Shown here: one piece after another, positions 1-64,000 of the stretch
Numbering within the stretch: the stretch's first letter is position 1
Layout: the number at the start of each line of letters is the position of its first letter
Translations under genes and position numbers: made by a program
Notes under the pieces: model-generated
Database searches by the model: none
Seen by the model: the letters and a program-made list of their open reading frames with translations, nothing else
Told to the model about the DNA's origin: nothing
From: Calditrichota bacterium
Lineage (GTDB): Bacteria; Zhuqueibacterota; Zhuqueibacteria; Zhuqueibacterales; Geothermadaptataceae
NCBI GenBank assembly: GCA_008501765.1
Contig: QQUE01000015.1
Coordinates: 124,001-188,000, forward strand
Reading direction: 5' to 3'
Length of the DNA: 64,000 nt

Positions 1-1017
1 AGACATCTCCATTGCCATATCGACATCACGAATAACAGATTCTGATGATGTCAGATTTTCAACGGCTGTCTGCAAGTTTGCCGAGGCATAGCTTAATCGG
101 TTCATATTCGCACCGATAGCACCACGCGCCGTATTAACGGAAGCAATAGCTGTATCAATTGTACTCAAAGCTGTTTGAGAACCACTTTGAGTCGTAAGTG
201 ATAATGTGTTAATGGCTAATGCTGTTTTTGTTACGCTTGAAATGGTAAATCCCAGTTTTTTATCGGCATCATTCCTATCGCCGATCTGGAATTGCGCTGC
301 CGTCCCGGAAACACCAAAATCGTTGCCGCCCGAGCCGTTCATCGTGGCCAGTGCTGCACCGACAGTATCGATAGTCGCGCCACCGGAGATTTTAAAAGAA
401 ACGCCAATTGTCCCAAAAGTGATGGTCGAATTGGTAGTCAAAACGGCTGTTTCACTGACAGATCCAAAAGTCAATGTCAGCGTGTCGGAAGCAGCGGCAT
501 AACCAAATTCGTAAGAACCGGTAGCTGCGCTATCAACATTAAAATCATAAAGGTTGCTGATCGTTGCTTCGGCATCGGTATCTGAACTTCGAACACCGTA
601 ACCATTCAACAATGAAACATTATTGTAGTTAGTCGAAGTTGCAATCCGGTCAATTTCTGAAACCAGTTTTTGTGCTTCGGCATCAATTTCAGCACGACTG
701 CCGTCCGAATTTGAAGAAGCAGACTGCGTTGACAGCTCTTTCAAGCGGGTCAACATATTGTGAATTTGTTCCATCCCACCTTCAGCCACCTGCAATACGG
801 AACCAGCCTCGGATGCATTTCGACTTGCTGATTTCAAGGAAGCGATTTGAGCACGGAATTTCTGTGAAATGGAAAGACCCGCAGCATCATCAGCTGCACG
901 GTTGACACGGAAGCCGGACGATAATCTTTCAAGAGATGTCGATAGATTCGTCGTTGTCCGGCTGAGGTTGCGGTTCGCTGTAAGCGACGCAATGTTGTTT
1001 TGGATTCGTAAGGCCAT
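1..1017 (-). CDS. fliC: Flagellin, partial (C-terminus beyond window)
   Basis: The reverse strand is open from an ATG at 1017 to the window edge (339 residues, no stop). The protein begins MALRIQNNIASLTANRNL and continues with SSGFRVNRAADDAAGLSIS, the classic flagellin N-terminal D0/D1 signature. The last visible residues (MNRLSYASANLQTAVENLTS, then SVIRDVDMAMEM) are the start of the conserved C-terminal D1/D0 helices, so only some 40-50 residues are missing. The middle is a short variable D2-like region. Flagellin is exported by the flagellar type III system and polymerises into the filament. A strong AGGAGGATT-like ribosome site (GGAGGAT) sits 3-9 bases before the ATG. A damaged flagellin copy lies directly upstream in the same orientation, so the locus was once a tandem pair. 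Identification is secure; the exact paralogue is not. Confidence 0.95.
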   Translation of the reverse strand, partial: MALRIQNNIASLTANRNLSRTTTNLSTSLERLSSGFRVNRAADDAAGLSISQKFRAQIASLKSASRNASEAGSVLQVAEGGMEQIHNMLTRLKELSTQSASSNSDGSRAEIDAEAQKLVSEIDRIATSTNYNNVSLLNGYGVRSSDTDAEATISNLYDFNVDSAATGSYEFGYAAASDTLTLTFGSVSETAVLTTNSTITFGTIGVSFKISGGATIDTVGAALATMNGSGGNDFGVSGTAAQFQIGDRNDADKKLGFTISSVTKTALAINTLSLTTQSGSQTALSTIDTAIASVNTARGAIGANMNRLSYASANLQTAVENLTSSESVIRDVDMAMEMS

Positions 1018-1369
1018 TTTAATCCTCCATGATGTTAATGGCTAAAGTTAATAGGAATTGTTAGGCTTTTCGCATCGATGTTTACAGCCGACCATGGCTG
1101 TTATCAATTTGAAATTTTTGGTTCTGGATTGAATATCGTCATCGTATTAAAACACTTTAACAAAAAAGATACAATTGCTTCACTTTTGTGCTCAATAAAC
1201 ATTATAAAAATCCTGCCAACCCTTGAAGTCCAGAATTTTCCTGCAGTAGATTTCGAGCCTGTGTGAATATGTAAACCAGTACGGAAGAGCGATCCAGAAA
1301 AAAGGTAAGCTAAAAGTGACGTTGATAATATAAAAGTACGTTGAGGTGTCTTGCCCCAACGCACTTGAC
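1018..1369. other. Non-coding gap between intact and decayed flagellin
   Basis: About 350 bases with no convincing gene. Small open frames here have no signal peptide, ribosome site or recognisable family. It holds the leader and possible promoter of the intact flagellin (1018-1084); nothing else was recognised. Confidence 0.6.
1061..1084 (-). promoter_or_regulatory. Possible sigma-28 promoter of flagellin
   Basis: Reading the reverse strand, TAAA (1084-1081) is followed after 14 bases by GCCTAA (1066-1061), about 45 bases before the flagellin ATG. The known FliA pattern is TAAAGTTT, 11 bases, GCCGATAA, so spacing is one base short and the -10 match is partial. The position and the flagellin target make it plausible; no experimental support is visible. 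Confidence 0.35.
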
Positions 1370-1815
1370 TTAACTTAGAAGGGAAAGCGCTGCTTGTGGT
1401 AGAGAGTTTGCCTGAGCATAACTCAACCGGTTCATATCAGCGCCAACCGTACCCCGGGCCGAATTTACGGATTCTATCGCCGTATCGATGGATGTTAAAG
1501 CCGATTGCGCCCCAATTTGCGGTATCAACGATAATAAACGAATCCCCAATGATGAATGTGTCGTCAAAACGGCCATCTCGCTCGCCGATCCAAAAGTAAG
1601 CGTCCGTGTGTCGGAGCCAGCTGCGTAAGCCAATTCATAAGAATTTGGGCCCGAAATTTATGTGAAATCGACGGACCGGCGGTATCATCCGCCGCTCGAT
1701 TTATTCGATACCCCGAAGAAAATCGCTCCAAGGACAGCGCCAGGCGATTCGAGGTCTTCGATAAATTTCTGTTTGCTGAAAGAGAGGCGCTATTATTTTG
1801 AATTCGCAGGGCCAC
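1370..1815 (-). pseudogene. Decayed flagellin copy
   Basis: The reverse strand starts at a GTG (1815) with GGAG upstream and reads MALRIQNNSASLSANRNLSK, then a flagellin N-terminus to residue ~55 (HKFRAQI). There it jumps, out of frame, to sequence matching SYEFGYAAASDTLTLTFGS of the intact neighbour, here ELAYAAGSDTRTLTFGS. A second deletion removes about 65 residues of the variable domain. Homology resumes at STIDTAIESVNSARG and stops after RLSYAQANSLPQ, before the C-terminal helices. So there are two internal deletions, a frameshift and a truncated end. It cannot make a filament subunit. It could serve only as a recombination donor for the intact copy. Confidence 0.85.
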
Positions 1816-2170
1816 GTTGATTCTCCATGATGTTTGATATCATGCCAAGGGATTTTATGTTTTTACCAGCTGAAACTGCTGATCCCTCAACCCTTGAAAA
1901 TTTGACCACGTCTATTTTATTAAAATCAGTCATGTTATCGTCGATTAATTGACATATCTTTAACATAAAATCGACAAAAAAGAAATATGGATTTTTATTA
2001 ATACACAGGCATTACTTTTGAGAAAAATGGCTAAAGAAATTTGGTAAGAGAATAACGTGCAGAAAGAAATAATTTTCCCCCGAAAATTTTGCAAAATTAA
2101 TAGATATTTTTTTGAGAAGGCAATCAAACGCCTAAATTGGATTCCACCAAATGAAGCATTCATTGCCTTT
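1816..2170. other. AT-rich non-coding gap
   Basis: About 355 bases between the flagellin remnant and the lipoprotein terminator. The reverse strand upstream of the remnant has TAAAAACATAAAAT and GCATGATA near 1838-1865, a degraded version of a FliA-type promoter. The rest is AT-rich, and the 67-residue frame it contains has no supporting features. Confidence 0.5.
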
Positions 2171-2206
2171 AATTAAAAATGGACGGGAGCCCTATTCCCT
2201 CCCGCC
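2171..2206 (-). terminator. Rho-independent terminator of the thioredoxin-like lipoprotein
   Basis: On the reverse strand a 6-bp GC stem (CGGGAG, 2199-2204 paired with 2184-2189) with a 9-base loop is followed by TCCATTTTTAATT. It lies 16 bases past the stop at 2222. Confidence 0.6.
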
Positions 2207-2221
2207 GCATACCGTTATTGT

Positions 2222-3970
2222 CTATCCTCTTCCAGACATATTTTTTTTCATCTCCCAAGCTGCAATTTGCTCTTCAATTTTTTTAGTCAAATCGCCGCCA
2301 CTCAGATTTTTTGCCAGAATATGACCATCCAGATCGATTAAAAATGTGGTCGGAAATGCGGTAATTCCGTATGCTTTGGTTACAGCTTCGGGCCCGAGCG
2401 CGTTGGGGTACGGAATATTATTTGTAGCGACATAGTTTTTAACTTTCTCAAGTGTATCATAAGTAGTTAAACCAACGACTTGCAGTTTTTCAGGAGAAAA
2501 ATGATGGGCCATCTCAATTATATGGGGAATTTCACGGCGGCAAGGGCCGCACCAGGTGCCCCAAAAATCAATAAAGACAAACTTGCCGCGAAAATCACTT
2601 AATTTGAGGCTATCTCCTGTAATTGTCTCCACTGCAAAAAGGGGCGCGACTGTGCCAATGGTCATTTTTAAAGAAGCCAGAGCCCGGTCGACGGTACCAC
2701 GGGTAACGGAGGAATGCTGCGGGTATTTCTCTTTAATTTTGAGCAAAATGGCCTCGGCTTCTTCTACCTTTTGCTTGTAAGTCAAAATCCAGCCGATGGA
2801 AAAAAGAACCGTCCCACCAAGATCTTTATTGCTGGTCAATTCTTCCATCGCCAGTAGTTTTTTACTGTAATAATTAGTCGCCAATCCTGCGTTTGCAACA
2901 GCCGTTGGCGCCTCAGCCAGATAATCATCAATGGCTGCAATTGTGCGCACGAATCCGCCATCAAGCATCTGCGATTTTACATCGATTTGCTCGAGCAGTC
3001 CGTCCGTCGTTTCACGAAATTCGGCGAAATTGGCGCCTGCAATCACGTTCCCCAACAATGTCGTATCAGTAATGCCACCGGCAAAGGCCGGTTCCACTTC
3101 TTTCAATACCGGGTGCATAAAAGTCAACCTGGCAATTCGGGCCGCCAGAACCAACTGAGCATATTTTCCGGAAAATTTCGTATCGATTTCATCGAGTTTT
3201 TTGTTCAAGATGTTATAATTTTCCGTTGCGATTTCGATAGACGCCCCTTTATTTTTCGCTCGTGTTTCACGGTAGAGTTTGGTGAATTCATCCATTTCAT
3301 CCATAAAATCATTAAAATCCGACCATTGACCTGTGACTGCAATCGAGCCAATATCTTCGGTAGTCATAAAATCTGCAGTGTTAAATTCAATTGCCCCGGT
3401 TGTATAAATATTCTGGAAAGTTGTACGATTTTTATTGAGCTCGACATTTTCCACGACTGCATCGTAAATAGGGTGTTTCTGATCGTTGACGATAAACGCA
3501 TATTCACGTTTCTCAATGAGCATTTTGGTATCTGTCAGTGTCCATTTACCGTTATCATTTTTCATTTCCACCGCTTTTGCCGGATTCCAGTCACAGAATT
3601 CACCGACAACTTTTACCGAGCTTATCTCAACGGGTACCTTTTGTTTTTCCAAGGAAATGTCTGCTTGCGATCTTTCTCCATTTTGCGTAACCAGAATTCG
3701 CATGCGGACATTTTGCAGCCCTTTGGCCCAGGCAGCCAAAACATATTTTCCGGGTTTCGTTTCCAAATTGAAAGAACCATCTTTTGAGATGGCAAAGGCC
3801 GTGGGTTCGTCCAGGTTTTCACCGGTGCGGATGGCATACAAACCAACATAATATTCCTCGGCTGTATAGTCAGCCGGGCTGGAAATTTTACCGGAAACCG
3901 AGGCCATTTCCGATTGCTGTCCACAGGAAAAAATGAAAATCAGGGGCATTAAAATGTACAGGCGTTTCAT
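2222..3970 (-). CDS. Thioredoxin-like (TlpA/ResA-type) lipoprotein
   Basis: The product is a lipoprotein: MKRLYILMPLIFIFSCGQQ has a lipobox ending in SC. I place the start at 3970 because a GGAG ribosome site lies 6 bases upstream of it and overlaps the first codons of the longer frame (3982). An N-terminal beta-rich part (~25-130) resembles a carboxypeptidase-regulatory or DUF4369-like domain. The middle (~180-430) is helical, and the C-terminal ~135 residues are a thioredoxin fold. They contain WCGPC (active-site CGPC at about 474-477) and the cis-proline region AFPTTF. Such proteins act at the envelope, reducing or oxidising cysteines in exported proteins or cytochromes. The large middle domain has no assigned role here. 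It is a single-gene unit ending in its own terminator. Confidence 0.85.
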   Translation of the reverse strand: MKRLYILMPLIFIFSCGQQSEMASVSGKISSPADYTAEEYYVGLYAIRTGENLDEPTAFAISKDGSFNLETKPGKYVLAAWAKGLQNVRMRILVTQNGERSQADISLEKQKVPVEISSVKVVGEFCDWNPAKAVEMKNDNGKWTLTDTKMLIEKREYAFIVNDQKHPIYDAVVENVELNKNRTTFQNIYTTGAIEFNTADFMTTEDIGSIAVTGQWSDFNDFMDEMDEFTKLYRETRAKNKGASIEIATENYNILNKKLDEIDTKFSGKYAQLVLAARIARLTFMHPVLKEVEPAFAGGITDTTLLGNVIAGANFAEFRETTDGLLEQIDVKSQMLDGGFVRTIAAIDDYLAEAPTAVANAGLATNYYSKKLLAMEELTSNKDLGGTVLFSIGWILTYKQKVEEAEAILLKIKEKYPQHSSVTRGTVDRALASLKMTIGTVAPLFAVETITGDSLKLSDFRGKFVFIDFWGTWCGPCRREIPHIIEMAHHFSPEKLQVVGLTTYDTLEKVKNYVATNNIPYPNALGPEAVTKAYGITAFPTTFLIDLDGHILAKNLSGGDLTKKIEEQIAAWEMKKNMSGRG

Positions 3971-4376
3971 CATTAACTCCATTTTGTGCTACAAGTTTTA
4001 AATTGTCAAAATTTGCTTCAACTTAGATAATGAATTCCTGCCAATTGACCAAGAGATTTCTCACGAAAGTGAACCACCAAATTGATTTCTCGAGTCTTGC
4101 GGAGGAATGCCCCACAAGGGGGCAGACTACAGTTTGTTGTTGATCCTCACTCCGTAGGCCAGGCCCTTGTGGCCTGCGGGATGTCCGACCCAATTTAAAG
4201 TCCGAATGTGGCACAAGCACTGACAAGAATCTTGTAAGGGGGATGAATTTTTTCGACGTGGGGCATTTCAGTTAATTCGGTACGAGTAGGAACCATGAAA
4301 ACCTGCCAGATTTATAAAAACCTGGCAGGTTTGTGAAATTAAAGAGGAAAAGGGTAAAAGAAAAAAGAATAAAGGG
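3971..4376. other. Non-coding gap 3' of the NACHT gene
   Basis: About 400 bases with no supported gene. It holds small palindromes around 4160-4185 (AGGCC/GGCCT) and the inverted repeat listed at 4299-4332. The 67-residue frame across it has no ribosome site or recognisable family. Confidence 0.55.
4299..4332. repeat. CCTGCCAGG inverted repeat (terminator-like)
   Basis: AAACCTGCCAG (4299-4309) pairs perfectly with CTGGCAGGTTT (4322-4332) around a 12-base loop. It lies 45 bases past the stop of the NACHT gene and may terminate it. Related palindromes occur at 16004-16036 and 33673-33705, so it is also one of a dispersed family. A hairpin just 3' of a DGR variable region can also assist mutagenic homing, but the family membership makes that reading weaker. 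Confidence 0.6.
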
Positions 4377-7373
4377 TTAGACAGTTCTGGTGCAGCGGAA
4401 CCCGATATAGCTGCCACGGTTATCGGGTAGATTGTTGCTACGGACGGCGCATACGAGGAGCTGTGGACAAAGGTACCACGCGCCCCCGCGCAATACGCGG
4501 CGTTTTTCATCCTCATCGATCCAGTTCTCCAGCCATTCCCATACGTTGCCGCTGCAATCAACGCAACCAAACGGCCCTTGATATTCTGCAAACTGCGATA
4601 CCGGCGTCGTCAAGACGGCTGAGCCTTGCAGCTTTTTTTTATATTCATTGTCAAGCCAGCGCTGCCAGTCATCATTATCAAACAGGTCTTTTTTTTCCCA
4701 TAAACTTGCAGAATTGCATTTCTGCCGATCCCATTTATTTCCCCAAGCGTAACGACGGCCATCGATGCCACGGGCGGCTTTTTCCCATTGATTTTCCAAC
4801 GGCAAAGTTTTGCCGGCCCACAGGCAAAAAGCCTGTGCATCTTGCCAACTCACGAGCACGATTGGATGTTCGGCCAAATTTTCGGGGTAATTGCGGTCGC
4901 GCCAATTCCAGGGCTGTGCCCATTTTTCATTTTCATTCGGCTCACAATGTTGCGGGTTAGCATCAAGAAAATGTTTATACTGCGTATTTGTCACCGGCGT
5001 TTTGTCGATCCACAACCCTTTTTCCTGCACAGCAATCTGTGGTTTTTCACCGTCGCCCTCTGCGCCATAAATAAAAGGGCCTGGGGGGACATAGACCATT
5101 TCCACAGCGAATCCGCCGGGAAGGTGGCTTAAAAAGCGACCGTTTTTCGTGCGTTCAATCCAGTCAGGCACCTTTTCCTTTTGCAGTCCTTCTTCTACCA
5201 TCTGCCGGTAAAATTCAGCGTCACACGTTTCGGCTAAAATTTCACTAAGGGAATTGATGCAATCCTGATCGATGAATTGTGCTTTCGCTGTGCCGTCCAG
5301 CAATTGCGGCGCAAGTTCACACGCCGCAAAATAGCCCCGGAAAGAGCGGTGGGAGAAATAAAAAGTAAAATCTTTCATATCCGGCCGCAGAAAGGAGCAA
5401 CTGAGAAAATCGCGGGTCTGGTGTTCCAGCTCGCTCGCCGAAAGCTGGGCGCTCTGCGGAATTTCATTTTTTATCAGTTTTTCAGCATCTTTTCTCCTAA
5501 TGCCACCAGCTTCGTTTGCGTACATTTGCTGCGATAGTTTTTGTAATAGCCTAAATCGGGTGCTATCGTCCATTCGCAGATGCGCCTTGCGTTTTTTGGC
5601 TTGCCTGCGCAACTCACGGTGCAAAAAATTATTATACAAGTTACAGCGGTTAATTTCCTCGCCACTACCGGCAAAATCAGGCAAGGTTTGCACAATCATT
5701 TCCAACAACACCGGGCGCGGCGCCAGATCCTTCTCAAGTTCAGGAATAGCAATAATCCAGTCGTAATAATATTGCCAGCCATATTCGGCTAATTCCGGTA
5801 CCAACGGAACCAATTTTTGAATAAACATTTTCAGTTGTGCATTGCTCCACAAAGTGAGATCAACAGGCACGTAATCATCAACAAAGCGTTGTTTCAATTT
5901 GTCAAAAAGCTTGGGCCGTTGAATGATGTCAAATTCTTTGCGTTCGATAAAAAATTCCGGTCTGCCGGAAATAATGACACGGGCCTCATCCGGTCTGGCC
6001 AGCGTCTCAATATTCGCCAGTGCTTGTTCAATGGATATTTTATCTCCCCGCACGGCCATTTCATCAAAACCATCTAAAATAATAAGGAATTTGCCTAATC
6101 TATTCATTTCCCGAAAGAGTTGTGCGCTGTTGGTTTTTACCTGGCATTTGTTTTCCAGGTTATCACGGATCACTGAATCAAGTTCGCCGGCAAAATCGAG
6201 AAGATTGATGAGAATTGGAATTCGTGGCCGCGGTAATGTACTCTCGCTATTCCGGACATTTTCAAGAGCCGTTTCAAAGCGCTTTGCATATTCACAGGCC
6301 AACATACGAGAAAAGGTTGTTTTACCAGTTCCGTAACTGCCGAGCACCATCAGCGGCTGCACCGGCGAGGGCTGGGCTACCCAATTTTCAACAAATTTGA
6401 ACAAGTCCGAGGGCGGGCTGCTTTCTGGCTGGTCCGGCGTCCTGAATTCAACTGGAACATAGTAATCTGCCAAAGCTGGCATATTCAATTCAATACGCGG
6501 TTGCTGAAAATCTTTGATTAGATATTTACGATACCGCGAAAAATTCAATTGATTGTCAACCAGGTTATCATAAGACTTAATTATCCAACCATTCTGCTGC
6601 GCAAGAGAGTGGACGGCAGGCGTGAGAGTTCCATCCACAATCAGCAAGCCACCGTTTACTATTTTCTGATTTATTTTCTCCTGCAAACGATAAATATATT
6701 TCCCCATCTCAGCTTCGGTTGCCTCCCCTCCTTTTACGGCAATACATTTGACGAACATTTTCGTTTCGGCACCGAGCGTATTCGTTTCAGCCACAACAAA
6801 ATCAGCCTGAAGATGATCAGCCAATTGGCCGCCGTCTTCCATTTTATCCATTATCAGGTCGAGAATATCTCTAACTTCTTTGACCAGCCTACGGTGATGG
6901 GCTGCTTTCACTGGCACAAGACATGACCGGTTTAACTGTTTTTTGAATTGGGTGAATTGTTCGCTGCTGAGCATTTTTTCCGCTGTGCCCAAAGCGTCCA
7001 CTTTTTCGATAATATATTGTACTGCGATGAGCAATTGGTCAGATTTATCCGACTCTTGTTGCAATGTCTGCATCATTTTGTCGAGGTGGTTTTGTCTATC
7101 CGCTTCGTTACCTGCATTCCAGTAATCATGAATAAAATCAGCCAATAAGTTGCTGCCGATTCCGCTGGTCAGCACGGCCAGAATGGGCAACAATGGCGCT
7201 CCGGCAGCCGTAGCAAAAGGCGCCAAAATCGCTGTAATAAACCCACCCATCACGGCACCTTTCGTTCCGGCGTTCAGCGAATTGAGACATTTTTTCCAAG
7301 CGGATTGGATTTCTGACTTAGCTTTTTCAATTTCCTGCTGGGAAGCCCTGAGCCTTGATATGCTTTCTGACAT
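4377..7373 (-). CDS. NACHT NTPase with nuclease-like N-terminus and C-terminal FGE/C-type-lectin domain
   Basis: 998 residues, start supported by GAGGGAG upstream. Residues 36-84 hold two glycine/alanine-rich hydrophobic segments. Residues ~188-272 resemble an Mrr-like restriction-endonuclease fold (ADFVVAE, then MFVKCIAV, then GGLLIVDGTLTPAVHSLAQ), though the acidic residue of the usual E-x-K is not evident. A NACHT domain follows: Walker A GSYGTGKT (345-352), Walker B LIILDGFDE (430-438), and the winged-helix FSHRSFRGYFAA motif (673-684). Residues ~755-998 are a formylglycine-generating-enzyme/sulfatase-modifying (C-type-lectin) fold with YVPPGPF, VSWQDAQAFCLWAGK, CSGNVWEW and RRVLRGGAW. 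Known bacterial NACHT proteins are STAND sensors that oligomerise on ligand detection, and several give phage defence. I infer that the lectin domain senses and the N-terminus is the effector. The tail resembles a DGR-diversified region (see 4389-4490). It is transcribed away from the sigma-factor gene. Confidence 0.9.
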   Translation of the reverse strand: MSESISRLRASQQEIEKAKSEIQSAWKKCLNSLNAGTKGAVMGGFITAILAPFATAAGAPLLPILAVLTSGIGSNLLADFIHDYWNAGNEADRQNHLDKMMQTLQQESDKSDQLLIAVQYIIEKVDALGTAEKMLSSEQFTQFKKQLNRSCLVPVKAAHHRRLVKEVRDILDLIMDKMEDGGQLADHLQADFVVAETNTLGAETKMFVKCIAVKGGEATEAEMGKYIYRLQEKINQKIVNGGLLIVDGTLTPAVHSLAQQNGWIIKSYDNLVDNQLNFSRYRKYLIKDFQQPRIELNMPALADYYVPVEFRTPDQPESSPPSDLFKFVENWVAQPSPVQPLMVLGSYGTGKTTFSRMLACEYAKRFETALENVRNSESTLPRPRIPILINLLDFAGELDSVIRDNLENKCQVKTNSAQLFREMNRLGKFLIILDGFDEMAVRGDKISIEQALANIETLARPDEARVIISGRPEFFIERKEFDIIQRPKLFDKLKQRFVDDYVPVDLTLWSNAQLKMFIQKLVPLVPELAEYGWQYYYDWIIAIPELEKDLAPRPVLLEMIVQTLPDFAGSGEEINRCNLYNNFLHRELRRQAKKRKAHLRMDDSTRFRLLQKLSQQMYANEAGGIRRKDAEKLIKNEIPQSAQLSASELEHQTRDFLSCSFLRPDMKDFTFYFSHRSFRGYFAACELAPQLLDGTAKAQFIDQDCINSLSEILAETCDAEFYRQMVEEGLQKEKVPDWIERTKNGRFLSHLPGGFAVEMVYVPPGPFIYGAEGDGEKPQIAVQEKGLWIDKTPVTNTQYKHFLDANPQHCEPNENEKWAQPWNWRDRNYPENLAEHPIVLVSWQDAQAFCLWAGKTLPLENQWEKAARGIDGRRYAWGNKWDRQKCNSASLWEKKDLFDNDDWQRWLDNEYKKKLQGSAVLTTPVSQFAEYQGPFGCVDCSGNVWEWLENWIDEDEKRRVLRGGAWYLCPQLLVCAVRSNNLPDNRGSYIGFRCTRTV
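4389..4490 (-). other. Candidate DGR variable region in the lectin-domain tail
   Basis: Codons 961-994 encode the C-terminal end of the lectin fold. Fixed-looking positions (RGGAW, P970, C975, PDNR, GFRC) alternate with positions whose codons end in C or T and differ freely at bases one and two: Y967 TAC, L968 CTT, C969 TGT, L972 CTC, L973 CTC, V977 GTC, S979 AGC, G987 GGC, S988 AGC, Y989 TAT; N980 and N981 remain AAC and AAT. That is the outcome expected when AAC/AAT codons of a template repeat are randomised at adenines. No template repeat or reverse transcriptase lies in the window, so this is a candidate only. FGE domains without a DGR share part of the motif. Confidence 0.5.
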
Positions 7374-7585
7374 GCGAATACTCCCTCTTAAATTAAAAAC
7401 CCCAAATCGTGCAAGATGCTAAAAATTATAGTTTTCCAGACCAATTGCAAGTTTTTATTAAGCTTATTGCGAAAAGCTGTTGAACTCAGTGATTCAGAAA
7501 ATACCCATTCAAATTGCACAGAACACCCTTGCTTTTTCTTAATTCTTTTCCATTATTAAAGGGCCTATGAATTGAGGGAAGCGCG

Positions 7586-8173
7586 TTGGACATGACTGCA
7601 CGAATTGAAAAAAATCACCGTCAAAATATGGAAACTGTCGCCTATGGATTGCTCGATAAAATCAGCGAGGGCAATCAGGCTGCTTTTAAAACGTTATTTT
7701 TTGACTGGCAGCCACGGATTTATCGTTTTATCTGGCTGCGTGTGTGCAATACTGAAATTGCTGAAGATTTAGTGCAGGAAACTTTTTTTCGCCTCTGGAA
7801 AATCCGACGGCAATTGCCGGACAGCAGCAATTTTACAGCGTTTATTTTTCAAATCGCACACAATCTGGTCATCGACTGGGCGCGAAAAAACAAGGTGCAA
7901 AATCGCAGCTTGCGGGAGATGCAATTAAGCGAAAAATCATCGCACCCGGCTTCGGCTGATACGGAGACAGATGAACTCGAAACTGCTATTTCAAAATGTA
8001 TTTCAACGTTGCCATCCCGGATGCAAAAGGCTTTTATTCTCCACCGATTTGAAAATCTCACCTACAAACAAATCGCCAAAGTAATGGGAATATCCCATAA
8101 AACTGTGGAAAAACAAATAAGCGAAGCCCTTAAAAGGCTGCGCAGCGAATTAAAAAAACTGGACTTTTTGTAA
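7586..8173 (+). CDS. ECF RNA polymerase sigma factor
   Basis: An extracytoplasmic-function sigma factor of ~195 residues. Region 2 is visible in AAFKTLFFDWQPRIYRFIWL and DLVQETFFRLWK, with NLVIDWARK closing it. Region 4 is LPSRMQKAFILHRFENLTYK followed by the helix-turn-helix IAKVMGISHKTVEKQIS, the Bacteroidota-type arrangement. The TTG at 7586 lies 5 bases after AGGGAAG; the ATG at 7592 is an alternative that loses two residues. It directs transcription when freed from its antisigma factor. FecR and a TonB receptor with an STN domain follow on the same strand, so the three form a trans-envelope signalling set responding to ligand uptake. The 158-base gap to fecR may hold its own promoter. 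Confidence 0.92.
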   Translation: MDMTARIEKNHRQNMETVAYGLLDKISEGNQAAFKTLFFDWQPRIYRFIWLRVCNTEIAEDLVQETFFRLWKIRRQLPDSSNFTAFIFQIAHNLVIDWARKNKVQNRSLREMQLSEKSSHPASADTETDELETAISKCISTLPSRMQKAFILHRFENLTYKQIAKVMGISHKTVEKQISEALKRLRSELKKLDFL

Positions 8174-8331
8174 TTTAATTTTGGGATGGGAGTCGTAATT
8201 AATTTAAATAATGCGAATTTTAAGTTCAAAATTAAAACCGAATTTGAAAAGAAAAAAACATCTGGGGGTATTGGAAATGGGATTCGTTGTACTGGTTATA
8301 AAATCCGATTTCCAATAAATTGGAGTCCCCG

Positions 8332-9315
8332 ATGGATGAAATAAATATCGAACAAATTTTTCTCAAATGGCGCGAAGACAGGCTGTCGGAAAACGAAATG
8401 GTCTGGCTGAAAAACCAACAGCAGTCGGACGAATTTCAAAAGCATTGGGCCGAGCTCATTAAAACCTGGCAATTCAGCAACCAGGTACAAGTGCCCAACG
8501 GTTCGACCGTAGAAATGCAGTGGAACCGCCTTACAAAACGTCTTCAACACGGTGCCGCGCCTGCTAAAATAAAATCAGATTGGCTTGGCTGGCGAAAAGC
8601 TATTCATCCACGCCCGATCTTCGCACTGGCAGCTTCTGTAGTAATTTTATTTATTGCCTGGACTTTTTTCCTGAAAACGGACACGGTCGTTCACAAAATA
8701 ATCGCAGCGCCTGCAACACAAATTTCACAGAAATTACCGGACGGCAGTCGCATCGAATTGAATAGCGGTAGCGAACTGACCTATTCAGATTTGTTCGACA
8801 AAGAAAACCGGGTTGTGCAGCTCCGCGGTGAAGCATTTTTTCAGGTGCAAAAGTCCGAAAAAGTATTTATAATTAATACCAGAGATGGTGAAATTCATGT
8901 TCTCGGAACGGCATTAAATGTGCGGACCTTTGACCAACAAACACGGGTGGCAGTGCAGTCCGGCACCGTGAAACTTGTCGATTACAGCGGCGCGCAAATT
9001 ATGCGGTTGGAACAAAACGAAGTTGGAATTTTAAGCGAAAACAGAGTACATAAATTTTCCGGATTCGCAGTTGCAACCGAATTTTCATGGCGCGAAGGAG
9101 AGATCATCTTTGTTCAGTCCGAACTCAAAAACGCAATCGCAGAATTAAACCGCCGCTTTGCAACCGATATTCGAATTGCCGACGATCTGCGTCATCTGAA
9201 ACTTTCAGCCCACTTTAAAAATGAAAAACTGCAGGATATTTTAAATTTCATTGCGCAAGCAACCGGGGCGCATGTGCAGAAAAAGGGAGAAATTTTCTGG
9301 CTGGAAAAAGACTAA
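8332..9315 (+). CDS. FecR-type antisigma/signal transducer
   Basis: About 327 residues. I chose the ATG at 8332, where GGAG lies 6 bases upstream; the longer TTG start would overlap that site. The cytoplasmic N-terminus (~1-90, antisigma part) is followed by one membrane segment at ~95-113 (FALAASVVILFIAWTFFL). Then comes the FecR periplasmic domain (LPDGSRIELNSGSELTY, RGEAFFQV, VLGTALNVRTF) and a C-terminal DUF4974/STN-like domain (LNRRFATDIRI, LQDILNFIAQATG). In the known Fec system the N-terminus holds the sigma factor and the periplasmic part contacts the TonB receptor's N-terminal domain. The downstream receptor appears to start inside its last codons, so the two are translationally coupled. 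Confidence 0.92.
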   Translation: MDEINIEQIFLKWREDRLSENEMVWLKNQQQSDEFQKHWAELIKTWQFSNQVQVPNGSTVEMQWNRLTKRLQHGAAPAKIKSDWLGWRKAIHPRPIFALAASVVILFIAWTFFLKTDTVVHKIIAAPATQISQKLPDGSRIELNSGSELTYSDLFDKENRVVQLRGEAFFQVQKSEKVFIINTRDGEIHVLGTALNVRTFDQQTRVAVQSGTVKLVDYSGAQIMRLEQNEVGILSENRVHKFSGFAVATEFSWREGEIIFVQSELKNAIAELNRRFATDIRIADDLRHLKLSAHFKNEKLQDILNFIAQATGAHVQKKGEIFWLEKD

Positions 9316-11711
9316 AAACAGCGCTTGCGCTTAATATTGTGTGCCTCGCTTTTATGTTTGCCGAAACCGCAAAAGCCCAGGGCCCTCTGGTGAAAATTCA
9401 AGTTGAGAACGAGAAACTGACCACAGTTCTCGAGAACTTTTCAACCCAGAGTCGCATCCGGCTGGTATATGCATCATCGAGCACAGATTCCATTAAAATT
9501 ACAATCAAGGTCACCGACAGCCCTGCCCGCGTCTTGAAAAAAATTCTCCGGCAAACTCCACTCGATTTCCTTCAGCCTGCTCCAGATTTGTGGATTATTT
9601 TGCCTCAAGCTGAAACCAATCACCTGCCGGCCCATCTTTTTGGAATAATTCGCGAACAGAAAACGCGCACCCCCGTGGAAGCGGCAAGTGTCTTTTTAAA
9701 GGGCACGCGTCACGGGTGCGCCAGCGACATCACGGGAAGATATTCGCTGGAAAATATCGAATCTGGTAAATACACACTGGTGGTGCAACGTATCGGATTT
9801 AAAAAATGGGAAAAGGAGATAGTTGTGCCTGGAAATGGCTCTATCGAGCGAAATATTCTTCTTTTCACCGCACCAGAGCCAATGCCGGAAATTTTAATCG
9901 AAGAAGACCGCAATCTGGAAAAAAGCCAAATTCGTCTCGCCCGGCAAAGTATTTCGGCGCGACAAATGGCCATCCCGCCACTTTTAAACGACGGGGACGC
10001 TTTTGCCGTGATTCAGCATATGCCCGGGGTTTCGAGCCAGGATCCCGATGATGTTTTTCCACATATTGAAGGTGGAACTGCCGCAGAAATGGCAGTACAA
10101 ATCGACGGTATTCCCGTTTTTGTGCCGACGTACAGTCGCAATCGTCGCAGCATTTTCGCAACACAAATGCTGGAAAGTCTGCACATTTTACGCGCCGGCT
10201 ACGACGCGAGCCACGGTGAAGCACTGACCGGTGTTGTGGCTATGAAATCAACAACTATAAATGTCTCCCGGCCGCGGTTCCAGGCTGGCCTTCATACCCG
10301 CGGATTTTCAATCGGAGCACAGGCACAAAAAGGCGCATTTTCATTGCTCACTTTTGCCCGACGCACGAGTTTGCGAAATACTGACAACGATATTCGTGAA
10401 AATGTCAGCGATTTTATGCAAAAGATTGTATGGCAACGAAATCAGAAGCACAGATTTGAGTTGTTGGCTTTGCTCGGCAGCGGCGCGTTTACTCAGAGTA
10501 ATTCCGTTTCAACACCAGTGTTAATCAATGCAAGTACAGGCTTAAAATACTCGGTTGAGATGCAAAATAAAGGACAGGTAACTTGGACGATATATAATTC
10601 ATCACTGCAAAGTAGAGCCTGGGAAACAGGCAGTATCTTAAAATTTATCTACCGTTTTACCCCTTCACTGGAAGTCGAATCCGGATTGCATTATTTTACG
10701 TTGCGCTCAGAAGGCGATGCTCCAATTGATTCACTCTATTCATATAAATTCATCCTGCCGGAATTTGTCGAATACGATTTGCTGTCGGAAAAACTTTTCA
10801 GCCAGTCGGTGGAGCTGGCTACTTTTTACGGGCAGGCCTTCTGGCAGCACAAAAAATGGGCAGTCCGCGCGGGGTTGCGGCTTCCACGGCATTCACAAAC
10901 TGGGAAAATAGAATATGCCCCGCGGCTGCAATTCAGTTATAATCCATTAACTTTTATCAATCTTCAATTGAGCACAGGGCGCTATTTTCAATTTGCCGAT
11001 CGTAGTTACGCATCTGAAGCAAAATCCGGGGACGATTTTGGGCAGGGCGAATATGTGGTTGTCGGCTCGAATAATCTTCCTGCAGAAGCCCGACATTACC
11101 GCTTCGAAGCTTCTATAAATGTGCCTGCCGGCTGGGGATTTTCAGTTGCTGTGTATCAAAAAAGAATGGATTTGCATTCGCGTTTGTATCACACCCGGCT
11201 GAACCAGGTTTCGTGGCTGCTGCCGCTGGAAAATGGCAAATCTCAGGGTATTCAAACGTATGTGACCAAAAATATAGGGCCGCTGCAGGGGTGGATAAGT
11301 TATACTTTTAATTCAACGAAATACCGCAGCAGCGGTGGCGTTGAATTCATTCCGTATTTTCAGAGGAAAAATATTTATCAAATGGCATTGAGCAATTATA
11401 TTTCCGCTTCATTGCAGCTCAAATGGCATTATGCGAAGTACACCGGATTTCCCGAGCGGTTGTGGGGGCCGGAAAACATCCAAATTCTCGATCCGTTGAT
11501 GCCGGCAGAGGAGTTTGCCGAAAGATACCTCGCCCCAGATTCACGCATCGGTTCACGCACTAAAATAGCTTTTGGGCTTAGCTGGAAATTCCGCGGGCCC
11601 CGCCAACCGCACGCGATTGATTTTACTGCAGAGAACATAATCAGCGATCATGGTCCCGATATTGATGACCAGTTTCGTTTTTGGGCGGGGTACCGGTTTG
11701 CGGTGAAGTAA
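9297..11711 (+). CDS. TonB-dependent transducer receptor with STN domain
   Basis: An outer-membrane receptor of ~804 residues. After a signal peptide come the STN domain (~30-105: VENEKLTTVLENFSTQSRI), a carboxypeptidase-regulatory-like domain (GIIREQKTRTPVEAASVFL, DITGRYSLENI), a plug with QIDGIPVF, and a beta-barrel ending in YRFAVK. The first in-frame conventional start (GTG 9339) leaves only MCLAFMFAETAKA as leader. Upstream codons supply AGKRLKTALALNIV, a proper basic plus hydrophobic signal peptide. AGGGAG lies 7 bases before a CTG at 9297, so I call the start there, overlapping fecR by 19 bases. The CTG start is inference; the gene identity is firm. It should import an unknown ligand and signal through FecR to the sigma factor. 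Confidence 0.88.
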   Translation: MAGKRLKTALALNIVCLAFMFAETAKAQGPLVKIQVENEKLTTVLENFSTQSRIRLVYASSSTDSIKITIKVTDSPARVLKKILRQTPLDFLQPAPDLWIILPQAETNHLPAHLFGIIREQKTRTPVEAASVFLKGTRHGCASDITGRYSLENIESGKYTLVVQRIGFKKWEKEIVVPGNGSIERNILLFTAPEPMPEILIEEDRNLEKSQIRLARQSISARQMAIPPLLNDGDAFAVIQHMPGVSSQDPDDVFPHIEGGTAAEMAVQIDGIPVFVPTYSRNRRSIFATQMLESLHILRAGYDASHGEALTGVVAMKSTTINVSRPRFQAGLHTRGFSIGAQAQKGAFSLLTFARRTSLRNTDNDIRENVSDFMQKIVWQRNQKHRFELLALLGSGAFTQSNSVSTPVLINASTGLKYSVEMQNKGQVTWTIYNSSLQSRAWETGSILKFIYRFTPSLEVESGLHYFTLRSEGDAPIDSLYSYKFILPEFVEYDLLSEKLFSQSVELATFYGQAFWQHKKWAVRAGLRLPRHSQTGKIEYAPRLQFSYNPLTFINLQLSTGRYFQFADRSYASEAKSGDDFGQGEYVVVGSNNLPAEARHYRFEASINVPAGWGFSVAVYQKRMDLHSRLYHTRLNQVSWLLPLENGKSQGIQTYVTKNIGPLQGWISYTFNSTKYRSSGGVEFIPYFQRKNIYQMALSNYISASLQLKWHYAKYTGFPERLWGPENIQILDPLMPAEEFAERYLAPDSRIGSRTKIAFGLSWKFRGPRQPHAIDFTAENIISDHGPDIDDQFRFWAGYRFAVK

Positions 11712-11743
11712 CCATGTCTCAGTTCTAAACAGATTCTACACGA

Positions 11744-11771
11744 AAAAATGTAGCACCATTCCTACATTTTT
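11744..11771. terminator. Terminator after the TonB receptor
   Basis: AAAAATGTAG (11744-11753) pairs perfectly with CTACATTTTT (11762-11771) around an 8-base loop, giving a stem that ends in a T tract on either strand. It lies 33 bases past the receptor stop and before hicA. Confidence 0.6.
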
Positions 11772-11848
11772 AATTGCATTCTTCAGCTCGCAGTAATATA
11801 TTTTGTAGTTGAATCTTTACTGTATCAAGATTTTGAACGTATGAATTG

Positions 11849-12103
11849 ATGAATAGGAAAAAATTTTTCAAGAAAATTATTCGAAACAAGAATAATGTCA
11901 AATTTTCTGACTTTACTAATTTGATAATCGGATTTGGATTTTCCATTGATCGTATTCGTGGAAGCCACCATATCTATAAATATAAGTCAGGTGCTATTAT
12001 TTTAAATTTACAAAATGTCAATGGAGAGGTTAAACCTTATCAAATTTCTCAATTTCTTAAAATCGTTGAAAAAAATGCTCTCGAATTAAAGGATGATTCA
12101 TGA
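11849..12103 (+). CDS. hicA: HicA-type mRNA interferase toxin
   Basis: An 84-85 residue protein with the HicA double-stranded-RNA-binding-like fold: LIIGFGFSIDRIRGSHHIYK contains the conserved G-S-H-H with the catalytic histidine, then IILNLQN and KPYQISQFLKIVE. HicA toxins cleave mRNA and are held inactive by HicB. The start is either ATG 11849 or the TTG just before it (11846); no clear ribosome site separates them. The stop overlaps the start of the next gene by four bases (ATGA), the usual coupling for this pair. AT content is higher than in the receptor upstream. The pair sits between two related copies of the receptor's 3' end. Confidence 0.85.
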   Translation: MNRKKFFKKIIRNKNNVKFSDFTNLIIGFGFSIDRIRGSHHIYKYKSGAIILNLQNVNGEVKPYQISQFLKIVEKNALELKDDS

Positions 12104-12318
12104 AAGATTATCATATCAATATATTTTATAGCGAGGAAGATGGTGGGTACATCGCGGATATTCCAGATCTCGAGATGTGCAGCGCATTTGGCGCTACCCA
12201 AGAACAAGCTTTAATCGAAGTACAAGCTGCAAAAAAACTATGGATAGAGGCTGCAAAAGAGAATGGTTATCCTATTCCCCATCCTACCTATAAACCTGCA
12301 ATTTATGCTATTTCTTAA
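12100..12318 (+). CDS. hicB: HicB-type antitoxin
   Basis: 72 residues with the HicB partial RNase-H fold: YHINIFYSEEDGGYIADIPD, then CSAFGATQEQALIEVQAA and AAKENGYPIPHP. It should bind and neutralise the HicA made from the overlapping gene upstream. It is short: there is no added ribbon-helix-helix or HTH segment. If it autoregulates the operon it must do so without the DNA-binding tail seen in many HicB proteins. Family assignment is strong from motif and context. Confidence 0.85.
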   Translation: MKDYHINIFYSEEDGGYIADIPDLEMCSAFGATQEQALIEVQAAKKLWIEAAKENGYPIPHPTYKPAIYAIS

Positions 12319-12360
12319 GTTCCAAATTTATAGATTTAATCCCGCTTCGGGCCTTGTGTA

Positions 12361-12510
12361 AAAATGGCCTTCGGCTTGAGCTGGAAATTCCGCGGGCCCC
12401 GCCAACCGCACGCGATTGATTTTACTGCGGAAAATATAATCAGCGATCGCGGTCCCGATATTGATGACCAATTTCGTTTCTGGGCGGGGTACCGGTTTGC
12501 GGTGAAGTGA
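12361..12510 (+). pseudogene. Orphan 3' end of a second TonB-receptor allele
   Basis: 50 codons including the stop, without a start or the rest of the gene. They match the last 50 codons of the TonB receptor (11562-11711) residue for residue except two (I to M and H to R). The DNA differs at about a dozen third-codon positions (GCA/GCG, GAG/GAA, AAC/AAT, CAG/CAA) and the stop is TGA instead of TAA. The synonymous pattern means this came from a diverged but once-functional homologue, not from a recent local duplication. It sits immediately after hicAB. Confidence 0.85.
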
Positions 12511-12603
12511 TTGCCATAATTGGGCTCAAACTTTAAGGCTTACATCAATTAATTCCTGCAAATAACATCGCCTAACAAGTTTTTGAGTACCAACAAGATA
12601 ATT

Positions 12604-13278
12604 TCAAAAAGAGTAAAGTAACAATACCTGCATGGAATCGAGTTTATCTTTAATGTCATGCGTAGTAAAGCCTTCAATCTTTGTTGACGCATGGGAATAA
12701 CTTATTGATAAAGCGAATTGCCTATATTCGAATGTCATGCCATATTGAATACCATTCTGAAGAACCATCGCTTCATATTCATCTTTTCGAACATAATCGT
12801 ATTCGAGGTTATCCAACTCATCTGGCCCAAACAAATAATGCTCTGTCACGCTGCCATCTGTACCTCTTTTTATTGGCAGTGCGAGAAAAGGAGCAACATA
12901 TAGAGAAAGGTTTACTGATTTATATTCAGGCAAGCGATAACCTGTTTTTAGAGTCAAGTCAATAAATGAAATATTGGGTTTAATATCCCCTGCAACTATG
13001 ACAGCACCAGATTCATCAACCCATATAAGTAGTCTTTTATTCTCCAAAGCAGTAATGAGTTGAGCATATCCGAGTTCAAGTCCTACAAATCCATTGAAAT
13101 TTTTAACAGGAAAGAAATTCCTTCCAACACCGAAAAGAAACCCGGGCTTACTTTTTCCTCCCTCGGTTCTGAATTTTGCCAGACTCATACCCATATTAAC
13201 ATATGGGCCTTTTTGAGCCTGCAGGGAAGGCAAAATAAATATTATGAATGCGAATAATAAAATTATTGACTTTTTCAA
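12604..13278 (-). CDS. Outer-membrane beta-barrel protein (porin-like)
   Basis: 224 residues starting at a TTG (13278), seven bases after AAAGGA. This start gives a clean signal peptide, MKKSIILLFAFIIFILPS cleaved near LQAQ. The longer ATG frame adds a nonsense-like tail before it. The rest alternates short hydrophobic strands (YVNMGMSLAKF, GFVGLELGYAQL, LTLKTGYRL, VNLSLYVAPF, MTFEYRQFALSISYSH) and ends in VLLLYSF with a terminal phenylalanine, typical of proteins inserted by BamA. It most resembles small OmpA/PorT-like barrels. No ligand can be read from sequence. Confidence 0.75.
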   Translation of the reverse strand: MKKSIILLFAFIIFILPSLQAQKGPYVNMGMSLAKFRTEGGKSKPGFLFGVGRNFFPVKNFNGFVGLELGYAQLITALENKRLLIWVDESGAVIVAGDIKPNISFIDLTLKTGYRLPEYKSVNLSLYVAPFLALPIKRGTDGSVTEHYLFGPDELDNLEYDYVRKDEYEAMVLQNGIQYGMTFEYRQFALSISYSHASTKIEGFTTHDIKDKLDSMQVLLLYSF

Positions 13279-13398
13279 TTTTCTTTCCTTTTTATGCGAC
13301 AAGTGCATTTCCCATAATATGAAATAGAAGCCAATATACCTGACTAAAAAACAATCCAATTCCCGTACCCAAGTTCGACTTGTGCACCTTTGGTTGAT

Positions 13399-15351
13399 TT
13401 ACTTCACCAAACTCAAACTCTTCACTTGAGAAAAATCCTGCGTCCACATTTTGTAATAATAAATACCGCTAGCAGCAGGCAAACCATAGGCTGTACGGCC
13501 GTGCCATTCAACAGTATGGTTCCCGGTGTTTTTCACTGAATTAACCAGTGTTCTGATCCGTTGTCCCAGGCTATTAAAAATAGCGATGGTGACAAATTCA
13601 CTTTGAGGCAGATAAAACCCAATGCGGGTCGATGGATTGAACGGATTGGGATAATTCTGCGACAATTGGTAATTTTGGGGCCGATTTTCCAGTTCAGCGA
13701 CAGCCACAGCGCCAGGATCGACCACCCGAATATCATCAAACCAAAATTGTGCACTGCCGAGATCGTTGTGTTCTGCGACAAGCTCAAATCGATCGACCGC
13801 AGTCCAATCAAATTTTCCCGAGGGCTCAAACCAGCCATCATCCCATGAGCCGCCATCACTAAATTGGGACAGCAGAATGTGCAGATTGTGCCACTGCCCA
13901 TCCATCGGCAGAGCCGGTTCAGAAACCGTATAATTCATTCGCCAGGGATGATCACCGGCCTCGGTGGTTTTTGAATCTATAAACCGCAGATCTATTTTCT
14001 TGCCCGGCGTGTCGCCGCGCATCCATAAATTTAAGGCAAATCCAGCATCATGCAATACCGTCAAATCTTTGTCAGGCTTAAAATAGAAAGCGATATTTTG
14101 ATATTGGGCTGCACCAGTCCAGCTAATACAATAGAGTCCGTTTTGTGGTTCGTTTTCTGAATAATAATCGAGGGTGCCCGAATTTCCAAATTCTGCTGCA
14201 GAAATATTCTCCGCAATATAATCACGATAGATAGCAAATTCGTCCTCATCCGGAGTGATATTGAACTCACTTTGTGAGAGTGGAGTCAAGCCCATCGCTT
14301 CGATGAGCGGCACATTGAGATCGCTCTGCCACAGGTGATTCGAGCCTTTTTCATAAATACCAAAACTGCCGTTGAACTCCCACAACGTCCAGCTAATTTT
14401 ATTCTCGGTAAGATAATCCGTCACTACTTTGTGCCAGCGGACGCGATCGCCATTTTCACTGTTATCCATCAATACCCCGAATTCACCGCAGAAAATGGGC
14501 ACATTTCGTTGCGCAGCAAAATTGATAGCGATATCGAACAATTCCTTGATTTTTACCGAGTTGCCTTCGGTTGGATAGGCATCGTAGGAGTTGGCTATCC
14601 AGGAATTTCGCAAGCTCGTTGGCAGCGCCGGCATGCGGCCAGATTCGTAAGGATAAGGTACGCCACTCAATGGTGCCATCGACGGCTCCACCCAACTTGC
14701 ACCCTGGTGGGTAAATATAAATGGATCGTAGAAATGGAACGTATAAATGAGGTTGTCATCATCATAAACCGGCATTGCGGCAAGATTCTGGTAGCTGTTC
14801 CAACTTGCCGGCCCGATGATAACTGTATGTTTTGTATCAATTTCACGGATTGCAGCCAGCACATTTTTTTGAATATCATTCCAAAGCACATCGCTTATGC
14901 CGTGGGGTTCATTCAGTATTTCGAAATAAATAAAAGTAGAACGATTTTGATAATGCTCGGCCATCTGCTGCCACACAGGGACAAGCACGTCACCGATATG
15001 TGGATCGGTGTCCACGGCAGGATCGAAAGTATGGTTGTCGAGAATGAGGTGGATTTGCAATTCTTCAGCCCAGTCAACGACCTGATCGAGAAATGAATAA
15101 AAGAGCGGGTCGATTTTGTAATCTGGCGCGCCATCGGTCATAAAATGTAAATTTAATGGCAGTCGCACGACATCGCAGCCCATGGTTTGCAGGATGACGA
15201 AATCCTGTTTGTTGATTTTTGTAAACTGAATCTGGCGAACGCTGGGCGCCTGAAACCATCCGGCAATATTTACACCGCGGGAAAAAGGCAATTCCGTAGC
15301 GGATAAAATTTGTGTGGTAAAAAACGTGCATAAAAACATCTTCTTCAACAT
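13399..15351 (-). CDS. Secreted GH5-type glycoside hydrolase with T9SS sorting domain
   Basis: 650 residues: signal peptide (~1-18), a GH5 cellulase-type TIM barrel (~22-350), a carbohydrate-binding-like beta-sandwich (~385-550, resembling the CBM11/CIA30 fold), and a C-terminal T9SS type A sorting domain (~560-650: NYPNPFNPSTRIGFYLPQ, LPAASGIYYYKMW). The acid/base glutamate is E148 in LNEPHG and the nucleophile E290 in CGEFG; W and H residues of the substrate cleft are also present. It should hydrolyse a beta-glucan or beta-mannan outside the cell and be anchored or released after T9SS passage. Substrate is uncertain because GH5 covers many. It is a monocistronic gene with its own leader. 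Confidence 0.9.
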   Translation of the reverse strand: MLKKMFLCTFFTTQILSATELPFSRGVNIAGWFQAPSVRQIQFTKINKQDFVILQTMGCDVVRLPLNLHFMTDGAPDYKIDPLFYSFLDQVVDWAEELQIHLILDNHTFDPAVDTDPHIGDVLVPVWQQMAEHYQNRSTFIYFEILNEPHGISDVLWNDIQKNVLAAIREIDTKHTVIIGPASWNSYQNLAAMPVYDDDNLIYTFHFYDPFIFTHQGASWVEPSMAPLSGVPYPYESGRMPALPTSLRNSWIANSYDAYPTEGNSVKIKELFDIAINFAAQRNVPIFCGEFGVLMDNSENGDRVRWHKVVTDYLTENKISWTLWEFNGSFGIYEKGSNHLWQSDLNVPLIEAMGLTPLSQSEFNITPDEDEFAIYRDYIAENISAAEFGNSGTLDYYSENEPQNGLYCISWTGAAQYQNIAFYFKPDKDLTVLHDAGFALNLWMRGDTPGKKIDLRFIDSKTTEAGDHPWRMNYTVSEPALPMDGQWHNLHILLSQFSDGGSWDDGWFEPSGKFDWTAVDRFELVAEHNDLGSAQFWFDDIRVVDPGAVAVAELENRPQNYQLSQNYPNPFNPSTRIGFYLPQSEFVTIAIFNSLGQRIRTLVNSVKNTGNHTVEWHGRTAYGLPAASGIYYYKMWTQDFSQVKSLSLVK

Positions 15352-15421
15352 CGATCTTTCTCCTGAAACATTTTATTCAACAATTCGTGGCTTTACAGAA
15401 CATTACTACCATTTTAAGCCA

Positions 15422-15835
15422 TCAATTTATCATTGCCACAAGCACATAATATCGCAATAAACGCAGGGAAAAAGAGATAACGACAAACATCAAAAAATTC
15501 ATCCGCAATACGCCGGCAGCGATGGTTATCGGATCGCCGATCACCGGCATCCAGGACAGAAAAAGCGCCAGTATGCCATATTTTTCAGCTAATTTATAAG
15601 CCCGGGATTGCAGCAGTTCTGTTTTTTTCGCAAGCCATTTTTCTGCCGCAAACCATCCGATACCATAATTCATCGCGATGCCGAGGCAATTGCCTATGCC
15701 CGCCCAAAGCAAAACCTGCCACGGATCCCATTCGAGGTAGATCGCCCCGAGAATGGCTGCTTCCGAACTCACCGGAATAACCGAGGCAGAGAGAAACGCA
15801 AAAACTAAAAGTCCCCAATATCCATATTCTAACAT
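15422..15835 (-). CDS. YqaA/DedA-like membrane protein
   Basis: 137 residues, nearly all membrane-embedded. I prefer the ATG at 15835, which has AGGA six bases upstream; the ATG at 15850 has none. The pattern is a short N-terminal segment (YGYWGLLVFAFLSASVIP), a re-entrant region (SEAAILGAIY, GNCLGIAMNYGIGWFAAEKW) and a C-terminal pair of helices containing LSWMPVIGDPITIAAGVLRM, the signature of the small YqaA branch of the VTT/DedA family. Members of the wider family move or scramble lipids such as undecaprenyl phosphate; YqaA itself has no firm function. It stands alone here. Confidence 0.8.
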   Translation of the reverse strand: MLEYGYWGLLVFAFLSASVIPVSSEAAILGAIYLEWDPWQVLLWAGIGNCLGIAMNYGIGWFAAEKWLAKKTELLQSRAYKLAEKYGILALFLSWMPVIGDPITIAAGVLRMNFLMFVVISFSLRLLRYYVLVAMIN

Positions 15836-16003
15836 AAAATTCCTGATCATTTTCGGCGTAGATTAATTTCCGGTACTATCCGGCCAGCGGCAGATTAAGG
15901 AAATCCATGAAATAATCAAAATTATTTTCAGTGCCGCAATATAATTATGGGGGTATCGTTGCCGGCGTTCGTTATTCATATTAAGTTTTGATGTGCGTTG
16001 GGC

Positions 16004-16036
16004 AAACCTTCCAGGTTTTAAAAACCTGGAAGGTTT
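16004..16036. repeat. CCTTCCAGG inverted repeat
   Basis: AAACCTTCCAGG and CCTGGAAGGTTT face each other around TTTTAAAA, giving a perfect palindrome. It belongs to the same family as 4299-4332 (one base different in each arm). It lies in the leader 60 bases before the next gene's ribosome site. Confidence 0.65.
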
Positions 16037-16096
16037 TGAAGTTCAACCAGGGCACCGGGGGGATGCCCTGTAGATATTTTTAAAATGGAGGATAAA

Positions 16097-19000
16097 ATGC
16101 GCTATTTACTCATCTTTACTTTTTTGTTCACGACACATTTACAAGCTCAAGAAGAAGCTCCAGCCGCTCAACTAAATATTAACAACCTCGCTATGTGGGT
16201 GCGGGCAAACGGACTAACTGGATTTGGCAATTTCCCAAATATAACTGAGTCTATCACATTCCCCGCAGGCAAGGTACCCGTCGTTTATCAAGATGGTTTC
16301 GTCTGGGGTGGAGTTGTTCGAGACGGGCAAGAACCGGAAATCCGTGTTGGTGGCAACACTTTTACAGGTGGTACAAATGCAGGAATAATCCAGGCAGACG
16401 GCACACCTGGAGATGTAACCCGCATCTGGCGTATTCGTAAAGATTTTGCCACAGCCGATTTGCGTCGCGATGCCGCATTATTCTTTCAGCGAGCCGAAGC
16501 TGAGATCACACCTTCTGAAATTGATGAAATCAAAAATCAATACAAAACCGACTGGCAGGATTGGCCAGCCGACCTCGGTGCACCATTTTACGATGCCGAC
16601 CGTGACGGACTTTACACGCCTCAATTTGATGGCGAGGGCTCCCCCCTGCTTTACCCCGAATCGGATGAACCTGGTTACGCCAACGCGGATCAGGTCATCT
16701 GGCTGGTTTACAACGATGCCGACAGCGCCAAAGCGTTAACCTTTGCCGGATCACCGTCCATCGGATTGGAAACACAAGTTACAATTTGGGCTTACAAATC
16801 ACCGGCACTGGAAAACGTCATTTACAAACGCTGGAAGATGATTTACAAAGGCACATCACAATCCCCCCCGGATGCAGAAATTGACAGCATGTTTGTTATC
16901 ATCTGGAGCGACGTTGACTTGGGAAGTTTTGGTGATGATTTTCTCGGTTTTGATGAAGAGCGCATGCAGGCATACGTCTATAATTCATACAACACCGACA
17001 ACTTATTTACGGAAATCGGTTCCCAACCACCGGCACTCGGTTATGATCTAATCGCAGGACCAATTGTGAAAACTGAAAATCCGCAAGATATAGCCTATGT
17101 CGATTTTCAATCAATTTCCTATTGGAAAAATCAGCCATTTTATTCGGTTTGGCTAAAAGGGACAGGAAGTTCGGATTCTGATCCAAATCGTGGTGATAAT
17201 TACGATGGCACCTTGCAATGGTATAATGTAATGCTTGGCTATCGACCAAGACCAGAATCTCCACGGGAGCCCTGGGTGAATCCATGGACTTCTGAAATTA
17301 TCTTATTCCAAAAAACTGGTGATCCAATTGCGAATTCTGGCTGGCTCGATAATAATCCTGGCGACCGAAGAATATTTTCGAGCTCAGGTCCTTTCGCAAT
17401 GGCGCGTAGCGATACACAAGAAGTCGTCATCGCCATCGTTGCCGGACTTGGTGTGGACAGACTGGATAGTATTATAAAATTACGTCAGAATGATGATATC
17501 GCCCAGGCGGCTTTCGATCAGAATGCCTTTCAAATCATTCCATCGGCGACAGTACAAACACAAATACATAATGAATCGGCTACCATCAAATTACAGGCCC
17601 GAGCTGACAGTCTTGGGACGCAGTCAATTACAGCGCAATTGGTTGATGCGCAGGACCAGATTTATTTTGAAGAAGCTTCGACCCAGCCCCACTTTTTAGA
17701 TTTAGAATTGCAGGATATCCCGCCAATTGAAGAAGGCCTGTTTTTAAATCTTAAGATGAAAAACGAAGATGGGCAGGAGTTTATTTGGCCCAAAATGCAG
17801 AGCCATATCACCACATCCGGACCGCTCAGCATCAGCGCTGTCGAATTATTTGATGATAATATCAACGCTGATGGGATTGCCAATCCGGGGGAATTTATTC
17901 ATTTTGGCGTCGTGCTGGATAACCGGTCCGCATTTCGAAAGACAATCGTAAACTGCCGCATTAAAACCGGGCAATACGATTATGCCTACGATGCCGAGAA
18001 TTTTAGTTTTAAAAATATTGTACCACACTCGCAAGCATCGATGACATATCAGAAAAAATATCGCAGCACCTATTTCAGCTATCAAATTCCGGCTGAAATA
18101 CAACCGGGGCAATTCATTGCATTTCCTGTCACCATTACCGATCAAAAAAACAATATCTGGTATGATACCCTGAAAATTGCCATCGAAGCACCACAGCAGC
18201 CATTGACGGAAATTTTCGCTGATCACATCGAAGGCAATGCCGATGGAAATTGGGGTGTTCGATTGATGGATTTGGGCGCAATTAAAAACCATGAATATCA
18301 AATCTATTTCAACAACAGAATTACCCTCTACGATTTAACAGCAGGCACAACTCTTTTTGGTAATTATGATCCGCCTGAAGAAAATTCATTGAATATGCCA
18401 ATCATCGATGGTTTTCGGCTCACATTGGGCACAATAATTCCGAATAGAAATACACGCGGATGGTCCTATTCGAATGAGGCCCAGCGTTGGTTTTCCACTC
18501 GCGGATGGGAGGATTTCTTTCTGGATAGCGAATTCTATCCCGGAACGGGCCACCAATTTTCAGGGGGTACAACGATTCAACCAGCGGATTTCAAAGATAT
18601 TGAAATCCGTTTTGTGCAAAAAACCGGATTCACCGACTTGAATGGCAATAACCAGTACGACATCGGCGAACCATATGAAATGCCAGAAAAAGGCATCCAG
18701 AAAGCCTGGTTTTACTCGGCACCTTCCAATGGAGAAGAAATCTACGAAGGATTCCATAATTTGCCATTTACAGTTTGGGATATTTCCAGCGATCCCCCAC
18801 ATCAACTGGCCGTAGTGCTCAACGATTGGGACAAAAACCTGCAATGGGATCTGCGTAAAGTTTATGACGTTGAAGATCCCAATTATGTTGATGTAAACAG
18901 TGGCAGGATATGGGGCAATTATTTATTTATTCTTGATTTGGATTATGATCCAATAGGTTTGGCCTTCGATGCCAGCACCAGTGACAAGTTTTTTGGCATT

Positions 19001-19459
19001 CACGGTCAAACTCCGCGCCCGATTTTATGGACACTCTACTTCACGGAACGGGAAGGGTACGAACAATTAAGCTCAGCGGGAACACTGCAACTTTACAAAA
19101 ATACACCACCGACAACAGAAGATGTTTATACTTTCAATCCCTACCAACTTTTCGTCGGCGTGCAGGAAGATCAACTCCCGCTGGAATTTCAGCTATTGCA
19201 AAACTACCCCAATCCTTTCAATCCCGAAACCACTATTGCTTTTTCCCTGGCTAAACAGGAACACGTAAAACTAAAAATCTACAACATTCTCGGGCAGGAA
19301 ATCGCTACGCTGATTGATAAAAAAATAGTGGTAGGAAATCACATTCAGGTTTGGAAAGGATTAGATATGCAGCAAAAACAAGTGGCCAGCGGCGTCTACT
19401 TCTACAAATTGACTGCCGGAAAATTTGAGGCTGTAAAAAAGATGGCTGTTGTGCGGTAG
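16097..19459 (+). CDS. Large T9SS-exported protein, member 1 of an unrecognised family
   Basis: 1120 residues from the ATG at 16097 (GGAGG five bases upstream). Signal peptide MRYLLIFTFLFTTHLQAQ. The first ~450 residues define a family shared with 20456-22255 and 40653-44027: FPAGKVPVVYQDGFVWGG, VVRDGQEPEIRVGG, IWRIRKDF, a DADRDG metal-binding-like loop in PFYDADRDGLYTPQF, DEPGYANADQVIW, then GSPSIGLE and VIYKRWKMIYKG. The next ~580 residues are beta-rich, and the end is a T9SS type A domain (NYPNPFNPETTIAFSL, VASGVYFYKL). I do not recognise the N-terminal domain as an enzyme. It is a secreted, probably calcium-binding surface protein. The lipoprotein at 19519 and a shorter paralogue follow on the same strand. 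Confidence 0.8.
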   Translation: MRYLLIFTFLFTTHLQAQEEAPAAQLNINNLAMWVRANGLTGFGNFPNITESITFPAGKVPVVYQDGFVWGGVVRDGQEPEIRVGGNTFTGGTNAGIIQADGTPGDVTRIWRIRKDFATADLRRDAALFFQRAEAEITPSEIDEIKNQYKTDWQDWPADLGAPFYDADRDGLYTPQFDGEGSPLLYPESDEPGYANADQVIWLVYNDADSAKALTFAGSPSIGLETQVTIWAYKSPALENVIYKRWKMIYKGTSQSPPDAEIDSMFVIIWSDVDLGSFGDDFLGFDEERMQAYVYNSYNTDNLFTEIGSQPPALGYDLIAGPIVKTENPQDIAYVDFQSISYWKNQPFYSVWLKGTGSSDSDPNRGDNYDGTLQWYNVMLGYRPRPESPREPWVNPWTSEIILFQKTGDPIANSGWLDNNPGDRRIFSSSGPFAMARSDTQEVVIAIVAGLGVDRLDSIIKLRQNDDIAQAAFDQNAFQIIPSATVQTQIHNESATIKLQARADSLGTQSITAQLVDAQDQIYFEEASTQPHFLDLELQDIPPIEEGLFLNLKMKNEDGQEFIWPKMQSHITTSGPLSISAVELFDDNINADGIANPGEFIHFGVVLDNRSAFRKTIVNCRIKTGQYDYAYDAENFSFKNIVPHSQASMTYQKKYRSTYFSYQIPAEIQPGQFIAFPVTITDQKNNIWYDTLKIAIEAPQQPLTEIFADHIEGNADGNWGVRLMDLGAIKNHEYQIYFNNRITLYDLTAGTTLFGNYDPPEENSLNMPIIDGFRLTLGTIIPNRNTRGWSYSNEAQRWFSTRGWEDFFLDSEFYPGTGHQFSGGTTIQPADFKDIEIRFVQKTGFTDLNGNNQYDIGEPYEMPEKGIQKAWFYSAPSNGEEIYEGFHNLPFTVWDISSDPPHQLAVVLNDWDKNLQWDLRKVYDVEDPNYVDVNSGRIWGNYLFILDLDYDPIGLAFDASTSDKFFGIHGQTPRPILWTLYFTEREGYEQLSSAGTLQLYKNTPPTTEDVYTFNPYQLFVGVQEDQLPLEFQLLQNYPNPFNPETTIAFSLAKQEHVKLKIYNILGQEIATLIDKKIVVGNHIQVWKGLDMQQKQVASGVYFYKLTAGKFEAVKKMAVVR

Positions 19460-19464
19460 AATAT

Positions 19465-19497
19465 AGCGATTCCATCACTTGGAGTGATGGAATCGCT
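19465..19497. repeat. Perfect 15-bp palindrome between the secreted-protein and lipoprotein genes
   Basis: AGCGATTCCATCACT (19465-19479) pairs with AGTGATGGAATCGCT (19483-19497) around a 3-base loop. There is no T tract, so it is not a classical terminator. A related, partly tandem array is at 22632-22680. Confidence 0.7.
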
Positions 19498-19518
19498 TAA
19501 AGATTATCGGGAGATAAA

Positions 19519-20403
19519 ATGAGACTAACATTCCTTGCATTCCTTATAATAATTCTCTTGCTTTCGTGCTCAGACGATATTGTCGTACCGGTTAACTCAC
19601 CACCGGAAATTCACGCACTGGTGGCGGATTCCACAATTATCGAAGTCAACTCTATTGTCGTTGTCAAATGCATTGCGACTGATCCGGAGGAGGACAAACT
19701 CAACTACGAATGGATTTCCGCCCCCGGCACAATCAAAGGCGAGGGCGCAGCCGTCTGTTTTGTGGCCCCGGATGTTGGGGCAAATTTTCCAATTATTTGC
19801 CGTGTGACGGACGAACATGGGAATTCTTCAGAAAGCAGAATATCAATTTCCGTTTTCGGCAACGAAAGTCCGATTTACCAGCTTGTGCTTGATTATTTTA
19901 ACGGCTGGAACTCTGGTCTTATCATTTGTGATACAACATCTTCAATTATAGATAATGAAGATGAATTACGGTTCAAAAAATATTTATTCGAACCTCGCTA
20001 TGATGGATTAATTTATGGATTAGATATCAATACTTATGATGATTATAAAAGTGCAAATCAAATAGCCGGGTCGTTACATAATTACCCCTATTGGAACAGC
20101 AATCAGCCTCTTTTAAGCACAGATGAGTTTTCCAAAATATTTGGTCACAAACCAAAGTCACCAGCAAGCTGTGATGGTTGGGACAAACTGGATGCAACTC
20201 ACCCGGGTGATTTTTGGAGAAATAGCCTGTTATTTGTATCAAAAGCTGGTTTCAATCCAGAAAGAAATCAATCGCTTATCTATGTTGCGCATGCCTATCG
20301 CTACGCTACATTTTGGTATTTCTTTATATTACAAAAAGATACATACTGGAAGCTGGAACATAATGTTTATTTAGGACATGGAGATCATCATTGTCTCAAT
20401 TAA
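19519..20403 (+). CDS. Lipoprotein with Ig/PKD-like domain, function unknown
   Basis: 294 residues, with GGGAG before the ATG. The lipobox is LLLSCSDD in MRLTFLAFLIIILLLSC. Residues ~28-115 form an Ig/PKD-like beta-sandwich (NSPPEIHALVADST, VKCIATDPEEDKLNYEW, ICRVTDEHGNSSESRISISV). The C-terminal ~170 residues are rich in Trp, Tyr and Asp and match no family I recognise. Residue composition becomes more AT-rich after 19,920. It lies between two paralogous secreted proteins and may be their cell-surface partner; that is inference from position only. Confidence 0.7.
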   Translation: MRLTFLAFLIIILLLSCSDDIVVPVNSPPEIHALVADSTIIEVNSIVVVKCIATDPEEDKLNYEWISAPGTIKGEGAAVCFVAPDVGANFPIICRVTDEHGNSSESRISISVFGNESPIYQLVLDYFNGWNSGLIICDTTSSIIDNEDELRFKKYLFEPRYDGLIYGLDINTYDDYKSANQIAGSLHNYPYWNSNQPLLSTDEFSKIFGHKPKSPASCDGWDKLDATHPGDFWRNSLLFVSKAGFNPERNQSLIYVAHAYRYATFWYFFILQKDTYWKLEHNVYLGHGDHHCLN

Positions 20404-20455
20404 ATGCATTTTGGGTAGAGTCAGCAAGATAAACCAATTCATAAACGGAGGCTTT

Positions 20456-22255
20456 ATGAAATACAAGCTACTAATAAAAGCTATATTTTTAGTCCATTTT
20501 ACAGGTCTTACTCAAACCCATGCCCAATCAAGCGCCAACCATAATACCCAAATGAACATCAATAACTTTGCGCTGCGCATCCACAACGATGGATTGGTCA
20601 GTTCAACAAACAACATACCAATTGCAGTCACTTTTCCCGCTGGAAAAGTGGATGCGGTTTACACGGATGGTTTAATTTGGGGTGGAATCGTCCACGATGG
20701 GCAGGAACCGAGAATACGCGCAGGCGGCACATATTATGAGAGTGGTATGCAGCCCAGACGTATATTTTCAGGAGGAGTGGCAGAACCTGTTGATTCTACA
20801 AGCCAAACAATCTGGCGGATTCGACGCGACTGGCTTGAAGCTGATTTACGCCGGGATGCATCTTTGTTTTATGGGACAACGGAAGACAGTGTGACGGCAA
20901 AACAGATTGAGCAAATTCGTGCGCAGTATCGAACCGATTGGCGTGCATGGCCGGTAGAAAAAGGAGCGCCGTTCTATGATGCAAACGGAGATGGAATTTA
21001 TACTCCGCGATTCAACCCCGACGGTTCGCCAGTTCTCTTTCCTATTGCCGATGAACCCGGTCTTGCTGCAGCCGATCAGGTCATTTGGCTCGTCATAAAT
21101 GATCTGGATTCAACAAAAACCACAGCGCTCTTTGGCTCCCCACCAATTGGCATCGAAATGCAGATGACGTTTTGGGCATACAATTACCTGAATTTATATG
21201 GCACCGCACAACTCAAAAACACAATTTTTAAACGTTATCGCCTAATTTACAAAGGCACCGCGGCAACACCAGGTAATGCTCAAATTGACAGCTTGCATCT
21301 CGCAAATTATACAGACGTAAATATTGGTAGTTTTGGCGATGATATGGCCGGGTGTGATACAACTCTTGATCTTGGGTTTGGCTACAATGGCTCTGAAATT
21401 GATGCGCAATTTCTGTTGATTCAACAATCACCAACAGCTATCGGCAATACAATTGTCCAGGGTCCCCTGCAAAAAAAAGCACAACAATCCAGCGCTGCAA
21501 TTTTTAATTTTCAACCCAGAAATGGCTATATAAATTTACCTATGACTGCATTTCGAGTCGATTGGGCCGGCGATGATACATCGCATCCAAACATGGGGCA
21601 ATACGATGGAACCTTACAATTGTGGAATATTTTAAGAAGTTTTCGCGCTCGGCCAATCAGCCCGCTCATTCCGAGGTACGATCCGGAGGGAAATATTGTC
21701 AAATTTATTTTTCCGGGCGATCCTGTCACAGGAAGTGGTTGGTTAAGTTATCATCCATCATCCCATTCATTCTGGCTCATCACCGGCCCTTTTAACATGG
21801 CTTTGGGCGATACCAACGAAGTGATAATTGCTATGGTTGGCGGGCACGGTTCCAGTCGTCTGGCCAGTGTTTCTGCCATGAAACTGGAAGCGAAATGGGC
21901 CCGTTTCGTGGCAAAACATAACTTTGCGCTGGAATTCGAATCGGAAATCAACGAAGAAACAGCTACCGAATTGCCACGCAATTTTATACTTTACCAAAAC
22001 CGGCCCAATCCGTTTACTGAATCGACAACAATCGAATATGACATCGCTGTAGCCAAACACGTAAAAATAGGAATAATCAACATTTACGGTCAGGAAGTAA
22101 AGCAGCTCGTCAATGCGGAGCAGCCTGCCGGGCATTACAGTATTTTGTGGGATGGGCGAACGAATTCGGGGCAAACGATTGCCACTGGAATAAACCTGTG
22201 CCAAATTCAGGCAGGGGGATTTTCTGAGACGAAAAAAATGCTGGTGGTGCGATAG
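20456..22255 (+). CDS. T9SS-exported protein, member 2 (short) of the unrecognised family
   Basis: About 599 residues from the ATG at 20456, which has GGAGG directly upstream and removes an overlap with the preceding gene. Signal peptide MKYKLLIKAIFLVHFTGLTQ. The family core is nearly the whole protein: FPAGKVDAVYTDGLIWGG, IVHDGQEPRIRAGG, IWRIRRDWLEADLRRDA, PFYDANGDGIYTPRF, DEPGLAAADQVIW, GSPPIGIEMQ. A T9SS sorting domain follows directly (YQNRPNPFTESTTIEY, TIATGINL). It therefore lacks the ~580-residue middle region of the 1120-residue member. This marks the shared core as an independent domain of about 430 residues. Function is unknown. Confidence 0.8.
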   Translation: MKYKLLIKAIFLVHFTGLTQTHAQSSANHNTQMNINNFALRIHNDGLVSSTNNIPIAVTFPAGKVDAVYTDGLIWGGIVHDGQEPRIRAGGTYYESGMQPRRIFSGGVAEPVDSTSQTIWRIRRDWLEADLRRDASLFYGTTEDSVTAKQIEQIRAQYRTDWRAWPVEKGAPFYDANGDGIYTPRFNPDGSPVLFPIADEPGLAAADQVIWLVINDLDSTKTTALFGSPPIGIEMQMTFWAYNYLNLYGTAQLKNTIFKRYRLIYKGTAATPGNAQIDSLHLANYTDVNIGSFGDDMAGCDTTLDLGFGYNGSEIDAQFLLIQQSPTAIGNTIVQGPLQKKAQQSSAAIFNFQPRNGYINLPMTAFRVDWAGDDTSHPNMGQYDGTLQLWNILRSFRARPISPLIPRYDPEGNIVKFIFPGDPVTGSGWLSYHPSSHSFWLITGPFNMALGDTNEVIIAMVGGHGSSRLASVSAMKLEAKWARFVAKHNFALEFESEINEETATELPRNFILYQNRPNPFTESTTIEYDIAVAKHVKIGIINIYGQEVKQLVNAEQPAGHYSILWDGRTNSGQTIATGINLCQIQAGGFSETKKMLVVR

Positions 22256-22540
22256 CTTCAAATGAGCACATGAAGTCTGGTTTTAGCTCATTATATTCAC
22301 TGACCGGCCTGTCTGGGTTTTGCACGATCAAACGGGTTTGGTGCCGTGAAAAGTTTTGGCGATAGCGCATAGCCAATTGCGGGAAGTCGGCCAGCTAGCG
22401 TTTAATGCTGGATTCGGAATAGTTGGTTTTACGTTTGATGTCAGTGAATGTGTGCCACACTATTTTATGAACTGTCGCATTTGTAACTTGAACCAGAGTT
22501 GTTTTAAATTAATCCACACCACAACTATAGAAACATTAAC

Positions 22541-22574
22541 AAAAAAGGCAACTCACGCCCTGAGAGTTGCCTTT
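22541..22574. terminator. Terminator of the sulfur-gene operon
   Basis: AAAGGCAACTC (22544-22554) pairs with GAGTTGCCTTT (22564-22574). Read on the reverse strand the stem is followed by TTTTTT (22546-22541), a classic rho-independent terminator for the reverse-strand genes ending at 22686. The forward reading is weaker (CTTTCTATCTT). Confidence 0.7.
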
Positions 22575-22631
22575 CTATCTTCAGATGAGATCGCTGATTT
22601 TAAGCGATGTTATCTGTACTTGCGAAGAAGA

Positions 22632-22680
22632 GTGATTCCATCACTGCAAGTGATTGAATCACTGCAAGTGACTGAATCAC
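22632..22680. repeat. Tandem short palindromic repeats
   Basis: GTGATTCCATCACTGCAAGT, then two near-copies of TGA(T/C)TGAATCACTGCAAGTG. Each GATTC.ATCACT arm faces AGTGA.TGAATC. The same arm sequence makes the palindrome at 19465-19497. Confidence 0.6.
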
Positions 22681-22685
22681 AAAAA

Positions 22686-23204
22686 TCAGGTAAAAATTAT
22701 CGGACCACCGGCCGCTTTTTCATAAAACTCCCCTACAGTCAAAACGTCTTCCACTTCATCGATCAAATCTTCTCTTTCCAGTTTGAACATATCCATCGCT
22801 AATTTGCATGCGTAAAGACCGCCACCGGCATCGCTAATCATTTCAAGAAATTCATCGACAGGAGGAATATCCAGTTTTTCCATTTCATTTTTCATCAGCC
22901 ACGAGGCAAAACTGGAAACGCCGGGCAACATACCCAAGATTGAGGGGAAAGGCATCGTAATCGGCATTTTCAGCATTGGCATGGCCATATTCAAAGCCGA
23001 ATTTCCAACAGTTGAAACCGTTAATTTATTTACCATCTTTTTATGCAAAGCATTCAACCCGAAAAATGTAAAAAAGATATTGGCTTCCATGCCTTCCATC
23101 CGGGCTCCGTTGCCCATAATCAACGCTGGATAGACACCTTCCAAAGAACCTTGCGCTACGATAATCGAAACCTTTTTAATTTTTTCATCAGACATTCTGC
23201 TCAC
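22686..23204 (-). CDS. DsrE/DsrF/DrsH-like sulfur-relay protein
   Basis: 172 residues. VSIIVAQGSLEGVYPALIMG and EGMEANIFFTFFGLN are the conserved nucleotide-fold-like start of the DsrE2 branch. A single conserved cysteine is seen in GGGLYACKLAMDMF, the position used to carry persulfide sulfur. Family members pass sulfane sulfur between TusA/DsrC-type carriers and sulfide-oxidising enzymes. It is the last gene of a reverse-strand set with DsrC, DUF1641 and an SQR-like flavoprotein. The start at 23204 is acceptable; the internal M at the fourth residue is nearer GAGGTGAGC. A 160-base gap separates it from dsrC. Confidence 0.88.
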   Translation of the reverse strand: MSRMSDEKIKKVSIIVAQGSLEGVYPALIMGNGARMEGMEANIFFTFFGLNALHKKMVNKLTVSTVGNSALNMAMPMLKMPITMPFPSILGMLPGVSSFASWLMKNEMEKLDIPPVDEFLEMISDAGGGLYACKLAMDMFKLEREDLIDEVEDVLTVGEFYEKAAGGPIIFT

Positions 23205-23270
23205 CTCCGAGCGGTTTATATCATTTTAAAATTCTAATTTTACTATCCACTGAACCATCGTCAATAATTT

Positions 23271-23340
23271 CTGGCTGTTAGCTTTTTGCTATTGGTTGTT
23301 GGCTTTTTAACTAATAGTTAACAGCCAAAAGCCAATCGCT
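23271..23340. repeat. Inverted repeat inside the sulfur operon
   Basis: GGCTGTTA and TAACAGCC, with flanking AGCTTTTTG and CCAAAAGCCAAT arms, can fold into a long hairpin between dsrC and dsrE. It may set relative expression of the last gene or be a dispersed repeat. Confidence 0.45.
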
Positions 23341-23364
23341 TAAAAATAATCAAACACACCCGTT

Positions 23365-23682
23365 TCAGACGCAACCCTTGGGCTTTGGCAAACCGGAAAT
23401 ACGGGCCGCTTTTTTCGCCGGGCCATCCGGGAAAAGGGCATATAGATCTTTCGTAGGAATGCCGCCGGCTTTTTTCAAGCGGCGGATTGTCGGCACAGCG
23501 CCTTTATCAGCGTAATCCGAGCGCATATAATTGATTACGTTCCAATGTCCTTCGGTCAACTCATCGATGCCTTCTTCTTTTGCAATTGCCTTGGCAAATT
23601 CTTCGTTCCAATCGTTTTGATCAGCAAGAAAACCATCTTCATCAAGGGCGAATGTTTTTGCATCTACTGTTACTTCTGCCAT
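23365..23682 (-). CDS. DsrC/TusE-family sulfur carrier lacking the second cysteine
   Basis: 105 residues. The family is clear from DEDGFLADQNDWNEEFA, EGHWNVINYMRSDY, PTIRRLKKAGG and the tail GLPKPKGCV. The penultimate CysA is present. The position eleven residues earlier, where classical DsrC has CysB (GAC-K), is alanine in PAKKAARISG. It therefore cannot form the intramolecular trisulfide/disulfide used with DsrAB and behaves like the single-cysteine TusE/DsrC-like carriers. It sits between DUF1641 and DsrE genes downstream of an SQR-like gene. I infer that it accepts sulfane sulfur produced from sulfide oxidation. Confidence 0.92.
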   Translation of the reverse strand: MAEVTVDAKTFALDEDGFLADQNDWNEEFAKAIAKEEGIDELTEGHWNVINYMRSDYADKGAVPTIRRLKKAGGIPTKDLYALFPDGPAKKAARISGLPKPKGCV

Positions 23683-23718
23683 TTCATAATCTCCTGAGAA
23701 ATAATTAATTAGAAGTTA

Positions 23719-24402
23719 TTATTTATTATTTTTTACTTTAGTTTGTTCTGATAAATTTTTCATAAACTGAATACCGAAGGCCAATCCCCGGCGCATTTCC
23801 GGCGTTTTAGCTTGTTTGAATAAATCCCAATATGAGATTTTTTCTTCAACCTGAATGTCCAGATTTTTGTATACAGACAGGGCGTTATTTACCGCCATCA
23901 ACATATCCGGCTGGGTGAGATTTTTTACTGTTTGCAAAATAGTCACGATATTTTCGCCGAGCAATTTTACATCATCGGAAGAAAATGCCGAAACAACGTT
24001 ATCCATTATTCCAACCGACTCTTTCATAAATTCGAAATAACCTTTGCGGTCAAATTCATCCAGCGTGGCGAGTAAATCGAGAAATGCCTGCCGGCCGATT
24101 GGTCCGGCATCTGTCACAAAATCACTAATGTTCTCAATTTGATCAACCATTTTGCTGATATTTCTCGTATTGCGCAGCAGCTTTTTCAGCAAATACAGCA
24201 AATCCGAGGAATCAAAATGGTGCGCCACTTCATCGAGCTCAGTCACCGCTGTTTGAAACAAGTCCGTACCGATTCGACTCAAATCGTCTTTCAATTCTTC
24301 CAGTTCCCGTTGCCGACGGGCCTGCACGGCCATTTGTTCCGTCAGCAAATCCAGCTTGGCATTGATCTCCGCCAACTGTTTTTCCATATTTTTATCGCTC
24401 AT
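23719..24402 (-). CDS. DUF1641 protein
   Basis: 227 residues from the ATG at 24402, preceded by AGGCGGTG and starting two bases after the SQR stop. An N-terminal coiled coil (~5-50, LAEINAKLDLLTEQM) is followed by helical DUF1641 sequence with repeated short motifs (LLYLLKKLLRN, FLDLLATLDEFDR, LGENIVTILQTVKNLTQPD). The C-terminus LFKQAKTPEMRRGLAFGIQF is typical. DUF1641 genes commonly lie beside SQR or formate-dehydrogenase-like genes; their biochemical role is unknown. A scaffold or regulator of the sulfide-oxidising complex is a guess from context. Confidence 0.85.
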   Translation of the reverse strand: MSDKNMEKQLAEINAKLDLLTEQMAVQARRQRELEELKDDLSRIGTDLFQTAVTELDEVAHHFDSSDLLYLLKKLLRNTRNISKMVDQIENISDFVTDAGPIGRQAFLDLLATLDEFDRKGYFEFMKESVGIMDNVVSAFSSDDVKLLGENIVTILQTVKNLTQPDMLMAVNNALSVYKNLDIQVEEKISYWDLFKQAKTPEMRRGLAFGIQFMKNLSEQTKVKNNK

Positions 24403-24404
24403 GA

Positions 24405-25634
24405 TCACCGCCTTTTCCCGGCCATGTTCATCTGCGCCTGGATGGGCATTTCCGCACCTTTGAGCAGCAAGTTCCAGTACACCCAGCGGAACATCATTTT
24501 GCCCCAGTGGTTGGCCTTTGTTTCTTCCAGCAATGAAAAAGGACCAACGCCCGGTAATGGAAATTTCCCCGGTAATGGCTCCACATCATAATTAAAATCG
24601 ATGAGGATGCCCTTGTCAAAACCAGATTCGATGAAACAATTGGCGTGCCCATCAAAATGCGGTAAAAGCGGGCGCTTGTCGATGAATCGCAGGATATTTT
24701 TGTCGAGCACTTCCGATTGAAAGTGAGCGACAGAACCCGCTTTTGATGATGGCAAATCGGTGGCATCGCCGATTACAAAAATATTTTCATGATCTTTTGA
24801 CTGCAACGTGTTCGGATCAGTAGGGATAAAATTCAGCTCGTCACCCATGTCGGAACGTTCGATGAGTTCATCGCCCATGTTGGTCGGGATAGTGACGAGT
24901 AAATCGTAGTCCAGTTCTTTATCATCGAAAGAAATAATTTTATTGGCGCTGCTGTCGACCCGTTCGATGCCAAATTCCGGCACCAATTTGATGTTTTTAT
25001 TATCGAGAAAATTGCCCAACAGTTTGGAGGCTTTTGGTTTTGTGAAAGCGCCCGGCAAAGGTGTCGCGAAGGTGATTTCGACTTTGTCACGTATGCCCTG
25101 TTCGGTGAACCACCAATCAGCGAGGAAAACAAATTCCAGCGGAGCCACCGGGCATTTGATCGGCATTTCGGTGATATTGAGCACCATTTTGCCACCTTCC
25201 CAATATTTGAGAAAATTAGCCAGCGCGGTAGCGCCTTCGATGGTGTAAAAATCAAATATATTTTTAAACCACCCGTCTTCTTTCATGCCCTCGGTTTCGT
25301 CGGGATGCACGCGCGATCCGGTAGCAATAATGAGAATATCGTAGGGAATCAGTTTGCCGTCAGCGAGCTTAATTTGATTTTTTTCCGGTTCGATAATTTC
25401 GATCTTTGACATGACAACATTGATTCCGGCAGGCAAATAGTCTCTTTTGGGTTTGATCACATCCTGGCGCGAGTAGATGCCAAAGGGGATGAATAAAAAT
25501 CCAGGCTGGTAATAATGCTTTTCATCCTGGTCAACGATGGTTATTTGCCATTCTTCACTATCCAGTGCAGGTAATAAACGGTTCGCCATAATCGTCCCTG
25601 CGGTTCCGGCTCCGAGAATTAAAAGATTCCTCAT
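24405..25634 (-). CDS. sqr: SQR-like FAD-dependent sulfide:quinone oxidoreductase
   Basis: 409 residues. The FAD-binding Rossmann motif is LLILGAGTAGTIMANRLL (GxGxxG) and the second dinucleotide segment is ILIIATGSRVHPD. VFVIGDATDLPSSKAGSVAHFQ binds the flavin, and the C-terminal amphipathic segment around KMMFRWVYWNLLLKG suits membrane attachment. One catalytic-type cysteine is in MPIKCPVAPLEF and another in HANCFIESG; a third redox cysteine of classical type I SQR is not apparent. The family moves electrons from sulfide to quinone, leaving sulfane sulfur. It belongs to an operon with a MerR-type regulator upstream and DUF1641, DsrC and DsrE downstream. Confidence 0.88.
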   Translation of the reverse strand: MRNLLILGAGTAGTIMANRLLPALDSEEWQITIVDQDEKHYYQPGFLFIPFGIYSRQDVIKPKRDYLPAGINVVMSKIEIIEPEKNQIKLADGKLIPYDILIIATGSRVHPDETEGMKEDGWFKNIFDFYTIEGATALANFLKYWEGGKMVLNITEMPIKCPVAPLEFVFLADWWFTEQGIRDKVEITFATPLPGAFTKPKASKLLGNFLDNKNIKLVPEFGIERVDSSANKIISFDDKELDYDLLVTIPTNMGDELIERSDMGDELNFIPTDPNTLQSKDHENIFVIGDATDLPSSKAGSVAHFQSEVLDKNILRFIDKRPLLPHFDGHANCFIESGFDKGILIDFNYDVEPLPGKFPLPGVGPFSLLEETKANHWGKMMFRWVYWNLLLKGAEMPIQAQMNMAGKRR

Positions 25635-25694
25635 ACGTCATTGCTCCCAATCTTATTTATTTGAAATTTAAATCTGTGGACCAGCTTTGGAGGT

Positions 25695-26153
25695 TCAATC
25701 TCCCATCCCATTTTTTTTGTGTTTCAGATCAAAAAGCAGCGATTTCAAATTATCGCATTGTGTCGCTTTTATGTACATATTACAACTGCGGCAGTCATCC
25801 GAGCGGCAGGATAACGGAATTTGTGATTGCATCATCCAGCAGGGTTTTGTTGGCGTGGCTTTAAAAACCACACATTCACTGCGCTCTTTTTGTGAACAGG
25901 GCCGCAGATCCCAACAGGGCACCAATCCGAGAAGCCGGCGGATTCCTTCAAAATTAAGTCCCTCCTTTCTAATGAGGCTGCGAATGCACTGCGCCCACTC
26001 AACATCCCGTTCATTAAAAAGCCGTTGGCCGGTTGCTGTTTTTATTGGCACGAGAAACCCTTCCCTTTCATAGGTCCGAATTGTCTCGACAGACACATTT
26101 AATTTGCGTGCGATATAGCCAATCCTGTAAGTTTGCTCAACTGCCTTGTCCAC
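25695..26153 (-). CDS. MerR-family regulator with cysteine-rich C-terminus
   Basis: About 152 residues from GTG 26153, which has CAGGAG five bases upstream; a longer ATG frame (26198) overlaps the likely operator. The N-terminal HTH is YRIGYIARKLNVSVETIRTY followed by EREGFLVP and the wing RLFNERDVEWAQ. Beyond the HTH there are nine or more cysteines in ~75 residues, including VPCWDLRPC and SCRSDDCRSC. This is unusual and suggests sensing of persulfide, metal or an Fe-S cluster. It is the first gene of the sqr operon, 60 bases ahead of it, and probably activates the operon in response to sulfide or sulfane sulfur. Confidence 0.85.
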   Translation of the reverse strand: MDKAVEQTYRIGYIARKLNVSVETIRTYEREGFLVPIKTATGQRLFNERDVEWAQCIRSLIRKEGLNFEGIRRLLGLVPCWDLRPCSQKERSECVVFKATPTKPCWMMQSQIPLSCRSDDCRSCNMYIKATQCDNLKSLLFDLKHKKNGMGD

Positions 26154-26197
26154 GTTGACTCCTGATGAAAAACATCTGCTAAATTCCTGTAAAATCA

Positions 26198-26223
26198 TTT
26201 CCTGTATTTTTTATTGCAGGAAA
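26198..26223. promoter_or_regulatory. Palindromic operator candidate upstream of the MerR gene
   Basis: TTTCCTG (26198-26204) and CAGGAAA (26217-26223) form a perfect dyad with a 12-base AT spacer, 45 bases upstream of the regulator's start. A further half-site (TTCCTGT) is at 26184-26190. MerR proteins bind such dyads across long promoter spacers. No clear -35/-10 pair could be fixed. Confidence 0.5.
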
Positions 26224-27210
26224 GCAACTCCCGGGCCAAAGAAACAGAACATTAATTATTCTATTATAAATGCATGATTTACGCAAAAAATAAGAACAAT
26301 TTATACCAAGCAATTCTTTGCAATTTTAAGAAACAAAGTTAATATTTCTTAAATTCGGAAAATTCGTGCTTTTCTTGCAATGCGTCCGGGCGATTAGTCC
26401 TGAATTAAACATTGGCGAGGACATTGGATAAAAATTCATAAAAGAAATTGTGTAGCCTGCTCCCTGGTGGGGCACAGAATGCGCTACTCCATTGCGAGAC
26501 TCACGGATCTGATCAACCCATAACCGGTTGGACTACGGTGGCAATGTCAATAACTATTGGAAATTTTTCAGTTTATTCATTTAATCCATTAAAGGGCGTT
26601 ATACAGTTGTATTTTATGCTTTTCAGGTCAATTCTCCTTGCTTGTCAATAAAAAGATTATGATATTGATAAAACTGTAGAATTACTTATTAGTAGCCCCG
26701 TCAAAATAGCTTATGTTTTTCCGTGGGTATTAGTAGAAATTATGTTAAAAATGGAGTCGTGACCACGAAGTCCAAATATCGGTTTCAAGGTATTCGTTCC
26801 GAGGCGTTAGGACATGTCTATTGACAGTTATCCTGTTTTCAGGAGCGCCCTTACCTTCTGTGTGGCGCGACTCCATTTTATTAAAATTCCACACATTCGA
26901 TCTTTTAAATTTCTTATTGCTTTAATGGTATTTTCCCGATCACCTTTCACGGTTGGCAATGGAGTTCAAAAGGCAAAACACGGTCGACATTTGTGAAAAA
27001 ATTGGTTGCACTTGCAAAAGTTTTTTTATCGCTCAGATTTTTCGTGCCATGTGTCACAGTGCTAACTCAGCCTTCCATTTGACCACGAAAACGCTTCAAA
27101 CTTTATTGAATTTGGATCGGCATGAATTTACAGATATGAGCATTTTTATTGGCCACGATAGTCGTGGTACCTAAAGGTAATGTTTGCCGTTAAAATATTG
27201 GTATCTGACG
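26224..27210. other. Gene-poor stretch
   Basis: Almost 1 kb without a supported gene. Frames of 60-73 residues have no ribosome site and no recognisable composition. It includes copy A of a dispersed repeat (26599-26687). No transposase remnant was recognised. Confidence 0.5.
26599..26687 (+). repeat. Dispersed repeat, copy A
   Basis: Begins TTATACAGTTG, contains CTCCTTGCTTGTC followed by ATAAAAA, and ends AAAACTGTAGAATTACTT. It matches 35686-35785 at roughly three positions in four. ACAGTT and AACTGT at the two ends are inverted. In both copies it follows a GG(C/A)GTTATAC sequence, similar to the end of an attC site. Confidence 0.65.
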
Positions 27211-27963
27211 ATGGAAGACAAAGAATCACGTTCAATGTTGGATGAATTAGAAAAAATAGCAAAAACCCTTTCGCTTGTGGCGATACCTATTATTATTGCG
27301 ATCTTAGGTTATGTGTTTCAACAGAGCCTGAAGGAAAAGGACGTAAGCAAAGATTATGTAGAACTGGCTATAAAAATCCTAACCGAAACAGATCAGTCAA
27401 AGATTGATCCATCCATTCGTTCTTGGGCTGTGGATCTCTTAAACCAAAACTCCCCTACCGAGCTTCCCGATGAAGTCTCAGTTAAATTAAAAACCGGTGA
27501 TGTAAGTTTGTTCGAAAATCCCGGGGCTATCGCTGCAGCTTCTTCTGGTATTATGGCAATGTCATCAAACGGTCTAATCGCAATTGGTACCGAAAAAGGA
27601 GAGATACAAATCTGGAAATCCAGCACTGGTCAACTGTTGAAAATATTCATGGGCCATAATGACCGAATTTCAAGTATTGCATTTTCACCTAATTCAAAGT
27701 ATCTATCTTCAGGTAGCTGGGATAATACCATTGGTGTATGGGATATGGATAATTTAGGTGCAGAGGTTAAAAAACTAGAAACTCATTCGGACGTTGCACT
27801 AGGAGTCGCATTTTCCCCTGACGGAAAAACCTTATTCTCTACCATGTTGGGTGGAACAATCCAGGAATGGGATTTTGAAACTGGCGATCTTCGCATCGCA
27901 CTTCGGATGCCCAAGGATTTCTGGCAATCAGCCAAGAAAACAAATCCACCGGACACTAATTAA
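27211..27963 (+). CDS. Membrane-anchored protein with three WD40 repeats
   Basis: 250 residues from the ATG at 27211; the upstream TTG adds nine residues of no value. One transmembrane segment (~15-38, LSLVAIPIIIAILGYVF) is followed by a helical linker and WD40 repeats (IAIGTEKGEIQIWKSSTGQ, YLSSGSWDNTIGVWDM, TLFSTMLGGTIQEWDF). Only three to four blades are present, where a closed propeller needs about seven. It may be truncated or may assemble with a partner. The membrane anchor plus WD40 pattern is known from bacterial signalling and STAND-type proteins. No operon partner is close. Confidence 0.7.
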   Translation: MEDKESRSMLDELEKIAKTLSLVAIPIIIAILGYVFQQSLKEKDVSKDYVELAIKILTETDQSKIDPSIRSWAVDLLNQNSPTELPDEVSVKLKTGDVSLFENPGAIAAASSGIMAMSSNGLIAIGTEKGEIQIWKSSTGQLLKIFMGHNDRISSIAFSPNSKYLSSGSWDNTIGVWDMDNLGAEVKKLETHSDVALGVAFSPDGKTLFSTMLGGTIQEWDFETGDLRIALRMPKDFWQSAKKTNPPDTN

Positions 27964-28142
27964 TTTTGTCTGAAAGTGAGAAGCAATTTAAACATCACGG
28001 GGACAGCCCATTTGCTCGGCCCCATCGAGTATCTGGTTAATGAGCTCGAATGTGTGCAGAGTGATGTCCAGGGAGGGAGTTCGAATAGGCGGCTCGCTCT
28101 TCAGCAGTACTTTTTAACGGGTCAAAAAGAGAGAGAAGAAAA

Positions 28143-28742
28143 ATGTTGAAAAAAGTATCTACAACAGATAAGATATATCAGATAAAGGTGACTTTACAAG
28201 ATAGCAATCCTCCAATCTGGAGACAACTTTTAATCGATCCAGAGATTTCATTGTACGATTTACACAAAATCATCCAGATAGCAATGGGATGGTCCAATAG
28301 CCATTTGCATCAGTTCATAATTAATAAAGAATATTACAGCATCCCGCATGAAGATGACTGGCAACCTGTGATAGATGAACGGAAAACGCACGTAAAAAAA
28401 ATAGCTTCAGCAGAAGGGAAAAAATTTATTTATGAATATGATTTTGGAGATAACTGGAGTCATGACATAGTAGTTGAGAAAATCTTGTCGGTTGAACAAG
28501 ATAGTCAATATCCAAAATGTATAAAGGGAAAACGTGCTTGTCCTCCGGAGGATGTTGGTGGTTTGTGGGGTTATGCAGAGTTTTTAGCAGCGATGAAAGA
28601 CCCAAAACATAAAGAACACGGTTCTTTCGTCGAGTGGTGGGGTGGGCAATTTGATCCGGAAGCATTTGATCTGGAAGCGATAAATGAGGTTTTACAAGAC
28701 ATAGATAATTTAGATTGGTGGGACGGTTTGAACGAGATCTGA
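28143..28742 (+). CDS. pRiA4b ORF-3-like protein
   Basis: 199 residues, with AGAGAGAAG before the ATG. It matches the pRiA4b ORF-3 family: IYQIKVTLQDSNPPIWRQL, LYDLHKIIQIAMGW, HLHQFIINKEYY, FIYEYDFGDNWSHDI, CPPEDVGGLWGY, FDPEAFDLEAIN. The family is common on plasmids and in accessory islands and has no settled biochemical function. It stands alone between the WD40 gene and a histidine kinase, supporting the accessory character of this region. Confidence 0.88.
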   Translation: MLKKVSTTDKIYQIKVTLQDSNPPIWRQLLIDPEISLYDLHKIIQIAMGWSNSHLHQFIINKEYYSIPHEDDWQPVIDERKTHVKKIASAEGKKFIYEYDFGDNWSHDIVVEKILSVEQDSQYPKCIKGKRACPPEDVGGLWGYAEFLAAMKDPKHKEHGSFVEWWGGQFDPEAFDLEAINEVLQDIDNLDWWDGLNEI

Positions 28743-28861
28743 AGATTATTTATACCGCAGCTAGTCACAGAAGCCATCCGACCAATCCTGCGCCTGGCCT
28801 GCTGTCGCAGGAGCTTGGGCAGCCAGAAAATGTAATCTAAAATCCCAGTTCATAATCGTTG

Positions 28862-31024
28862 ATGAAAAACATGAAAACTGAGGACTATTCTGATATGAAG
28901 CCGCCGAGTAAAGAAAATGAAGAGAGCCATCGCTTGCTTCTTGATACTTTAACCCATGGAGTTCAGCAGAACGATTGTAACGGGGTGATAACCTACAGCA
29001 ACCGGGCACACCACGGTATTTTGGGCTATGAACCGGGAGAGCTCATTGGAAAAAAAATATGGGACGTTCAACCTTCAGCGAGTGAACGAGATTCGCTAAA
29101 AGATTTTTTTAACCACCTGGTAAAAGAGCAACCATCCCCTGCTCCCTATGTTACAATCAGCAAAAGAAAAGACGAGTCTTTAGTCGATTTGCAAATTGAT
29201 TGGAATTATGTGCGCAACCCGGCAGGAAATTTGAAAGGATTTATTTCAGTCATAACAGATATCACCGAACGCAAGAAGGCTGAAGCATCTCTTGGCCAGC
29301 GGACTCAAGGGCTTGCCACGCTTCTTGAAGTGAGCAAGAGCCTTGCTGAAACACTTGATGTGCAGCATGTCCTTCAGGCAACGGTGGACGGGGTGACAAA
29401 ACTCATCGGGCTGGATACGGCGGCTGTCTATCTTCTCGAAAATGAGATATTAAATCTTTGGGCCACGGTCCCCCCTCTTCCCCCGCAGTTTCCGGATGAG
29501 TTGCGCCTTGCTCCGCTTGCGGATCACCCACACGCCCGGAAAGCAATTGATGCTGGTAAACCTGTCTTCGTGGCTGACATCACTAAAGTTGATCTCACGC
29601 CCGCCGAACGGTCGGCTGCAGAGCGGCGAGATTTGCGCACAATGCTTTACGTCCCCTTGGTTGCGGATGAGAAAGCGATGGGAGTATTCATTGTCGGTTC
29701 TATACAAAAACCTTCATATCTCACGGATGCTGAACTTGATTTAGCCCGAACTCTGGCAAATCTCGCAGCCCTGGCGGTGAGAAACGCGCAACTCTATAAG
29801 GAAGGTCAGAATAATGCTATTCAGTTGGAAGAAGCGCTGACCGAACGCATTCGAGCAGAGGGTGAGAGAGAAAAACTGCAGGCCCAACTGCTGCAATCTC
29901 AGAAAATGGAGTCTGTTGGAAGACTTGCCGGAGGTATTGCCCACGATTTTAACAATATTCTCGTTCCCATCATCGGTTATGTGGAACTGGGGATGATGAA
30001 TCTATCGCCGGAAAATAAACTCTACAATGACCTGAATCGGGTACGCGAAGCAGCCGAACGGGCGGCCGGCCTGACCCAGCAGATATTAGCCTACAGTCGC
30101 AAGCAAATTTTAGAAATGAAGCCGACTGATTTAAATAAACTGGTGGGTGATTTTACCAAGATGTTACGGCGATTAATTGGAGAGGACATTGAACTGCAAA
30201 CATTTCTGTCACCCTCGCTCCAATTAATCATGGCCGATAAAGGACAACTGGGACAAATTTTGATGAACCTGGCCGTAAACGCCCGCGATGCCATGCCTGA
30301 TGGCGGCCAACTAACCATTGAAACAAACAATGTTTTTTTGGATGAGAAATATACTGAAAAGCATGTCGGTGTGCAGTCAGGCTCGTATGTAATGGTAGCC
30401 GTAAGTGACACTGGACTCGGCATGAGCGTCGAAACTCAAGAACATATTTTTGAGCCATTTTTCAGCACCAAGGAGCAAGGTGTGGGTACCGGGTTGGGCC
30501 TGGCTACAGTGTTCGGTATTGTCAAGCAACATCAGGGGAGCATTTGGGTTTACAGCGAACCGAACAACGGAACAACCTTTAAAATCTATCTACCGCAAAT
30601 CACCGATATGAAGCCAAAAATTGATTCGCCAACCGTTGTCAAACCAATTTCATTTTACGGCACAGAAACCGTGCTGGTAGTGGAAGATGAAGCCATTGTG
30701 CGCGAACTGGTGTGTGAGACTCTGGAGTCGTACGGCTATGAGGTTTTACAAGCCAATCATCCAGATGAGGGGCTGCACTATGCCCAGGTTCACCAAACTC
30801 CCATCCATCTCCTGTTAACCGATGTGATTATGCCGAAAATGAATGGCCGGGAGCTGTATCAAAAAGTGATTCAGGTTCGACCGGAGACCAAAGTTTTGTA
30901 TATGTCGGGCTACACAGATAATGTCATTGTACATCACGGAATTTTAGAAGAACAGATTAATTTTTTACAGAAGCCATTTACTATTAATAATCTCATGCAA
31001 AAGGTTAAGCTGGCTTTGCGTTAA
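28862..31024 (+). CDS. Hybrid PAS-GAF histidine kinase with C-terminal receiver
   Basis: About 720 residues from the ATG at 28862, cytoplasmic (no signal or membrane segment). Order: PAS (~25-140; CNGVITYSNRAHHGILGYEP, ITDITERKKAE), GAF (~155-305; LETLDVQHVLQ-like start, MLYVPLVADEKAMGVF), HisKA (~340-405; VGRLAGGIAHDFNNIL with the phosphoacceptor His), HATPase (NLAVNARDAMPDGG, DTGLGM, GTGLGLATVFGIV) and a REC domain (VLVVEDEAIV, LLTDVIMPKMNG with the Asp, LQKPF). It senses an unknown small ligand or redox signal and feeds a phosphorelay. No separate DNA-binding partner lies nearby. Confidence 0.93.
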   Translation: MKNMKTEDYSDMKPPSKENEESHRLLLDTLTHGVQQNDCNGVITYSNRAHHGILGYEPGELIGKKIWDVQPSASERDSLKDFFNHLVKEQPSPAPYVTISKRKDESLVDLQIDWNYVRNPAGNLKGFISVITDITERKKAEASLGQRTQGLATLLEVSKSLAETLDVQHVLQATVDGVTKLIGLDTAAVYLLENEILNLWATVPPLPPQFPDELRLAPLADHPHARKAIDAGKPVFVADITKVDLTPAERSAAERRDLRTMLYVPLVADEKAMGVFIVGSIQKPSYLTDAELDLARTLANLAALAVRNAQLYKEGQNNAIQLEEALTERIRAEGEREKLQAQLLQSQKMESVGRLAGGIAHDFNNILVPIIGYVELGMMNLSPENKLYNDLNRVREAAERAAGLTQQILAYSRKQILEMKPTDLNKLVGDFTKMLRRLIGEDIELQTFLSPSLQLIMADKGQLGQILMNLAVNARDAMPDGGQLTIETNNVFLDEKYTEKHVGVQSGSYVMVAVSDTGLGMSVETQEHIFEPFFSTKEQGVGTGLGLATVFGIVKQHQGSIWVYSEPNNGTTFKIYLPQITDMKPKIDSPTVVKPISFYGTETVLVVEDEAIVRELVCETLESYGYEVLQANHPDEGLHYAQVHQTPIHLLLTDVIMPKMNGRELYQKVIQVRPETKVLYMSGYTDNVIVHHGILEEQINFLQKPFTINNLMQKVKLALR

Positions 31025-31161
31025 AACTGGACAATTGCAATTCGATAAATCGTGGATGGTGATTTGCTAATCTTCGCTCTCCTGCAAATACTTTGGGCCA
31101 CATTCCAATTTAAAACTCAGTTGAATTGATAATCAACCTGCTCTGGTCCATACGACTATTT

Positions 31162-31326
31162 AACGTGAGCTCGATGTAAGAAAAATTGGGACAAAACGAA
31201 TTAATTATAGGATATAGTCCGAAGGCGTCCCGCCGAGGATAACGCACGAAACGCTCGGCGAGACGCCTTCGCTCTATTTTAATTATGCTTTGTAAAGTAT
31301 GTTACAGCTAACATCAAACTCACGTT
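31162..31326 (+). mobile_element. 165-bp miniature inverted-repeat element, copy 1
   Basis: The ends are AACGTGAGCTCGATGTAAG and, inverted, AACGTGAGTTTGATGTTAG (16 of 19 match). The element is flanked by ATTT on both sides (31158-31161, 31327-31330), a 4-bp target duplication. It encodes nothing. A GC-rich hairpin at 31220-31271 (GAAGGCGTC ... GACGCCTTC) fills the centre. A second copy of identical length is at 55381-55545. Confidence 0.85.
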
Positions 31327-31509
31327 ATTTAAATTAGAAATCAACTTGATCATTTTAAAAACAAAAGTGACCCGCCGCGCACAATTTAATGGAATTCACA
31401 ACGTGTTGCTTTTTTCCTGTCATTTCATTATGCATAGAACCCATAATCAATAAATTTTTTATAAAAGATGCTTAACATATTTATAATTATACTGTTGAAT
31501 GTAGATTGA

Positions 31510-31726
31510 CCTGGTTACCCAGTTAACTCAGCTAAATACGAACCCACCCCTGATATGCTCCAAAACGCTACGCTTTTTCGCATATCGTCCCCTCCCGGGA
31601 GGGGATTTGAAATCCCTCTCAGGCTAAATCCCATCCTGGGAGGGGACAGAACGATGCGAACGGCAAAGCTGATGAGCAGCGAACAGGGGTGGGTTTGTGC
31701 GAAGCTGAGTTAACTGGATAACCAAG
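31510..31726 (+). mobile_element. 217-bp miniature inverted-repeat element (second type)
   Basis: The left end CCTGGTTACCCAGTTAACTC and inverted right end CTTGGTTATCCAGTTAACTC differ at two of 20 bases; both continue AGC. Inner arms carry ACCCACCCCTG and its complement. GTAGATTGA occurs directly before (31501-31509) and after (31727-31735), a 9-bp target duplication. No open frame of note. The inside has CCCCTCCCGGGAGGGG-type palindromes. Confidence 0.85.
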
Positions 31727-31912
31727 GTAGATTGATGAAAATATATAGTTTTTTTAAAAAAGCACCTCACGCAGTGTCGTTGAGCTCGCCGAGTTTTGTT
31801 TTTTATATCTTTAAATCTTTTCTTTCTGGGCTTTGCCACCCTGCGTGAGAATTAATCAGGATAAATTTCTATTTTGAACAAAAGGCAAAGAAAGTAAAAG
31901 GAATATCAAAGT

Positions 31913-32449
31913 ATGAAAGTTACATATTATGCTGCATCAAGTCTCGATGGCTATATTGCCAGAGAAGATGGAGACGTGTCCTGGCTCGATGAGTTAGAAA
32001 TTAACATGGCGGAAACAGGCTACGACGAATTTTTTGCAAGTATTGATGGGCTGGTTATGGGGCGAAGTACCTATGATTTTGTTTTTGACTACGGATCATG
32101 GCCTTATGGAGACAAACCAACCTGGGTTTGCACCAACAGAGCTATAAAAGCTATAGAAGGTTCGAACCTCAAAATAGTAAAAACACCAGATGAAGTAATC
32201 AAGGAAGCAAATTCGGAGGAATTAAAGCATCTTTGGCTGGTTGGTGGTGGCAAGCTTGCTTCATCGTTTATAAAAAAAGGCTTGTTAACCAATTTGAGTA
32301 TTTCTGAGATGCCTGTCAATCTAAACGCAGGCATACCGCTTTTTTCAGATCACCAGCTTAAAGAGCTATCGACTGGAAAGATAGAAATGATCCAGAAAAA
32401 AGGATTCAAACAGATAGAAGTTGCATTAATTGACTGTAAAATCAAATAA
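31913..32449 (+). CDS. Dihydrofolate-reductase-fold (RibD C-terminal-like) protein
   Basis: 178 residues beginning MKVTYYAASSLDGYIARED, the start of the YyaP/YwjB branch of the DHFR/RibD-C superfamily. Other family marks are ASIDGLVMGRSTYDFV, PTWVCTNR, LWLVGGGKLASSFIKKGL and SEMPVNLNAGIPLFSD. Family members bind NADPH and are thought to reduce pteridine- or riboflavin-like substrates; none is confirmed for this branch. AAAAGGAATATCAAAGT supplies a ribosome site. It is alone between non-coding stretches, consistent with accessory DNA. Confidence 0.88.
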   Translation: MKVTYYAASSLDGYIAREDGDVSWLDELEINMAETGYDEFFASIDGLVMGRSTYDFVFDYGSWPYGDKPTWVCTNRAIKAIEGSNLKIVKTPDEVIKEANSEELKHLWLVGGGKLASSFIKKGLLTNLSISEMPVNLNAGIPLFSDHQLKELSTGKIEMIQKKGFKQIEVALIDCKIK

Positions 32450-32946
32450 CAAGTCAATGTATGGGACGCATAAGCTGCCGCTGATTTTAGCCGTTCAAGC
32501 TGGCAGTATTGCACCGCATAAAATTTTGACCGATACGACACGAATAGTGGTTCTTCCAGTTTAAAAATGTGCGTGGTTCATTATTAAAATTTAGAACATC
32601 GGCATGTAATTCAGAACTTGCACGGTCTGCAAATGTGTGTTTTCAGAGCACGCACTGAACTACAAACTGTTTCGGCCATTTAAAAAGTGAATGCACCACT
32701 AAGCAAATCACAAAATTAAGCTTGCGGCTACCTAGAGTTTTGTCAAGTCTAAACCTGTGAATGGCTAACCGAGTTGAAAATATTTATTACACGGTGCTTT
32801 TAATCCAATTCGATGCACGCGGAGTGCAATCCCTTCATGGATTGCTGTGCATTACATAAAGGCAATGCACTCCAAATCTACATATTAAAACTTGACAACC
32901 CACTCGCAGTATCCAAAAATAATATTACGAAGGGAGTTTTATCATA
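32450..32946. other. Non-coding stretch with nested inverted repeat
   Basis: About 500 bases without a gene. At 32821-32873 GGAGTGCA faces TGCACTCC, with an inner GCAATCC/GGATTGC stem, a nested palindrome 70 bases before the next gene. Nothing else was recognised. Confidence 0.5.
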
Positions 32947-33555
32947 ATGCCAGAAAATATCACAATAGCAGCATTCGTTTTAGGTGCCGTGATGCTGTTA
33001 ATTTCAATTGTCGGCGGCAAATTCAAGATATTCGGGGCAGAAGTATCTGCCATGGCAGGCCCGATCAGCAGGATATTCGCCGGGATTGTGGGAACTCTAT
33101 TGCTTGGTATTGGACTTTATAATTCGCTTTATAAATTGGATGCCACGCAAACAGAAGAAAGTGCCAAGCCTTTAGTGGAATCATCACAACCTGCAAAAAT
33201 TAAATCGGTTCCGGAGACGGAGTCGTCCAAGGCGCTGCCCGCGACCTTTGTGCTGGGGAAGTTAACTTGTATAATTCCGCAGGAGCCGGGAGGCGAGGAT
33301 CGAGTCTACTTAAAGTTGGGCGAATCAAAACCTACCAAGGTCTGGAAACTAAAAGCTGGTGAGAGCATTCAAGTAGGACTAACCGTAGCGGCCGGCACCA
33401 GTGTTACTTTGTATGAAAAGGATGGATTATTGACCGATGGAGACGACGATTTTCTCGGCACGGCAAAGCTAATCGGCCGCAGCGGAACCCTGCAATTCAA
33501 GATACCCGAGATAGGCGACCATTTCTACACACTGAGCTACGAACCAGGAGGATAA
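32947..33555 (+). CDS. Two-TM membrane protein with C-terminal beta domain
   Basis: 202 residues; AAGGGAG lies upstream of the ATG. Membrane segments at ~5-23 (ITIAAFVLGAVMLLISIVGG) and ~40-60 (ISRIFAGIVGTLLLGIGLYN) are followed by a Ser/Lys/Glu-rich linker (~70-100). A ~95-residue beta-rich domain follows, with DRVYLKLGESKPTKVW, AGESIQVGLTVAAG and TDGDDDFLG, the acidic run suggesting calcium binding of a C2-like sort. I do not recognise the family. The last 57 codons exist again, diverged, at 35419-35589. Confidence 0.7.
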   Translation: MPENITIAAFVLGAVMLLISIVGGKFKIFGAEVSAMAGPISRIFAGIVGTLLLGIGLYNSLYKLDATQTEESAKPLVESSQPAKIKSVPETESSKALPATFVLGKLTCIIPQEPGGEDRVYLKLGESKPTKVWKLKAGESIQVGLTVAAGTSVTLYEKDGLLTDGDDDFLGTAKLIGRSGTLQFKIPEIGDHFYTLSYEPGG

Positions 33556-33672
33556 TGGCAGTCGGCCACAGACCACCAACCTTTATCTGTATTTGTGGAC
33601 GCAGTTTCAGGCTCGATTATTGATTTTGGTAAATTCGATTTTTCCAAAAAAGCCAGGTAAGGTGAAAATAAC

Positions 33673-33705
33673 AACCCTGACAGGGCTTGAAGCCCTGTCA
33701 GGGTT
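33673..33705. repeat. CCTGACAGG perfect inverted repeat
   Basis: AACCCTGACAGGGCTT (33673-33688) and AAGCCCTGTCAGGGTT (33690-33705) form a perfect 16-bp palindrome with a single central base. It is a third member of the CCTGNCAGG-like family at 4299 and 16004. Confidence 0.7.
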
Positions 33706-33840
33706 AAGGTCGCTCCTGTTCAATTTAATCTGCCAAAGTAGTACTATTTGATATTGAATTTAAAATCCAGGTTAAGAGGAGCTATCAATCGCTTTTCACC
33801 CTGAACTATTGATAACAATCATCAATAAAGAAGTAAATTA

Positions 33841-34029
33841 TTGGGATTGGGAGTTGGAATTTCAACTATTAAAGAACCAGTCGCTTATAAAGCTCTGCTT
33901 TTTAATAAGAAACTATCATTAGTTCAGGCAAAAAAAGAGTTTGAAAGCGAAAAATTTATGACTAATAATCACTTAATTAAATTAACAGTTGATGAATGCA
34001 TATTTGATGATAATATTCAGCCTGGATGA
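33841..34029 (+). CDS. Small hypothetical protein, possibly a remnant
   Basis: 62 codons from TTG; no ATG near the start and only weak ribosome-site sequence. It is AT-rich. KALLFNKKLSLVQAKKEFES could form an amphipathic helix, as in small antitoxins, but no family is recognised. It lies within the segment between the duplicated gene ends (33555 and 35419). It may be a decayed gene. Confidence 0.3.
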   Translation: MGLGVGISTIKEPVAYKALLFNKKLSLVQAKKEFESEKFMTNNHLIKLTVDECIFDDNIQPG

Positions 34030-34137
34030 ATCGCACCGGGTAATAATCCGGAGCAACCGGCAGCTTTTCTGGCCGCCGAACAATCCATATTCAGTCGGCA
34101 TCACCAAAGTAAGATTTCGTTAAAAAGAAAGAAACAT

Positions 34138-35295
34138 ATGAAAAATTTAAAATTTGGCGTTATTGGGACTTCAAGAAAAGAAGATGAGCTCCGCATTCCA
34201 ATCCATCCGGAACACCTGGTTCGCCTTTCAGAACATATTCGTCGGCAGCTCATATTTGAGGAAGGTTATGGTACACCGTTTGGTATTAGCGATTCAGAAA
34301 TGTCTGATCAGTCAGGTGGTGTTGCAACACGCCACGAACTATTGGCCGACCTTGGGAATGTCATCCTTGCCAAACCCGTCTTAGCTGATTTTGAAGAACT
34401 ACGCGAAGGTGGAATCCTGTGGGGTTATCCCCACTGTGTGCAGCAAAGGGCGCACACCCAGGCTGCGATCGATCGCAAACAGACACTTATCGCTTTTGAG
34501 GATATGTTTGTGTGGGGACCAAACGGGCAAATTGGCCGCCATACGTTTTATAAAAACAACGAAATGGCAGGCTATTGCGCGGTATTACATGCGCTGCAAC
34601 TAAAAGGAATCGACGGACACTACGGTAACCAGCGTAAAGTCGTCATTTTTAGTTTTGGTGCGGTCAGCCGTGGCGCAATATACGCACTAAAAGCGCGCGG
34701 ATTTAGAGATATCACTATTTGCATTCAGCGTCCCGATCACGAGGTACGTGAGGAAGTGCTTGATTGTCACTATGTCCGTATTCGTGAAGGCGGAAAAGGT
34801 GAAGCGCGCATGTTGGTGGTCGAGCACGATGGAACAGAACAACCCCTGATCGATTTGATCAGTCAGGCAGAAATTATCGTAAATGGAACTTTCCAGGAAC
34901 CGGATCATCCCATTCTGTTCGTCGCGGAAAATGAAATATCGTATCTCAGGCCGGGCTGCCTGATTATTGACATCAGTTGCGACGAGGGTATGGGATTCAG
35001 TTTTGCCAAACCAACCACGTTTAAAAATCCTATGTTTAAGGTTGGGAAGGTAGATTACTACGCCGTGGATCACACACCGAGTTATTTATGGGAAAGTGCA
35101 TCGCGCTCTATCTCTGCCGCTCTCATTGTCCATTTGCCGACCATATTAGCGGGTCATAAAAGCTGGGAACAAAATGAGACCATTCGACAAGCGGTAAATA
35201 TTGATGCCGGCGTTATTAAAAAACCAGATATTATATCATTTCAGCACCGTGAAGCCACTTATCCACACGCCCCCATTAATACGGGGAGTAACTAA
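34138..35295 (+). CDS. AlaDH/PNT-family dehydrogenase, like N5-(carboxyethyl)ornithine synthase
   Basis: 385 residues. The alanine-dehydrogenase/transhydrogenase fold is shown by FGVIGTSRKEDELRIPIHPE at the start and FEEGYGTPFGISD. YPHCVQQRAHTQAAIDRKQT is close to the CEO-synthase branch, with EDMFVWGPNGQIGRHTFYKN, the Rossmann segment VVIFSFGAVSRGAIYAL, and DISCDEGMGFSFA. Known CEO synthase joins ornithine and pyruvate reductively with NADPH; substrate here is not provable. AAGAAAGAAA lies upstream of the ATG. It is a single gene inside a ~2-kb segment bounded by duplicated 3' ends of the 32947 gene, which points to acquisition as a module. Confidence 0.72.
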   Translation: MKNLKFGVIGTSRKEDELRIPIHPEHLVRLSEHIRRQLIFEEGYGTPFGISDSEMSDQSGGVATRHELLADLGNVILAKPVLADFEELREGGILWGYPHCVQQRAHTQAAIDRKQTLIAFEDMFVWGPNGQIGRHTFYKNNEMAGYCAVLHALQLKGIDGHYGNQRKVVIFSFGAVSRGAIYALKARGFRDITICIQRPDHEVREEVLDCHYVRIREGGKGEARMLVVEHDGTEQPLIDLISQAEIIVNGTFQEPDHPILFVAENEISYLRPGCLIIDISCDEGMGFSFAKPTTFKNPMFKVGKVDYYAVDHTPSYLWESASRSISAALIVHLPTILAGHKSWEQNETIRQAVNIDAGVIKKPDIISFQHREATYPHAPINTGSN

Positions 35296-35418
35296 GGTTT
35301 CGAGGGCGACTGGCTTAAGTAGCACATCACTTTTCGCAAAATCTGAACGCAAACACATTTAGATTTCAGCTTGGTTTATTATCTCCGGATGGCATTTGGG
35401 TATTAAATAATTCCGGCC

Positions 35419-35589
35419 GTAGAAGCCGGCACCAGTGTCACCATGTATGAAAAGGACGGATTATTGACCGCTGGAGACGACCATTTTCTCGGTAAGGCAA
35501 ACCCAACAGGCTCTGGTGGAACGCTGCAATTCAAGATTCCCGAGATAGGCGACCATTTCTACACACTGAGCTACGAGCCCGGGAGCTAG
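35419..35589 (+). pseudogene. Orphan 3' end of a 32947-type gene
   Basis: 57 codons including the stop, with no upstream part. They match 33385-33555 with 46 or so of 56 residues identical (EAGTSVTMYEKDGLLTAGDD, then FKIPEIGDHFYTLSYEPG). The frame is open and many changes are synonymous. Similarity continues for ~70 bases past both stops (GGC.GTC.GCCA). It is a fragment of a diverged homologue, not a fresh copy. Confidence 0.82.
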
Positions 35590-35685
35590 TGGCCGTCAGC
35601 CATAAACTACCAACTTTTGTCGGTGTTGCTTGGCGCAGCATCTGGCATAATTACGCGGTTACTTCATATCATCCTTACGAGGGAG

Positions 35686-35785
35686 TTATACAGTTGAATA
35701 TCCTGGTTTTAAGGCCAAATCCCCTTGCTTGTCGATAAAAATATTCTGATATTATTATATTATTGGGAAAACTGTAGAATTACTT
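35686..35785 (+). repeat. Dispersed repeat, copy B
   Basis: TTATACAGTTG to AAAACTGTAGAATTACTT, matching copy A (26599-26687) with a few small gaps; it shares CCCCTTGCTTGTC and ATAAAAA. It ends ~50 bases before the GHKL-nuclease gene. Confidence 0.65.
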
Positions 35786-35836
35786 GTTATACCATTTTAG
35801 AATTTTAATTCAATAAGAAAGTTGGATTTAAAACAC

Positions 35837-37591
35837 ATGAAGAATTCAGCTCATTTTAAAGTACACCCCAAATTAGCAGAACTTCTTGGAGAAACCTACA
35901 GATCAGTTGAAGTAGCAATAAAAGAATTAATTGATAATTCATATGATGCTGATGCTGAGAATGTCAATATTAGCTTGCCTAAAGAGCTTCAACCTAATCC
36001 GGAGATTATCATTGAGGATGATGGTTTTGGTATGAAAGAAAGTGAAATAAGAACAGAATATTTAGATATTGCAAATAGTCGGATATCTCGTAAAGGAGAC
36101 AGGTCATTTAAAAAGAAAAGAAAGGTTAAAGGGCGAAAAGGAGTAGGTAAATTCTCAGGGTTAATGGTGGCAAATTTCATGAAAGTTGAAGCATTTTCGT
36201 CTGGCCAAAAAACAACTTTGATCATTAATAAGGATGAACTTGCAAGAGCAAATTTTGATTTAGAGAAAGTACCTTTACCGATTGATGTAGAGGAATGCGA
36301 TAAAGATAAACATGGTACAAAAATTACACTCGAGGGCTTAAACCAGAATCTTAATTTTCCAAACCCAGATAAACTCAAAGAAATTCTTATGCGAGATTAC
36401 GGCCGAGAAAATGATTTTTGTTTAATTATCAATAAAAACAATACTGGCGTTCTTGATTTACTCGGGAAGCAGTACTCAAAAGAAATTATTTTGGAAAATG
36501 GTAAAAAAGCATCACTTAATTATACAGTTACAAACAAACCAGTTAAAAATTCTGGAATTGCTATACGCGTTAATAACAAAATAATCGGTAAACCCCATAA
36601 TTATCTTTCAAGTGATGAAATTATTCCGAAAAAACTCCAAAGTAGAGTTTACGGTGAATTGATTTGTGATGATTTAGAAAATGATGTAACAGCTGATTTT
36701 GGTGCTATAATTGAAAATAGTAAATTATATAGTGAGGTCAAAAAAGAGACTGTTGAGCAATTAAAAATTTCTGTGGATGAAGTTTTTAAAACTGATATGA
36801 AAATGGCAAGAGCTCGCTACCAAAGAAAAATAAATCGTGAATTAGAAAAACTACCTGAATATAAACAACCTTTCGCACGCAAAGCTTTATTTAGAACATT
36901 GGAAAAATTTTATGGAGAAAGCGAAGAGCGAATTAATACTGTTATTTCGGTGATGGTATCGGCAATGGAAAAAGACCATTATTGGGATATCATTCATAAT
37001 ATTCAAGAAACAAGAAGTGGTGATATTGAGAGATTTGCAGATGCATTAAATGATTTCGGAATACTTGAAATGAGCATAATATCCAGCCAAGCAATTAATA
37101 GAATGAGGTATTTAGATGAACTTAATTTATTAATTGATAATCCAAAAACTTTAGAGAAAACTATTCATAAAGCACTGGAGAAAAGCACTTGGATTATTGG
37201 AGATGATTATTCCGTACTATTTTCTGATATTAGTTTTGAAAAGGCAATAAAGACTATTCTAGATAAAAAATATAAAGGTGATAAAGCGTTAGATAGACCA
37301 GATTTATTGTTTGGAAGAAAATTGAATAGAGAATTAGTTTTATTCGAGCTTAAGAGACCAGATTTTACTCTAAATCGAGAAACAGAAAAACAAGCTCTTG
37401 AATATCGTGATGAGTTAAATACATATTTTCATAATCAACATATAGAAATAGTATTGTTAGGTGGTAGAATAAAACAAAATATAAGCTCACATAATGAAAG
37501 AGAAGATGTAAAATTTAGAACATATTTAGATATGATCAGTACGGCAAGAAATCGTCTTGAGTGGCTACTAAATGAATTAAAAATAGAATGA
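35837..37591 (+). CDS. GHKL ATPase fused to PD-(D/E)XK nuclease-like domain
   Basis: 584 residues from ATG 35837 (TTG 35822 is possible; the ribosome site is weak). Numbering from the TTG: GHKL (Hsp90/MutL/MORC-type) ATPase motifs are KELIDNSYDADA (34-45, Mg-binding Asn), EDDGFGM (65-71), a lid GRKGVGKFSG (104-113) and HGTKITLEG. A charged helical middle (~300-450) follows. The C-terminus has RPDLLF (492-497), LVLFELKRP (E509, K511) and QALEY (Q524, Y528). That is P-D ... E-x-K plus the Q-x3-Y helix of RecB-like PD-(D/E)XK nucleases. Single-gene GHKL-nuclease proteins suit phage or plasmid defence; I infer that role. The gene is strikingly AT-rich and is followed by an attC-like site. Confidence 0.85.
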   Translation: MKNSAHFKVHPKLAELLGETYRSVEVAIKELIDNSYDADAENVNISLPKELQPNPEIIIEDDGFGMKESEIRTEYLDIANSRISRKGDRSFKKKRKVKGRKGVGKFSGLMVANFMKVEAFSSGQKTTLIINKDELARANFDLEKVPLPIDVEECDKDKHGTKITLEGLNQNLNFPNPDKLKEILMRDYGRENDFCLIINKNNTGVLDLLGKQYSKEIILENGKKASLNYTVTNKPVKNSGIAIRVNNKIIGKPHNYLSSDEIIPKKLQSRVYGELICDDLENDVTADFGAIIENSKLYSEVKKETVEQLKISVDEVFKTDMKMARARYQRKINRELEKLPEYKQPFARKALFRTLEKFYGESEERINTVISVMVSAMEKDHYWDIIHNIQETRSGDIERFADALNDFGILEMSIISSQAINRMRYLDELNLLIDNPKTLEKTIHKALEKSTWIIGDDYSVLFSDISFEKAIKTILDKKYKGDKALDRPDLLFGRKLNRELVLFELKRPDFTLNRETEKQALEYRDELNTYFHNQHIEIVLLGGRIKQNISSHNEREDVKFRTYLDMISTARNRLEWLLNELKIE

Positions 37592-37635
37592 TTAACAGAT
37601 TTGCTATAGTTAAAATTAAATAAACAAAACTATTG

Positions 37636-37766
37636 GTATAACATCTGGCTGGTGTGGGACTCGCTGCGCTCGTGCTAGTTTCCGATTTTTTGGTAGTGCA
37701 AATTTGGGTGGCTTCGTTGACTTTCCGTGGCGATCCCCCGCTCGCGCCCACAGGCAGGCGTTATGC
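37636..37766 (+). repeat. attC-like site 1 (integron cassette recombination site)
   Basis: 131 bases starting GTATAAC and ending GCGTTATGC. The two ends are imperfectly inverted: GTATAACATCTGGCTGG faces GCATAACGCCTGCCTG (complement of the right end), and then GTGGG faces its complement CCCAC with unpaired bases between. This is the R''-L''/L'-R' layout of attC sites. It lies 45 bases after the GHKL-nuclease stop in the expected orientation. The right core GTTATGC deviates from the strict GTTRRRY. No integrase gene is in the window. Confidence 0.5.
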
Positions 37767-37827
37767 TCGAGTAACAATGCTAAAACGTTAATTAACCTAA
37801 ATCTTAGACCTATTCCCGGAGGTTTTA

Positions 37828-39096
37828 ATGAGCAAGAGTAAAAACACTTTCTACACTGCACTACTCTTCTTAACAACATCACTCGTATTTGGACAGTCTG
37901 AGGCCACAGTTCAATTCCTGTTAATCAATCCATCGAATGTGGCAATGGGAAAAGGAGGAACTTCTGTTGTTAATGCATATTATGACCCTGCATCAGTTCT
38001 TTTTAATCCTGCCAATATTGCTGATATGGATATAAACAACAGATTTAGCGTTGTTGGACAATCACATCTTAAAAGCTCAGGCTGGCTGCCACAACTTACG
38101 TCAGATTTAAGCTATACTTCCCTGACTAACCAATACGGCCTCAAGATTCCGAATACTCGGCTAAAATTAGCCACAGGTTATTCCTTGATTCATTTCGACC
38201 TTGACAAACAAGACATTTACGCTGAGGACAGCCCCATTCCTATTGCCACATTTCATTCAAAAGAAGATGCTCATGTTTTTACATTGGGTATGAATTACGA
38301 GTATTACATAAAATTAAATGTGGGATTCAATGCTAAAAAATTCACTTCAAAGCTCGCTCCAGCTTTATCTGATACTTCACAAGCCGGTGATGGTTCAGCC
38401 TCCGGCTGGGGATACGACTGGGGTTACACCATCAAGGCTCCTTTAATAGACTGGTATGATTTCAAGCAGCATTCAAAAATCATCAAACCGTTTCTTAGCT
38501 TGGGCTACGGCTTTTCAAAAAGTAATATTGGTGATAAGGTTACCTATATTGATGAATCACAGGCCGATCCACAGCCAAGAATTGCCAGACAAGGTCTCAA
38601 TTTATTTGGAGGTGTAAAGATTTCGGGAAACGGTTTTGACTTTGATATCTTGTCCATAAATTATTCAAGAGAATTAAGCGATTTATTAATAAATCGGTAT
38701 ACAGATTCGAATGATGAAATCCAAATAGAATATGAAGGTGGGAATGGCAATATCAATTTTTGGGATAATATCTTCAATAAAAATATTCACATGAAAGTGA
38801 TATCTGAACGTGGAATTGAGGTAAATTTCATCGAGACCTTAATGGTACGAACCGGAAAGCACAAAGATATTCGCGGCAGGGTAATTTATGACACTTTTGG
38901 ATATAGTTTCCATTCAGTAGGCGCATTCAAATTGTTAAATTTCATAGATTCTGACTTAACTCAAAACAATTCGTTATATAGTTTCTTGCTCAATTCTGAT
39001 TTTTATTTTGATTATTATAAATTAGAACCAATTAATTGTGGACACCCATTAGATGACACATGGCACACAAGTTTAGGCGTTATAATACATTTTTAG
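37828..39096 (+). CDS. PorV/FadL-like outer-membrane protein in a possible cassette
   Basis: 422 residues with a Sec signal peptide (MSKSKNTFYTALLFLTTSLVFG cleaved before QSEA is approximate). The start of the mature part, NPSNVAMGKGGTSVVNAYYD followed by PASVLFNPANIAD, is the PorV/PorQ and FadL-like N-terminal motif. Repeated beta-strands follow, ending WHTSLGVIIHF with terminal Phe. CGGAGG precedes the ATG. It should form a 14-strand-type outer-membrane barrel; PorV itself shuttles T9SS cargo, but this protein's cargo or ligand is unknown. It begins 62 bases after one attC-like site and ends ~105 before another. It is AT-rich relative to the PorV-like gene at 39510. Confidence 0.75.
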   Translation: MSKSKNTFYTALLFLTTSLVFGQSEATVQFLLINPSNVAMGKGGTSVVNAYYDPASVLFNPANIADMDINNRFSVVGQSHLKSSGWLPQLTSDLSYTSLTNQYGLKIPNTRLKLATGYSLIHFDLDKQDIYAEDSPIPIATFHSKEDAHVFTLGMNYEYYIKLNVGFNAKKFTSKLAPALSDTSQAGDGSASGWGYDWGYTIKAPLIDWYDFKQHSKIIKPFLSLGYGFSKSNIGDKVTYIDESQADPQPRIARQGLNLFGGVKISGNGFDFDILSINYSRELSDLLINRYTDSNDEIQIEYEGGNGNINFWDNIFNKNIHMKVISERGIEVNFIETLMVRTGKHKDIRGRVIYDTFGYSFHSVGAFKLLNFIDSDLTQNNSLYSFLLNSDFYFDYYKLEPINCGHPLDDTWHTSLGVIIHF

Positions 39097-39202
39097 GAAT
39101 TAGATTCAGACCAGTTTAGGTTCATTTAAGATCTTTATAGATTGAAGTTGTTTAGTATTTTATGTCTAAACATTAAATGGTGATGGTAAAGTAAAAATTA
39201 TG

Positions 39203-39331
39203 GCATAACCTTTTGCTGGTTGGGAATTGCTGCGCTTGTGCCAGTTTCAATTTTTTGGGTAGTGTAAAGTTCGGCGGTTTCGTCGACATTCTGTGGTGAT
39301 CCACCGCTCTCAGCAGACCATAGCGTTCAGG
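39203..39331 (+). repeat. attC-like site 2 (degenerate right core)
   Basis: 129 bases related along their length to 37636-37766 (shared GCTGCGCT, GTGCYAGTTTC, ATTTTTTGG, TAGTG and GTGGYGATCC.CCGCTC). The left end GCATAAC is intact; the right end reads GCGTTCAGG where GCGTTATGC would be expected. It follows the outer-membrane protein gene in the same orientation. It may be a dead or diverged cassette site. Confidence 0.45.
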
Positions 39332-39389
39332 TTGGCTGTACTGCGTCAGCCTGAATCGCGCCGGATAAAAAGGTACAAGCGTTTCCCAT

Positions 39390-39424
39390 AAAAAAAGAGA
39401 AGGACAGCCAGAGCTGCCCCTCTC
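39390..39424 (-). terminator. Terminator of the reverse-strand PorV-like operon
   Basis: On the reverse strand GAGAGGGGCAGC and GCTGTCCTTCTC pair over 12 bp (two G-U) around a 4-base loop and are followed by TTTTTTT. It is 85 bases past the stop at 39510. Confidence 0.85.
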
Positions 39425-39509
39425 CAAGTATGGAGCGGAAACTTTGAAATTCAATTTTAACAATGTTTATCGAGCCGGAGCCATCTCCGGCTTCATCATT
39501 TGTGGTCAA

Positions 39510-40556
39510 TTACAAACCAAAACGGAACGAGAAAACATTGTTGGCATCAAAGAATTCGGTGCTGCGATAGGCGTAGTCAATTATCAGCGTTGTACCGCTC
39601 ACATTGTATTTCAAGCCGGCGCCGGCAGTGAAACCAAATATATTTGTTGCCTGCCCCGTTGCATCCTCCGAGCCCTCGGTTGAAAGGCCATAACCACCGC
39701 GCAAAAAGAACATATCGTTCAAAGCATATTCAGCGCCGAGAATAGCAAGATCGTCGGAGAAGTCATTGTTTTGGAACATGCCATTGACGGTCAATTTACT
39801 TTGCTCATTGATTGTATTCGTATATCCAAGACCGATCTCAAAACGGGATGGCAACTCGTCCGTACCCGGAATCAAATTTACCTGCGATTCCTGTCGGGAT
39901 ACATCTTCAAGTTCAGCCTGGGAGCGCTGCAAACCGGTGCCGTTAAACGCCATTCCGGGGCCGAAATTCTTGATCGCGACACCGAGATCGAGCCCTTCGA
40001 TATTACCGAGATCGGCGTATTGCACCCCAAAATCGAATGCAAATCCACTGGCGCTAACCTGGTCGATGGTTTCGGTGATGAAATTTGCAGTGCCACCCAC
40101 AGCCACTTTATCCGTCAAGGTGCGGGAATAGGACAGGCCGGTTGTAATGAACTGCGGGGAGAAAAGTTCACCTGTGCCATCCGGCGCATCCACTGTGGTG
40201 ATTGGAATATCACCCAAATTGAGAATTTTCATGCTCAAACCAATGGAACCAAAACCTTCGAAATTTGTCGCGCCGGCTATATAATTTACGTCGGCATCGA
40301 CAAAATAAGTCATGTGGGAAAACATGGCTGCAGTCCCAAACTGGCTTTTCACCAGTCCCGCCGGGTTCCAGTAAATGGACTCAATCCCTTCGGCATTGGC
40401 AATGGAGCCGCCGCCCATGGCAAAATAACGCGCGCCCACCGGTATCAGCAGCTCGGAAGCTGCGTTTGATCCAAGGCGCTGCCCAAACGAATTCGTGCTC
40501 ACAAGCATGAAAAGCGCCAGGCTTAAAATGAATGTTGTTTTATATGTATTTCTCAT
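39510..40556 (-). CDS. PorV/PorQ-family outer-membrane protein
   Basis: 348 residues; signal peptide MRNTYKTTFILSLALFMLVS with cleavage near FGQ. ELLIPVGARYFAMGGGSIAN and GIESIYWNPAGL are the PorV family signature (T9SS cargo shuttle, FadL-like barrel). Further strands are GGTANFITETIDQV, GLDLGVAIKNFGPGMAF and YAYRSTEFFD, ending FSFRFGL. It is the last gene of a reverse-strand set with a large secreted protein and a TonB receptor. I infer that it helps move that neighbour across the outer membrane. A clear terminator follows. Confidence 0.9.
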   Translation of the reverse strand: MRNTYKTTFILSLALFMLVSTNSFGQRLGSNAASELLIPVGARYFAMGGGSIANAEGIESIYWNPAGLVKSQFGTAAMFSHMTYFVDADVNYIAGATNFEGFGSIGLSMKILNLGDIPITTVDAPDGTGELFSPQFITTGLSYSRTLTDKVAVGGTANFITETIDQVSASGFAFDFGVQYADLGNIEGLDLGVAIKNFGPGMAFNGTGLQRSQAELEDVSRQESQVNLIPGTDELPSRFEIGLGYTNTINEQSKLTVNGMFQNNDFSDDLAILGAEYALNDMFFLRGGYGLSTEGSEDATGQATNIFGFTAGAGLKYNVSGTTLIIDYAYRSTEFFDANNVFSFRFGL

Positions 40557-40652
40557 ATTCTAACTCCTGTATTTGTTAGAATCATAACTTCATCATTTAA
40601 AAACCGAGGTATTGTGGAAGGCCAATTAAAATTCTTCCGCACCCTGATTTCA

Positions 40653-43600
40653 TTAATACCTGCGCAAATACTGTTGTTCACGAATAATTGCGAGTTTGAG
40701 TTTTTTATTAACATTAAGGTCATCCATTTCAACATGAACAAAATAGATTCCACTGGCAGCAGGAAGCCCGTTTTCATTTAACATATCCCACTGAGCAAAC
40801 TGCGATGGATCGTCTTTTTCAATGGTTCGCACCAAAGTCCCGGCGAGGGAGAAAATCCGTAGCACAGCTCTTTCAGGCAGGTGGTTAAATGTCACGTAGC
40901 GATCAAAATAATCCGTCTCATTGCGGTGCATGCCGTAATATGGATTCGGAAAGACGTTTATTTGCTTAATATCATTCTTCGCTAACTGGCTGCTTGAACT
41001 TGGCTCATAGCCATCTGTTGAAAAAGTAAATGAGTCATTTGCGGTATTTGGTTTTGTGGAGTGGATGCGGATAATCGTTCCGGAAACCGGAGGCAATCCG
41101 TTCTCATCAAAATCACAGACAAGAAGCCGGCCCAATACTTCGCCACCGATGTGGGCGACAAAATCTCCACCTGAGTTTACCGCAGCAGCAAAATCATCGT
41201 AAGTCGATCCCTCTGCCGGGACACGCCAGTAAATCCGGTCAAATGCGGGATAGCCGAATGCGCCATCAACGCCGTGGTCCGGGGTGTAGGCATCGGCTGT
41301 ACCAGCGCCTTCAAACATCCATGGGATGCAGCGATAATCATCGCTGGCATCATCAAAAGTGGCCATGCCGACATTCCACAATTCAAACGGAACAGAGCCG
41401 GTACCGAGGCTTGTGTAACCCCAATATGCCATGCTTCCGGCATCAGAAAAACGGATTTCCCAGTCGAATGGTACGAGAATACTTGGGGTAAACCGCATGG
41501 CACTTTCATCCGCTGAACTCGTGCTGACAAAATAGCGGTCGGAATAACCACCGGCGTTCAAACTATGCCAGACATTATTACCGCCGAACGGAGTACCGTT
41601 GCCATCCCAATCAGCCTCAGCAAGGGGGCCGTTTTCGTTGGCGACTTCAATAATTGCCGGGTCACCGTTGGCCATACGCAGCCAATCTTGCGGGGCACCA
41701 AAAACTTTTACCATGAGACCGTCGGTTATGAGGTAAGTATCATCGCCGGTCTGATTGGTCTGACCGGTTAATTTCACTTCATTCGTTGTTGTATTTGTGA
41801 GATCCCACACATCTTGTGTTTCATATTCAGGATGTTCCGGGTCATGTAAATCGACAGAAACGGTATCGATGCGGAAGGTCACAGAGTAATTGTCGCCAGT
41901 GACTTTCGTCGGATCAACCACGATCACCTGAACATCGCCATCGCTGATGCCATTATGCACAATCCCTGTGAGCGTATCGCCCATGGCCGTGTGCAAGCGT
42001 TCGCCCGGTTTTTCTGTTTGCGGAACGACAACAACGACAGCCATCGTGCTTTCAAGAGTTTTCAAGACAGCATCGGGATCGGGATTGCTGCTGTAGGCTG
42101 AGATACCAAAATAATAAGGTGTGCCGTTGGCCAATGGCGCCTCACGAAATGCATCTCTGGTTATGCGCAGTGAGTGGCGGATGCCAGAATTACTGCCGAA
42201 TTGAACAGGCAACTGCAAAACCAGGCCGGATACAGCATCAAAATCGTCCTGCGAAACAACGGTTACTTCATCGATGATGTCGTAAGTCGCCAGTCTGATT
42301 CCCTGGCTTTTTCCTGCGCCACTGGAGGGCAATTGAAAAACATTATAGCCCTGAAAAGTATGGCCTTTTTTCGCAAAACTTTCCACCGCAGCAACGAGGG
42401 CAGGATCGCTGCCCCACTCGAGCAAAATTTCATTGCCAAACTCAGTCGCGTTGAGTGGTGGCGTCGGTGGCGGTGAAGGCAGTTCGAAGAGATTATCAAA
42501 TGCATCTTGCGCTGTTTTATCAAAAAACTTGAGCACTGCCACGCTTGAAAGGCGGTCTGAACCCAGAGCCGCCAAAGCAGCCACAACCAATTCGGAAGTA
42601 TCACCGAGAGCCATGGTGAAAGGACCAGCTACCTGTCCCATGCGGCGGTCGCCCTGGTTAGCGTCAATATCGCCGGTTCCAGCAACAGGATCGCCGGCAA
42701 CGCGAAAACGCGTTACATTTCCTTCGTTATTAACCCAGGGAGTCGGTGGCGTTTCCGGGCGTGGCTTGAAACCACGCAGCAGATTCCAGAATTGCAACGT
42801 TCCCTGGTAGGGGCCGTTGTTCGTCGGATCGGAATCCGTCTGGCCGGAAGCAAAAAAGAAAAATGTCGACATTGGCAAGTTTCTGAAGCCGGGAACTTCT
42901 TTCAGGCCGATAATCGCCGTTGCATTTTCATCGGGCACAGCCGGGCCGGCAAAAAAGTCAAATCCGGAAGCGGCTGGCGCCAAACCATTGGGAGCAAATT
43001 GCGCATCACTGGCGACGGCGTTGTAAACAAAGCCGAGATCCAAAGTTGTGTCGCAACCAACGAAGTCATCACCCCCGGAGCCGAGGTCAGGATCTGCCCA
43101 CTGGCAAAAGTACATGCTGTCAATTGTTGCGTTGGCTGGCGTATCCGCACGGCCTTTATAAATTACGCGGAATTGTTTAAATATAACATTTCCAAGGGCA
43201 TCGGCACGGCGGTAGGCCCACATAGTGAGCTGCTGTTCCATGCCAATTGGTGGTGAACCATAAAGGCCGGCGACGGCTGTTTCGTTTAAATCATTGGAAA
43301 CAGACCACGCAACCTGATCGCCATTGGCATAACCCGGTTCATCCCCATCAGGAAAGAGAATTGGCAATCCGTTGGCATCAAATTGTGGATTGTATTCGCC
43401 ATCTCCATCCGCATCATAAAATGGAGCGCCTTTATGTGTTGGCCAGTCCACCCAGTCTTCGCGATAACGATCGCGAATCGTTTGAATTTGGCCGGCAGTA
43501 ACTGCCGTGGGCTGAATAATAAAATTCTCCGCCGCATCCAAAACAAGGTCTGCATTAAGTGCTGAAGCAAAATCACGCCGGATGCGCCAGATGCGGTCGA

Positions 43601-44027
43601 CATTTTGCACATCACTGCGGTCTTCGGCTACACCTTTGCTAAGAATTGCTCCAGGTACAGTACCATTGGAAAAAGCCTGGCCACCAACCCGGACTGCCGG
43701 TTCGATGCCGTCATTGACGATACCACCCCAAATAATACCATCCGTAAACATGACCCAGGTAAGTGGGTTGTTGCCGCGGGGAAAATACATCCCGCCGGTA
43801 CTGCCACCTAACGGGTAAGCTGAGGTATTTCCAGCCGCATACGCCCACATGGCCACGGCACCGATATTCACCAGCGTCTGGTTGACCGTGTTGTCAGATT
43901 GTGCGATGGCGGAGCCGGACCGTGCTTTGGCCAGACGTGATCCGCCTTCTTCTGCCTGCACCGACGAACTCAGCGTCAGCAACAGAAGACTGAGGACAAT
44001 TGAAGTTATTTTTTTTATTTTTCGCAT
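40653..44027 (-). CDS. Large secreted protein, member 3 of the unrecognised family
   Basis: 1124 residues; signal peptide MRKIKKITSIVLSLLLLTLS ending at VQAEE. Family core (~50-450): VMFTDGIIWGG, IVNDGIEPAVRVGG, RIWRIRRDF, PFYDADGDGEYNPQFD, DEPGYANGDQVAW, GSPPIGMEQQ, VIFKQFRVIYKG. Residues ~525-1010 hold fibronectin/Ig-like beta regions. The end (~1020-1124) is a FlgD-Ig/T9SS type A-like tail (QINVFPNPYYG, LPAASGIYFVHV). It is the best-preserved member of the family by context: TonB receptor upstream, PorV-like gene downstream, gaps of ~160 and ~100 bases. Likely exported by T9SS; activity unknown. Confidence 0.82.
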   Translation of the reverse strand: MRKIKKITSIVLSLLLLTLSSSVQAEEGGSRLAKARSGSAIAQSDNTVNQTLVNIGAVAMWAYAAGNTSAYPLGGSTGGMYFPRGNNPLTWVMFTDGIIWGGIVNDGIEPAVRVGGQAFSNGTVPGAILSKGVAEDRSDVQNVDRIWRIRRDFASALNADLVLDAAENFIIQPTAVTAGQIQTIRDRYREDWVDWPTHKGAPFYDADGDGEYNPQFDANGLPILFPDGDEPGYANGDQVAWSVSNDLNETAVAGLYGSPPIGMEQQLTMWAYRRADALGNVIFKQFRVIYKGRADTPANATIDSMYFCQWADPDLGSGGDDFVGCDTTLDLGFVYNAVASDAQFAPNGLAPAASGFDFFAGPAVPDENATAIIGLKEVPGFRNLPMSTFFFFASGQTDSDPTNNGPYQGTLQFWNLLRGFKPRPETPPTPWVNNEGNVTRFRVAGDPVAGTGDIDANQGDRRMGQVAGPFTMALGDTSELVVAALAALGSDRLSSVAVLKFFDKTAQDAFDNLFELPSPPPTPPLNATEFGNEILLEWGSDPALVAAVESFAKKGHTFQGYNVFQLPSSGAGKSQGIRLATYDIIDEVTVVSQDDFDAVSGLVLQLPVQFGSNSGIRHSLRITRDAFREAPLANGTPYYFGISAYSSNPDPDAVLKTLESTMAVVVVVPQTEKPGERLHTAMGDTLTGIVHNGISDGDVQVIVVDPTKVTGDNYSVTFRIDTVSVDLHDPEHPEYETQDVWDLTNTTTNEVKLTGQTNQTGDDTYLITDGLMVKVFGAPQDWLRMANGDPAIIEVANENGPLAEADWDGNGTPFGGNNVWHSLNAGGYSDRYFVSTSSADESAMRFTPSILVPFDWEIRFSDAGSMAYWGYTSLGTGSVPFELWNVGMATFDDASDDYRCIPWMFEGAGTADAYTPDHGVDGAFGYPAFDRIYWRVPAEGSTYDDFAAAVNSGGDFVAHIGGEVLGRLLVCDFDENGLPPVSGTIIRIHSTKPNTANDSFTFSTDGYEPSSSSQLAKNDIKQINVFPNPYYGMHRNETDYFDRYVTFNHLPERAVLRIFSLAGTLVRTIEKDDPSQFAQWDMLNENGLPAASGIYFVHVEMDDLNVNKKLKLAIIREQQYLRRY

Positions 44028-44188
44028 ATTATTCTCCGTAGACTAAAAGCTTGAATGAATACGTGTTATACCTTTTCTTTCAATCTTCCCGCAGCCCCTT
44101 TCGTGAAAAAGGGGCTTGCAGGGAAAATTTTAAGAGGAGGTTCAAAGACAGCTTAAGTCAAGTTCAAAACCCATTTAATGGGATAAAT

Positions 44189-47100
44189 TTATAATCCAAA
44201 ACGCATACCAAAACGAAGCTGACGTGGTGCGCCAAAGAGCAATAATCCGTAATTATTTTCATAATTCACCCCGTTGCCATTCAGATTGATCGCATTGTGC
44301 ATGGCGATATATGCATCCCCGCCGTGAGCCGCAATTACGGATTGACTTATTTCCGGGGTGGCGACGAAGCCGTCATCCCAGGCATTGCCGGTGCGTTCAT
44401 AAACATTAATTACATTGCGGCGATTCGTCAGGTTCTGAGCGTAGAAGTAAAAATTGACATCCAGGCTGCCGAAGTGGACAGATTTATCGAGCCGTAAATC
44501 GAGCTGATAATTCCATGGTGTCACGGACGCGTTGATAGCCTCAACCGGAATTCTGGAACGTGAATCCGTAATAACTCCGGCTGTTGCCGCCGCTTGCTGA
44601 CCAAAAGCGCCGCGAGCCCGCGTGTACGGGTGGCCGCTATTGAAAGTCATCAGCAGGTTCGCACCCAATTCTTCCAATAGCTGATTGCCTTCGCCTTTTG
44701 CGAAACGGTAGTCGATATTAACAGAGCCGCGGTGCCGCTGATTAAAATTCAGTGGTTGAACCACGGAAGGCGTTGAGTTGTTGGCAGAAGTTCCGGCAAT
44801 CGCGGAAAATGGCGTCGAGCCGGTGCCGAGAGCGGTGGAAAATGTGTAATTCATTTGGCCGGCAAAGCGATTCGTCCGGCGCAACGTTACCGCTAACTCG
44901 ACACCTTTTGTGGTGGCAAAATCACCATTTTGCAGCACATTGTAGCTCGCAGCCCGTGATGCAAAATCAACGAGCACACGACCTGGCTGAATCTGATCGT
45001 TTACTTCTTTATAAAATGTGGTAATATCAAAAGAAGCATTGTCAGCGAACTGGTGATTAAAGCCAATTTCGTACTGGGTTGTTTTTTCAGGGTCTAATCC
45101 GAATCCCACAGGTCGGCTGAAAAAATTTCCGCCATTAAAAAGGGCCTGATAAAATGCCTGGCCGGTGTAAATATCATTAAGCCGCGGCGCCTGCACAAAT
45201 TTTCCATATTGCACATGAAAAACTGTGTTATCCGTCGCCGGAAAGGCCAGCCCGACACGTGGACTCACAGTGACATCCGGGTCCATCAATACCAGCGCAT
45301 CTTCTTCGATAAATCCCGTCTCGGCATTCCACGGTGGGTTTAGCGGATCTTCGAAATGAAAATCATCATTGTCAATATAATCCAGCCGTAACCCGGCATT
45401 AATGACCAAATCCGAAATTTCGAATTTATCCTGCAAATATGCGGCATAATATTTCGGTGACCGTGGCCCGTTTACACCTTCGTCGTCGAGTTCATTGCCG
45501 AAGACATCGTAGCCGTAAGTCGGATACCAGCCCGCGCCGAACATGACCTGCGACAGTGCTTCTTCGTCACCAGCAACAGCTTCTCTGAATTGATCCGGAT
45601 TGTTGACCATACCTGTAAAAATGTTTCTTTCAAGCGTATGGAATTCCCGTGTTTTCCAGAGTTCAAAACTACCACCGGCCTTAATTTCATGCTGCTTCCA
45701 CTGTGTCGTGAAGTTCGCGGAACCGCTGATATAATTTTGCCGGCCCTTCACGAAATTTTGTGGGGTACCCGGAACTGTCATTCCAAAACCGGCGATAACC
45801 ATTGGATTTCCGGCCAACGGCGTTGCCCAGTTCGTTAAAGTCACACCGGCATCTGAGTTGGAAAGGCTGTCCCAATAAGTATAAAAATTATCACCCAGCA
45901 GCGGATCATAACTTTTGCGACGGCTATCAAATGCATTGATATTTAACTCATAAAAAGTCGTCGGATTGACCAGGTGCGTCACTTTCATATTAACAAGCGC
46001 CGTGCTGCGGTCCGTTAACCCGACACGGTCGAGATTGCTCAATCGGGCAAATAAATTTGGGGACTGTAATTGATTGTGCTGGCCGGTGATATCCTGCTGG
46101 CGCTGCCAGGAAACAGCCGTACCGAGTCGAATTGTAAAAGGATTGGCATCATAAACCAGAGTGCCGTTTCCTGTCCAGCGTTCCGACATGGTCTGCGGGA
46201 TATTGCCATCAGGAGAGTGAATGCCGTCCGGTACGAGTTCGTTAAAAACCTCTGTCACCATCGGGAAGTTGTTTTCATCCACATACGTGTCCGCATGGTA
46301 AAAATCAAAGCCATTCCAAAATCGGACAATCCTGTCGCGCTGGAATTGATTATCGCCGGCCATAAAAAATTTAAGCTTGTTATTAAATCCCGGCACCGGG
46401 CCGGAAGCCGTGAGCGTGTAATTGCTGTATCCGTAGGAAAAGGTATTGAGAAATTGCTCGCCCTGATCGGCAAAATTGTCGGTTTCTGCCTGAAAACTGA
46501 ATTGATATTTATCAGAACCGGCCTTAAGCGAACGGCTAACAATCCCTGCATTGGCGCCGCCAAATTCAGCATTAAAGCCACCAGCTTGCACCTGAAATTC
46601 TTCCAAAGCTTCAGGAATAATAGCTGCGAGATCGTTGCCATAAACAGGATCCCGGGTATTGGCGCCTTCCAGTGAATAACCGACCTCGTCGGCACGGCCA
46701 CCCCGGATATAAAGCTGGCCATCCTGGGCAACAACGCCGGGTTGCAGCGCGACGATGGCAGCCACACCGCGCACAGGCACGTTTTTCATTTCTTCATAGC
46801 TTTGAATACGCACAGCGTTGGTTGCGTTTTTATTGACCAACGGCCGTTCCGCGACAATCGAAATTGCTTCAACAGCCAGGGCCTCAACCGGGAGATCAAA
46901 AGTAAGTGTGGTTGTCAGCCCGCTATTAATCCGTACTTCTGTTATTTCAACAGCACGGTAGCCGATAAATTCAGCCTTTAATGTATAAGTGCCGACGGGC
47001 ACGTTTAAAATCACGAAATTTCCATTCACATCAGCGGCACCACCCAGCGTCGTTCCCGGGATGGTCACATTGGCACCCGGTAGCGGGTCACCGCTTTCGC

Positions 47101-47200
47101 TGTCGAGAACTGTTCCGCTGATTTTACCTACTGTGGCGCCAAAAACAAGGGCCGGAAAAAGCAAAACCAACAGAAGCAGCACGATCATTTTTTTTTGCAT
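44189..47200 (-). CDS. TonB-dependent receptor with carboxypeptidase-regulatory domain
   Basis: About 1003 residues from ATG 47200, which has GGAGGAAATTCC directly upstream; the longer frame adds nine residues before the signal peptide MQKKMIVLLLLVLLFPALVF. A carboxypeptidase-regulatory/DUF4480-like domain (~25-110: ISGTVLDSESGDPLPGANV, DVNGNFVILNVPVGTY), a plug (VPVRGVAAIVALQPGVV, LYIRGGRADEVGYSLEG) and a 22-strand barrel ending LRFGMRFGL follow. It lacks an STN domain, so it is not a sigma-signalling type. It imports or passes a large substrate through the outer membrane; co-transcription with a T9SS protein and PorV suggests a dedicated surface system. Confidence 0.9.
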   Translation of the reverse strand: MQKKMIVLLLLVLLFPALVFGATVGKISGTVLDSESGDPLPGANVTIPGTTLGGAADVNGNFVILNVPVGTYTLKAEFIGYRAVEITEVRINSGLTTTLTFDLPVEALAVEAISIVAERPLVNKNATNAVRIQSYEEMKNVPVRGVAAIVALQPGVVAQDGQLYIRGGRADEVGYSLEGANTRDPVYGNDLAAIIPEALEEFQVQAGGFNAEFGGANAGIVSRSLKAGSDKYQFSFQAETDNFADQGEQFLNTFSYGYSNYTLTASGPVPGFNNKLKFFMAGDNQFQRDRIVRFWNGFDFYHADTYVDENNFPMVTEVFNELVPDGIHSPDGNIPQTMSERWTGNGTLVYDANPFTIRLGTAVSWQRQQDITGQHNQLQSPNLFARLSNLDRVGLTDRSTALVNMKVTHLVNPTTFYELNINAFDSRRKSYDPLLGDNFYTYWDSLSNSDAGVTLTNWATPLAGNPMVIAGFGMTVPGTPQNFVKGRQNYISGSANFTTQWKQHEIKAGGSFELWKTREFHTLERNIFTGMVNNPDQFREAVAGDEEALSQVMFGAGWYPTYGYDVFGNELDDEGVNGPRSPKYYAAYLQDKFEISDLVINAGLRLDYIDNDDFHFEDPLNPPWNAETGFIEEDALVLMDPDVTVSPRVGLAFPATDNTVFHVQYGKFVQAPRLNDIYTGQAFYQALFNGGNFFSRPVGFGLDPEKTTQYEIGFNHQFADNASFDITTFYKEVNDQIQPGRVLVDFASRAASYNVLQNGDFATTKGVELAVTLRRTNRFAGQMNYTFSTALGTGSTPFSAIAGTSANNSTPSVVQPLNFNQRHRGSVNIDYRFAKGEGNQLLEELGANLLMTFNSGHPYTRARGAFGQQAAATAGVITDSRSRIPVEAINASVTPWNYQLDLRLDKSVHFGSLDVNFYFYAQNLTNRRNVINVYERTGNAWDDGFVATPEISQSVIAAHGGDAYIAMHNAINLNGNGVNYENNYGLLLFGAPRQLRFGMRFGL

Positions 47201-47312
47201 GGAATTTCCTCCATTTTGAATAAGCACGAGAGAAATTCTTGTTTATTAAATTGTTAGTAGCAATCATTCAGCTGATTATTTGCGATCAACGAGCGCTGCT
47301 TGCTAACTCCGA

Positions 47313-48071
47313 TTAATTGTCCTTCAAATTTACGATCAATGCGGAACCATCTGCCTGTTGCAGCACGAGCGTGGATTGTCGCATCGAATTCACCTCAATG
47401 GCTGACGTTGCCAAAACCGAATCAGTACCAGCCAGTAAAAATGACAAATTATAGCTTCCGGTTGCCAGTTCCCGATAGCCGGAAACACCTTTATAAGCCA
47501 AACCGGGAACTGCAAGAGTATCAGCAATTCCCGCAACGATCGGCGCAACACCGTTTATAACGATATCGATATCAGCGCCGCTCATGAAATTGGCAATTCT
47601 GAAATGGCCACCACCGACACTTACAGTTGAATCAAATGCAGCGGTATTTTCATCTCCGGGAATATGCATTGTCTTTTCGATTTCACCAACCGCAACAGGA
47701 TTAAATCGCTGGCGTTCGTCGAGACGCACCATATCGCGCACACCCGAATCCAGTGCAAGCAGCACGTAGGTACCGCGGCGCTCGCTCGGCATAGCAACAG
47801 CCCGGCTGTCGCCATTGGACAAAACCATGGCTCGTGAGCCGGCATCAAATGTGCGGTGGGAAATATTTTCTCCAAAATCGATCGTACCGATGAGCTGGTC
47901 GTCAATCTCGATTGACACTGCTCCCAAATCTGCCTGGGCATTCACAAACCGGAAGTCCGCTTGCATATTGGGAGGTGTCGGGCCTGTTGATGGCACATCG
48001 ACGCAACCGGTAAATCCGATTAGCAGAAGTGCTAGAGCAACAAGCAACAATGGATTGTGCTTAAGCTTCAT
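47313..48071 (-). CDS. DUF4397 lipoprotein
   Basis: 252 residues from ATG 48071, which has GGAGGAGAG upstream; the longer frame adds 20 residues. The lipobox is LLLIGFTGCVDVP. DUF4397 features are ADFRFVNAQADLGAVSIEID, TFDAGSRAMVLS, YVLLALDSG, a second half HFRIANFMSGADIDIVING and YRELATGSYNLSFLLAG. DUF4397 proteins are exported beta-rich proteins of unknown role. It precedes the TonB receptor by ~110 bases in the same operon and may be its surface partner. Confidence 0.82.
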   Translation of the reverse strand: MKLKHNPLLLVALALLLIGFTGCVDVPSTGPTPPNMQADFRFVNAQADLGAVSIEIDDQLIGTIDFGENISHRTFDAGSRAMVLSNGDSRAVAMPSERRGTYVLLALDSGVRDMVRLDERQRFNPVAVGEIEKTMHIPGDENTAAFDSTVSVGGGHFRIANFMSGADIDIVINGVAPIVAGIADTLAVPGLAYKGVSGYRELATGSYNLSFLLAGTDSVLATSAIEVNSMRQSTLVLQQADGSALIVNLKDN

Positions 48072-48152
48072 AGGCTCTCCTCCAAGAGTTTTGAAGTTAG
48101 GATTAATTGATTTTATGCAATTGTTTTGCATTCATTTTTCCCTGCTGAAAAT

Positions 48153-48575
48153 TTATTGAGACTCTTCTTCAAGCAGGTTGGCAACAGGATAATTATTGGA
48201 AGTCCGTACAACATATCCCGAAGGCAATGGTTCGGCGACCGCTGCTAAAAGCTCATCGAGCACCAGTGGTTTATGAAAAACCCGTCGCGCCCCAAATCGA
48301 AATGAATTTTGGATAACTTCATTCGACAGGAGTGCTGTAAAAAGAAAACACTGTAAAAATGGATTTTTGCGCTTGAGCTCACCAATCAATTCCACGCCAT
48401 TAAAATCCGGCAAACAATAATCGGTGAGCACAATATCGATGTCATAAGCGGAAACTGTTTGCATGGCTGTTGTCGCGTTCCGGGCTCCAAAAACGCGATA
48501 GCCTTCATCCACGAAAAGCTCAACAAGCCCATTTAGTGAATTTAGGTCATCTTCAACGATCAATAATTTTCTCAT
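48153..48575 (-). CDS. Single-domain response regulator
   Basis: 140 residues, a CheY-like receiver without output domain. LLIVEDD supplies the acidic pocket, D52 in IVLTDYCLPDFNG is the phosphoacceptor, T82-equivalent is in LFTALLS and the lysine is in FHKPLVLDELL. It is the first gene of the reverse-strand set (then DUF4397, TonB receptor, secreted protein, PorV-like), 82 bases ahead of the lipoprotein. With no DNA-binding part it must act through protein contacts. No cognate kinase is adjacent; the hybrid kinase at 28.9 kb is a distant possibility only. Confidence 0.9.
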   Translation of the reverse strand: MRKLLIVEDDLNSLNGLVELFVDEGYRVFGARNATTAMQTVSAYDIDIVLTDYCLPDFNGVELIGELKRKNPFLQCFLFTALLSNEVIQNSFRFGARRVFHKPLVLDELLAAVAEPLPSGYVVRTSNNYPVANLLEEESQ

Positions 48576-48993
48576 GCGCTACTCCTCAGTTCAGCATGAT
48601 TTCGGTATCACTTTTTAAGCAGATTGTGTTTGGGGAAATGGTGGATTTCTATTTGTGGGATTAAAATGGGGATTTAGGAAAATAAAATCTACTGCATGAA
48701 CTGGGTGTTTATTGGGGAATTCTTGCGGGATATTACATCAGAAACCACCCAAATCAGGTAGGTTTGAGGGTGAGCCATTGAACGGCCGAAATCATGCAAA
48801 TAGATTTAGTTTTTGACAAATCCAAAGTCATTTTCAGATGGCGATTTCAGCCCGGGGCGCAATAGTGTACCATTGGAACCACGAGTTACTATAACGCAAA
48901 AAAGCCCCGAACATGGGGCTTTTTAAAGTTGCTTCAATCAAATGCTGGTGACATATTGCGAGATGACCGGATCTTGTCGTTGTCAGTTTTTTT
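48576..48993. other. Intergenic region with leader of the regulator gene
   Basis: About 420 bases. Besides the terminator at 48899-48924 it probably holds the promoter of the reverse-strand operon starting at 48575. No gene seen. Confidence 0.5.
48899..48924. terminator. Rho-independent terminator of the symporter gene
   Basis: AAAAAGCCCC and GGGGCTTTTT form a 10-bp stem with a 6-base loop. On the reverse strand it follows the symporter stop by 70 bases. The symmetric T/A tracts allow both directions. Confidence 0.85.
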
Positions 48994-50409
48994 CTAAAAA
49001 AGAACGATATCGAAAAACTTGGCCAGGACCGTGTTTATAAATATAAAAAAGATGATAAACGGGCAGAGATAAATGATAAAGCTAATCCATTTGTCGAGAA
49101 TTGAACCGATATAGTTCTCCCGCCCCTGTGCGATTTCCTCTCTCAAATTCTGTGTTTTCCAGCGGAATGCCGCAAACGCAGAAAGTAAAAAGCCACCTAA
49201 TGGCAAACACATCTCAAAAAACACGTCTCCGACAAACGAGAGAAAGTCTTTATCCGAACCACTTGGGTAGGTAATAAAATGCGTGAAAAAATCACTGGCG
49301 CCGTTGGCCAGCATCGAACCGATCGCGATGATAAAAATCACGCCGCCGGTGAGAATAGCCGCCCTTTTCCGCACTATCTTTTTTTCATCGACGACATAAG
49401 ATGTGGGTACTTCCAACAGGGAAATCGTTGAGGTCAATGCCGCAAAGCTGATCAGTAAAAAGAAAAAAGCCGCAAGAAATGAAGCAAAAAAGTAACCGAC
49501 ATCACTGGCCAGGTTCATAAAAACTTTCGGTAAAAATACAAAAATCAATCCCGGCCCTGCCTGAATTGTATCCGCTGTGGTGTTTGGCGCCAGCGTGAAA
49601 ATCGCCGGAATGATGAGCAATCCTGCAAGCAGGGCGATCGAAGAATCGAGCACGGTGACGATAAATCCGGAGGAAATTATATCGTCTTTTTTGCTGACAT
49701 AGCTTCCATAGGTAATCAAAGCGCCCATGCCCAGCGAAAGGGAGAAAAACGCCTGGCTCAAAGCAGAATTGACGACCGGGACTGTAATTTTTGAAAAATC
49801 GGGAATGAGGTAAAATGCCAGTCCTTTGCCCGCATTTTCGAGGGTCATCACATAGATGATCAATGCACCGAGCATTAAAAGAAGCGTTGGCATGAGAAGG
49901 CGTGCCCAGCGCTCAATGCCATTTTTTATCCCACCGACGACAATTCCGATCGTCGCCAGCATAAAAAGGCCTGTGTAGAGCAAATTTTTATAAGGATTTC
50001 CGACAAAGATTCCGAATTCGCCGTCAGTGGCGAGGCGCTGCAATCCGCCACCAGTAACCTCAACGAAATAACCAAACACCCAGCCCGCGATGACGATGTA
50101 AAAGGATAAAATCATGAATCCGCAAAGTACGCCCAATTTCCCGACGAGCGACCACTGTGTTTTGGGAACGAGTTCTTTGAAGGCACCGACAGGATTTTTT
50201 GAGGTTCGCCGGCCAATGGCGATTTCTGTCATCACGACGGGGAAACATACGATAAATGTCAGCAGCAAATAGACAAAAACAAATGCTGCGCCGCCATTTT
50301 TTGCCGTCTGAATCGGAAATCCCCAAATATTTCCCAGGCCGATTGCCGAGCCTGCTGCAGCGAGAATGAATCCGAATTTCGAACTCCATTCACCACGCGC
50401 CTGATTCAT
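48994..50409 (-). CDS. Neurotransmitter:sodium symporter (NSS/SNF family)
   Basis: 471 residues with 11-12 membrane helices. The unwound sodium/substrate-binding part of TM1 is AAAGSAIGLGNIWGFPIQTA and NGGAAFVFVYLLL follows as TM2. SLSLGMGALITYGSYVSK (TM6 region) and SFAALTSTISLLEVPTSY (TM8) complete the family picture. Bacterial NSS proteins such as LeuT, MhsT and TnaT take up amino acids with Na+. The specific amino acid cannot be read. GGGAGGG precedes the ATG. It is a lone gene. Confidence 0.92.
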   Translation of the reverse strand: MNQARGEWSSKFGFILAAAGSAIGLGNIWGFPIQTAKNGGAAFVFVYLLLTFIVCFPVVMTEIAIGRRTSKNPVGAFKELVPKTQWSLVGKLGVLCGFMILSFYIVIAGWVFGYFVEVTGGGLQRLATDGEFGIFVGNPYKNLLYTGLFMLATIGIVVGGIKNGIERWARLLMPTLLLMLGALIIYVMTLENAGKGLAFYLIPDFSKITVPVVNSALSQAFFSLSLGMGALITYGSYVSKKDDIISSGFIVTVLDSSIALLAGLLIIPAIFTLAPNTTADTIQAGPGLIFVFLPKVFMNLASDVGYFFASFLAAFFFLLISFAALTSTISLLEVPTSYVVDEKKIVRKRAAILTGGVIFIIAIGSMLANGASDFFTHFITYPSGSDKDFLSFVGDVFFEMCLPLGGFLLSAFAAFRWKTQNLREEIAQGRENYIGSILDKWISFIIYLCPFIIFFIFINTVLAKFFDIVLF

Positions 50410-50839
50410 AAAAACCCTCCCGATAATAAAATATTATGCTGTGAGCCTGATTTCACAAAGGGTAAATAATAACGATTGCGAAACGTGTTTGCAAGGGATT
50501 TCTGGTCAATATTGGTTGCGGTTGCCGGTTAAATGATTTTCAAAGAAGTCATTTTTTTACTACATGATATTTATTTTTTTATTTAATGTGCCGTGGTTTG
50601 ATTTTAGTTGCTTATATTAAAAACAGCCGTTAATTGCTCTATCATGTAATTTTTCAACAACATCGATTATTATTATGTAATTTTTCTATGGGTAGGTTGA
50701 TTAATGTGCCTAAATACGACGATAGACACATCAAAAGATGAGAGCCACATGGAGAGTGGCTCTCTGGAATAGAGTTTGAGCCTGCAGGCTTATTCCACAA
50801 TTAAATATACGGCAGGTTAGATTATCAATGGAGTGAAGA
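50410..50839. other. Divergent intergenic region
   Basis: About 430 bases between the symporter and the small zinc-ribbon-like gene, read in opposite directions, so both promoters should be here. A hairpin is at 50740-50764. Nothing else was recognised. Confidence 0.5.
50740..50764 (+). promoter_or_regulatory. Leader hairpin upstream of the small gene
   Basis: GAGAGCCAC (50740-50748) pairs perfectly with GTGGCTCTC (50756-50764), loop of seven. No T tract follows. It sits 76 bases before the small gene and may act in its leader RNA. Confidence 0.4.
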
Positions 50840-51064
50840 ATGGAAATTTCAATTCAAAAAAACGCCGATCAAAACCACCATCCGTGTAATTCGATCCGCC
50901 ACGGCGATTGGGTTGTCTTTAAATGTCCACTGTGCCCGGATTATGAACGACGTATTAATTGGCGAACGAAGGAAGTAAGCGTAAAAGGCAGCACACCGGA
51001 AATCTTACACAATGGAGAACATCTTCCCGACGAATACCTGCACGCCTTAACTGCCACAAACTGA
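50840..51064 (+). CDS. Small protein with CxxC motif, unknown
   Basis: 74 residues; GGAGTGAAG six bases before the ATG supports translation. GDWVVFKCPLCPDYERRINW carries a CPLC knuckle that could bind zinc or be redox-active, and HHPCNS adds another cysteine. The rest is a plain alpha/beta sequence ending EYLHALTATN. I do not recognise the family. A hairpin follows at 51081. Confidence 0.65.
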   Translation: MEISIQKNADQNHHPCNSIRHGDWVVFKCPLCPDYERRINWRTKEVSVKGSTPEILHNGEHLPDEYLHALTATN

Positions 51065-51080
51065 TCAATTCAGTGTGATT

Positions 51081-51100
51081 GGCGTCTGCGGGCAGACGCC
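51081..51100. terminator. Hairpin after the small gene
   Basis: GGCGTCTG and CAGACGCC form a perfect 8-bp stem with a CGGG loop, 16 bases past the stop. No T tract, so termination is uncertain; the reverse-strand gene ends at 51136, so it may serve both. Confidence 0.45.
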
Positions 51101-51135
51101 TCGATCAACTTTCACATCGATTAGCCACTGTAGTT

Positions 51136-52170
51136 TTAGAAAACATAAAGTAGTCCGCTATCACTAACTGCACTCAATTTTTTACCCGTAAGCGATGGGG
51201 TAATATCGACCTTTGAATCGATACGATAGAGGCCGGGCTGCAGAACATGAGCCGGAACGCTGATGAGAATGGGTTCGTTACTCTTTTTATTGACGGATAC
51301 GCGGCCGATGAGCCTTTCGGTCTTACGCCCACTCAAAGCGCGGGCGTAAATCGTCGTTTCTTCACGAACACCCTCTTCAAATTGCTTTTCCAGTTCATCG
51401 CTCACTTCAAGCTGCAAAGATATCTGAAATGGTTGATCTACTGCGACACTTTTTTTGGCTGGAATTTGCCGCATACTGATACCAGTTTGCAGCTCAGGTG
51501 TTGGGCTTGGTGTAATTGGTACTGCTTCCTGTTGCGGCTTTTGTTCTTCCGGCTTTTCAACCTGATTATCATCTTTCTCCCTGGCGCCCTCTTCGGGTTC
51601 TGCAGTATCCCCTGGAGCTAAAGGGCTAAACTTTGCGAGAAACCTCAGAATTTCGCCTGGTTCATCCAGCTGAAATTTTTGCGTGCTCCGCGTGCCAATA
51701 TGCTCGATTCTTCCCGGGATTACACCCTCCCGATTATAAAGTTCGATTCGAAATTTTGATGTTGCTGATTCACCGAGGAACTCTTCTATATCAGGTTCCT
51801 TTGCCTGGATTTTTCCTTCCAACTCCACCAATATTTTTTCAAGCTCCCGTTTCTCGTCGCTCAGCTTCGTTTCCTTTTGCTTGAGTTGATTCAATTGTTT
51901 TTTCAAGTTCGATTGATTATCGAGCAATTTTTCGATCTGTTTCTGATCCTCAGACTGGTGCTTTTTCACCAACGCCAATTCATCTTGTAATTTGGGAATC
52001 TGCGTGTTCGCTTCTCTGGCTTCAGATAGCTTTTTTTCCATCAGCTTGATTTTTGCTTCAGCCGCAACTAACGTATCTTCGGTCGGTCCGGCTTGCTTTT
52101 TCTTAACCGCTGCTTCATCTTTAATAATTTTAACTTTGGCTTTATTGGAAGTTTTGCTACTTGAACTCAT
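51136..52170 (-). CDS. Coiled-coil protein with C-terminal beta domain, unknown
   Basis: 344 residues, no signal peptide or membrane segment. A Lys/Ser-rich start is followed by a long coiled coil (~30-120: heptads in LMEKKLSEAREANTQI, LNQLKQKETKLSDEKRELEK). Then comes a small globular part (KFRIELYNREGVIPGRIEHI), a Glu/Pro-rich linker (~195-235) and a beta-sandwich (~240-344: FQISLQLEVSDELEKQF, TIYARALSGRKTERLIG, QPGLYRIDSKVDI). The family is not recognised. The end LPLE-type sandwich resembles carrier or Ig-like domains. It lies 100 bases downstream of another unknown gene on the same strand; the two probably form a unit. Confidence 0.72.
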   Translation of the reverse strand: MSSSSKTSNKAKVKIIKDEAAVKKKQAGPTEDTLVAAEAKIKLMEKKLSEAREANTQIPKLQDELALVKKHQSEDQKQIEKLLDNQSNLKKQLNQLKQKETKLSDEKRELEKILVELEGKIQAKEPDIEEFLGESATSKFRIELYNREGVIPGRIEHIGTRSTQKFQLDEPGEILRFLAKFSPLAPGDTAEPEEGAREKDDNQVEKPEEQKPQQEAVPITPSPTPELQTGISMRQIPAKKSVAVDQPFQISLQLEVSDELEKQFEEGVREETTIYARALSGRKTERLIGRVSVNKKSNEPILISVPAHVLQPGLYRIDSKVDITPSLTGKKLSAVSDSGLLYVF

Positions 52171-52270
52171 AAAAAACTCCTGATAATTATACCGCAGCGG
52201 TCGTGCGATTTGCGCGGCCCACTGCGGTAATAACGAAATTCAATTCATTTTAATACAACCACCGATTAAA

Positions 52271-52720
52271 TTACAGGCCGGTGCCAACATCGTAGAATTG
52301 CATCATTGATCCTTCACCAAATGCCGCAATTGGGCCCGGCACACCGGTTGGGCCTTCCATCGTGACAATAACAACGGGTTTATAGGCACCTGCCGGTACC
52401 AATCCCGCTGGAACCGAGATGAGCGCATTGTAAGTGTTCGGAGCGTTGACAAAATCCACTGTAATTTCGTTGTTTGGCAAGGTGAACTCTTCGCCACCCC
52501 ATTTTTCCAGTAACACGGACAACTTCCATTTCCCACAAATCAGGTAATTTAGGCCACCCAGGGTATGCCAGTGAAAATGGCAGTGCCACTGCTGATCAGT
52601 ACGAATGATATTATCAGCAGGGATTGTCCCCGTTGCTCCAACAACTTCATGGATTGAAAATACGGCATGCCCGTGGATGGAGAAATTATCCAACGTTTCT
52701 TCGAAGGTGAGATTCGGCAT
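52271..52720 (-). CDS. Beta-sandwich protein, unknown, paired with the coiled-coil gene
   Basis: 149 residues, cytosolic by sequence (no signal peptide); AAAGGAG precedes the ATG. The middle has QWHCHFHWHTLGGLNYLICG, unusually rich in His, Cys and Trp, followed by KWKLSVLLEKWGGEEF and a predicted strand-rich remainder (YNALISVPAGLVPAGAYKP, VIVTMEG). It is probably an Ig-like or carrier-type sandwich. It is the promoter-proximal gene of the pair with the coiled-coil protein. Divergent from the SARP-like regulator across 1.25 kb, which may control it; that is inference. Confidence 0.68.
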   Translation of the reverse strand: MPNLTFEETLDNFSIHGHAVFSIHEVVGATGTIPADNIIRTDQQWHCHFHWHTLGGLNYLICGKWKLSVLLEKWGGEEFTLPNNEITVDFVNAPNTYNALISVPAGLVPAGAYKPVVIVTMEGPTGVPGPIAAFGEGSMMQFYDVGTGL

Positions 52721-53975
52721 AATATGACTCCTTTGTTTTTGGTCTTTTAATTTTATCCGGGATAATTTGATTAAAGAGAATGCCTCGGACAGAATTAAAA
52801 GTGCGATTAAATTGGTTACATTTGAAAACCTGGGAGTAATTTAAACATCAAACTTAAGCACCAATTAAAACGCACTTAAATTTAAATTAAATTTTCACTG
52901 TTACATTTTCTTCAATAGTTCAGTCTTTATTATTTGAAAACAAAATTTGAGCTCAATTTTACATATAATTCAAGAAAACCAGATCAACTGTTTTCGCCAT
53001 GTTTATTTTTTCCGTAAAAAATTTTTTATTTTTATGAATGAATATTTGCAGATCAAATTCATGGATTACTTTTCGATTTCTCTATAAATATATGTGGCTT
53101 TGTTTAAGTACCAAGTTGACATATTCCCATATTCAAAGAAGACCTCACGTCGCGTCAACCCAATATGGTCATTTCCACAGACAAGCTTTCCGAGTCGTCC
53201 TGCTGCATTTTGCGGGACCTACCGAAGGCTGCATGAACCTACAATGAACGCCCCTTCGATACATTTCGCTTAAAAAACAAGCGAAACACTCAGGGTGCTT
53301 CTCGTCTTTTTATGCTTGATATGATACTTGTTCGATTTAAATAAAACGTGAAAAAACACTGAACTGTCGTGCCTGAAAATGCTTAAATAGGGAATGCCAG
53401 ATAAATCATATCAGTCTTCATACAAAGCCATATAAATTAAACCCTTGTGCATAATTTAGCCGTACCTCCTTCGAACATATTTTTCGCGTCATTGTGCTGC
53501 GCGGGTGTTTGGCTCAGCGAAGCCATTTCACATTTTTGAGAGAATGGATTCCCCATTGAAGCATTTGAGAATGACGTAAATGATGAATGAATCCGAATTT
53601 TTTATCCAATACCTGAAGACTTTTCTATTTTGCGCAACGGGTTAATTTTAATATCGTTGAGAGAAAATTCGAATTTATTGACTCTAATAGTTATAGGATA
53701 TCCCACGAATAGAAATATCAGATTGAGTTTAATTGACAAAAACAGGACAAACTATTTGAAACGAAAAATAATCTTTGGAATGCTATTTTGATTTAATCGA
53801 TTTTCGATAGTCATTAATCGGGGACTATTTATGGACAATATGTCGTGCTGATTTTTCTGCTGTTATAAAGTTCATTATTTTACCGGCTCTCAGGTTCAAA
53901 GCAATCCTTTGATAACCCCGCCAGCACTTTTAGTTTATCGTTCCCACAAATATTTTCTTTTTACACGGATGTACC
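52721..53975. other. Long divergent non-coding region
   Basis: 1.25 kb without a supported gene between the unknown beta-sandwich gene (reverse) and the SARP-like regulator (forward). It is AT-rich with a hairpin at 53264-53286 (TTTCGCTT/AAGCGAAA, 7-base loop). Frames of up to 69 residues lack any support. It should contain both promoters and perhaps operator sites. Confidence 0.5.
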
Positions 53976-55382
53976 ATGAAACGTACAAGGTTACTTCTGA
54001 TCGACACGCATGGCAATATCAACAATCTTTTTAAAAAGCCGGCGTTTAAAAACTGCACAATTACAGAATCAACTTCACGAGAATCTGAAGTTTTATTGCA
54101 CCTCGAGACGCACGATCTCATTATTATTACTGCATCATGTATTTCAAGCGAAATCCTGGCTTTAATAAAAATGATCCGCAGTGCAAAACCGGAACTACAT
54201 ATTATCGGTGCAACAGAAGAACCTTCTTCTCAGGAAGTTGTCGCGGCTTATCGTGCCGGGTTATCCGATTATTTTTTTCTGCCGCTAAATGAGGAAAAGC
54301 TCTGCGGCATCTTAGAAGCTGTCTGCGAAAAAACTGCGTGTAAAAATAAACTCGCCCGATTGAGCAAGTATTGGAATGAAATTCGAAAGGGATATTTAAT
54401 TGCCTTTGGAAAAACGGCACAATTCATTTTCACCAGAACTGATGGAAGAGAAATGTCTTTTCACAATGGCAATGGTACTGCACACCATCTCGGATTTGAC
54501 CGTAAAACAACAAAAATTTTGCAACCGCCAACAATAGAATCCAGCAAAAAGAAAGCTGATTTTGTGCATTCCGTAAATAATGTACATATTGCCACTCCAA
54601 ATAACGCACCCAACGGCAATCTAAATCTGGAAGTCGCCAGCCTTGGCAAGCTGAAAGTGAAATTTAACAAGTTCAATATTGAAAATTGGCCAAGCCGTAA
54701 AGGAAGAGGGATTTTTGCCTACATCGCAACTTCAAGGCAGAAAATTTACCGTGACATTCTTATGGAAAAATTCTGGCCCGATGCCTATCCGGAATCCGCT
54801 CGCAACTGTCTCAATGTTGCCCTGCATGGCTTGCGGCGTACATTTAATCAAGTGGACTCTGACAATGAATGCCTGCTCTATAAGGATGAGTGCTACTACC
54901 TCAATCCTGACCTAAATTTTTCATGCGACGTCCATATTTTTCGTAGACTCTATCAAAATGCCCGCAGCCTTGAAAATGAACAAAAAACCAATCTCGCACT
55001 CGCAAAATACCTGGAAGCAGTTAAAATTTATCGTGGTGATTTTATGGAAGATGACCTCTATGAAGAATGGCCTACATTGGAGCGAGAGAATTTACGGGAA
55101 AAATATTTTAATGTGCTGGAGCGGTTGAGTTATCACTATATAAAAATGAAAAAATTTCAGGAAGCCATCCAGATGTGCCAGCAAATACTTAATCGTGATA
55201 GCTGCCGCGAGGACGTGCACAGAAAACTGATGTTATGCCATTATTATAGCGGCCAGCGAGACCGCGCTCTCATCCAGTTCCAAAGATGCCAAAAATCGAT
55301 GCACGACGATCTCGGTGTCGTACCCAGCAAAGCGACAATTGAGTTAAAAGAAAAAATACGTTTGGAACAAATTATTAATTAA
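53976..55382 (+). CDS. SARP-like transcription factor with degenerate receiver
   Basis: 468 residues. The N-terminal ~115 residues have a receiver fold (RLLLIDTHGN, THDLIIITASCISSE, RAGLSDYFFLPLNEEKLCGI). The phosphoacceptor position that should be Asp after DLIII is Thr, so it is a pseudoreceiver. After a low-similarity linker comes an OmpR-type winged helix (~225-315: FNIENWPSRKGRGIFAYIAT, LMEKFWPDAYPESARNCLNV). A bacterial transcriptional-activation domain with TPR-like helices follows (~320-468: YRGDFMEDDLYEEWPTLERE, QRDRALIQFQRCQK). Such SARP/BTAD proteins activate neighbouring gene sets. The stop codon is shared with the left end of a miniature element. Removing that element would leave the same TAA. 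Confidence 0.88.
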   Translation: MKRTRLLLIDTHGNINNLFKKPAFKNCTITESTSRESEVLLHLETHDLIIITASCISSEILALIKMIRSAKPELHIIGATEEPSSQEVVAAYRAGLSDYFFLPLNEEKLCGILEAVCEKTACKNKLARLSKYWNEIRKGYLIAFGKTAQFIFTRTDGREMSFHNGNGTAHHLGFDRKTTKILQPPTIESSKKKADFVHSVNNVHIATPNNAPNGNLNLEVASLGKLKVKFNKFNIENWPSRKGRGIFAYIATSRQKIYRDILMEKFWPDAYPESARNCLNVALHGLRRTFNQVDSDNECLLYKDECYYLNPDLNFSCDVHIFRRLYQNARSLENEQKTNLALAKYLEAVKIYRGDFMEDDLYEEWPTLERENLREKYFNVLERLSYHYIKMKKFQEAIQMCQQILNRDSCREDVHRKLMLCHYYSGQRDRALIQFQRCQKSMHDDLGVVPSKATIELKEKIRLEQIIN

Positions 55383-55545
55383 CGTGAGTTCGATATAAGA
55401 AGAATTGGGACAAAACGAATTAATTATAGGATCTAGTCCGAAGGCGTCCCGCCGAGGATAACGCACGAAACGCTCGGCGAGACGCCTTCGCTCTATTTTA
55501 GTTATGCTTGGTAAAGAATGTTACAGCTTACATTGAACTCACGTT
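55381..55545 (+). mobile_element. 165-bp miniature inverted-repeat element, copy 2
   Basis: Ends AACGTGAGTTCGATATAAG and inverted AACGTGAGTTCAATGTAAG (17 of 19 match), flanked by AATT on both sides (55377-55380, 55546-55549). Same length as copy 1 and with an identical GC-rich central hairpin. Inserted exactly at the TAA of the SARP-like gene without changing the protein. Confidence 0.85.
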
Positions 55546-55863
55546 AATTAACAGCCTGCGTATGATTGACACTATTCCCTGTCAACATCCCCCAAACTCC
55601 CCTCAAAACAAGGATGCGACTTTATTATTCATCTGATTTTGGTTCAATTTTTACTTGCGCTTAACAGAAAAAGTCAATATTAATCTTTATCCCCTGTTTA
55701 AATGGATCACCATTAAAAAAATATAATTCTGAACCTTTTGCAATAAGTTCAAAATTCCGGTTTGCAAAATATTTTTTTGAATAAGTAATATAATCAATGT
55801 GTACCAGTGCTATATTTTGTCCACAATATTTAATTCTTTGTAAATGTCAAACGGAGGAGAAAC
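55546..55863. other. Intergenic region upstream of the Yip1 gene
   Basis: About 320 bases of AT-rich sequence after the miniature element, ending in the ACGGAGGAG ribosome site of the next gene. It probably holds that operon's promoter; no gene was seen. Confidence 0.5.
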
Positions 55864-56559
55864 ATGTCAGAAGAAAAAAATGTGAGCGTGGAAGAAACAT
55901 CATCGATGAGTTTTGCAGCAAAATTTATTGGGGTAATTACCTCACCCGTCGCTACTTTTGCTGAAATCGTTAAGTCGCCAACCTGGTTTTTACCGTTGTT
56001 GCTCGCAGTAATTGTCACAATGGGCATCACCTACCAAATGGTGCCGATGATCGTTGAAATGACAGCGGAAGAGATGCAAAAAAATCCTAACATGACTGAA
56101 GAAGCCATGGAACAAGCCCTTTCCTACGTGGAAATTGCCTCACCTTTGATGCCTCTTGTAACCGTACCAATCTGGTCAGTAATTGTTGCGGCGTTAATGT
56201 TACTCATTGGTGGACTTTTTATGGGTGGAAGTTCGTCATTTAAAACACTTTTCTGTGTTGCAAACTGGACCGCCCCGGTGATGATTGTCACCGGATTAAT
56301 CGGCATGGGATTGCGTATGATAACCGGTGCTATGGAAAGCGCCACCAGCCTGATATTTCTGGCACCAGAGGCTGAAAGAGACTCAGCCATCTACTTTTTA
56401 TTGACACAAATCGATTTGATGGCCATCTGGTATTTTGCAATTCTCGGTATCGGTTTCGCTGCAGCTTTTAAATTTACCACCCAAAAAGGACTGGTAACAA
56501 CGTTCCTGAGCTGGGGTGTTGTGATTCTTGCAATTACGGCGATCAAAGCTGCTTTTTAA
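55864..56559 (+). CDS. Yip1-domain membrane protein
   Basis: 231 residues with CGGAGGAGA before the ATG. Five hydrophobic segments: WFLPLLLAVIVTMGITYQM, LMPLVTVPIWSVIVAALML, FCVANWTAPVMIVTGLIGMG, LMAIWYFAILGIGFAAAF and TTFLSWGVVILAITAI. The N-terminus FIGVITSPVATFAEIVKSPT is typical of bacterial Yip1 proteins. Their role is unknown; they often lie next to ABC transport genes. Here an adaptor and two permeases follow, so it is probably part of the same export unit. A palindrome lies in the 80-base gap. Confidence 0.85.
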   Translation: MSEEKNVSVEETSSMSFAAKFIGVITSPVATFAEIVKSPTWFLPLLLAVIVTMGITYQMVPMIVEMTAEEMQKNPNMTEEAMEQALSYVEIASPLMPLVTVPIWSVIVAALMLLIGGLFMGGSSSFKTLFCVANWTAPVMIVTGLIGMGLRMITGAMESATSLIFLAPEAERDSAIYFLLTQIDLMAIWYFAILGIGFAAAFKFTTQKGLVTTFLSWGVVILAITAIKAAF

Positions 56560-56570
56560 TAACAAAACTT

Positions 56571-56610
56571 GTTTGAACGTGTGAACGTCGAAACGTTTTC
56601 ACGTTCAAAC
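56571..56610. repeat. GTTTGAACGTG palindrome
   Basis: GTTTGAACGTG (56571-56581) pairs with CACGTTCAAAC (56600-56610); the loop and right flank repeat further AACGT-containing pieces. It may be an attenuator between the Yip1 gene and the adaptor gene, or a dispersed repeat. Confidence 0.5.
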
Positions 56611-56639
56611 TTTCTAACCTTCAAACGTTTCGAAAATCT

Positions 56640-57896
56640 ATGAAAAATAAAAAAAATATCTGGATCATCGGCGCAGTAGTTGTCGTTGCTGCCATCATCG
56701 TTTTGAATATATTTCTGCGCCAGGAAAAAGGCACCTCTGTTGATGTCATGACTTTGGAAGAAATAGAGTTGCGTGCTCTCGTTTCAGCTTCGGGTAAAGT
56801 TCAGCCGAAAACTTCAGTCGATATCAGCGCCACGGTGCCGGGCAAAATCTACAAGCTTTCTGTGGACGAAGGTGACCGGGTTAAAAAAGGTCAGTTTCTC
56901 ATCCAGATTGACCCTACCACTGCCGAATCGCAGGTGCGGCAAATGAGTGCCAGTATCAGCGCGGCGCAGGCCAATTTTGAATTGGCAAAAGCCAATTTGG
57001 CGCAGGCACAGGATGATTTAGAACGTGCCGAAAAGCTCTACGAACGCAAACTTACGTCCGATGAGCAGATTCAGAAATCGAGAACGGCCGTCCGGGTACA
57101 GAAAATGACTGTCAACGCGGCTAAAGAAGAAATTAGCCGCCTCAGGGCAGGATTAGCGACGGCCGAACACGAACTAAGTAAAGTGAATGTACATTCGGAC
57201 ATCGACGGCATCGTAACCAAGCGCAATATTGAAGAGGGCGAAAATGTCTTCGTCGGAGCGTTCAACAATCCTGCGACGACCTTGCTCACAATTGCGGATC
57301 TATCCGTTATCGAAGCCATCGTCGAAGTCGATGAAACCGATATCGTCGATGTGAAAGTCGACCAGAAAGCCGAGATCAAACTCGACGCTTACCCGGACAG
57401 CACTTTTGCCGGTCATGTCACAAAAGTTGGCCACAGCCCGATTCTCACGGCCGGCGGACAGCAACAAGCCACCAGTTTTGAAGTCATTGTACAATTGGAT
57501 GAGCCAATCCCAAACGTGCGCTCCGGATTATCATGCAAGGCAGATATAACCACAGGTTACCGCGAAAAAGCGCTCGCCGTACCCATTCAAGCCCTCACTT
57601 TGCGGGACGATAAAAGCCTGGTTAAAACCTCCAAAAAATTCAGCAGAAAGAAAAAGGATGATTCGACCGAAGAGGACGATGATGCCAAAGAAAACGAACC
57701 CTATCAAGGCGTTTTTGTTGTTGAAGATGAAACCGTGACTTTTAAAGCTGTCAAAACCGGAATAGCCGGTGAGCGTCATTTTGAAGTGCTTTCCGGACTG
57801 GAAAATGAAAATGTAGTGGTTACCGGCCCTTTCAGCGCATTACGTAAATTGGCTAATGGCGACCTGGTAAAAATTAAGAACAAAGATAAAAAATAA
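56640..57896 (+). CDS. MacA/HlyD-type periplasmic adaptor
   Basis: 418 residues. The N-terminal membrane anchor is IWIIGAVVVVAAIIVLNIFL. The lipoyl half-motif VSASGKVQPKTSVDISATVPG with VDEGDRVKKGQFLIQID starts the family core. A coiled-coil hairpin (~80-160: AQANFELAKANLAQAQDDLE) and the second lipoyl half (VHSDIDGIVTKRNIEEGENV) follow, then a beta-barrel domain. An unusual Lys/Asp/Glu-rich insert (~333-360) interrupts the membrane-proximal domain. It links an inner-membrane ABC exporter to an outer-membrane channel. It overlaps the next gene by one base (TAATG), so they are co-translated. Confidence 0.93.
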   Translation: MKNKKNIWIIGAVVVVAAIIVLNIFLRQEKGTSVDVMTLEEIELRALVSASGKVQPKTSVDISATVPGKIYKLSVDEGDRVKKGQFLIQIDPTTAESQVRQMSASISAAQANFELAKANLAQAQDDLERAEKLYERKLTSDEQIQKSRTAVRVQKMTVNAAKEEISRLRAGLATAEHELSKVNVHSDIDGIVTKRNIEEGENVFVGAFNNPATTLLTIADLSVIEAIVEVDETDIVDVKVDQKAEIKLDAYPDSTFAGHVTKVGHSPILTAGGQQQATSFEVIVQLDEPIPNVRSGLSCKADITTGYREKALAVPIQALTLRDDKSLVKTSKKFSRKKKDDSTEEDDDAKENEPYQGVFVVEDETVTFKAVKTGIAGERHFEVLSGLENENVVVTGPFSALRKLANGDLVKIKNKDKK

Positions 57897-59122
57897 TGCG
57901 CTATTTCTGGGAAAATACAGTTCTTGCGTTTTCCGCCCTGTGGGCGAATAAATTGCGGTCATTTCTGACTATTCTCTGCGTTGTCATTTCAATAATGTCG
58001 ATCATTGCGGTTGTGTCGATTGTCCAGGGCATGGACGTCTATGTGAAAACCAAAATCGCCTCGCAGGGCAGCAATGTATTTACGCTCCAGCGCAACAACC
58101 CCATCCAGGTTTTAACCGATTTTGATGCCTTTCTTAAATCCCTGAAAAATCCGCTCATCACGCTGGAAGACCTGGCTTTGATTCGCAAAGAAATCCCTGC
58201 CGCAGAGTTTGTCGATGCTACCATCAGCCGCAGTGATAGAATGACGAACGGTTCTCGAATTGTTGACAACGCCAGAATTCGTGGCCGCACCGAAGAATAC
58301 CCGGCGATGGGCGAATTCCCGATTGCCTTCGGGCGCCACCTCACCCGCATTGATATTCAGCAGCGGCGCAACAATTGTGTTCTCGGTTGGGATGTCGCAC
58401 AAACTCTCTTTCCGCAGTCATCTGCCTTGGGAAAAACTTTAAAACTTGGCTCCAAACATTTTACCGTCGTCGGAATTTGTGAAAAAAAAGGCACCATTCT
58501 GGGAAATAATCAAAACCAGTTTGCTTTTATTCCGGTAACAACTTTTCTGAAAATGTACGGCTCGCGGCAATCGCTGGAGATAAAAATTCGCACGGCGGAC
58601 ATGGAAAGTTTCACCCAAGCCCAAGAGGATGTGCGTCTGACAATGCGTAGCGTCCGCCAGTTGAAACCACATCAGGACGATGATTTTTATATCGACACAG
58701 CCGAGCAACTGGTTTCGATCTGGAAAGCCATTTCTGCAGGCATATTTGGTACTTTGATCGGCGTTGTGAGCATCACGCTGGTTGTCGGCGGCATTATTAT
58801 CATGAATGTTATGCTGGTTGCTGTTACCGAGCGTACGCGGGAAATTGGAATTCGAAAATCAGTCGGCGCCCGCAGCAGCCATATTATTTCCCAGTTTTTA
58901 ATGGAGGCCCTGATTCTCACCGGAATTGGCGGTGCCATCGGAATAATTCTTGGTTTTACCATCGCTGCAATTGTCGCCGCGGTGAGCCCGCTACCGAACA
59001 GTATTTCACTGATGCCGGTTATTGTCGCACTGGTAATTTCATTTAGTGTTGGTATATTTTTTGGTGTTTATCCGGCCCGAAAAGCTTCACAGTTGGATCC
59101 GGTTGTTGCGCTGAGGCAATAG
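57896..59122 (+). CDS. MacB/FtsX-type ABC permease 1
   Basis: 408 residues. N-terminal membrane helix LRSFLTILCVVISIMSIIAVVSI, a periplasmic MacB_PCD domain (~50-260) and a three-helix C-terminal FtsX core (ISITLVVGGIIIMNVMLVAVTERTREIGIRKS is split here as VSITLVVGGIIIMNVMLV and TERTREIGIRKSVGA). The end is VYPARKASQLDPVVALRQ. No Walker A or ABC signature is present, so it lacks the nucleotide-binding part fused in MacB. With the adaptor and second permease it would form the membrane part of a MacAB-type mechanotransmission exporter. Confidence 0.92.
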   Translation: MRYFWENTVLAFSALWANKLRSFLTILCVVISIMSIIAVVSIVQGMDVYVKTKIASQGSNVFTLQRNNPIQVLTDFDAFLKSLKNPLITLEDLALIRKEIPAAEFVDATISRSDRMTNGSRIVDNARIRGRTEEYPAMGEFPIAFGRHLTRIDIQQRRNNCVLGWDVAQTLFPQSSALGKTLKLGSKHFTVVGICEKKGTILGNNQNQFAFIPVTTFLKMYGSRQSLEIKIRTADMESFTQAQEDVRLTMRSVRQLKPHQDDDFYIDTAEQLVSIWKAISAGIFGTLIGVVSITLVVGGIIIMNVMLVAVTERTREIGIRKSVGARSSHIISQFLMEALILTGIGGAIGIILGFTIAAIVAAVSPLPNSISLMPVIVALVISFSVGIFFGVYPARKASQLDPVVALRQ

Positions 59123-59219
59123 AAAGTTGAAGGTTTGAATTTATATTAAACAGGGTTGGACGCAAGAAATTTTTGATACATCGATAGTTTATTTATGGCA
59201 ATGAAATTTTAAATCACTT

Positions 59220-60494
59220 ATGAAAACGAATCAACCACAAAATTCATTTATTTCACGCAGTTTGCAATCCAGCGTCTGGGGCCATATTCACGAGGCAATC
59301 CGGGAAGCATTTGCGACGATTAAAAATAACAAAATGCGCTCGGGATTGGTCATTCTTGGTGTGCTCATCGGTATTTCGAGCCTGATGGCAATGGTTGCCA
59401 CCGTCGCTGGGCTCAATTCATTTATCGCTTCGTCGATGAGTGGGCAAGGCACGCCGATTGTCAGCCTTTCAAAAATTGATTTTCTCGCTGGTGAAAGCAT
59501 GGAAGAAATGATGAAGCGCAAAAACTTCACCATCGCCGATGCAAAAGCGCTGGAAAATATACCCCATGTCATCGGTGTACAAGTGCAATACGGGCGCGGG
59601 ATGACAGTGAGATACCGGGATCGCAAAGCGCAACTCATATCCGTGGTGGGTTCCAATGTCGATTTACTCTACGTGCAAAATATCACCGTGAGCGAAGGCC
59701 GTTATTTCACTGAAAACGAAATTGAGCGCCGCCGCCCCTCCGTTGTGCTGGGCAATAAAGTAGCTGAGTCTTTATTTAAATTTGAAGATCCAATTGGAAA
59801 AAGAATCCGCATTGAAAATCGGGAATATGAAATTTTGGGTGTTTTTTCGGACCGCAAAACCATTTTTGGCGGCATGGCTGATAATTTTCTTGTGCTGCCC
59901 TACACGACTTACCAGCGCGATTTTATGTTCAGAAATGAAGATTTGGGGATAAATATAATCGTTGACAACAACGACCATGTTGAAGATGTCGAAGAATCCG
60001 TTCGCGCCCTGATGCGCATGCGGCGTAAAGTCCCGCTTGGTGAAGCTGATGATTTTGCCGTCATCCCGGTCGATGAAGTGGTAAAATTCACCAAAAGTAT
60101 CACCGATCAGGTGGCGCTCGTGCTCGTCGTGCTTGCTTCAATCGCATTGATGATCGGCGGCATCGGTGTGATGGTAATCATGCTGGTTTCGGTAACCGAA
60201 CGCACCCACGAAATTGGTATTCGCAAAGCGATCGGCGCATCGCGAGGCCAAATTACCTGGCAATTTCTCATCGAAGCAGCCGTGCTTTCCGGGCTGGGTG
60301 GATTATTGGGTCTCCTCACAGGGGGCGGACTTGCTTTTTTGATCTCAATGCTGCTGGGATTTCCATTTATTTTGCCGCTTGGCTGGGTAATTTTTGCTGT
60401 TTTCATGTCGGTGAGCGTAGGTCTGTTTTTTGGTATTTTTCCTGCTCGAAAGGCAGCCCAGCTCGATCCCATCGAAGCATTGCGGTATGAGTAA
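59220..60494 (+). CDS. MacB/FtsX-type ABC permease 2
   Basis: 424 residues, a homologue of the gene before it. Membrane helix RSGLVILGVLIGISSLMAMVA, MacB_PCD periplasmic domain (~75-275), C-terminal FtsX core with ALVLVVLASIALMIGGIGVM and SVTERTHEIGIRKAIGASRG, ending FPARKAAQLDPIEALRYE. Again no nucleotide-binding domain. Two different permeases suggest a heterodimer. The ABC ATPase needed for function is not in the window; it must be encoded elsewhere. A ~100-base gap separates the two permease genes. Confidence 0.92.
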   Translation: MKTNQPQNSFISRSLQSSVWGHIHEAIREAFATIKNNKMRSGLVILGVLIGISSLMAMVATVAGLNSFIASSMSGQGTPIVSLSKIDFLAGESMEEMMKRKNFTIADAKALENIPHVIGVQVQYGRGMTVRYRDRKAQLISVVGSNVDLLYVQNITVSEGRYFTENEIERRRPSVVLGNKVAESLFKFEDPIGKRIRIENREYEILGVFSDRKTIFGGMADNFLVLPYTTYQRDFMFRNEDLGINIIVDNNDHVEDVEESVRALMRMRRKVPLGEADDFAVIPVDEVVKFTKSITDQVALVLVVLASIALMIGGIGVMVIMLVSVTERTHEIGIRKAIGASRGQITWQFLIEAAVLSGLGGLLGLLTGGGLAFLISMLLGFPFILPLGWVIFAVFMSVSVGLFFGIFPARKAAQLDPIEALRYE

Positions 60495-60631
60495 AATTCA
60501 GGCCAATTTTATGGGGACCCGGGCCTGCGTTTAAAATTATTTTATTCTGTCTTTTTATCATACCATTGTATAAATTTCCCTTCCAAAAAGTGCCATTTGC
60601 TTCTGAAATGAAAGCATGATTACAACAAAGG

Positions 60632-61885
60632 ATGAAAAAGGTGATCGATCAAAAAACCGAGTATGCATTATTTTGTGATAAATATGGCAGTCGTGGGCTC
60701 GATATCGAAGGTGTAAAAGAGAAGTTAAAACAGCAGAAAATTGAAACGCCAAGTTGGGGATATGCCAATAGCGGCACGCGCTTCAAAACATTTCCCTGGC
60801 CCGGCGCTGCAACAACGACGCGGCAAAAACTTGACGACGCGGCGATGGTCCACAAAATGACCGGTATTGCCCCCTCTGTGGCTCTGCATATTCCCTGGGA
60901 TAAACCGGAGGACGGCGATTACAAAGCCATGCGTCACTACGCTAAAAACCTGGGAATTCAACTCGGCGCTATAAATCCAAATGTATTTCAGGATGATATT
61001 TACCGGCTCGGCTCATTTTGCAATCCGCATCCTGCGGTGCGCGAGCAGGCGTTAAACCACATGGCGGATTGCTGTGAAATCATGCAAAACACTGGCAGCG
61101 ATATTCTCAGTTTATGGTTCGCAGACGGGACGAATTATGCTGGCCAGGACAGCTTGCGCGAGCGCAAACATCGCATGCAGGAAAGTTTAGCCCAGGTGTA
61201 TTTAATGCTACCGGAACGTTCGCGCATGCTGCTGGAATACAAGTTTTTTGAGCCGGCTTTTTACAGCACCGATGTGCCGGACTGGGGTGTTTCCTACGCA
61301 CTCTGCCTGAAACTTGGCCCGAAAGCGCAAACGCTCGTCGATTTGGGGCATCACGCGCAGGGGGTCAATATTGAGCAAATCGTGGCATTTCTAATCGATG
61401 AAAACAAACTGGGTGGATTCCATTTCAATAATCGAAAATATGCGGATGATGACCTCATCGTCGGCAGTGTAAATCCGTACGAACTTTTTCTCATTTACAA
61501 TGAACTTGCAGATGCTGAACTTAGCAACGATGAAATGATCCGCACCTGTGCCAATAATATAGCCTACATGATCGATCAAAGTTTCACAATTGAAGGAAAA
61601 ATTGCACCGATGATTCAGTCCGTGCTGAATTGCCAGACTGCCTATGCGAAAGCGTTGCTGGTCAATCGAACTGAACTGGCGGCAGCCCGCCGGTCCGGGG
61701 ACGTGCTCGCGGCACACAATATTCTCAACGAGGCATACCAGATCGATGTTTCGCCACTACTTTTCAAAGTGAGGGAAGAATTGAATTGCCCGGCGAATCC
61801 GATTGCCGCATACAGGGAAAGTAAATACGAAGAAAATATAAGCGCTGAACGCGGAAAAGTGGATGCGGGCTCCGGATATCAGTAA
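60632..61885 (+). CDS. rhaI: L-rhamnose isomerase (RhaI type)
   Basis: 417 residues closely matching the Pseudomonas stutzeri-type L-rhamnose isomerase: [125 protein letters not shown]. It converts L-rhamnose to L-rhamnulose in a Mn-dependent TIM barrel; this type also accepts other aldoses. AAAGG almost touches the ATG at 60632; a GTG at 60641 with better spacing is an alternative start that loses three residues. No other rhamnose gene is near, so pathway context is missing. Confidence 0.92.
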
Positions 61886-61928
61886 AAGTCCACGTATTCC
61901 AAAATCAAAAAGTAGAAAGGATATTTTG

Positions 61929-62537
61929 TTGAGTTCAATTGAACACCTTCTCGATAAAAATAAAGCGTGGGCAGACGAAACGCAACGCCGGGATCCCACT
62001 TTTTTTTCACAGTTGGCACAGCAGCAAACGCCAAAATATCTGTGGATTGGCTGCTCCGACAGCCGGGTTCCAGCCACGCAAATTTTGAACCTTTCACCGG
62101 GCGAAGTATTTGTCCACCGCAATGTTGCGAATCTGGTTGTCCACACCGACTTGAATTGTCTTTCAGTTATTCAGTATGCCGTTGAGGCGTTAAAAGTTGA
62201 GCATATTATTGTATGTGGGCATTATGGCTGTGGCGGGATAAAAGCAGCTATGGAGGATCAACAACACGGGCTTGTTGATAACTGGCTTCGGCATGTAAAA
62301 GATGTGCATCGATTTCATGCCACTGAACTGGAAAGCTTGCCTCCTGCAAAGCAGTACCGGTTGCTTTGTGAGCTAAACGTGACTGAGCAAGTAAATAATA
62401 TTTGTAACACCTCTATCGTTGCGAATGCGTGGCAGGAAAACGCGCAATTGGCAATCCATGGCTGGATTTATAATCTCGAAGATGGCATTCTACATCCTTT
62501 AATGAACAAAATAACATCTGCCGGACAATTGGTGTAA
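61929..62537 (+). CDS. Beta-class carbonic anhydrase
   Basis: 202 residues from TTG 61929, preceded by AAAGGA at good spacing; this yields the usual short N-terminus SSIEHLLDKNKAWADET. An ATG at 61863 lies inside rhaI and adds 22 unlikely residues. Zinc ligands are C42 and D44 in GCSDSR and H98 and C101 in CGHYGCGG, with VHRNVAN and HGWIYNLEDG as further family marks. It hydrates CO2 to bicarbonate. It follows rhaI by 43 bases on the same strand; a metabolic link is not obvious. A bidirectional terminator follows. Confidence 0.93.
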   Translation: MSSIEHLLDKNKAWADETQRRDPTFFSQLAQQQTPKYLWIGCSDSRVPATQILNLSPGEVFVHRNVANLVVHTDLNCLSVIQYAVEALKVEHIIVCGHYGCGGIKAAMEDQQHGLVDNWLRHVKDVHRFHATELESLPPAKQYRLLCELNVTEQVNNICNTSIVANAWQENAQLAIHGWIYNLEDGILHPLMNKITSAGQLV

Positions 62538-62625
62538 TCGCTACTCTTTTAAAATATATTCTTGAAAAAATGGCCAGTTCAATTATTACAAGTTCATTCT
62601 TAAATTATTCAACCAAGTTTTAATA

Positions 62626-62666
62626 AAAGGGGCCAGATTAATGTAGAATTAAATCTGAACCCCTTT
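62626..62666. terminator. Bidirectional terminator between convergent genes
   Basis: AAAGGGG and AGATT on the left face AATCT and CCCCTTT on the right, with a small internal loop and a 12-base top loop. It separates the carbonic anhydrase (forward) from the esterase (reverse). Confidence 0.55.
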
Positions 62667-62718
62667 GGGTTAAGTGATTAAAACAATTCATTCACCCTGC
62701 CAAAACCCCGGAGACAAC

Positions 62719-64000
62719 TTAATACCGCCAGCTTGTTAAATCGGCGCCTTCCGGGGCAGATTCCTCGATGCGCTGGAGGATTTTATCGACGTACATTTGG
62801 TGGTAACGCAAGCGCGACTCCGCATTCGAGCGGCTGTGATCGCCATTCCAGCAATGTTCAGCCCGGTCGCCGTAATCGACTGCACCATCATAAAAAGGAG
62901 TGCTGGTATTTTTCAGAAATTCTTCGATGAGGTAAACGGCGTTATTCAGGTAGTAGTTATCCATATCACCGCAATAAATCCGCAGCTTTCCCCGCAATTT
63001 CGGGCCAAGATTTTCCCAGTCGCGCTGCAAAATATAGGAGATATCGTAATTTTGACGCCAGAATTCTGCCACTTCCGGGTTAATTTCACCGGTCATTTTA
63101 TCCCAGATTCGCTGCGGATAACCATCATCCCCAACCGGTGAATACACCGCTTCCCAAATATCCCATTGTTGCCCGGAGCGGCTTTTCGTCCCTAAAACGA
63201 GCTCCCGGTAATTCATTTCTACCAATGTTGCTTTCAACTCCCCGAGATAATTTCGAAAACCCGGTCGCGGCGTGCGCTTGAATTTGCTGTCGACGAAGTA
63301 GGCATTTTTATGATCATAAATATTTACCACGGTATAAGCGCGGAAATCTACCGGATCGGGGCAGGCGGCAAAACAGCCGTTGTATTCATCCGGGTACAAA
63401 ACCTGCGCAGCCAATGCCTCCCAACCGCCGGTAGAGCCACCGTAAAGAAATCGCGACCATGGTTTGCCAATACCACGAAATTCTTTTTCAATATGAGGAA
63501 TCAACTCATAAGTGATGGCATCGCCATAGGGACCCAAATTTTCGGAATTTACAGCATAAGAATCATCGTAGTAAGGATTGGCATGCTGGATTTCGATAAT
63601 TACAAAGCGGGGAAAATCGGGGCCAGTCCATTCTTTGTAAAACTGGTGCGCGTGCTCCTGCTGAATGCGATTATAGCCATGCACATCAAATCGGGCGCTG
63701 TACTCCGGTTTAAGGTCGGGATCAGGTGGCTCCGGCCGGAAGCCGCCAAAAGTGTAGGGAAAATGCCCGTGATTGATGATCAGTGGATAGCGCGCGTCCG
63801 TGTGTGAGTCGAATCCTTCGGGCAGCAGAATGCAAGCACCAAGGTACATTGGCCGACCCCAGAATTTGCTCAACATTTCACTTTTCATTTTAATATGCTT
63901 GATGTATTTCGTGTCTTTTGGCGGATCGATTGGTGGAATTTTCTGATCGAGCTCAATATGGAAGTTATTCTTTTCTCCCGGTCGGATTGTAATTTTTTGT
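62719..64000 (-). CDS. Esterase-like alpha/beta hydrolase, partial (N-terminus beyond window)
   Basis: The reverse-strand frame is open to the window edge (427 codons). The first Met inside it (63888) is not the true start: upstream codons read sensibly as PPIDPPKDTKYIKHIKMKSE. The fold is an esterase of the enterochelin-esterase/tannase-like kind: YPLIINHGHFPYTFGG, a nucleophile elbow LYGGSTGGWEAL (Ser), ACPDPVDF with an acid nearby, and a likely catalytic His in RAEHCWNGDHSRS. Its own substrate is unknown. It may be secreted; the signal peptide would lie past the edge. Confidence 0.82.
   Translation of the reverse strand, partial: QKITIRPGEKNNFHIELDQKIPPIDPPKDTKYIKHIKMKSEMLSKFWGRPMYLGACILLPEGFDSHTDARYPLIINHGHFPYTFGGFRPEPPDPDLKPEYSARFDVHGYNRIQQEHAHQFYKEWTGPDFPRFVIIEIQHANPYYDDSYAVNSENLGPYGDAITYELIPHIEKEFRGIGKPWSRFLYGGSTGGWEALAAQVLYPDEYNGCFAACPDPVDFRAYTVVNIYDHKNAYFVDSKFKRTPRPGFRNYLGELKATLVEMNYRELVLGTKSRSGQQWDIWEAVYSPVGDDGYPQRIWDKMTGEINPEVAEFWRQNYDISYILQRDWENLGPKLRGKLRIYCGDMDNYYLNNAVYLIEEFLKNTSTPFYDGAVDYGDRAEHCWNGDHSRSNAESRLRYHQMYVDKILQRIEESAPEGADLTSWRY

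Follow-up and report, generated by a model that had tools for sequence, protein, structure and literature searches.

Within the Shedu family of defence proteins, the closest described relative is VcSduA of the Vibrio cholerae WASA strains, classified as Shedu type I-D, in which a GHKL ATPase domain with motifs I–IV is combined with a DUF4263 nuclease domain (PMC12137116). VcSduA confers protection from Drexlerviridae in Escherichia coli and from phage X29 in V. cholerae, and its E27A or K557A exchange abolishes protection; cultures were protected at all phage doses, the host cell being spared, and the single gene acts alone (PMC12137116). The architecture was first described in 2008 under the name paraMORC3, as a GHKL plus S5 module with a C-terminal E-D-ExK nuclease that Iyer et al. 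termed RecB-like; most paraMORCs sit in restriction-modification operons and other paraMORCs work with helicases, and standalone paraMORC3 genes were noted in Proteobacteria and Bacteroidetes (PMC2292703). As for canonical Shedu proteins, EcSduA is reported to sense DNA ends (PMC12904381).

The gene considered here is located in a 64,000-nt stretch of the genome of a Calditrichota bacterium (contig QQUE01000015.1, positions 124,001 to 188,000, forward strand), referred to as the window. The system is of a kind already known: judged by its sequence, the protein is a member of the GHKL-type Shedu proteins (VcSduA, type I-D, formerly paraMORC3). The gene and the parts of its product, with residues counted from the ATG start codon, are as follows.

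35837..37591, + strand: GHKL-type Shedu gene (sduA-like/paraMORC3), 584 aa; based on the ORF, matches to HATPase_c_3 and SduA_C, and full-length homologues
35855..36448, + strand: GHKL ATPase domain, residues 7–204; Pfam match (E = 1e-29), TRAP1 fold match and invariant motifs
35924–35938, + strand: motif I, E30..N34, of the GHKL ATPase domain
36017–36031, + strand: DxGxG motif (D61-x-G63-x-G65) of the GHKL ATPase domain
36131–36154, + strand: G-rich lid GRKGxGKF, G99 to F106, of the GHKL ATPase domain
36314–36319, + strand: GT motif (G160-T161) of the GHKL ATPase domain
36449..36721, + strand: S5-like transducer or middle region, residues 205–295; beta-rich segment in the AF2 model
36722..37138, + strand: helical middle or linker, residues 296–434; long helices in the AF2 models
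37145..37588, + strand: Shedu-type PD-(D/E)XK nuclease domain, residues 437–584; SduA_C match, alignment to PDB 8ti8 and VIA-align
37154–37156, + strand: E440 of the Shedu-type nuclease domain
37301–37303, + strand: D489 (in R487-P488-D489) of the Shedu-type nuclease domain
37346–37354, + strand: E504-x-K506 (followed by R507) of the Shedu-type nuclease domain
37391–37405, + strand: Q519-x3-Y523 of the Shedu-type nuclease domain

The coding sequence is a single ORF without internal stop. Met1 is common to 12 of 12 aligned homologues, which makes translation from a TTG codon at 35822 improbable; the nuclease residues D494, E509 and K511 of the earlier note were counted from this TTG and correspond to D489, E504 and K506. 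With a GC content of 30.8% (z = –3.2) and a GC3 of 20% (z = –3.5), both the minimum among 36 window genes, the gene is indeed as AT-rich as that note had described it. Promoter and terminator scans yielded nothing informative.

The Pfam HATPase_c_3 match spans residues 23–161. An AF2 model of the full protein (pLDDT 72, i.e., moderate confidence, with low confidence for residues 380–414) matches the ATPase modules of TRAP1/Hsp90 and MORC2/3/4 at Z values of about 16; for TRAP1 and the ATPase domain, Z is 16 with an rmsd of 3.3 over 174 residues. The alignments to MORC2, MORC3 and TRAP1 extend to about residue 316, at an rmsd of 10–11 over this longer GHKL-S5 stretch, so that the relative orientation of the GHKL and S5 domains is unsure. 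Residues 205–295 have an S5-like fold in the model, and the long helices of residues 296–434 possibly form a clamp or dimer arms.

The Pfam SduA_C match to residues 439–528 (E = 1.2e-5, 25.9 bits) is just below the gathering cut-off of 27, a score that the window protein attains (27 bits) in a six-frame search of its genome, where it is the only match; 14 control genomes contained none. All of 15 aligned full-length sequences match SduA_C, and all 15 match both SduA_C and HATPase_c_3. A profile of the nuclease half retrieved B. cereus SduA from the PDB (hmmsearch, E = 0.005), and E440, D489 and E504-x-K506 align on the E, D and ExK of the solved B. cereus protein (PDB 8ti8). Because the whole-protein fold search was dominated by Hsp90 and MORC and silent on the C-terminal half, the nuclease domain was modelled alone (pLDDT 72 overall, mostly 82–92 around the active site). 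Superposition by VIA-align placed SduA structures in all top four rows (8ti9, Z 11.9; 8ps5, Z 10.1; 8ps4, Z 10.0; 8ti8, Z 9.6), with an rmsd of 2.7 over 143 residues for 8ti9 and of 2.7–3.7 over 143–157 residues for the four; EndoMS/NucS followed at Z 9.5, just under SduA, and BspD6I/FokI at Z 7–8. SduA and EndoMS also headed the Foldseek list for this model, which had no match below E = 0.001. By sequence profile and predicted fold, the nuclease half is thus of the Shedu type (SduA_C/DUF4263): the proposal of a PD-(D/E)XK nuclease was correct, and its assignment to a generic RecB-like type gives way to a Shedu-like one.

The GHKL motifs and the P-D…E-x-K with Q-x3-Y, all previously read from one 584-residue protein, are invariant or nearly so among homologues. 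An alignment of 15 full-length sequences, comprising the window protein and relatives with 38–84% identity to it, shows unchanged E30, N34, D61, G63, G65, glycines and lysine of the lid (99–106) and G160-T161 in the ATPase half, and unchanged E440, R487-P488-D489, E504-x-K506, Q519 and Y523 in the nuclease half. Even in a wider set of 18 sequences, the most distant of which have about 20% identity, the motif-I Glu and Asn, DxGxG, E440, D489, E504, K506, Q519 and Y523 never vary. Loss of the nuclease motif in close homologues, which was to count against a defence role, was not seen in any homologue examined. The invariance in both halves suggests that selection probably maintains the function of the ATPase as well as that of the nuclease.

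Like VcSduA, the window protein is the product of a single gene and combines an N-terminal GHKL ATPase with a C-terminal DUF4263 PD-(D/E)xK nuclease; the motif-I Glu and the ExK Lys required in VcSduA (E27 and K557) have counterparts at comparable places (E30 and K506). Compared by its published description, VcSduA belongs to another host lineage, and its two sites are separated by about 50 residues more than those of the window protein. This implies a longer middle region in VcSduA, and the two proteins may represent different subgroups. A 671-aa relative with VcSduA-like spacing (E24/K548) aligns over residues 9–583 of the window protein, without a significant SduA_C match of its own. The paraMORC3 description agrees in the order of GHKL, S5 and C-terminal E-D-ExK nuclease, in standalone genes and in sporadic distribution; unlike most paraMORCs, which are found in restriction-modification operons, the window gene stands alone, and its nuclease is Shedu-like rather than RecB-like. 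Canonical SduA of B. cereus (8ti8, 8ti9) and E. coli (8ps4, 8ps5) shares the nuclease fold and the catalytic E, D and ExK, but carries N-terminal domains of its own where the window protein has a GHKL ATPase module as predicted sensor, and is a tetramer, whereas the window protein, to judge from the modelling of VcSduA, is probably a dimer.

Full-length homologues occur in only two of 82 genomes of the phylum, namely in the genome containing the window and, at 47% identity, in one other; two genomes of the same genus and four of the same family contain none. The closest partner in the tree is a Marinifilum protein (84% amino acid and 76% nucleotide identity, support 100/100), and the enclosing clade consists entirely of Bacteroidota, apart from one record titled ‘bacterium’, with fully supported nesting. 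No similarity was found between the flanks of the window locus and those of the Marinifilum locus. With only 82 genomes in the set compared, the host phylum is presumably distinct from Bacteroidota. A recent horizontal acquisition of the gene from another phylum is well supported by these comparisons. The same-genus genome G001 conserves the block 39510–47227, but an empty site could not be reconstructed there, its other flank matching none of the larger ORFs of the window.

The neighbours of the homologues include Gabija GajA/GajB, SIR2 with HerA, a protein with a GmrSD N-domain and a Fic protein. Some homologues reside on rhizobial plasmids, one of them a conjugative plasmid with IS21 and IS91 transposases and a tyrosine recombinase. 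Whole-protein searches of phage records gave no match; scanning a collection of viral contigs with the single sequence likewise found none, whereas eight loci with relatives, their neighbours including capsid, integrase and SIR2/AbiH-like genes, were recovered from these contigs with a profile. No credible defence gene was recognized among the other genes of the window. Overall, the genomic surroundings of the homologues suggest, as a qualitative argument, a defence and mobile context. Conservation in core genomes beside housekeeping genes, which would have spoken against a defence role, is not what the homologues display: they are sporadic and lie beside defence and mobile genes.

Taking sequence, models and analogy together, the gene very probably encodes a GHKL-type Shedu protein that acts in defence as a single-gene system, most likely by degrading phage DNA with a nuclease gated by the GHKL domain. 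The mechanism we propose draws on VcSduA, on DNA-end sensing by EcSduA and on GHKL biology. On binding ATP, the N-terminal GHKL domain would close the dimer, with the S5-like and helical middle forming a clamp, which would then meet DNA in a phage-specific state, whether free-ended, topologically unusual or a replication intermediate; this encounter is the weakest step of the scheme. With ATP turnover, the Shedu PD-(D/E)XK domains at the C-terminus would be released and would nick or cut this DNA. As with VcSduA, phage DNA would presumably be cleared without killing the cell, amounting to non-abortive defence.

Type II restriction enzymes of the BbrUII/HgiDII kind (NF050001), which cut unmethylated sites and need a partner methylase, have a related GHKL N-terminal domain, and the N-terminal half of the window protein matches NCBIfam restrict_BbrUII (E = 1.5e-39) and PADLOC REase_II (E = 2e-18). 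However, the restrict_BbrUII match scores 136 bits where 550 are required, its best stretch covers only residues 20–205, and the C-terminal half, being of the Shedu type, is left unmatched; moreover, there was no methyltransferase among the 16 window neighbours scanned, nor any methylase beside the homologues examined except one phage-type D12 methylase at the phage-contig relatives, and we consider a restriction enzyme very unlikely. The resemblance of the ATPase to MutL/MORC and of the nuclease model to EndoMS/NucS (Z 9.5) would fit a housekeeping DNA-repair or mismatch-type endonuclease, composed of a MutL-like ATPase and a NucS/EndoMS-like nuclease. Such a role is highly improbable for a gene that is present in two of 82 phylum genomes after recent cross-phylum transfer, whose homologues are found in defence island, plasmid and prophage contexts, and for which Shedu structures outrank EndoMS.

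The protein might also be one part of a multi-gene system, i.e., paraMORC3 with a helicase or another partner that was lost or is located elsewhere in the genome. A DEAD/DEAH helicase gene is found upstream, on the opposite strand, at both rhizobial plasmid homologues (L041:3019–5547 and L042:2997–5525; PDC-S28 in L041), and other paraMORCs do work with helicases (PMC2292703); the rhizobial helicase gene is possibly a partner, or possibly a separate single-gene defence candidate. Against this stand the lack of a partner recurring across the Bacteroidota or phage loci, the standalone paraMORC3 genes of Proteobacteria and Bacteroidetes (PMC2292703) and the ability of VcSduA to act alone (PMC12137116), which make a multi-gene system an unlikely explanation. 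A horizontally moved single-gene defence system, as the earlier note had suggested, is hence the best reading; the suggested profile search of the full protein against defence families, with its HATPase_c_3 and SduA_C matches, provides the named system, GHKL-type Shedu, and the low GC content, the 2/82 distribution and the nesting among Bacteroidota proteins bear out the horizontal movement, the anti-phage activity being the presumed part.

This reading extends a recently validated, little-studied class of ATPase-gated Shedu proteins to a new phylum, and a homologue set with invariant ATPase and nuclease residues is now available for the class. GHKL ATPase cycling is familiar from MutL, Hsp90 and MORC, and GHKL-Shedu proteins could reveal how such cycling gates an immune nuclease.

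The less ordinary part of the finding, and the only one, is the setting of the gene next to a possible cassette recombination site. The attC-like elements are listed below, with G000 denoting the genome of the window and G002 a sister genome.

37632..37770, + strand: attC-like imperfect palindrome with TAAC..TGCTG / CAGC..GCGTTA boxes, immediately following the gene on its 3' side; further copies in own and sister genomes; consensus fold
39201..39332, + strand: second attC-like element, partly degenerate, after the next ORF (37828–39096)
G000:C13:197803–197934, C10:213653–213781 and C14:832793–832926: attC-like copies in the same genome
G002:C554:2425–2554, C399:2897–3029 and C212:8334–8462: attC-like copies in the sister genome

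The element comprises about 131 nt; in the consensus, its TAAC...TGCTG end is base-paired with its CAGC...GCGTTA end, and both resemble attC boxes (TAAC/GTTA, TGCTG/CAGCA). A covariance model built from four copies detected six in the own genome (two lie in the window and two on C14, one of the latter being weak with 30 bits, while C13 and C10 have one each) and three in the sister genome; a search of 14 other genomes gave no match. The copies sit just 3' of an ORF, with the model orientation reversed for some, as a near-palindrome permits; the other genes preceding them include those of an HSDR_N+RAMA protein and an AAA_13 protein, both defence-like. Support for the element came only from the multi-copy comparison, as single-strand folding of one copy was no better than that of shuffles and the site did not exceed chance when the window was scored crudely for single-copy palindromes. 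One complete integron integrase (TIGR02249, 448 bits) is encoded in the genome, not beside the window gene but on another contig (C16:2427–3368, near the contig end), whose first 20 kb contain no copy of the attC-like family of the window. About 2 kb from the integrase gene, blocks of about 600 nt consisting of 49-nt tandem units were observed (L039:5314–6944).

Given the further copies of the attC-like site within the genus, the gene may have moved as an integron cassette; since the single-copy test was not above chance, this status is plausible but unproven. At 1.75 kb, a GHKL-Shedu cassette would be large for a cassette. Somewhat short of an even chance, in our estimate, is the further idea that several defence-like genes, this one included, are carried on dispersed single integron cassettes, each followed by the genus-specific attC-like site. 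If true, it would amount to a scattered cassette-borne defence repertoire in this phylum, in which, to our knowledge, none has been described. The attC-like context would also connect GHKL-Shedu systems with integron cassettes beyond Vibrio. That integrons store defence genes has already been reported (PMC12409362).

As to the flanks named in the earlier note, the attC-like site is present at 37632–37770, whereas the upstream ‘dispersed repeat’ turned out to duplicate, in part, the 3' end of ORF 32947–33555: positions 33383–33619 and 35417–35653 of the window form an 81% direct repeat, the second being a truncated copy. An AlaDH/PNT-like gene (34138–35295) consequently sits between a gene and its fragment. 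The best matches of its product in six same-genus or same-family genomes have 21–23% identity over most of the length; with no close relative in these genomes, the gene may, like the neighbouring sduA, have been acquired. A further repeat of 105 nt (26562–26666 and 35649–35753, 76% identity) is located upstream of a WD40-repeat ORF (at 27184) and, in its second copy, of the sduA-like gene. Finally, a dispersed palindromic repeat, GAAGGCGTCCCGCCGAG / CTCGGCGAGACGCCTTCG, which is REP- or MITE-like, occurs at 31144–31332 and 55363–55551 of the window and on the integrase contig C16 (L039:3593–3650 and 9585–9642).

What the first reader, a model, noticed from the sequence alone, without database searches (positions are those of the whole stretch)
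37636..39331. Two attC-like sites bound a gene: possible integron cassette array without integrase
Two related ~130-bp sequences (37636-37766, 39203-39331) lie directly after two same-strand genes. The first has imperfectly inverted ends (GTATAAC/GTTATGC plus an inner L-box pairing) as in attC sites. The outer-membrane gene fits exactly between them as a cassette; the GHKL-nuclease gene would be the preceding cassette. Such arrays far from an integrase are known (CALIN). In this lineage they appear little described.
Basis: partly seen in the sequence, partly recalled or inferred. Interest (0 to 1): 0.7.

Follow-up and report, generated by a model that had tools for sequence, protein, structure and literature searches.

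The report
Integrase-less integron cassettes carrying defence-type genes
Two genes in this bacterial chromosome are mobile integron cassettes, each ending in its own recombination site, stranded far from any integrase, and they belong to a set of such arrays scattered through the genome that often carry genes resembling known phage-defence genes.

Summary
Both ~130-bp sequences are attC sites. A covariance model built from five attC-type sites elsewhere in this genus, none from the window, finds exactly these two places (85.5 and 72.0 bits; next best 13.1). In a congener the same site type follows the first cassette beside an integron integrase.

The strongest evidence is cassette closure: the R'' box of each attC should be the reverse complement of the GTTRRRY box at its own cassette's 5' end. 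Both window cassettes match 7 of 7. The last site's odd R' (GTTCAGG) is then flanking DNA, which recurs behind a second array.

So the window holds a two-cassette CALIN: a GHKL-ATPase/Shedu-like gene, then a PorV/PorQ-family gene. The genome has 11 such sites at E<0.01 on six contigs. The gene before the site has defence-library matches at 6 of 11 sites, against 0 of 10 flanking genes. One insert is absent from all six relatives. Three arrays begin with an attI-like region shared with congeners' integrons.

The genome's one intact intI is of another lineage, and the window sites fold poorly, so present activity is doubtful.

The parts
35684..35789 (+). Leader element E at the left end of the array; three copies in the genome, two of them directly before a cassette array. 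Function unknown (attI-like is a guess)
   Evidence: 80% identical over 131 bp to the left end of the C14b array, 76% to a third copy at window 26598-26691
35787..37760 (+). Cassette 1: from the crossover G|TT at 35786/35787 to the crossover in attC1
   Evidence: 5' box GTTATAC is the exact reverse complement of the R'' box GTATAAC of its attC; AT-rich
35822..37591 (+). Gene of cassette 1: GHKL (HATPase_c_3) ATPase with C-terminal SduA-like (Shedu) stretch; likely start ATG at 35838; 30.8% GC
   Evidence: Pfam HATPase_c_3 103.6 bits, SduA_C 25.9 bits (below cut-off 27); PADLOC REase_II 64 bits; NCBIfam BbrUII/HgiDII 136 bits, below cut-off
37636..37766 (+). attC1: R'' GTATAAC, L'' GCTGGTGTGGG, L' CCCACAGGC, R' GTTATGC
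   Evidence: R1 19.6 bits, E 0.0059; R3 85.5 bits, E 1.1e-21
37761..39325 (+). Cassette 2: from the crossover in attC1 to the crossover in attC2
   Evidence: 5' box GTTATGC is the exact reverse complement of the R'' box GCATAAC of its attC
37828..39096 (+). Gene of cassette 2: 422-aa outer-membrane protein of the PorV/PorQ family; 36.7% GC
   Evidence: NCBIfam PorV_fam 58.8 bits (below cut-off 90), E 6.7e-16; no Pfam or PADLOC match
39203..39331 (+). attC2, last of the array: R'' GCATAAC, L'' GCTGGTTGGGA, L' TCTCAGCAG; R' GTTCAGG is completed by flanking DNA
   Evidence: R3 72.0 bits, E 7e-18; not found by R1 or R2
39326..39371 (+). Right-flank repeat F, beginning TTCAGG; the same sequence follows the last site of the C14b array, and related copies stand without cassettes on C3 and at window 34027-34089
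   Evidence: 83% over 53 bp to C14b; L196 copies 82-91%

Best explanation
The region is an integrase-less integron cassette array (CALIN) of two cassettes, [GHKL-Shedu-like gene + attC1][PorV/PorQ-family gene + attC2], sitting between a leader element and a dispersed repeat. Each cassette was once a circle closed at its own attC, and an integron integrase recombined the folded attC with a G|TT target (shown: cassette boundaries, box complementarity, site family, relatives beside intI; inferred: the integrase step itself). The array is most likely a remnant: this site type belongs to an integron lineage whose integrase is found in congeners but not, at the family cut-off, in this genome; three sister arrays still have its attI region, and two of those keep the first intI codons. 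The array probably persists because its cargo is useful; the first gene looks like a nuclease-type phage-defence gene (inferred from domains). Whether the genome's other, diverged IntI can still move these cassettes is unknown.
For: Two models not trained on the window call the sites (R1; R3). Same site type after the first cassette beside an intI gene in congener G049. Closure rule 7/7 for both cassettes; 8 of 12 cassettes in this genome and G049 against 1 of 12 for the current R'; strict set of nine, permutation p 8e-5; canonical arrays 24 of 32 against 12 of 32. All 11 genome sites follow a same-strand gene, AT-rich relative to the flanks. At C11 gene and site together are absent from six of six relatives. 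attI region X left of C10, C13 and C14c. Covariation of the R and L helices (alignment fitted to the model).
Against: R2 misses both window sites and R1 misses site 2. Bottom strands fold no better than shuffles, worse than ten other attC sites (z -7.57 to -0.06). Site 2 lacks a GTTRRRY R' box. One cassette of C14b breaks the closure rule (4/7). No empty site could be shown for the window locus itself.
Confidence: 0.93

Rival explanations
1. A dispersed palindromic repeat or MITE that happens to resemble attC and settles behind genes, near terminators; the genes are native.
For: Nine further dispersed copies at E<0.01; poor folding of the window copies.
Against: The genes before the sites are AT-rich (27.7-41.9%) between flanks mostly of 38-53%; at C11 gene and site come as one insert; the R'' box matches the far 5' end of the gene unit, which a repeat cannot explain; the same site type stands beside intI in a congener.
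Confidence: 0.03
2. The array arose not by loss of intI but by insertion of free cassettes into a secondary (attG-like) genomic site by an integrase elsewhere in the cell.
For: The right junction G|TTCAGG lies in a repeat that also occurs without cassettes; C11 is an insert without any leader in a syntenic place; no attI region X at the window array.
Against: A shared leader E precedes both arrays that end in F, which looks like a landing platform; C10, C13 and C14c have attI regions, two with intI codons.
Confidence: 0.35
3. The array is a piece of the C16 integron misplaced by assembly or by a recent rearrangement.
For: Contig C16, which carries intI, starts inside a cassette array.
Against: The window lies inside a 445-kb contig with AT-poorer genes on both sides. 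The C16 attC is of another type, and its IntI is only 48-51% identical to the IntI of G049 C554 and G050 that goes with this site type and its attI region.
Confidence: 0.03

Closest known systems
CALIN (cluster of attC sites lacking an integron integrase), as defined by IntegronFinder (PMC9024848; passages read)
   Same: Two or more attC sites with cassettes and no integrase nearby; [quoted passage not shown]
   Different: Several such arrays in one chromosome, some with a recognisable attI region and intI start; attC type that a broad model misses
Sedentary chromosomal integrons as stores of antiphage cassettes (Darracq et al. 2025, known to me here only through PMC12409362, passages read)
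   Same: Cassettes carrying small, single-gene defence-type functions
   Different: Here the cassettes lie in small scattered arrays without integrase; defence activity is not tested
attG insertion of cassettes into genomes (Loot et al. 2024; reference entry and passages about it in PMC12901181; the paper itself not read)
   Same: Cassettes outside an integron, with flanking DNA that supplies the last R' half
   Different: Some arrays here have an attI-like leader, and two end in the same repeat
Shedu (SduA) and GHKL-type restriction enzymes (BbrUII/HgiDII)
   Same: GHKL ATPase domain and an SduA-like C-terminal stretch in the first cassette's gene
   Different: SduA_C is below its cut-off and the BbrUII/HgiDII model scores far below its cut-off; the combination was not tested for function

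Membership tests
attC site | R'' (RYYYAAC-like) and R' (GTTRRRY-like) inverted boxes at the ends (consensus recalled) | tested here: met
   Site 1 GTATAAC/GTTATGC; site 2 GCATAAC, with R' completed by flanking DNA (GTTCAGG): met for site 1, half met for site 2
attC site | Inner L''/L' pairing with an extrahelical base and ~5-nt spacers | tested here: inconclusive
   Clear in congeneric copies (L038: GCTG[G]TGGTGA/TCACCACAGC; covariation on a fitted alignment); degraded in both window sites (alignments)
attC site | Bottom strand folds into a stable hairpin | tested here: not met
   z +1.15 and -0.31 for the window sites; ten other attC sites -7.57 to -0.06. It lowers the claim of present activity, not of origin
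attC site | Match to an attC covariance model | tested here: met
   Site 1: R1 E 0.0059, R3 E 1.1e-21; site 2: R3 E 7e-18; R2 misses both. IntegronFinder's own model was not available
Integron gene cassette | One gene plus one attC at its 3' end, same strand | tested here: met
Integron gene cassette | R'' complementary to the GTTRRRY at the cassette's own 5' end (circular form) | tested here: met
   7/7 for both window cassettes
Integron gene cassette | Recombined by an IntI | not testable with these tools
   Needs a recombination assay
CALIN | At least two attC sites without a neighbouring intI | tested here: met
   Only full IntI of the genome is on C16; no IntI remnant in the window by tblastn (best E 0.61)
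Complete integron | intI next to attI and the array | tested here: not met
   not filed as a complete integron
Shedu (SduA) defence system | SduA_C nuclease domain over cut-off | tested here: inconclusive
   25.9 bits against a cut-off of 27; PADLOC SduA E 6e-4. Related, not filed as Shedu

The most novel reading that the evidence does not exclude
A distributed integron: this chromosome keeps many small landing platforms (leader or orphan attI, one to a few cassettes, attC) at separate loci, loaded largely with single-gene phage-defence functions, and one integrase acting in trans from C16 still exchanges cassettes among them, so that each platform can express a front cassette without one long array.
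Probability: 0.12. Interest if true: 0.8.

Novelty: new member of a known kind. Interest (0 to 1): 0.47.

Why it matters
It shows several integrase-less cassette arrays in one chromosome, with cassette boundaries that can still be read, and links such dispersed cassettes to defence-type genes. Two literature searches for integrons in KSB1 or candidate phyla returned no paper, but the genome's phylum was not determined, so this is no claim about the lineage. It also gives a practical test: cassette closure (R'' against the cassette's own 5' box) identifies degraded attC sites that a broad covariance model misses, and it can be run on any genome.

Tried and rejected
Tried without use: Rfam at gathering thresholds on the window and on the intI locus, no matches. 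Plasmid collection with site 1, no match. A 13-base core pattern with one mismatch: beyond the two window copies it gave chance-like hits (20 hits against 10 for the reversed control). Empty-site search at the window itself: left-flank dehydrogenase absent from the other 14 genomes of the order, right-flank PorV-like gene at no more than 55% identity outside the genome. No solved structure by sequence for the GHKL gene. The two PorV-type proteins on either side of attC2 are barely alike (23%, E 0.033).

Considered and rejected: palindromic repeat or MITE, and misassembly of the C16 integron (see rivals).

Rows left out of the 12-cassette closure count: C10 (6/7); C11 (7/7); C14c first two cassettes (7/7 each, read by eye, positions); G049 C399 first cassette (7/7); C14a, C14d and C15 (no boundary I could fix). 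Some of the 12 boundaries were chosen after I had seen R''; the strict subset of nine avoids that, though one of its rows (C13 cassette 3) rests on a weak site (R2 E 0.046). C14b cassette B fails (4/7). In the whole-genome model searches only 150 of 603 and 150 of 861 first-look candidates were scored for this genome, so site counts are lower bounds. Three of the 11 sites (both C13 sites and C10) were in R3's training set.

Full report
What was seen. Two sequences at 37636-37766 and 39203-39331 align at 83% mean column identity, with a local score of 103 against at most 29 in 2000 shuffles. They stand 45 and 107 nt behind two same-strand genes. The first gene has a GHKL ATPase domain and a C-terminal stretch like Shedu SduA and resembles BbrUII/HgiDII restriction enzymes in its N-terminal part. 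The second is a PorV/PorQ-family outer-membrane protein. Both are AT-rich (30.8 and 36.7% GC) between neighbours of 46.6 and 49.0%.

Are they attC sites? I collected attC sites beside integron integrases with a detector of my own and built a covariance model R1 from 30 of them, none of the window type. In the window, both strands, R1 gives a single match at E<=10: 37636-37766, + strand, 19.6 bits, E 0.0059. A broader model R2 from 71 sites misses both window sites, but over the whole genome it finds three others: one beside intI on C16 (a training site), one on C13 and one on C10. The last two share L-box sequence with the window sites. A third model R3, from five sites of this genus outside the window, scores the window sites at 85.5 and 72.0 bits (E 1.1e-21 and 7e-18); the next match is 13.1 bits.

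Relatives. In congener G049 a site of this type lies on a contig with an integrase gene (truncated), directly after the first cassette (L037:2426-2553), and another lies in an array of three sites (L038). Integron integrases are common in this class: 27 of 63 genomes have one over the family cut-off. The window's genome has one, on contig C16 (448 bits), with an attC of another type. It is 51% and 48% identical to the IntI of G050 and of G049 C554, which are 73% identical to each other.

The closure test. A cassette is a circle whose attC is cut between G and TT (established integron biology, recalled). After insertion the TTRRRY half of its own R' box stays at the 5' end of the cassette, and the R' now seen behind the attC belongs to the next unit. 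Hence R'' should match the cassette's own 5' box. Cassette 1 starts at GTTATAC (35786), fixed independently as the place where homology among copies of a leader element stops; its attC has R'' GTATAAC: 7/7. Cassette 2 starts at the R' of site 1, GTTATGC; its attC has R'' GCATAAC: 7/7. Over 12 cassettes from this genome and G049, 8 match 7/7 to their own 5' box and 1 to their current R'. In a strict set of nine, the summed match is 56 of 63, permutation p 8e-5. As a yardstick, canonical arrays match 7/7 in 24 of 32 neighbouring pairs, against 12 of 32 for the current R'. This also explains the odd R' of site 2: GTTCAGG is flanking DNA. The same flank follows the last site of the C14b array, 83% over 53 bp.

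Genome-wide picture. R3 finds 11 sites at E<0.01 in this genome, on C6 (2), C13 (2), C10, C14 (4), C11 and C15; 5 in G049 with two more below 0.005 making up its list to C728; 1 in G050; none below E 1 in four other genomes of the family. Only part of the candidates was scored, and three of the 11 were training sites. In 11 of 11 the nearest upstream gene is on the same strand and ends -5 to 182 nt before the site. These genes have 27.7-41.9% GC, 10 of 11 below 37%. At C11 the two flanking genes are neighbours in six of six family genomes, while this genome has about 2.4 kb between them holding a gene and its attC. So there gene and site came together.

Origin of the arrays. A ~170-bp element X at the left of C10, C13 and C14c (and of an array in G049) matches the stretch between intI and the first cassette of G049 C554 and the stretch just upstream of intI in G050. 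It is therefore, by position, the attI region. My reading of the alignment is that the C13 and C14c copies keep the first intI codons (MQEKSNEN, MQQKSNEN), while no further IntI remnant is found by tblastn in the loci searched (best E 0.26). I infer that these arrays are integrons that lost intI. The window array and C14b have another leader, E, found in three copies in the genome, and the repeat F on the right. Whether E is an attI is not shown; insertion into secondary sites remains a real alternative for these two and for C11.

Cargo. Of the 11 genes directly before a site, 6 have PADLOC matches at E<=1e-3: GHKL-SduA, HSDR_N nuclease, FRG (PDC-S15, 80 bits), AAA_13 (PDC-S06, 895 bits), TIR/CAP12 (PDC-S35, 279 bits), NUDIX (PDC-S07, 53 bits). 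Of ten genes flanking arrays, none has; Fisher p 0.012. Of all 20 cassette-associated genes scanned, including G049's, 7 have a match. The control is small, and PDC families are candidates only; the window gene's own matches are modest. That integrons store antiphage cassettes is already in print (PMC12409362, passages).

Against. Bottom-strand folding of the window sites is not better than shuffles (z +1.15, -0.31). Ten other attC sites folded the same way gave z -7.57 to -0.06; the four others of this site type gave -1.00, -2.36, -3.95 and -0.06, so the window sites are among the worst. Pair covariation is strong in the family (13 of 17 pairs with changes on both sides, 0 of 500 shuffles reach it), but on an alignment fitted to the model. 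The sites are probably poor substrates today.

Verdict. A true two-cassette CALIN, one of several dispersed arrays in this genome. CALINs are a known kind (PMC9024848, passages). The unusual points are their number in one chromosome, the orphan attI regions, and the defence-like cargo. The taxon was not determined; PorV-type, TonB/CarboxypepD_reg and Por_Secre_tail proteins suggest the FCB group (inference).

Correction to one count above, from the table: G049 has six matches at E<0.01 (C399, C554, C212, C195, C616, C728), two of them (C399, C554) in R3's training set; G050 has one (0.0072).

Noticed in passing
window 33383-33612 and 35417-35646: A 230-bp stretch holding the tail of the gene 32947-33555 is duplicated (81%) just left of the cassette array, on the other side of an alanine-dehydrogenase-like gene.
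   Followed up: no
window 26598-26691: Third copy of leader element E, followed by a WD40-repeat gene and a pRiA4 ORF-3-like gene of lower GC, but without any attC that the models find; perhaps a decayed array.
   Followed up: partly
L008 1-3515 (G000:C16): The genome's full IntI points the same way as its cassettes (array downstream of intI, contig ends inside the array), unlike the divergent layout in G049 C554 and G050.
   Followed up: partly
L008 5465-6870 (G000:C16): Many near-identical repeats of about 55 bp with inverted halves (CGATACTTTTCGCTTAAAAAGCAAGCGAAACACTCGGGATG) between genes on contig C16.
   Followed up: no
L156 8141-8590, L155 4264-4459 and 8940-8986: A ~200-bp element of nested inverted repeats ending in CATCCGGCGACGTTA occurs between the attI region X and the first cassette of C10, in part at C13, and inside the C13 array; it may be a cassette without a gene.
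   Followed up: partly
L189 5289-8678 (G000:C14): A NUDIX gene and an 825-aa TPR_MalT protein, both at 31% GC, sit together before one attC site: a possible two-gene cassette.
   Followed up: no
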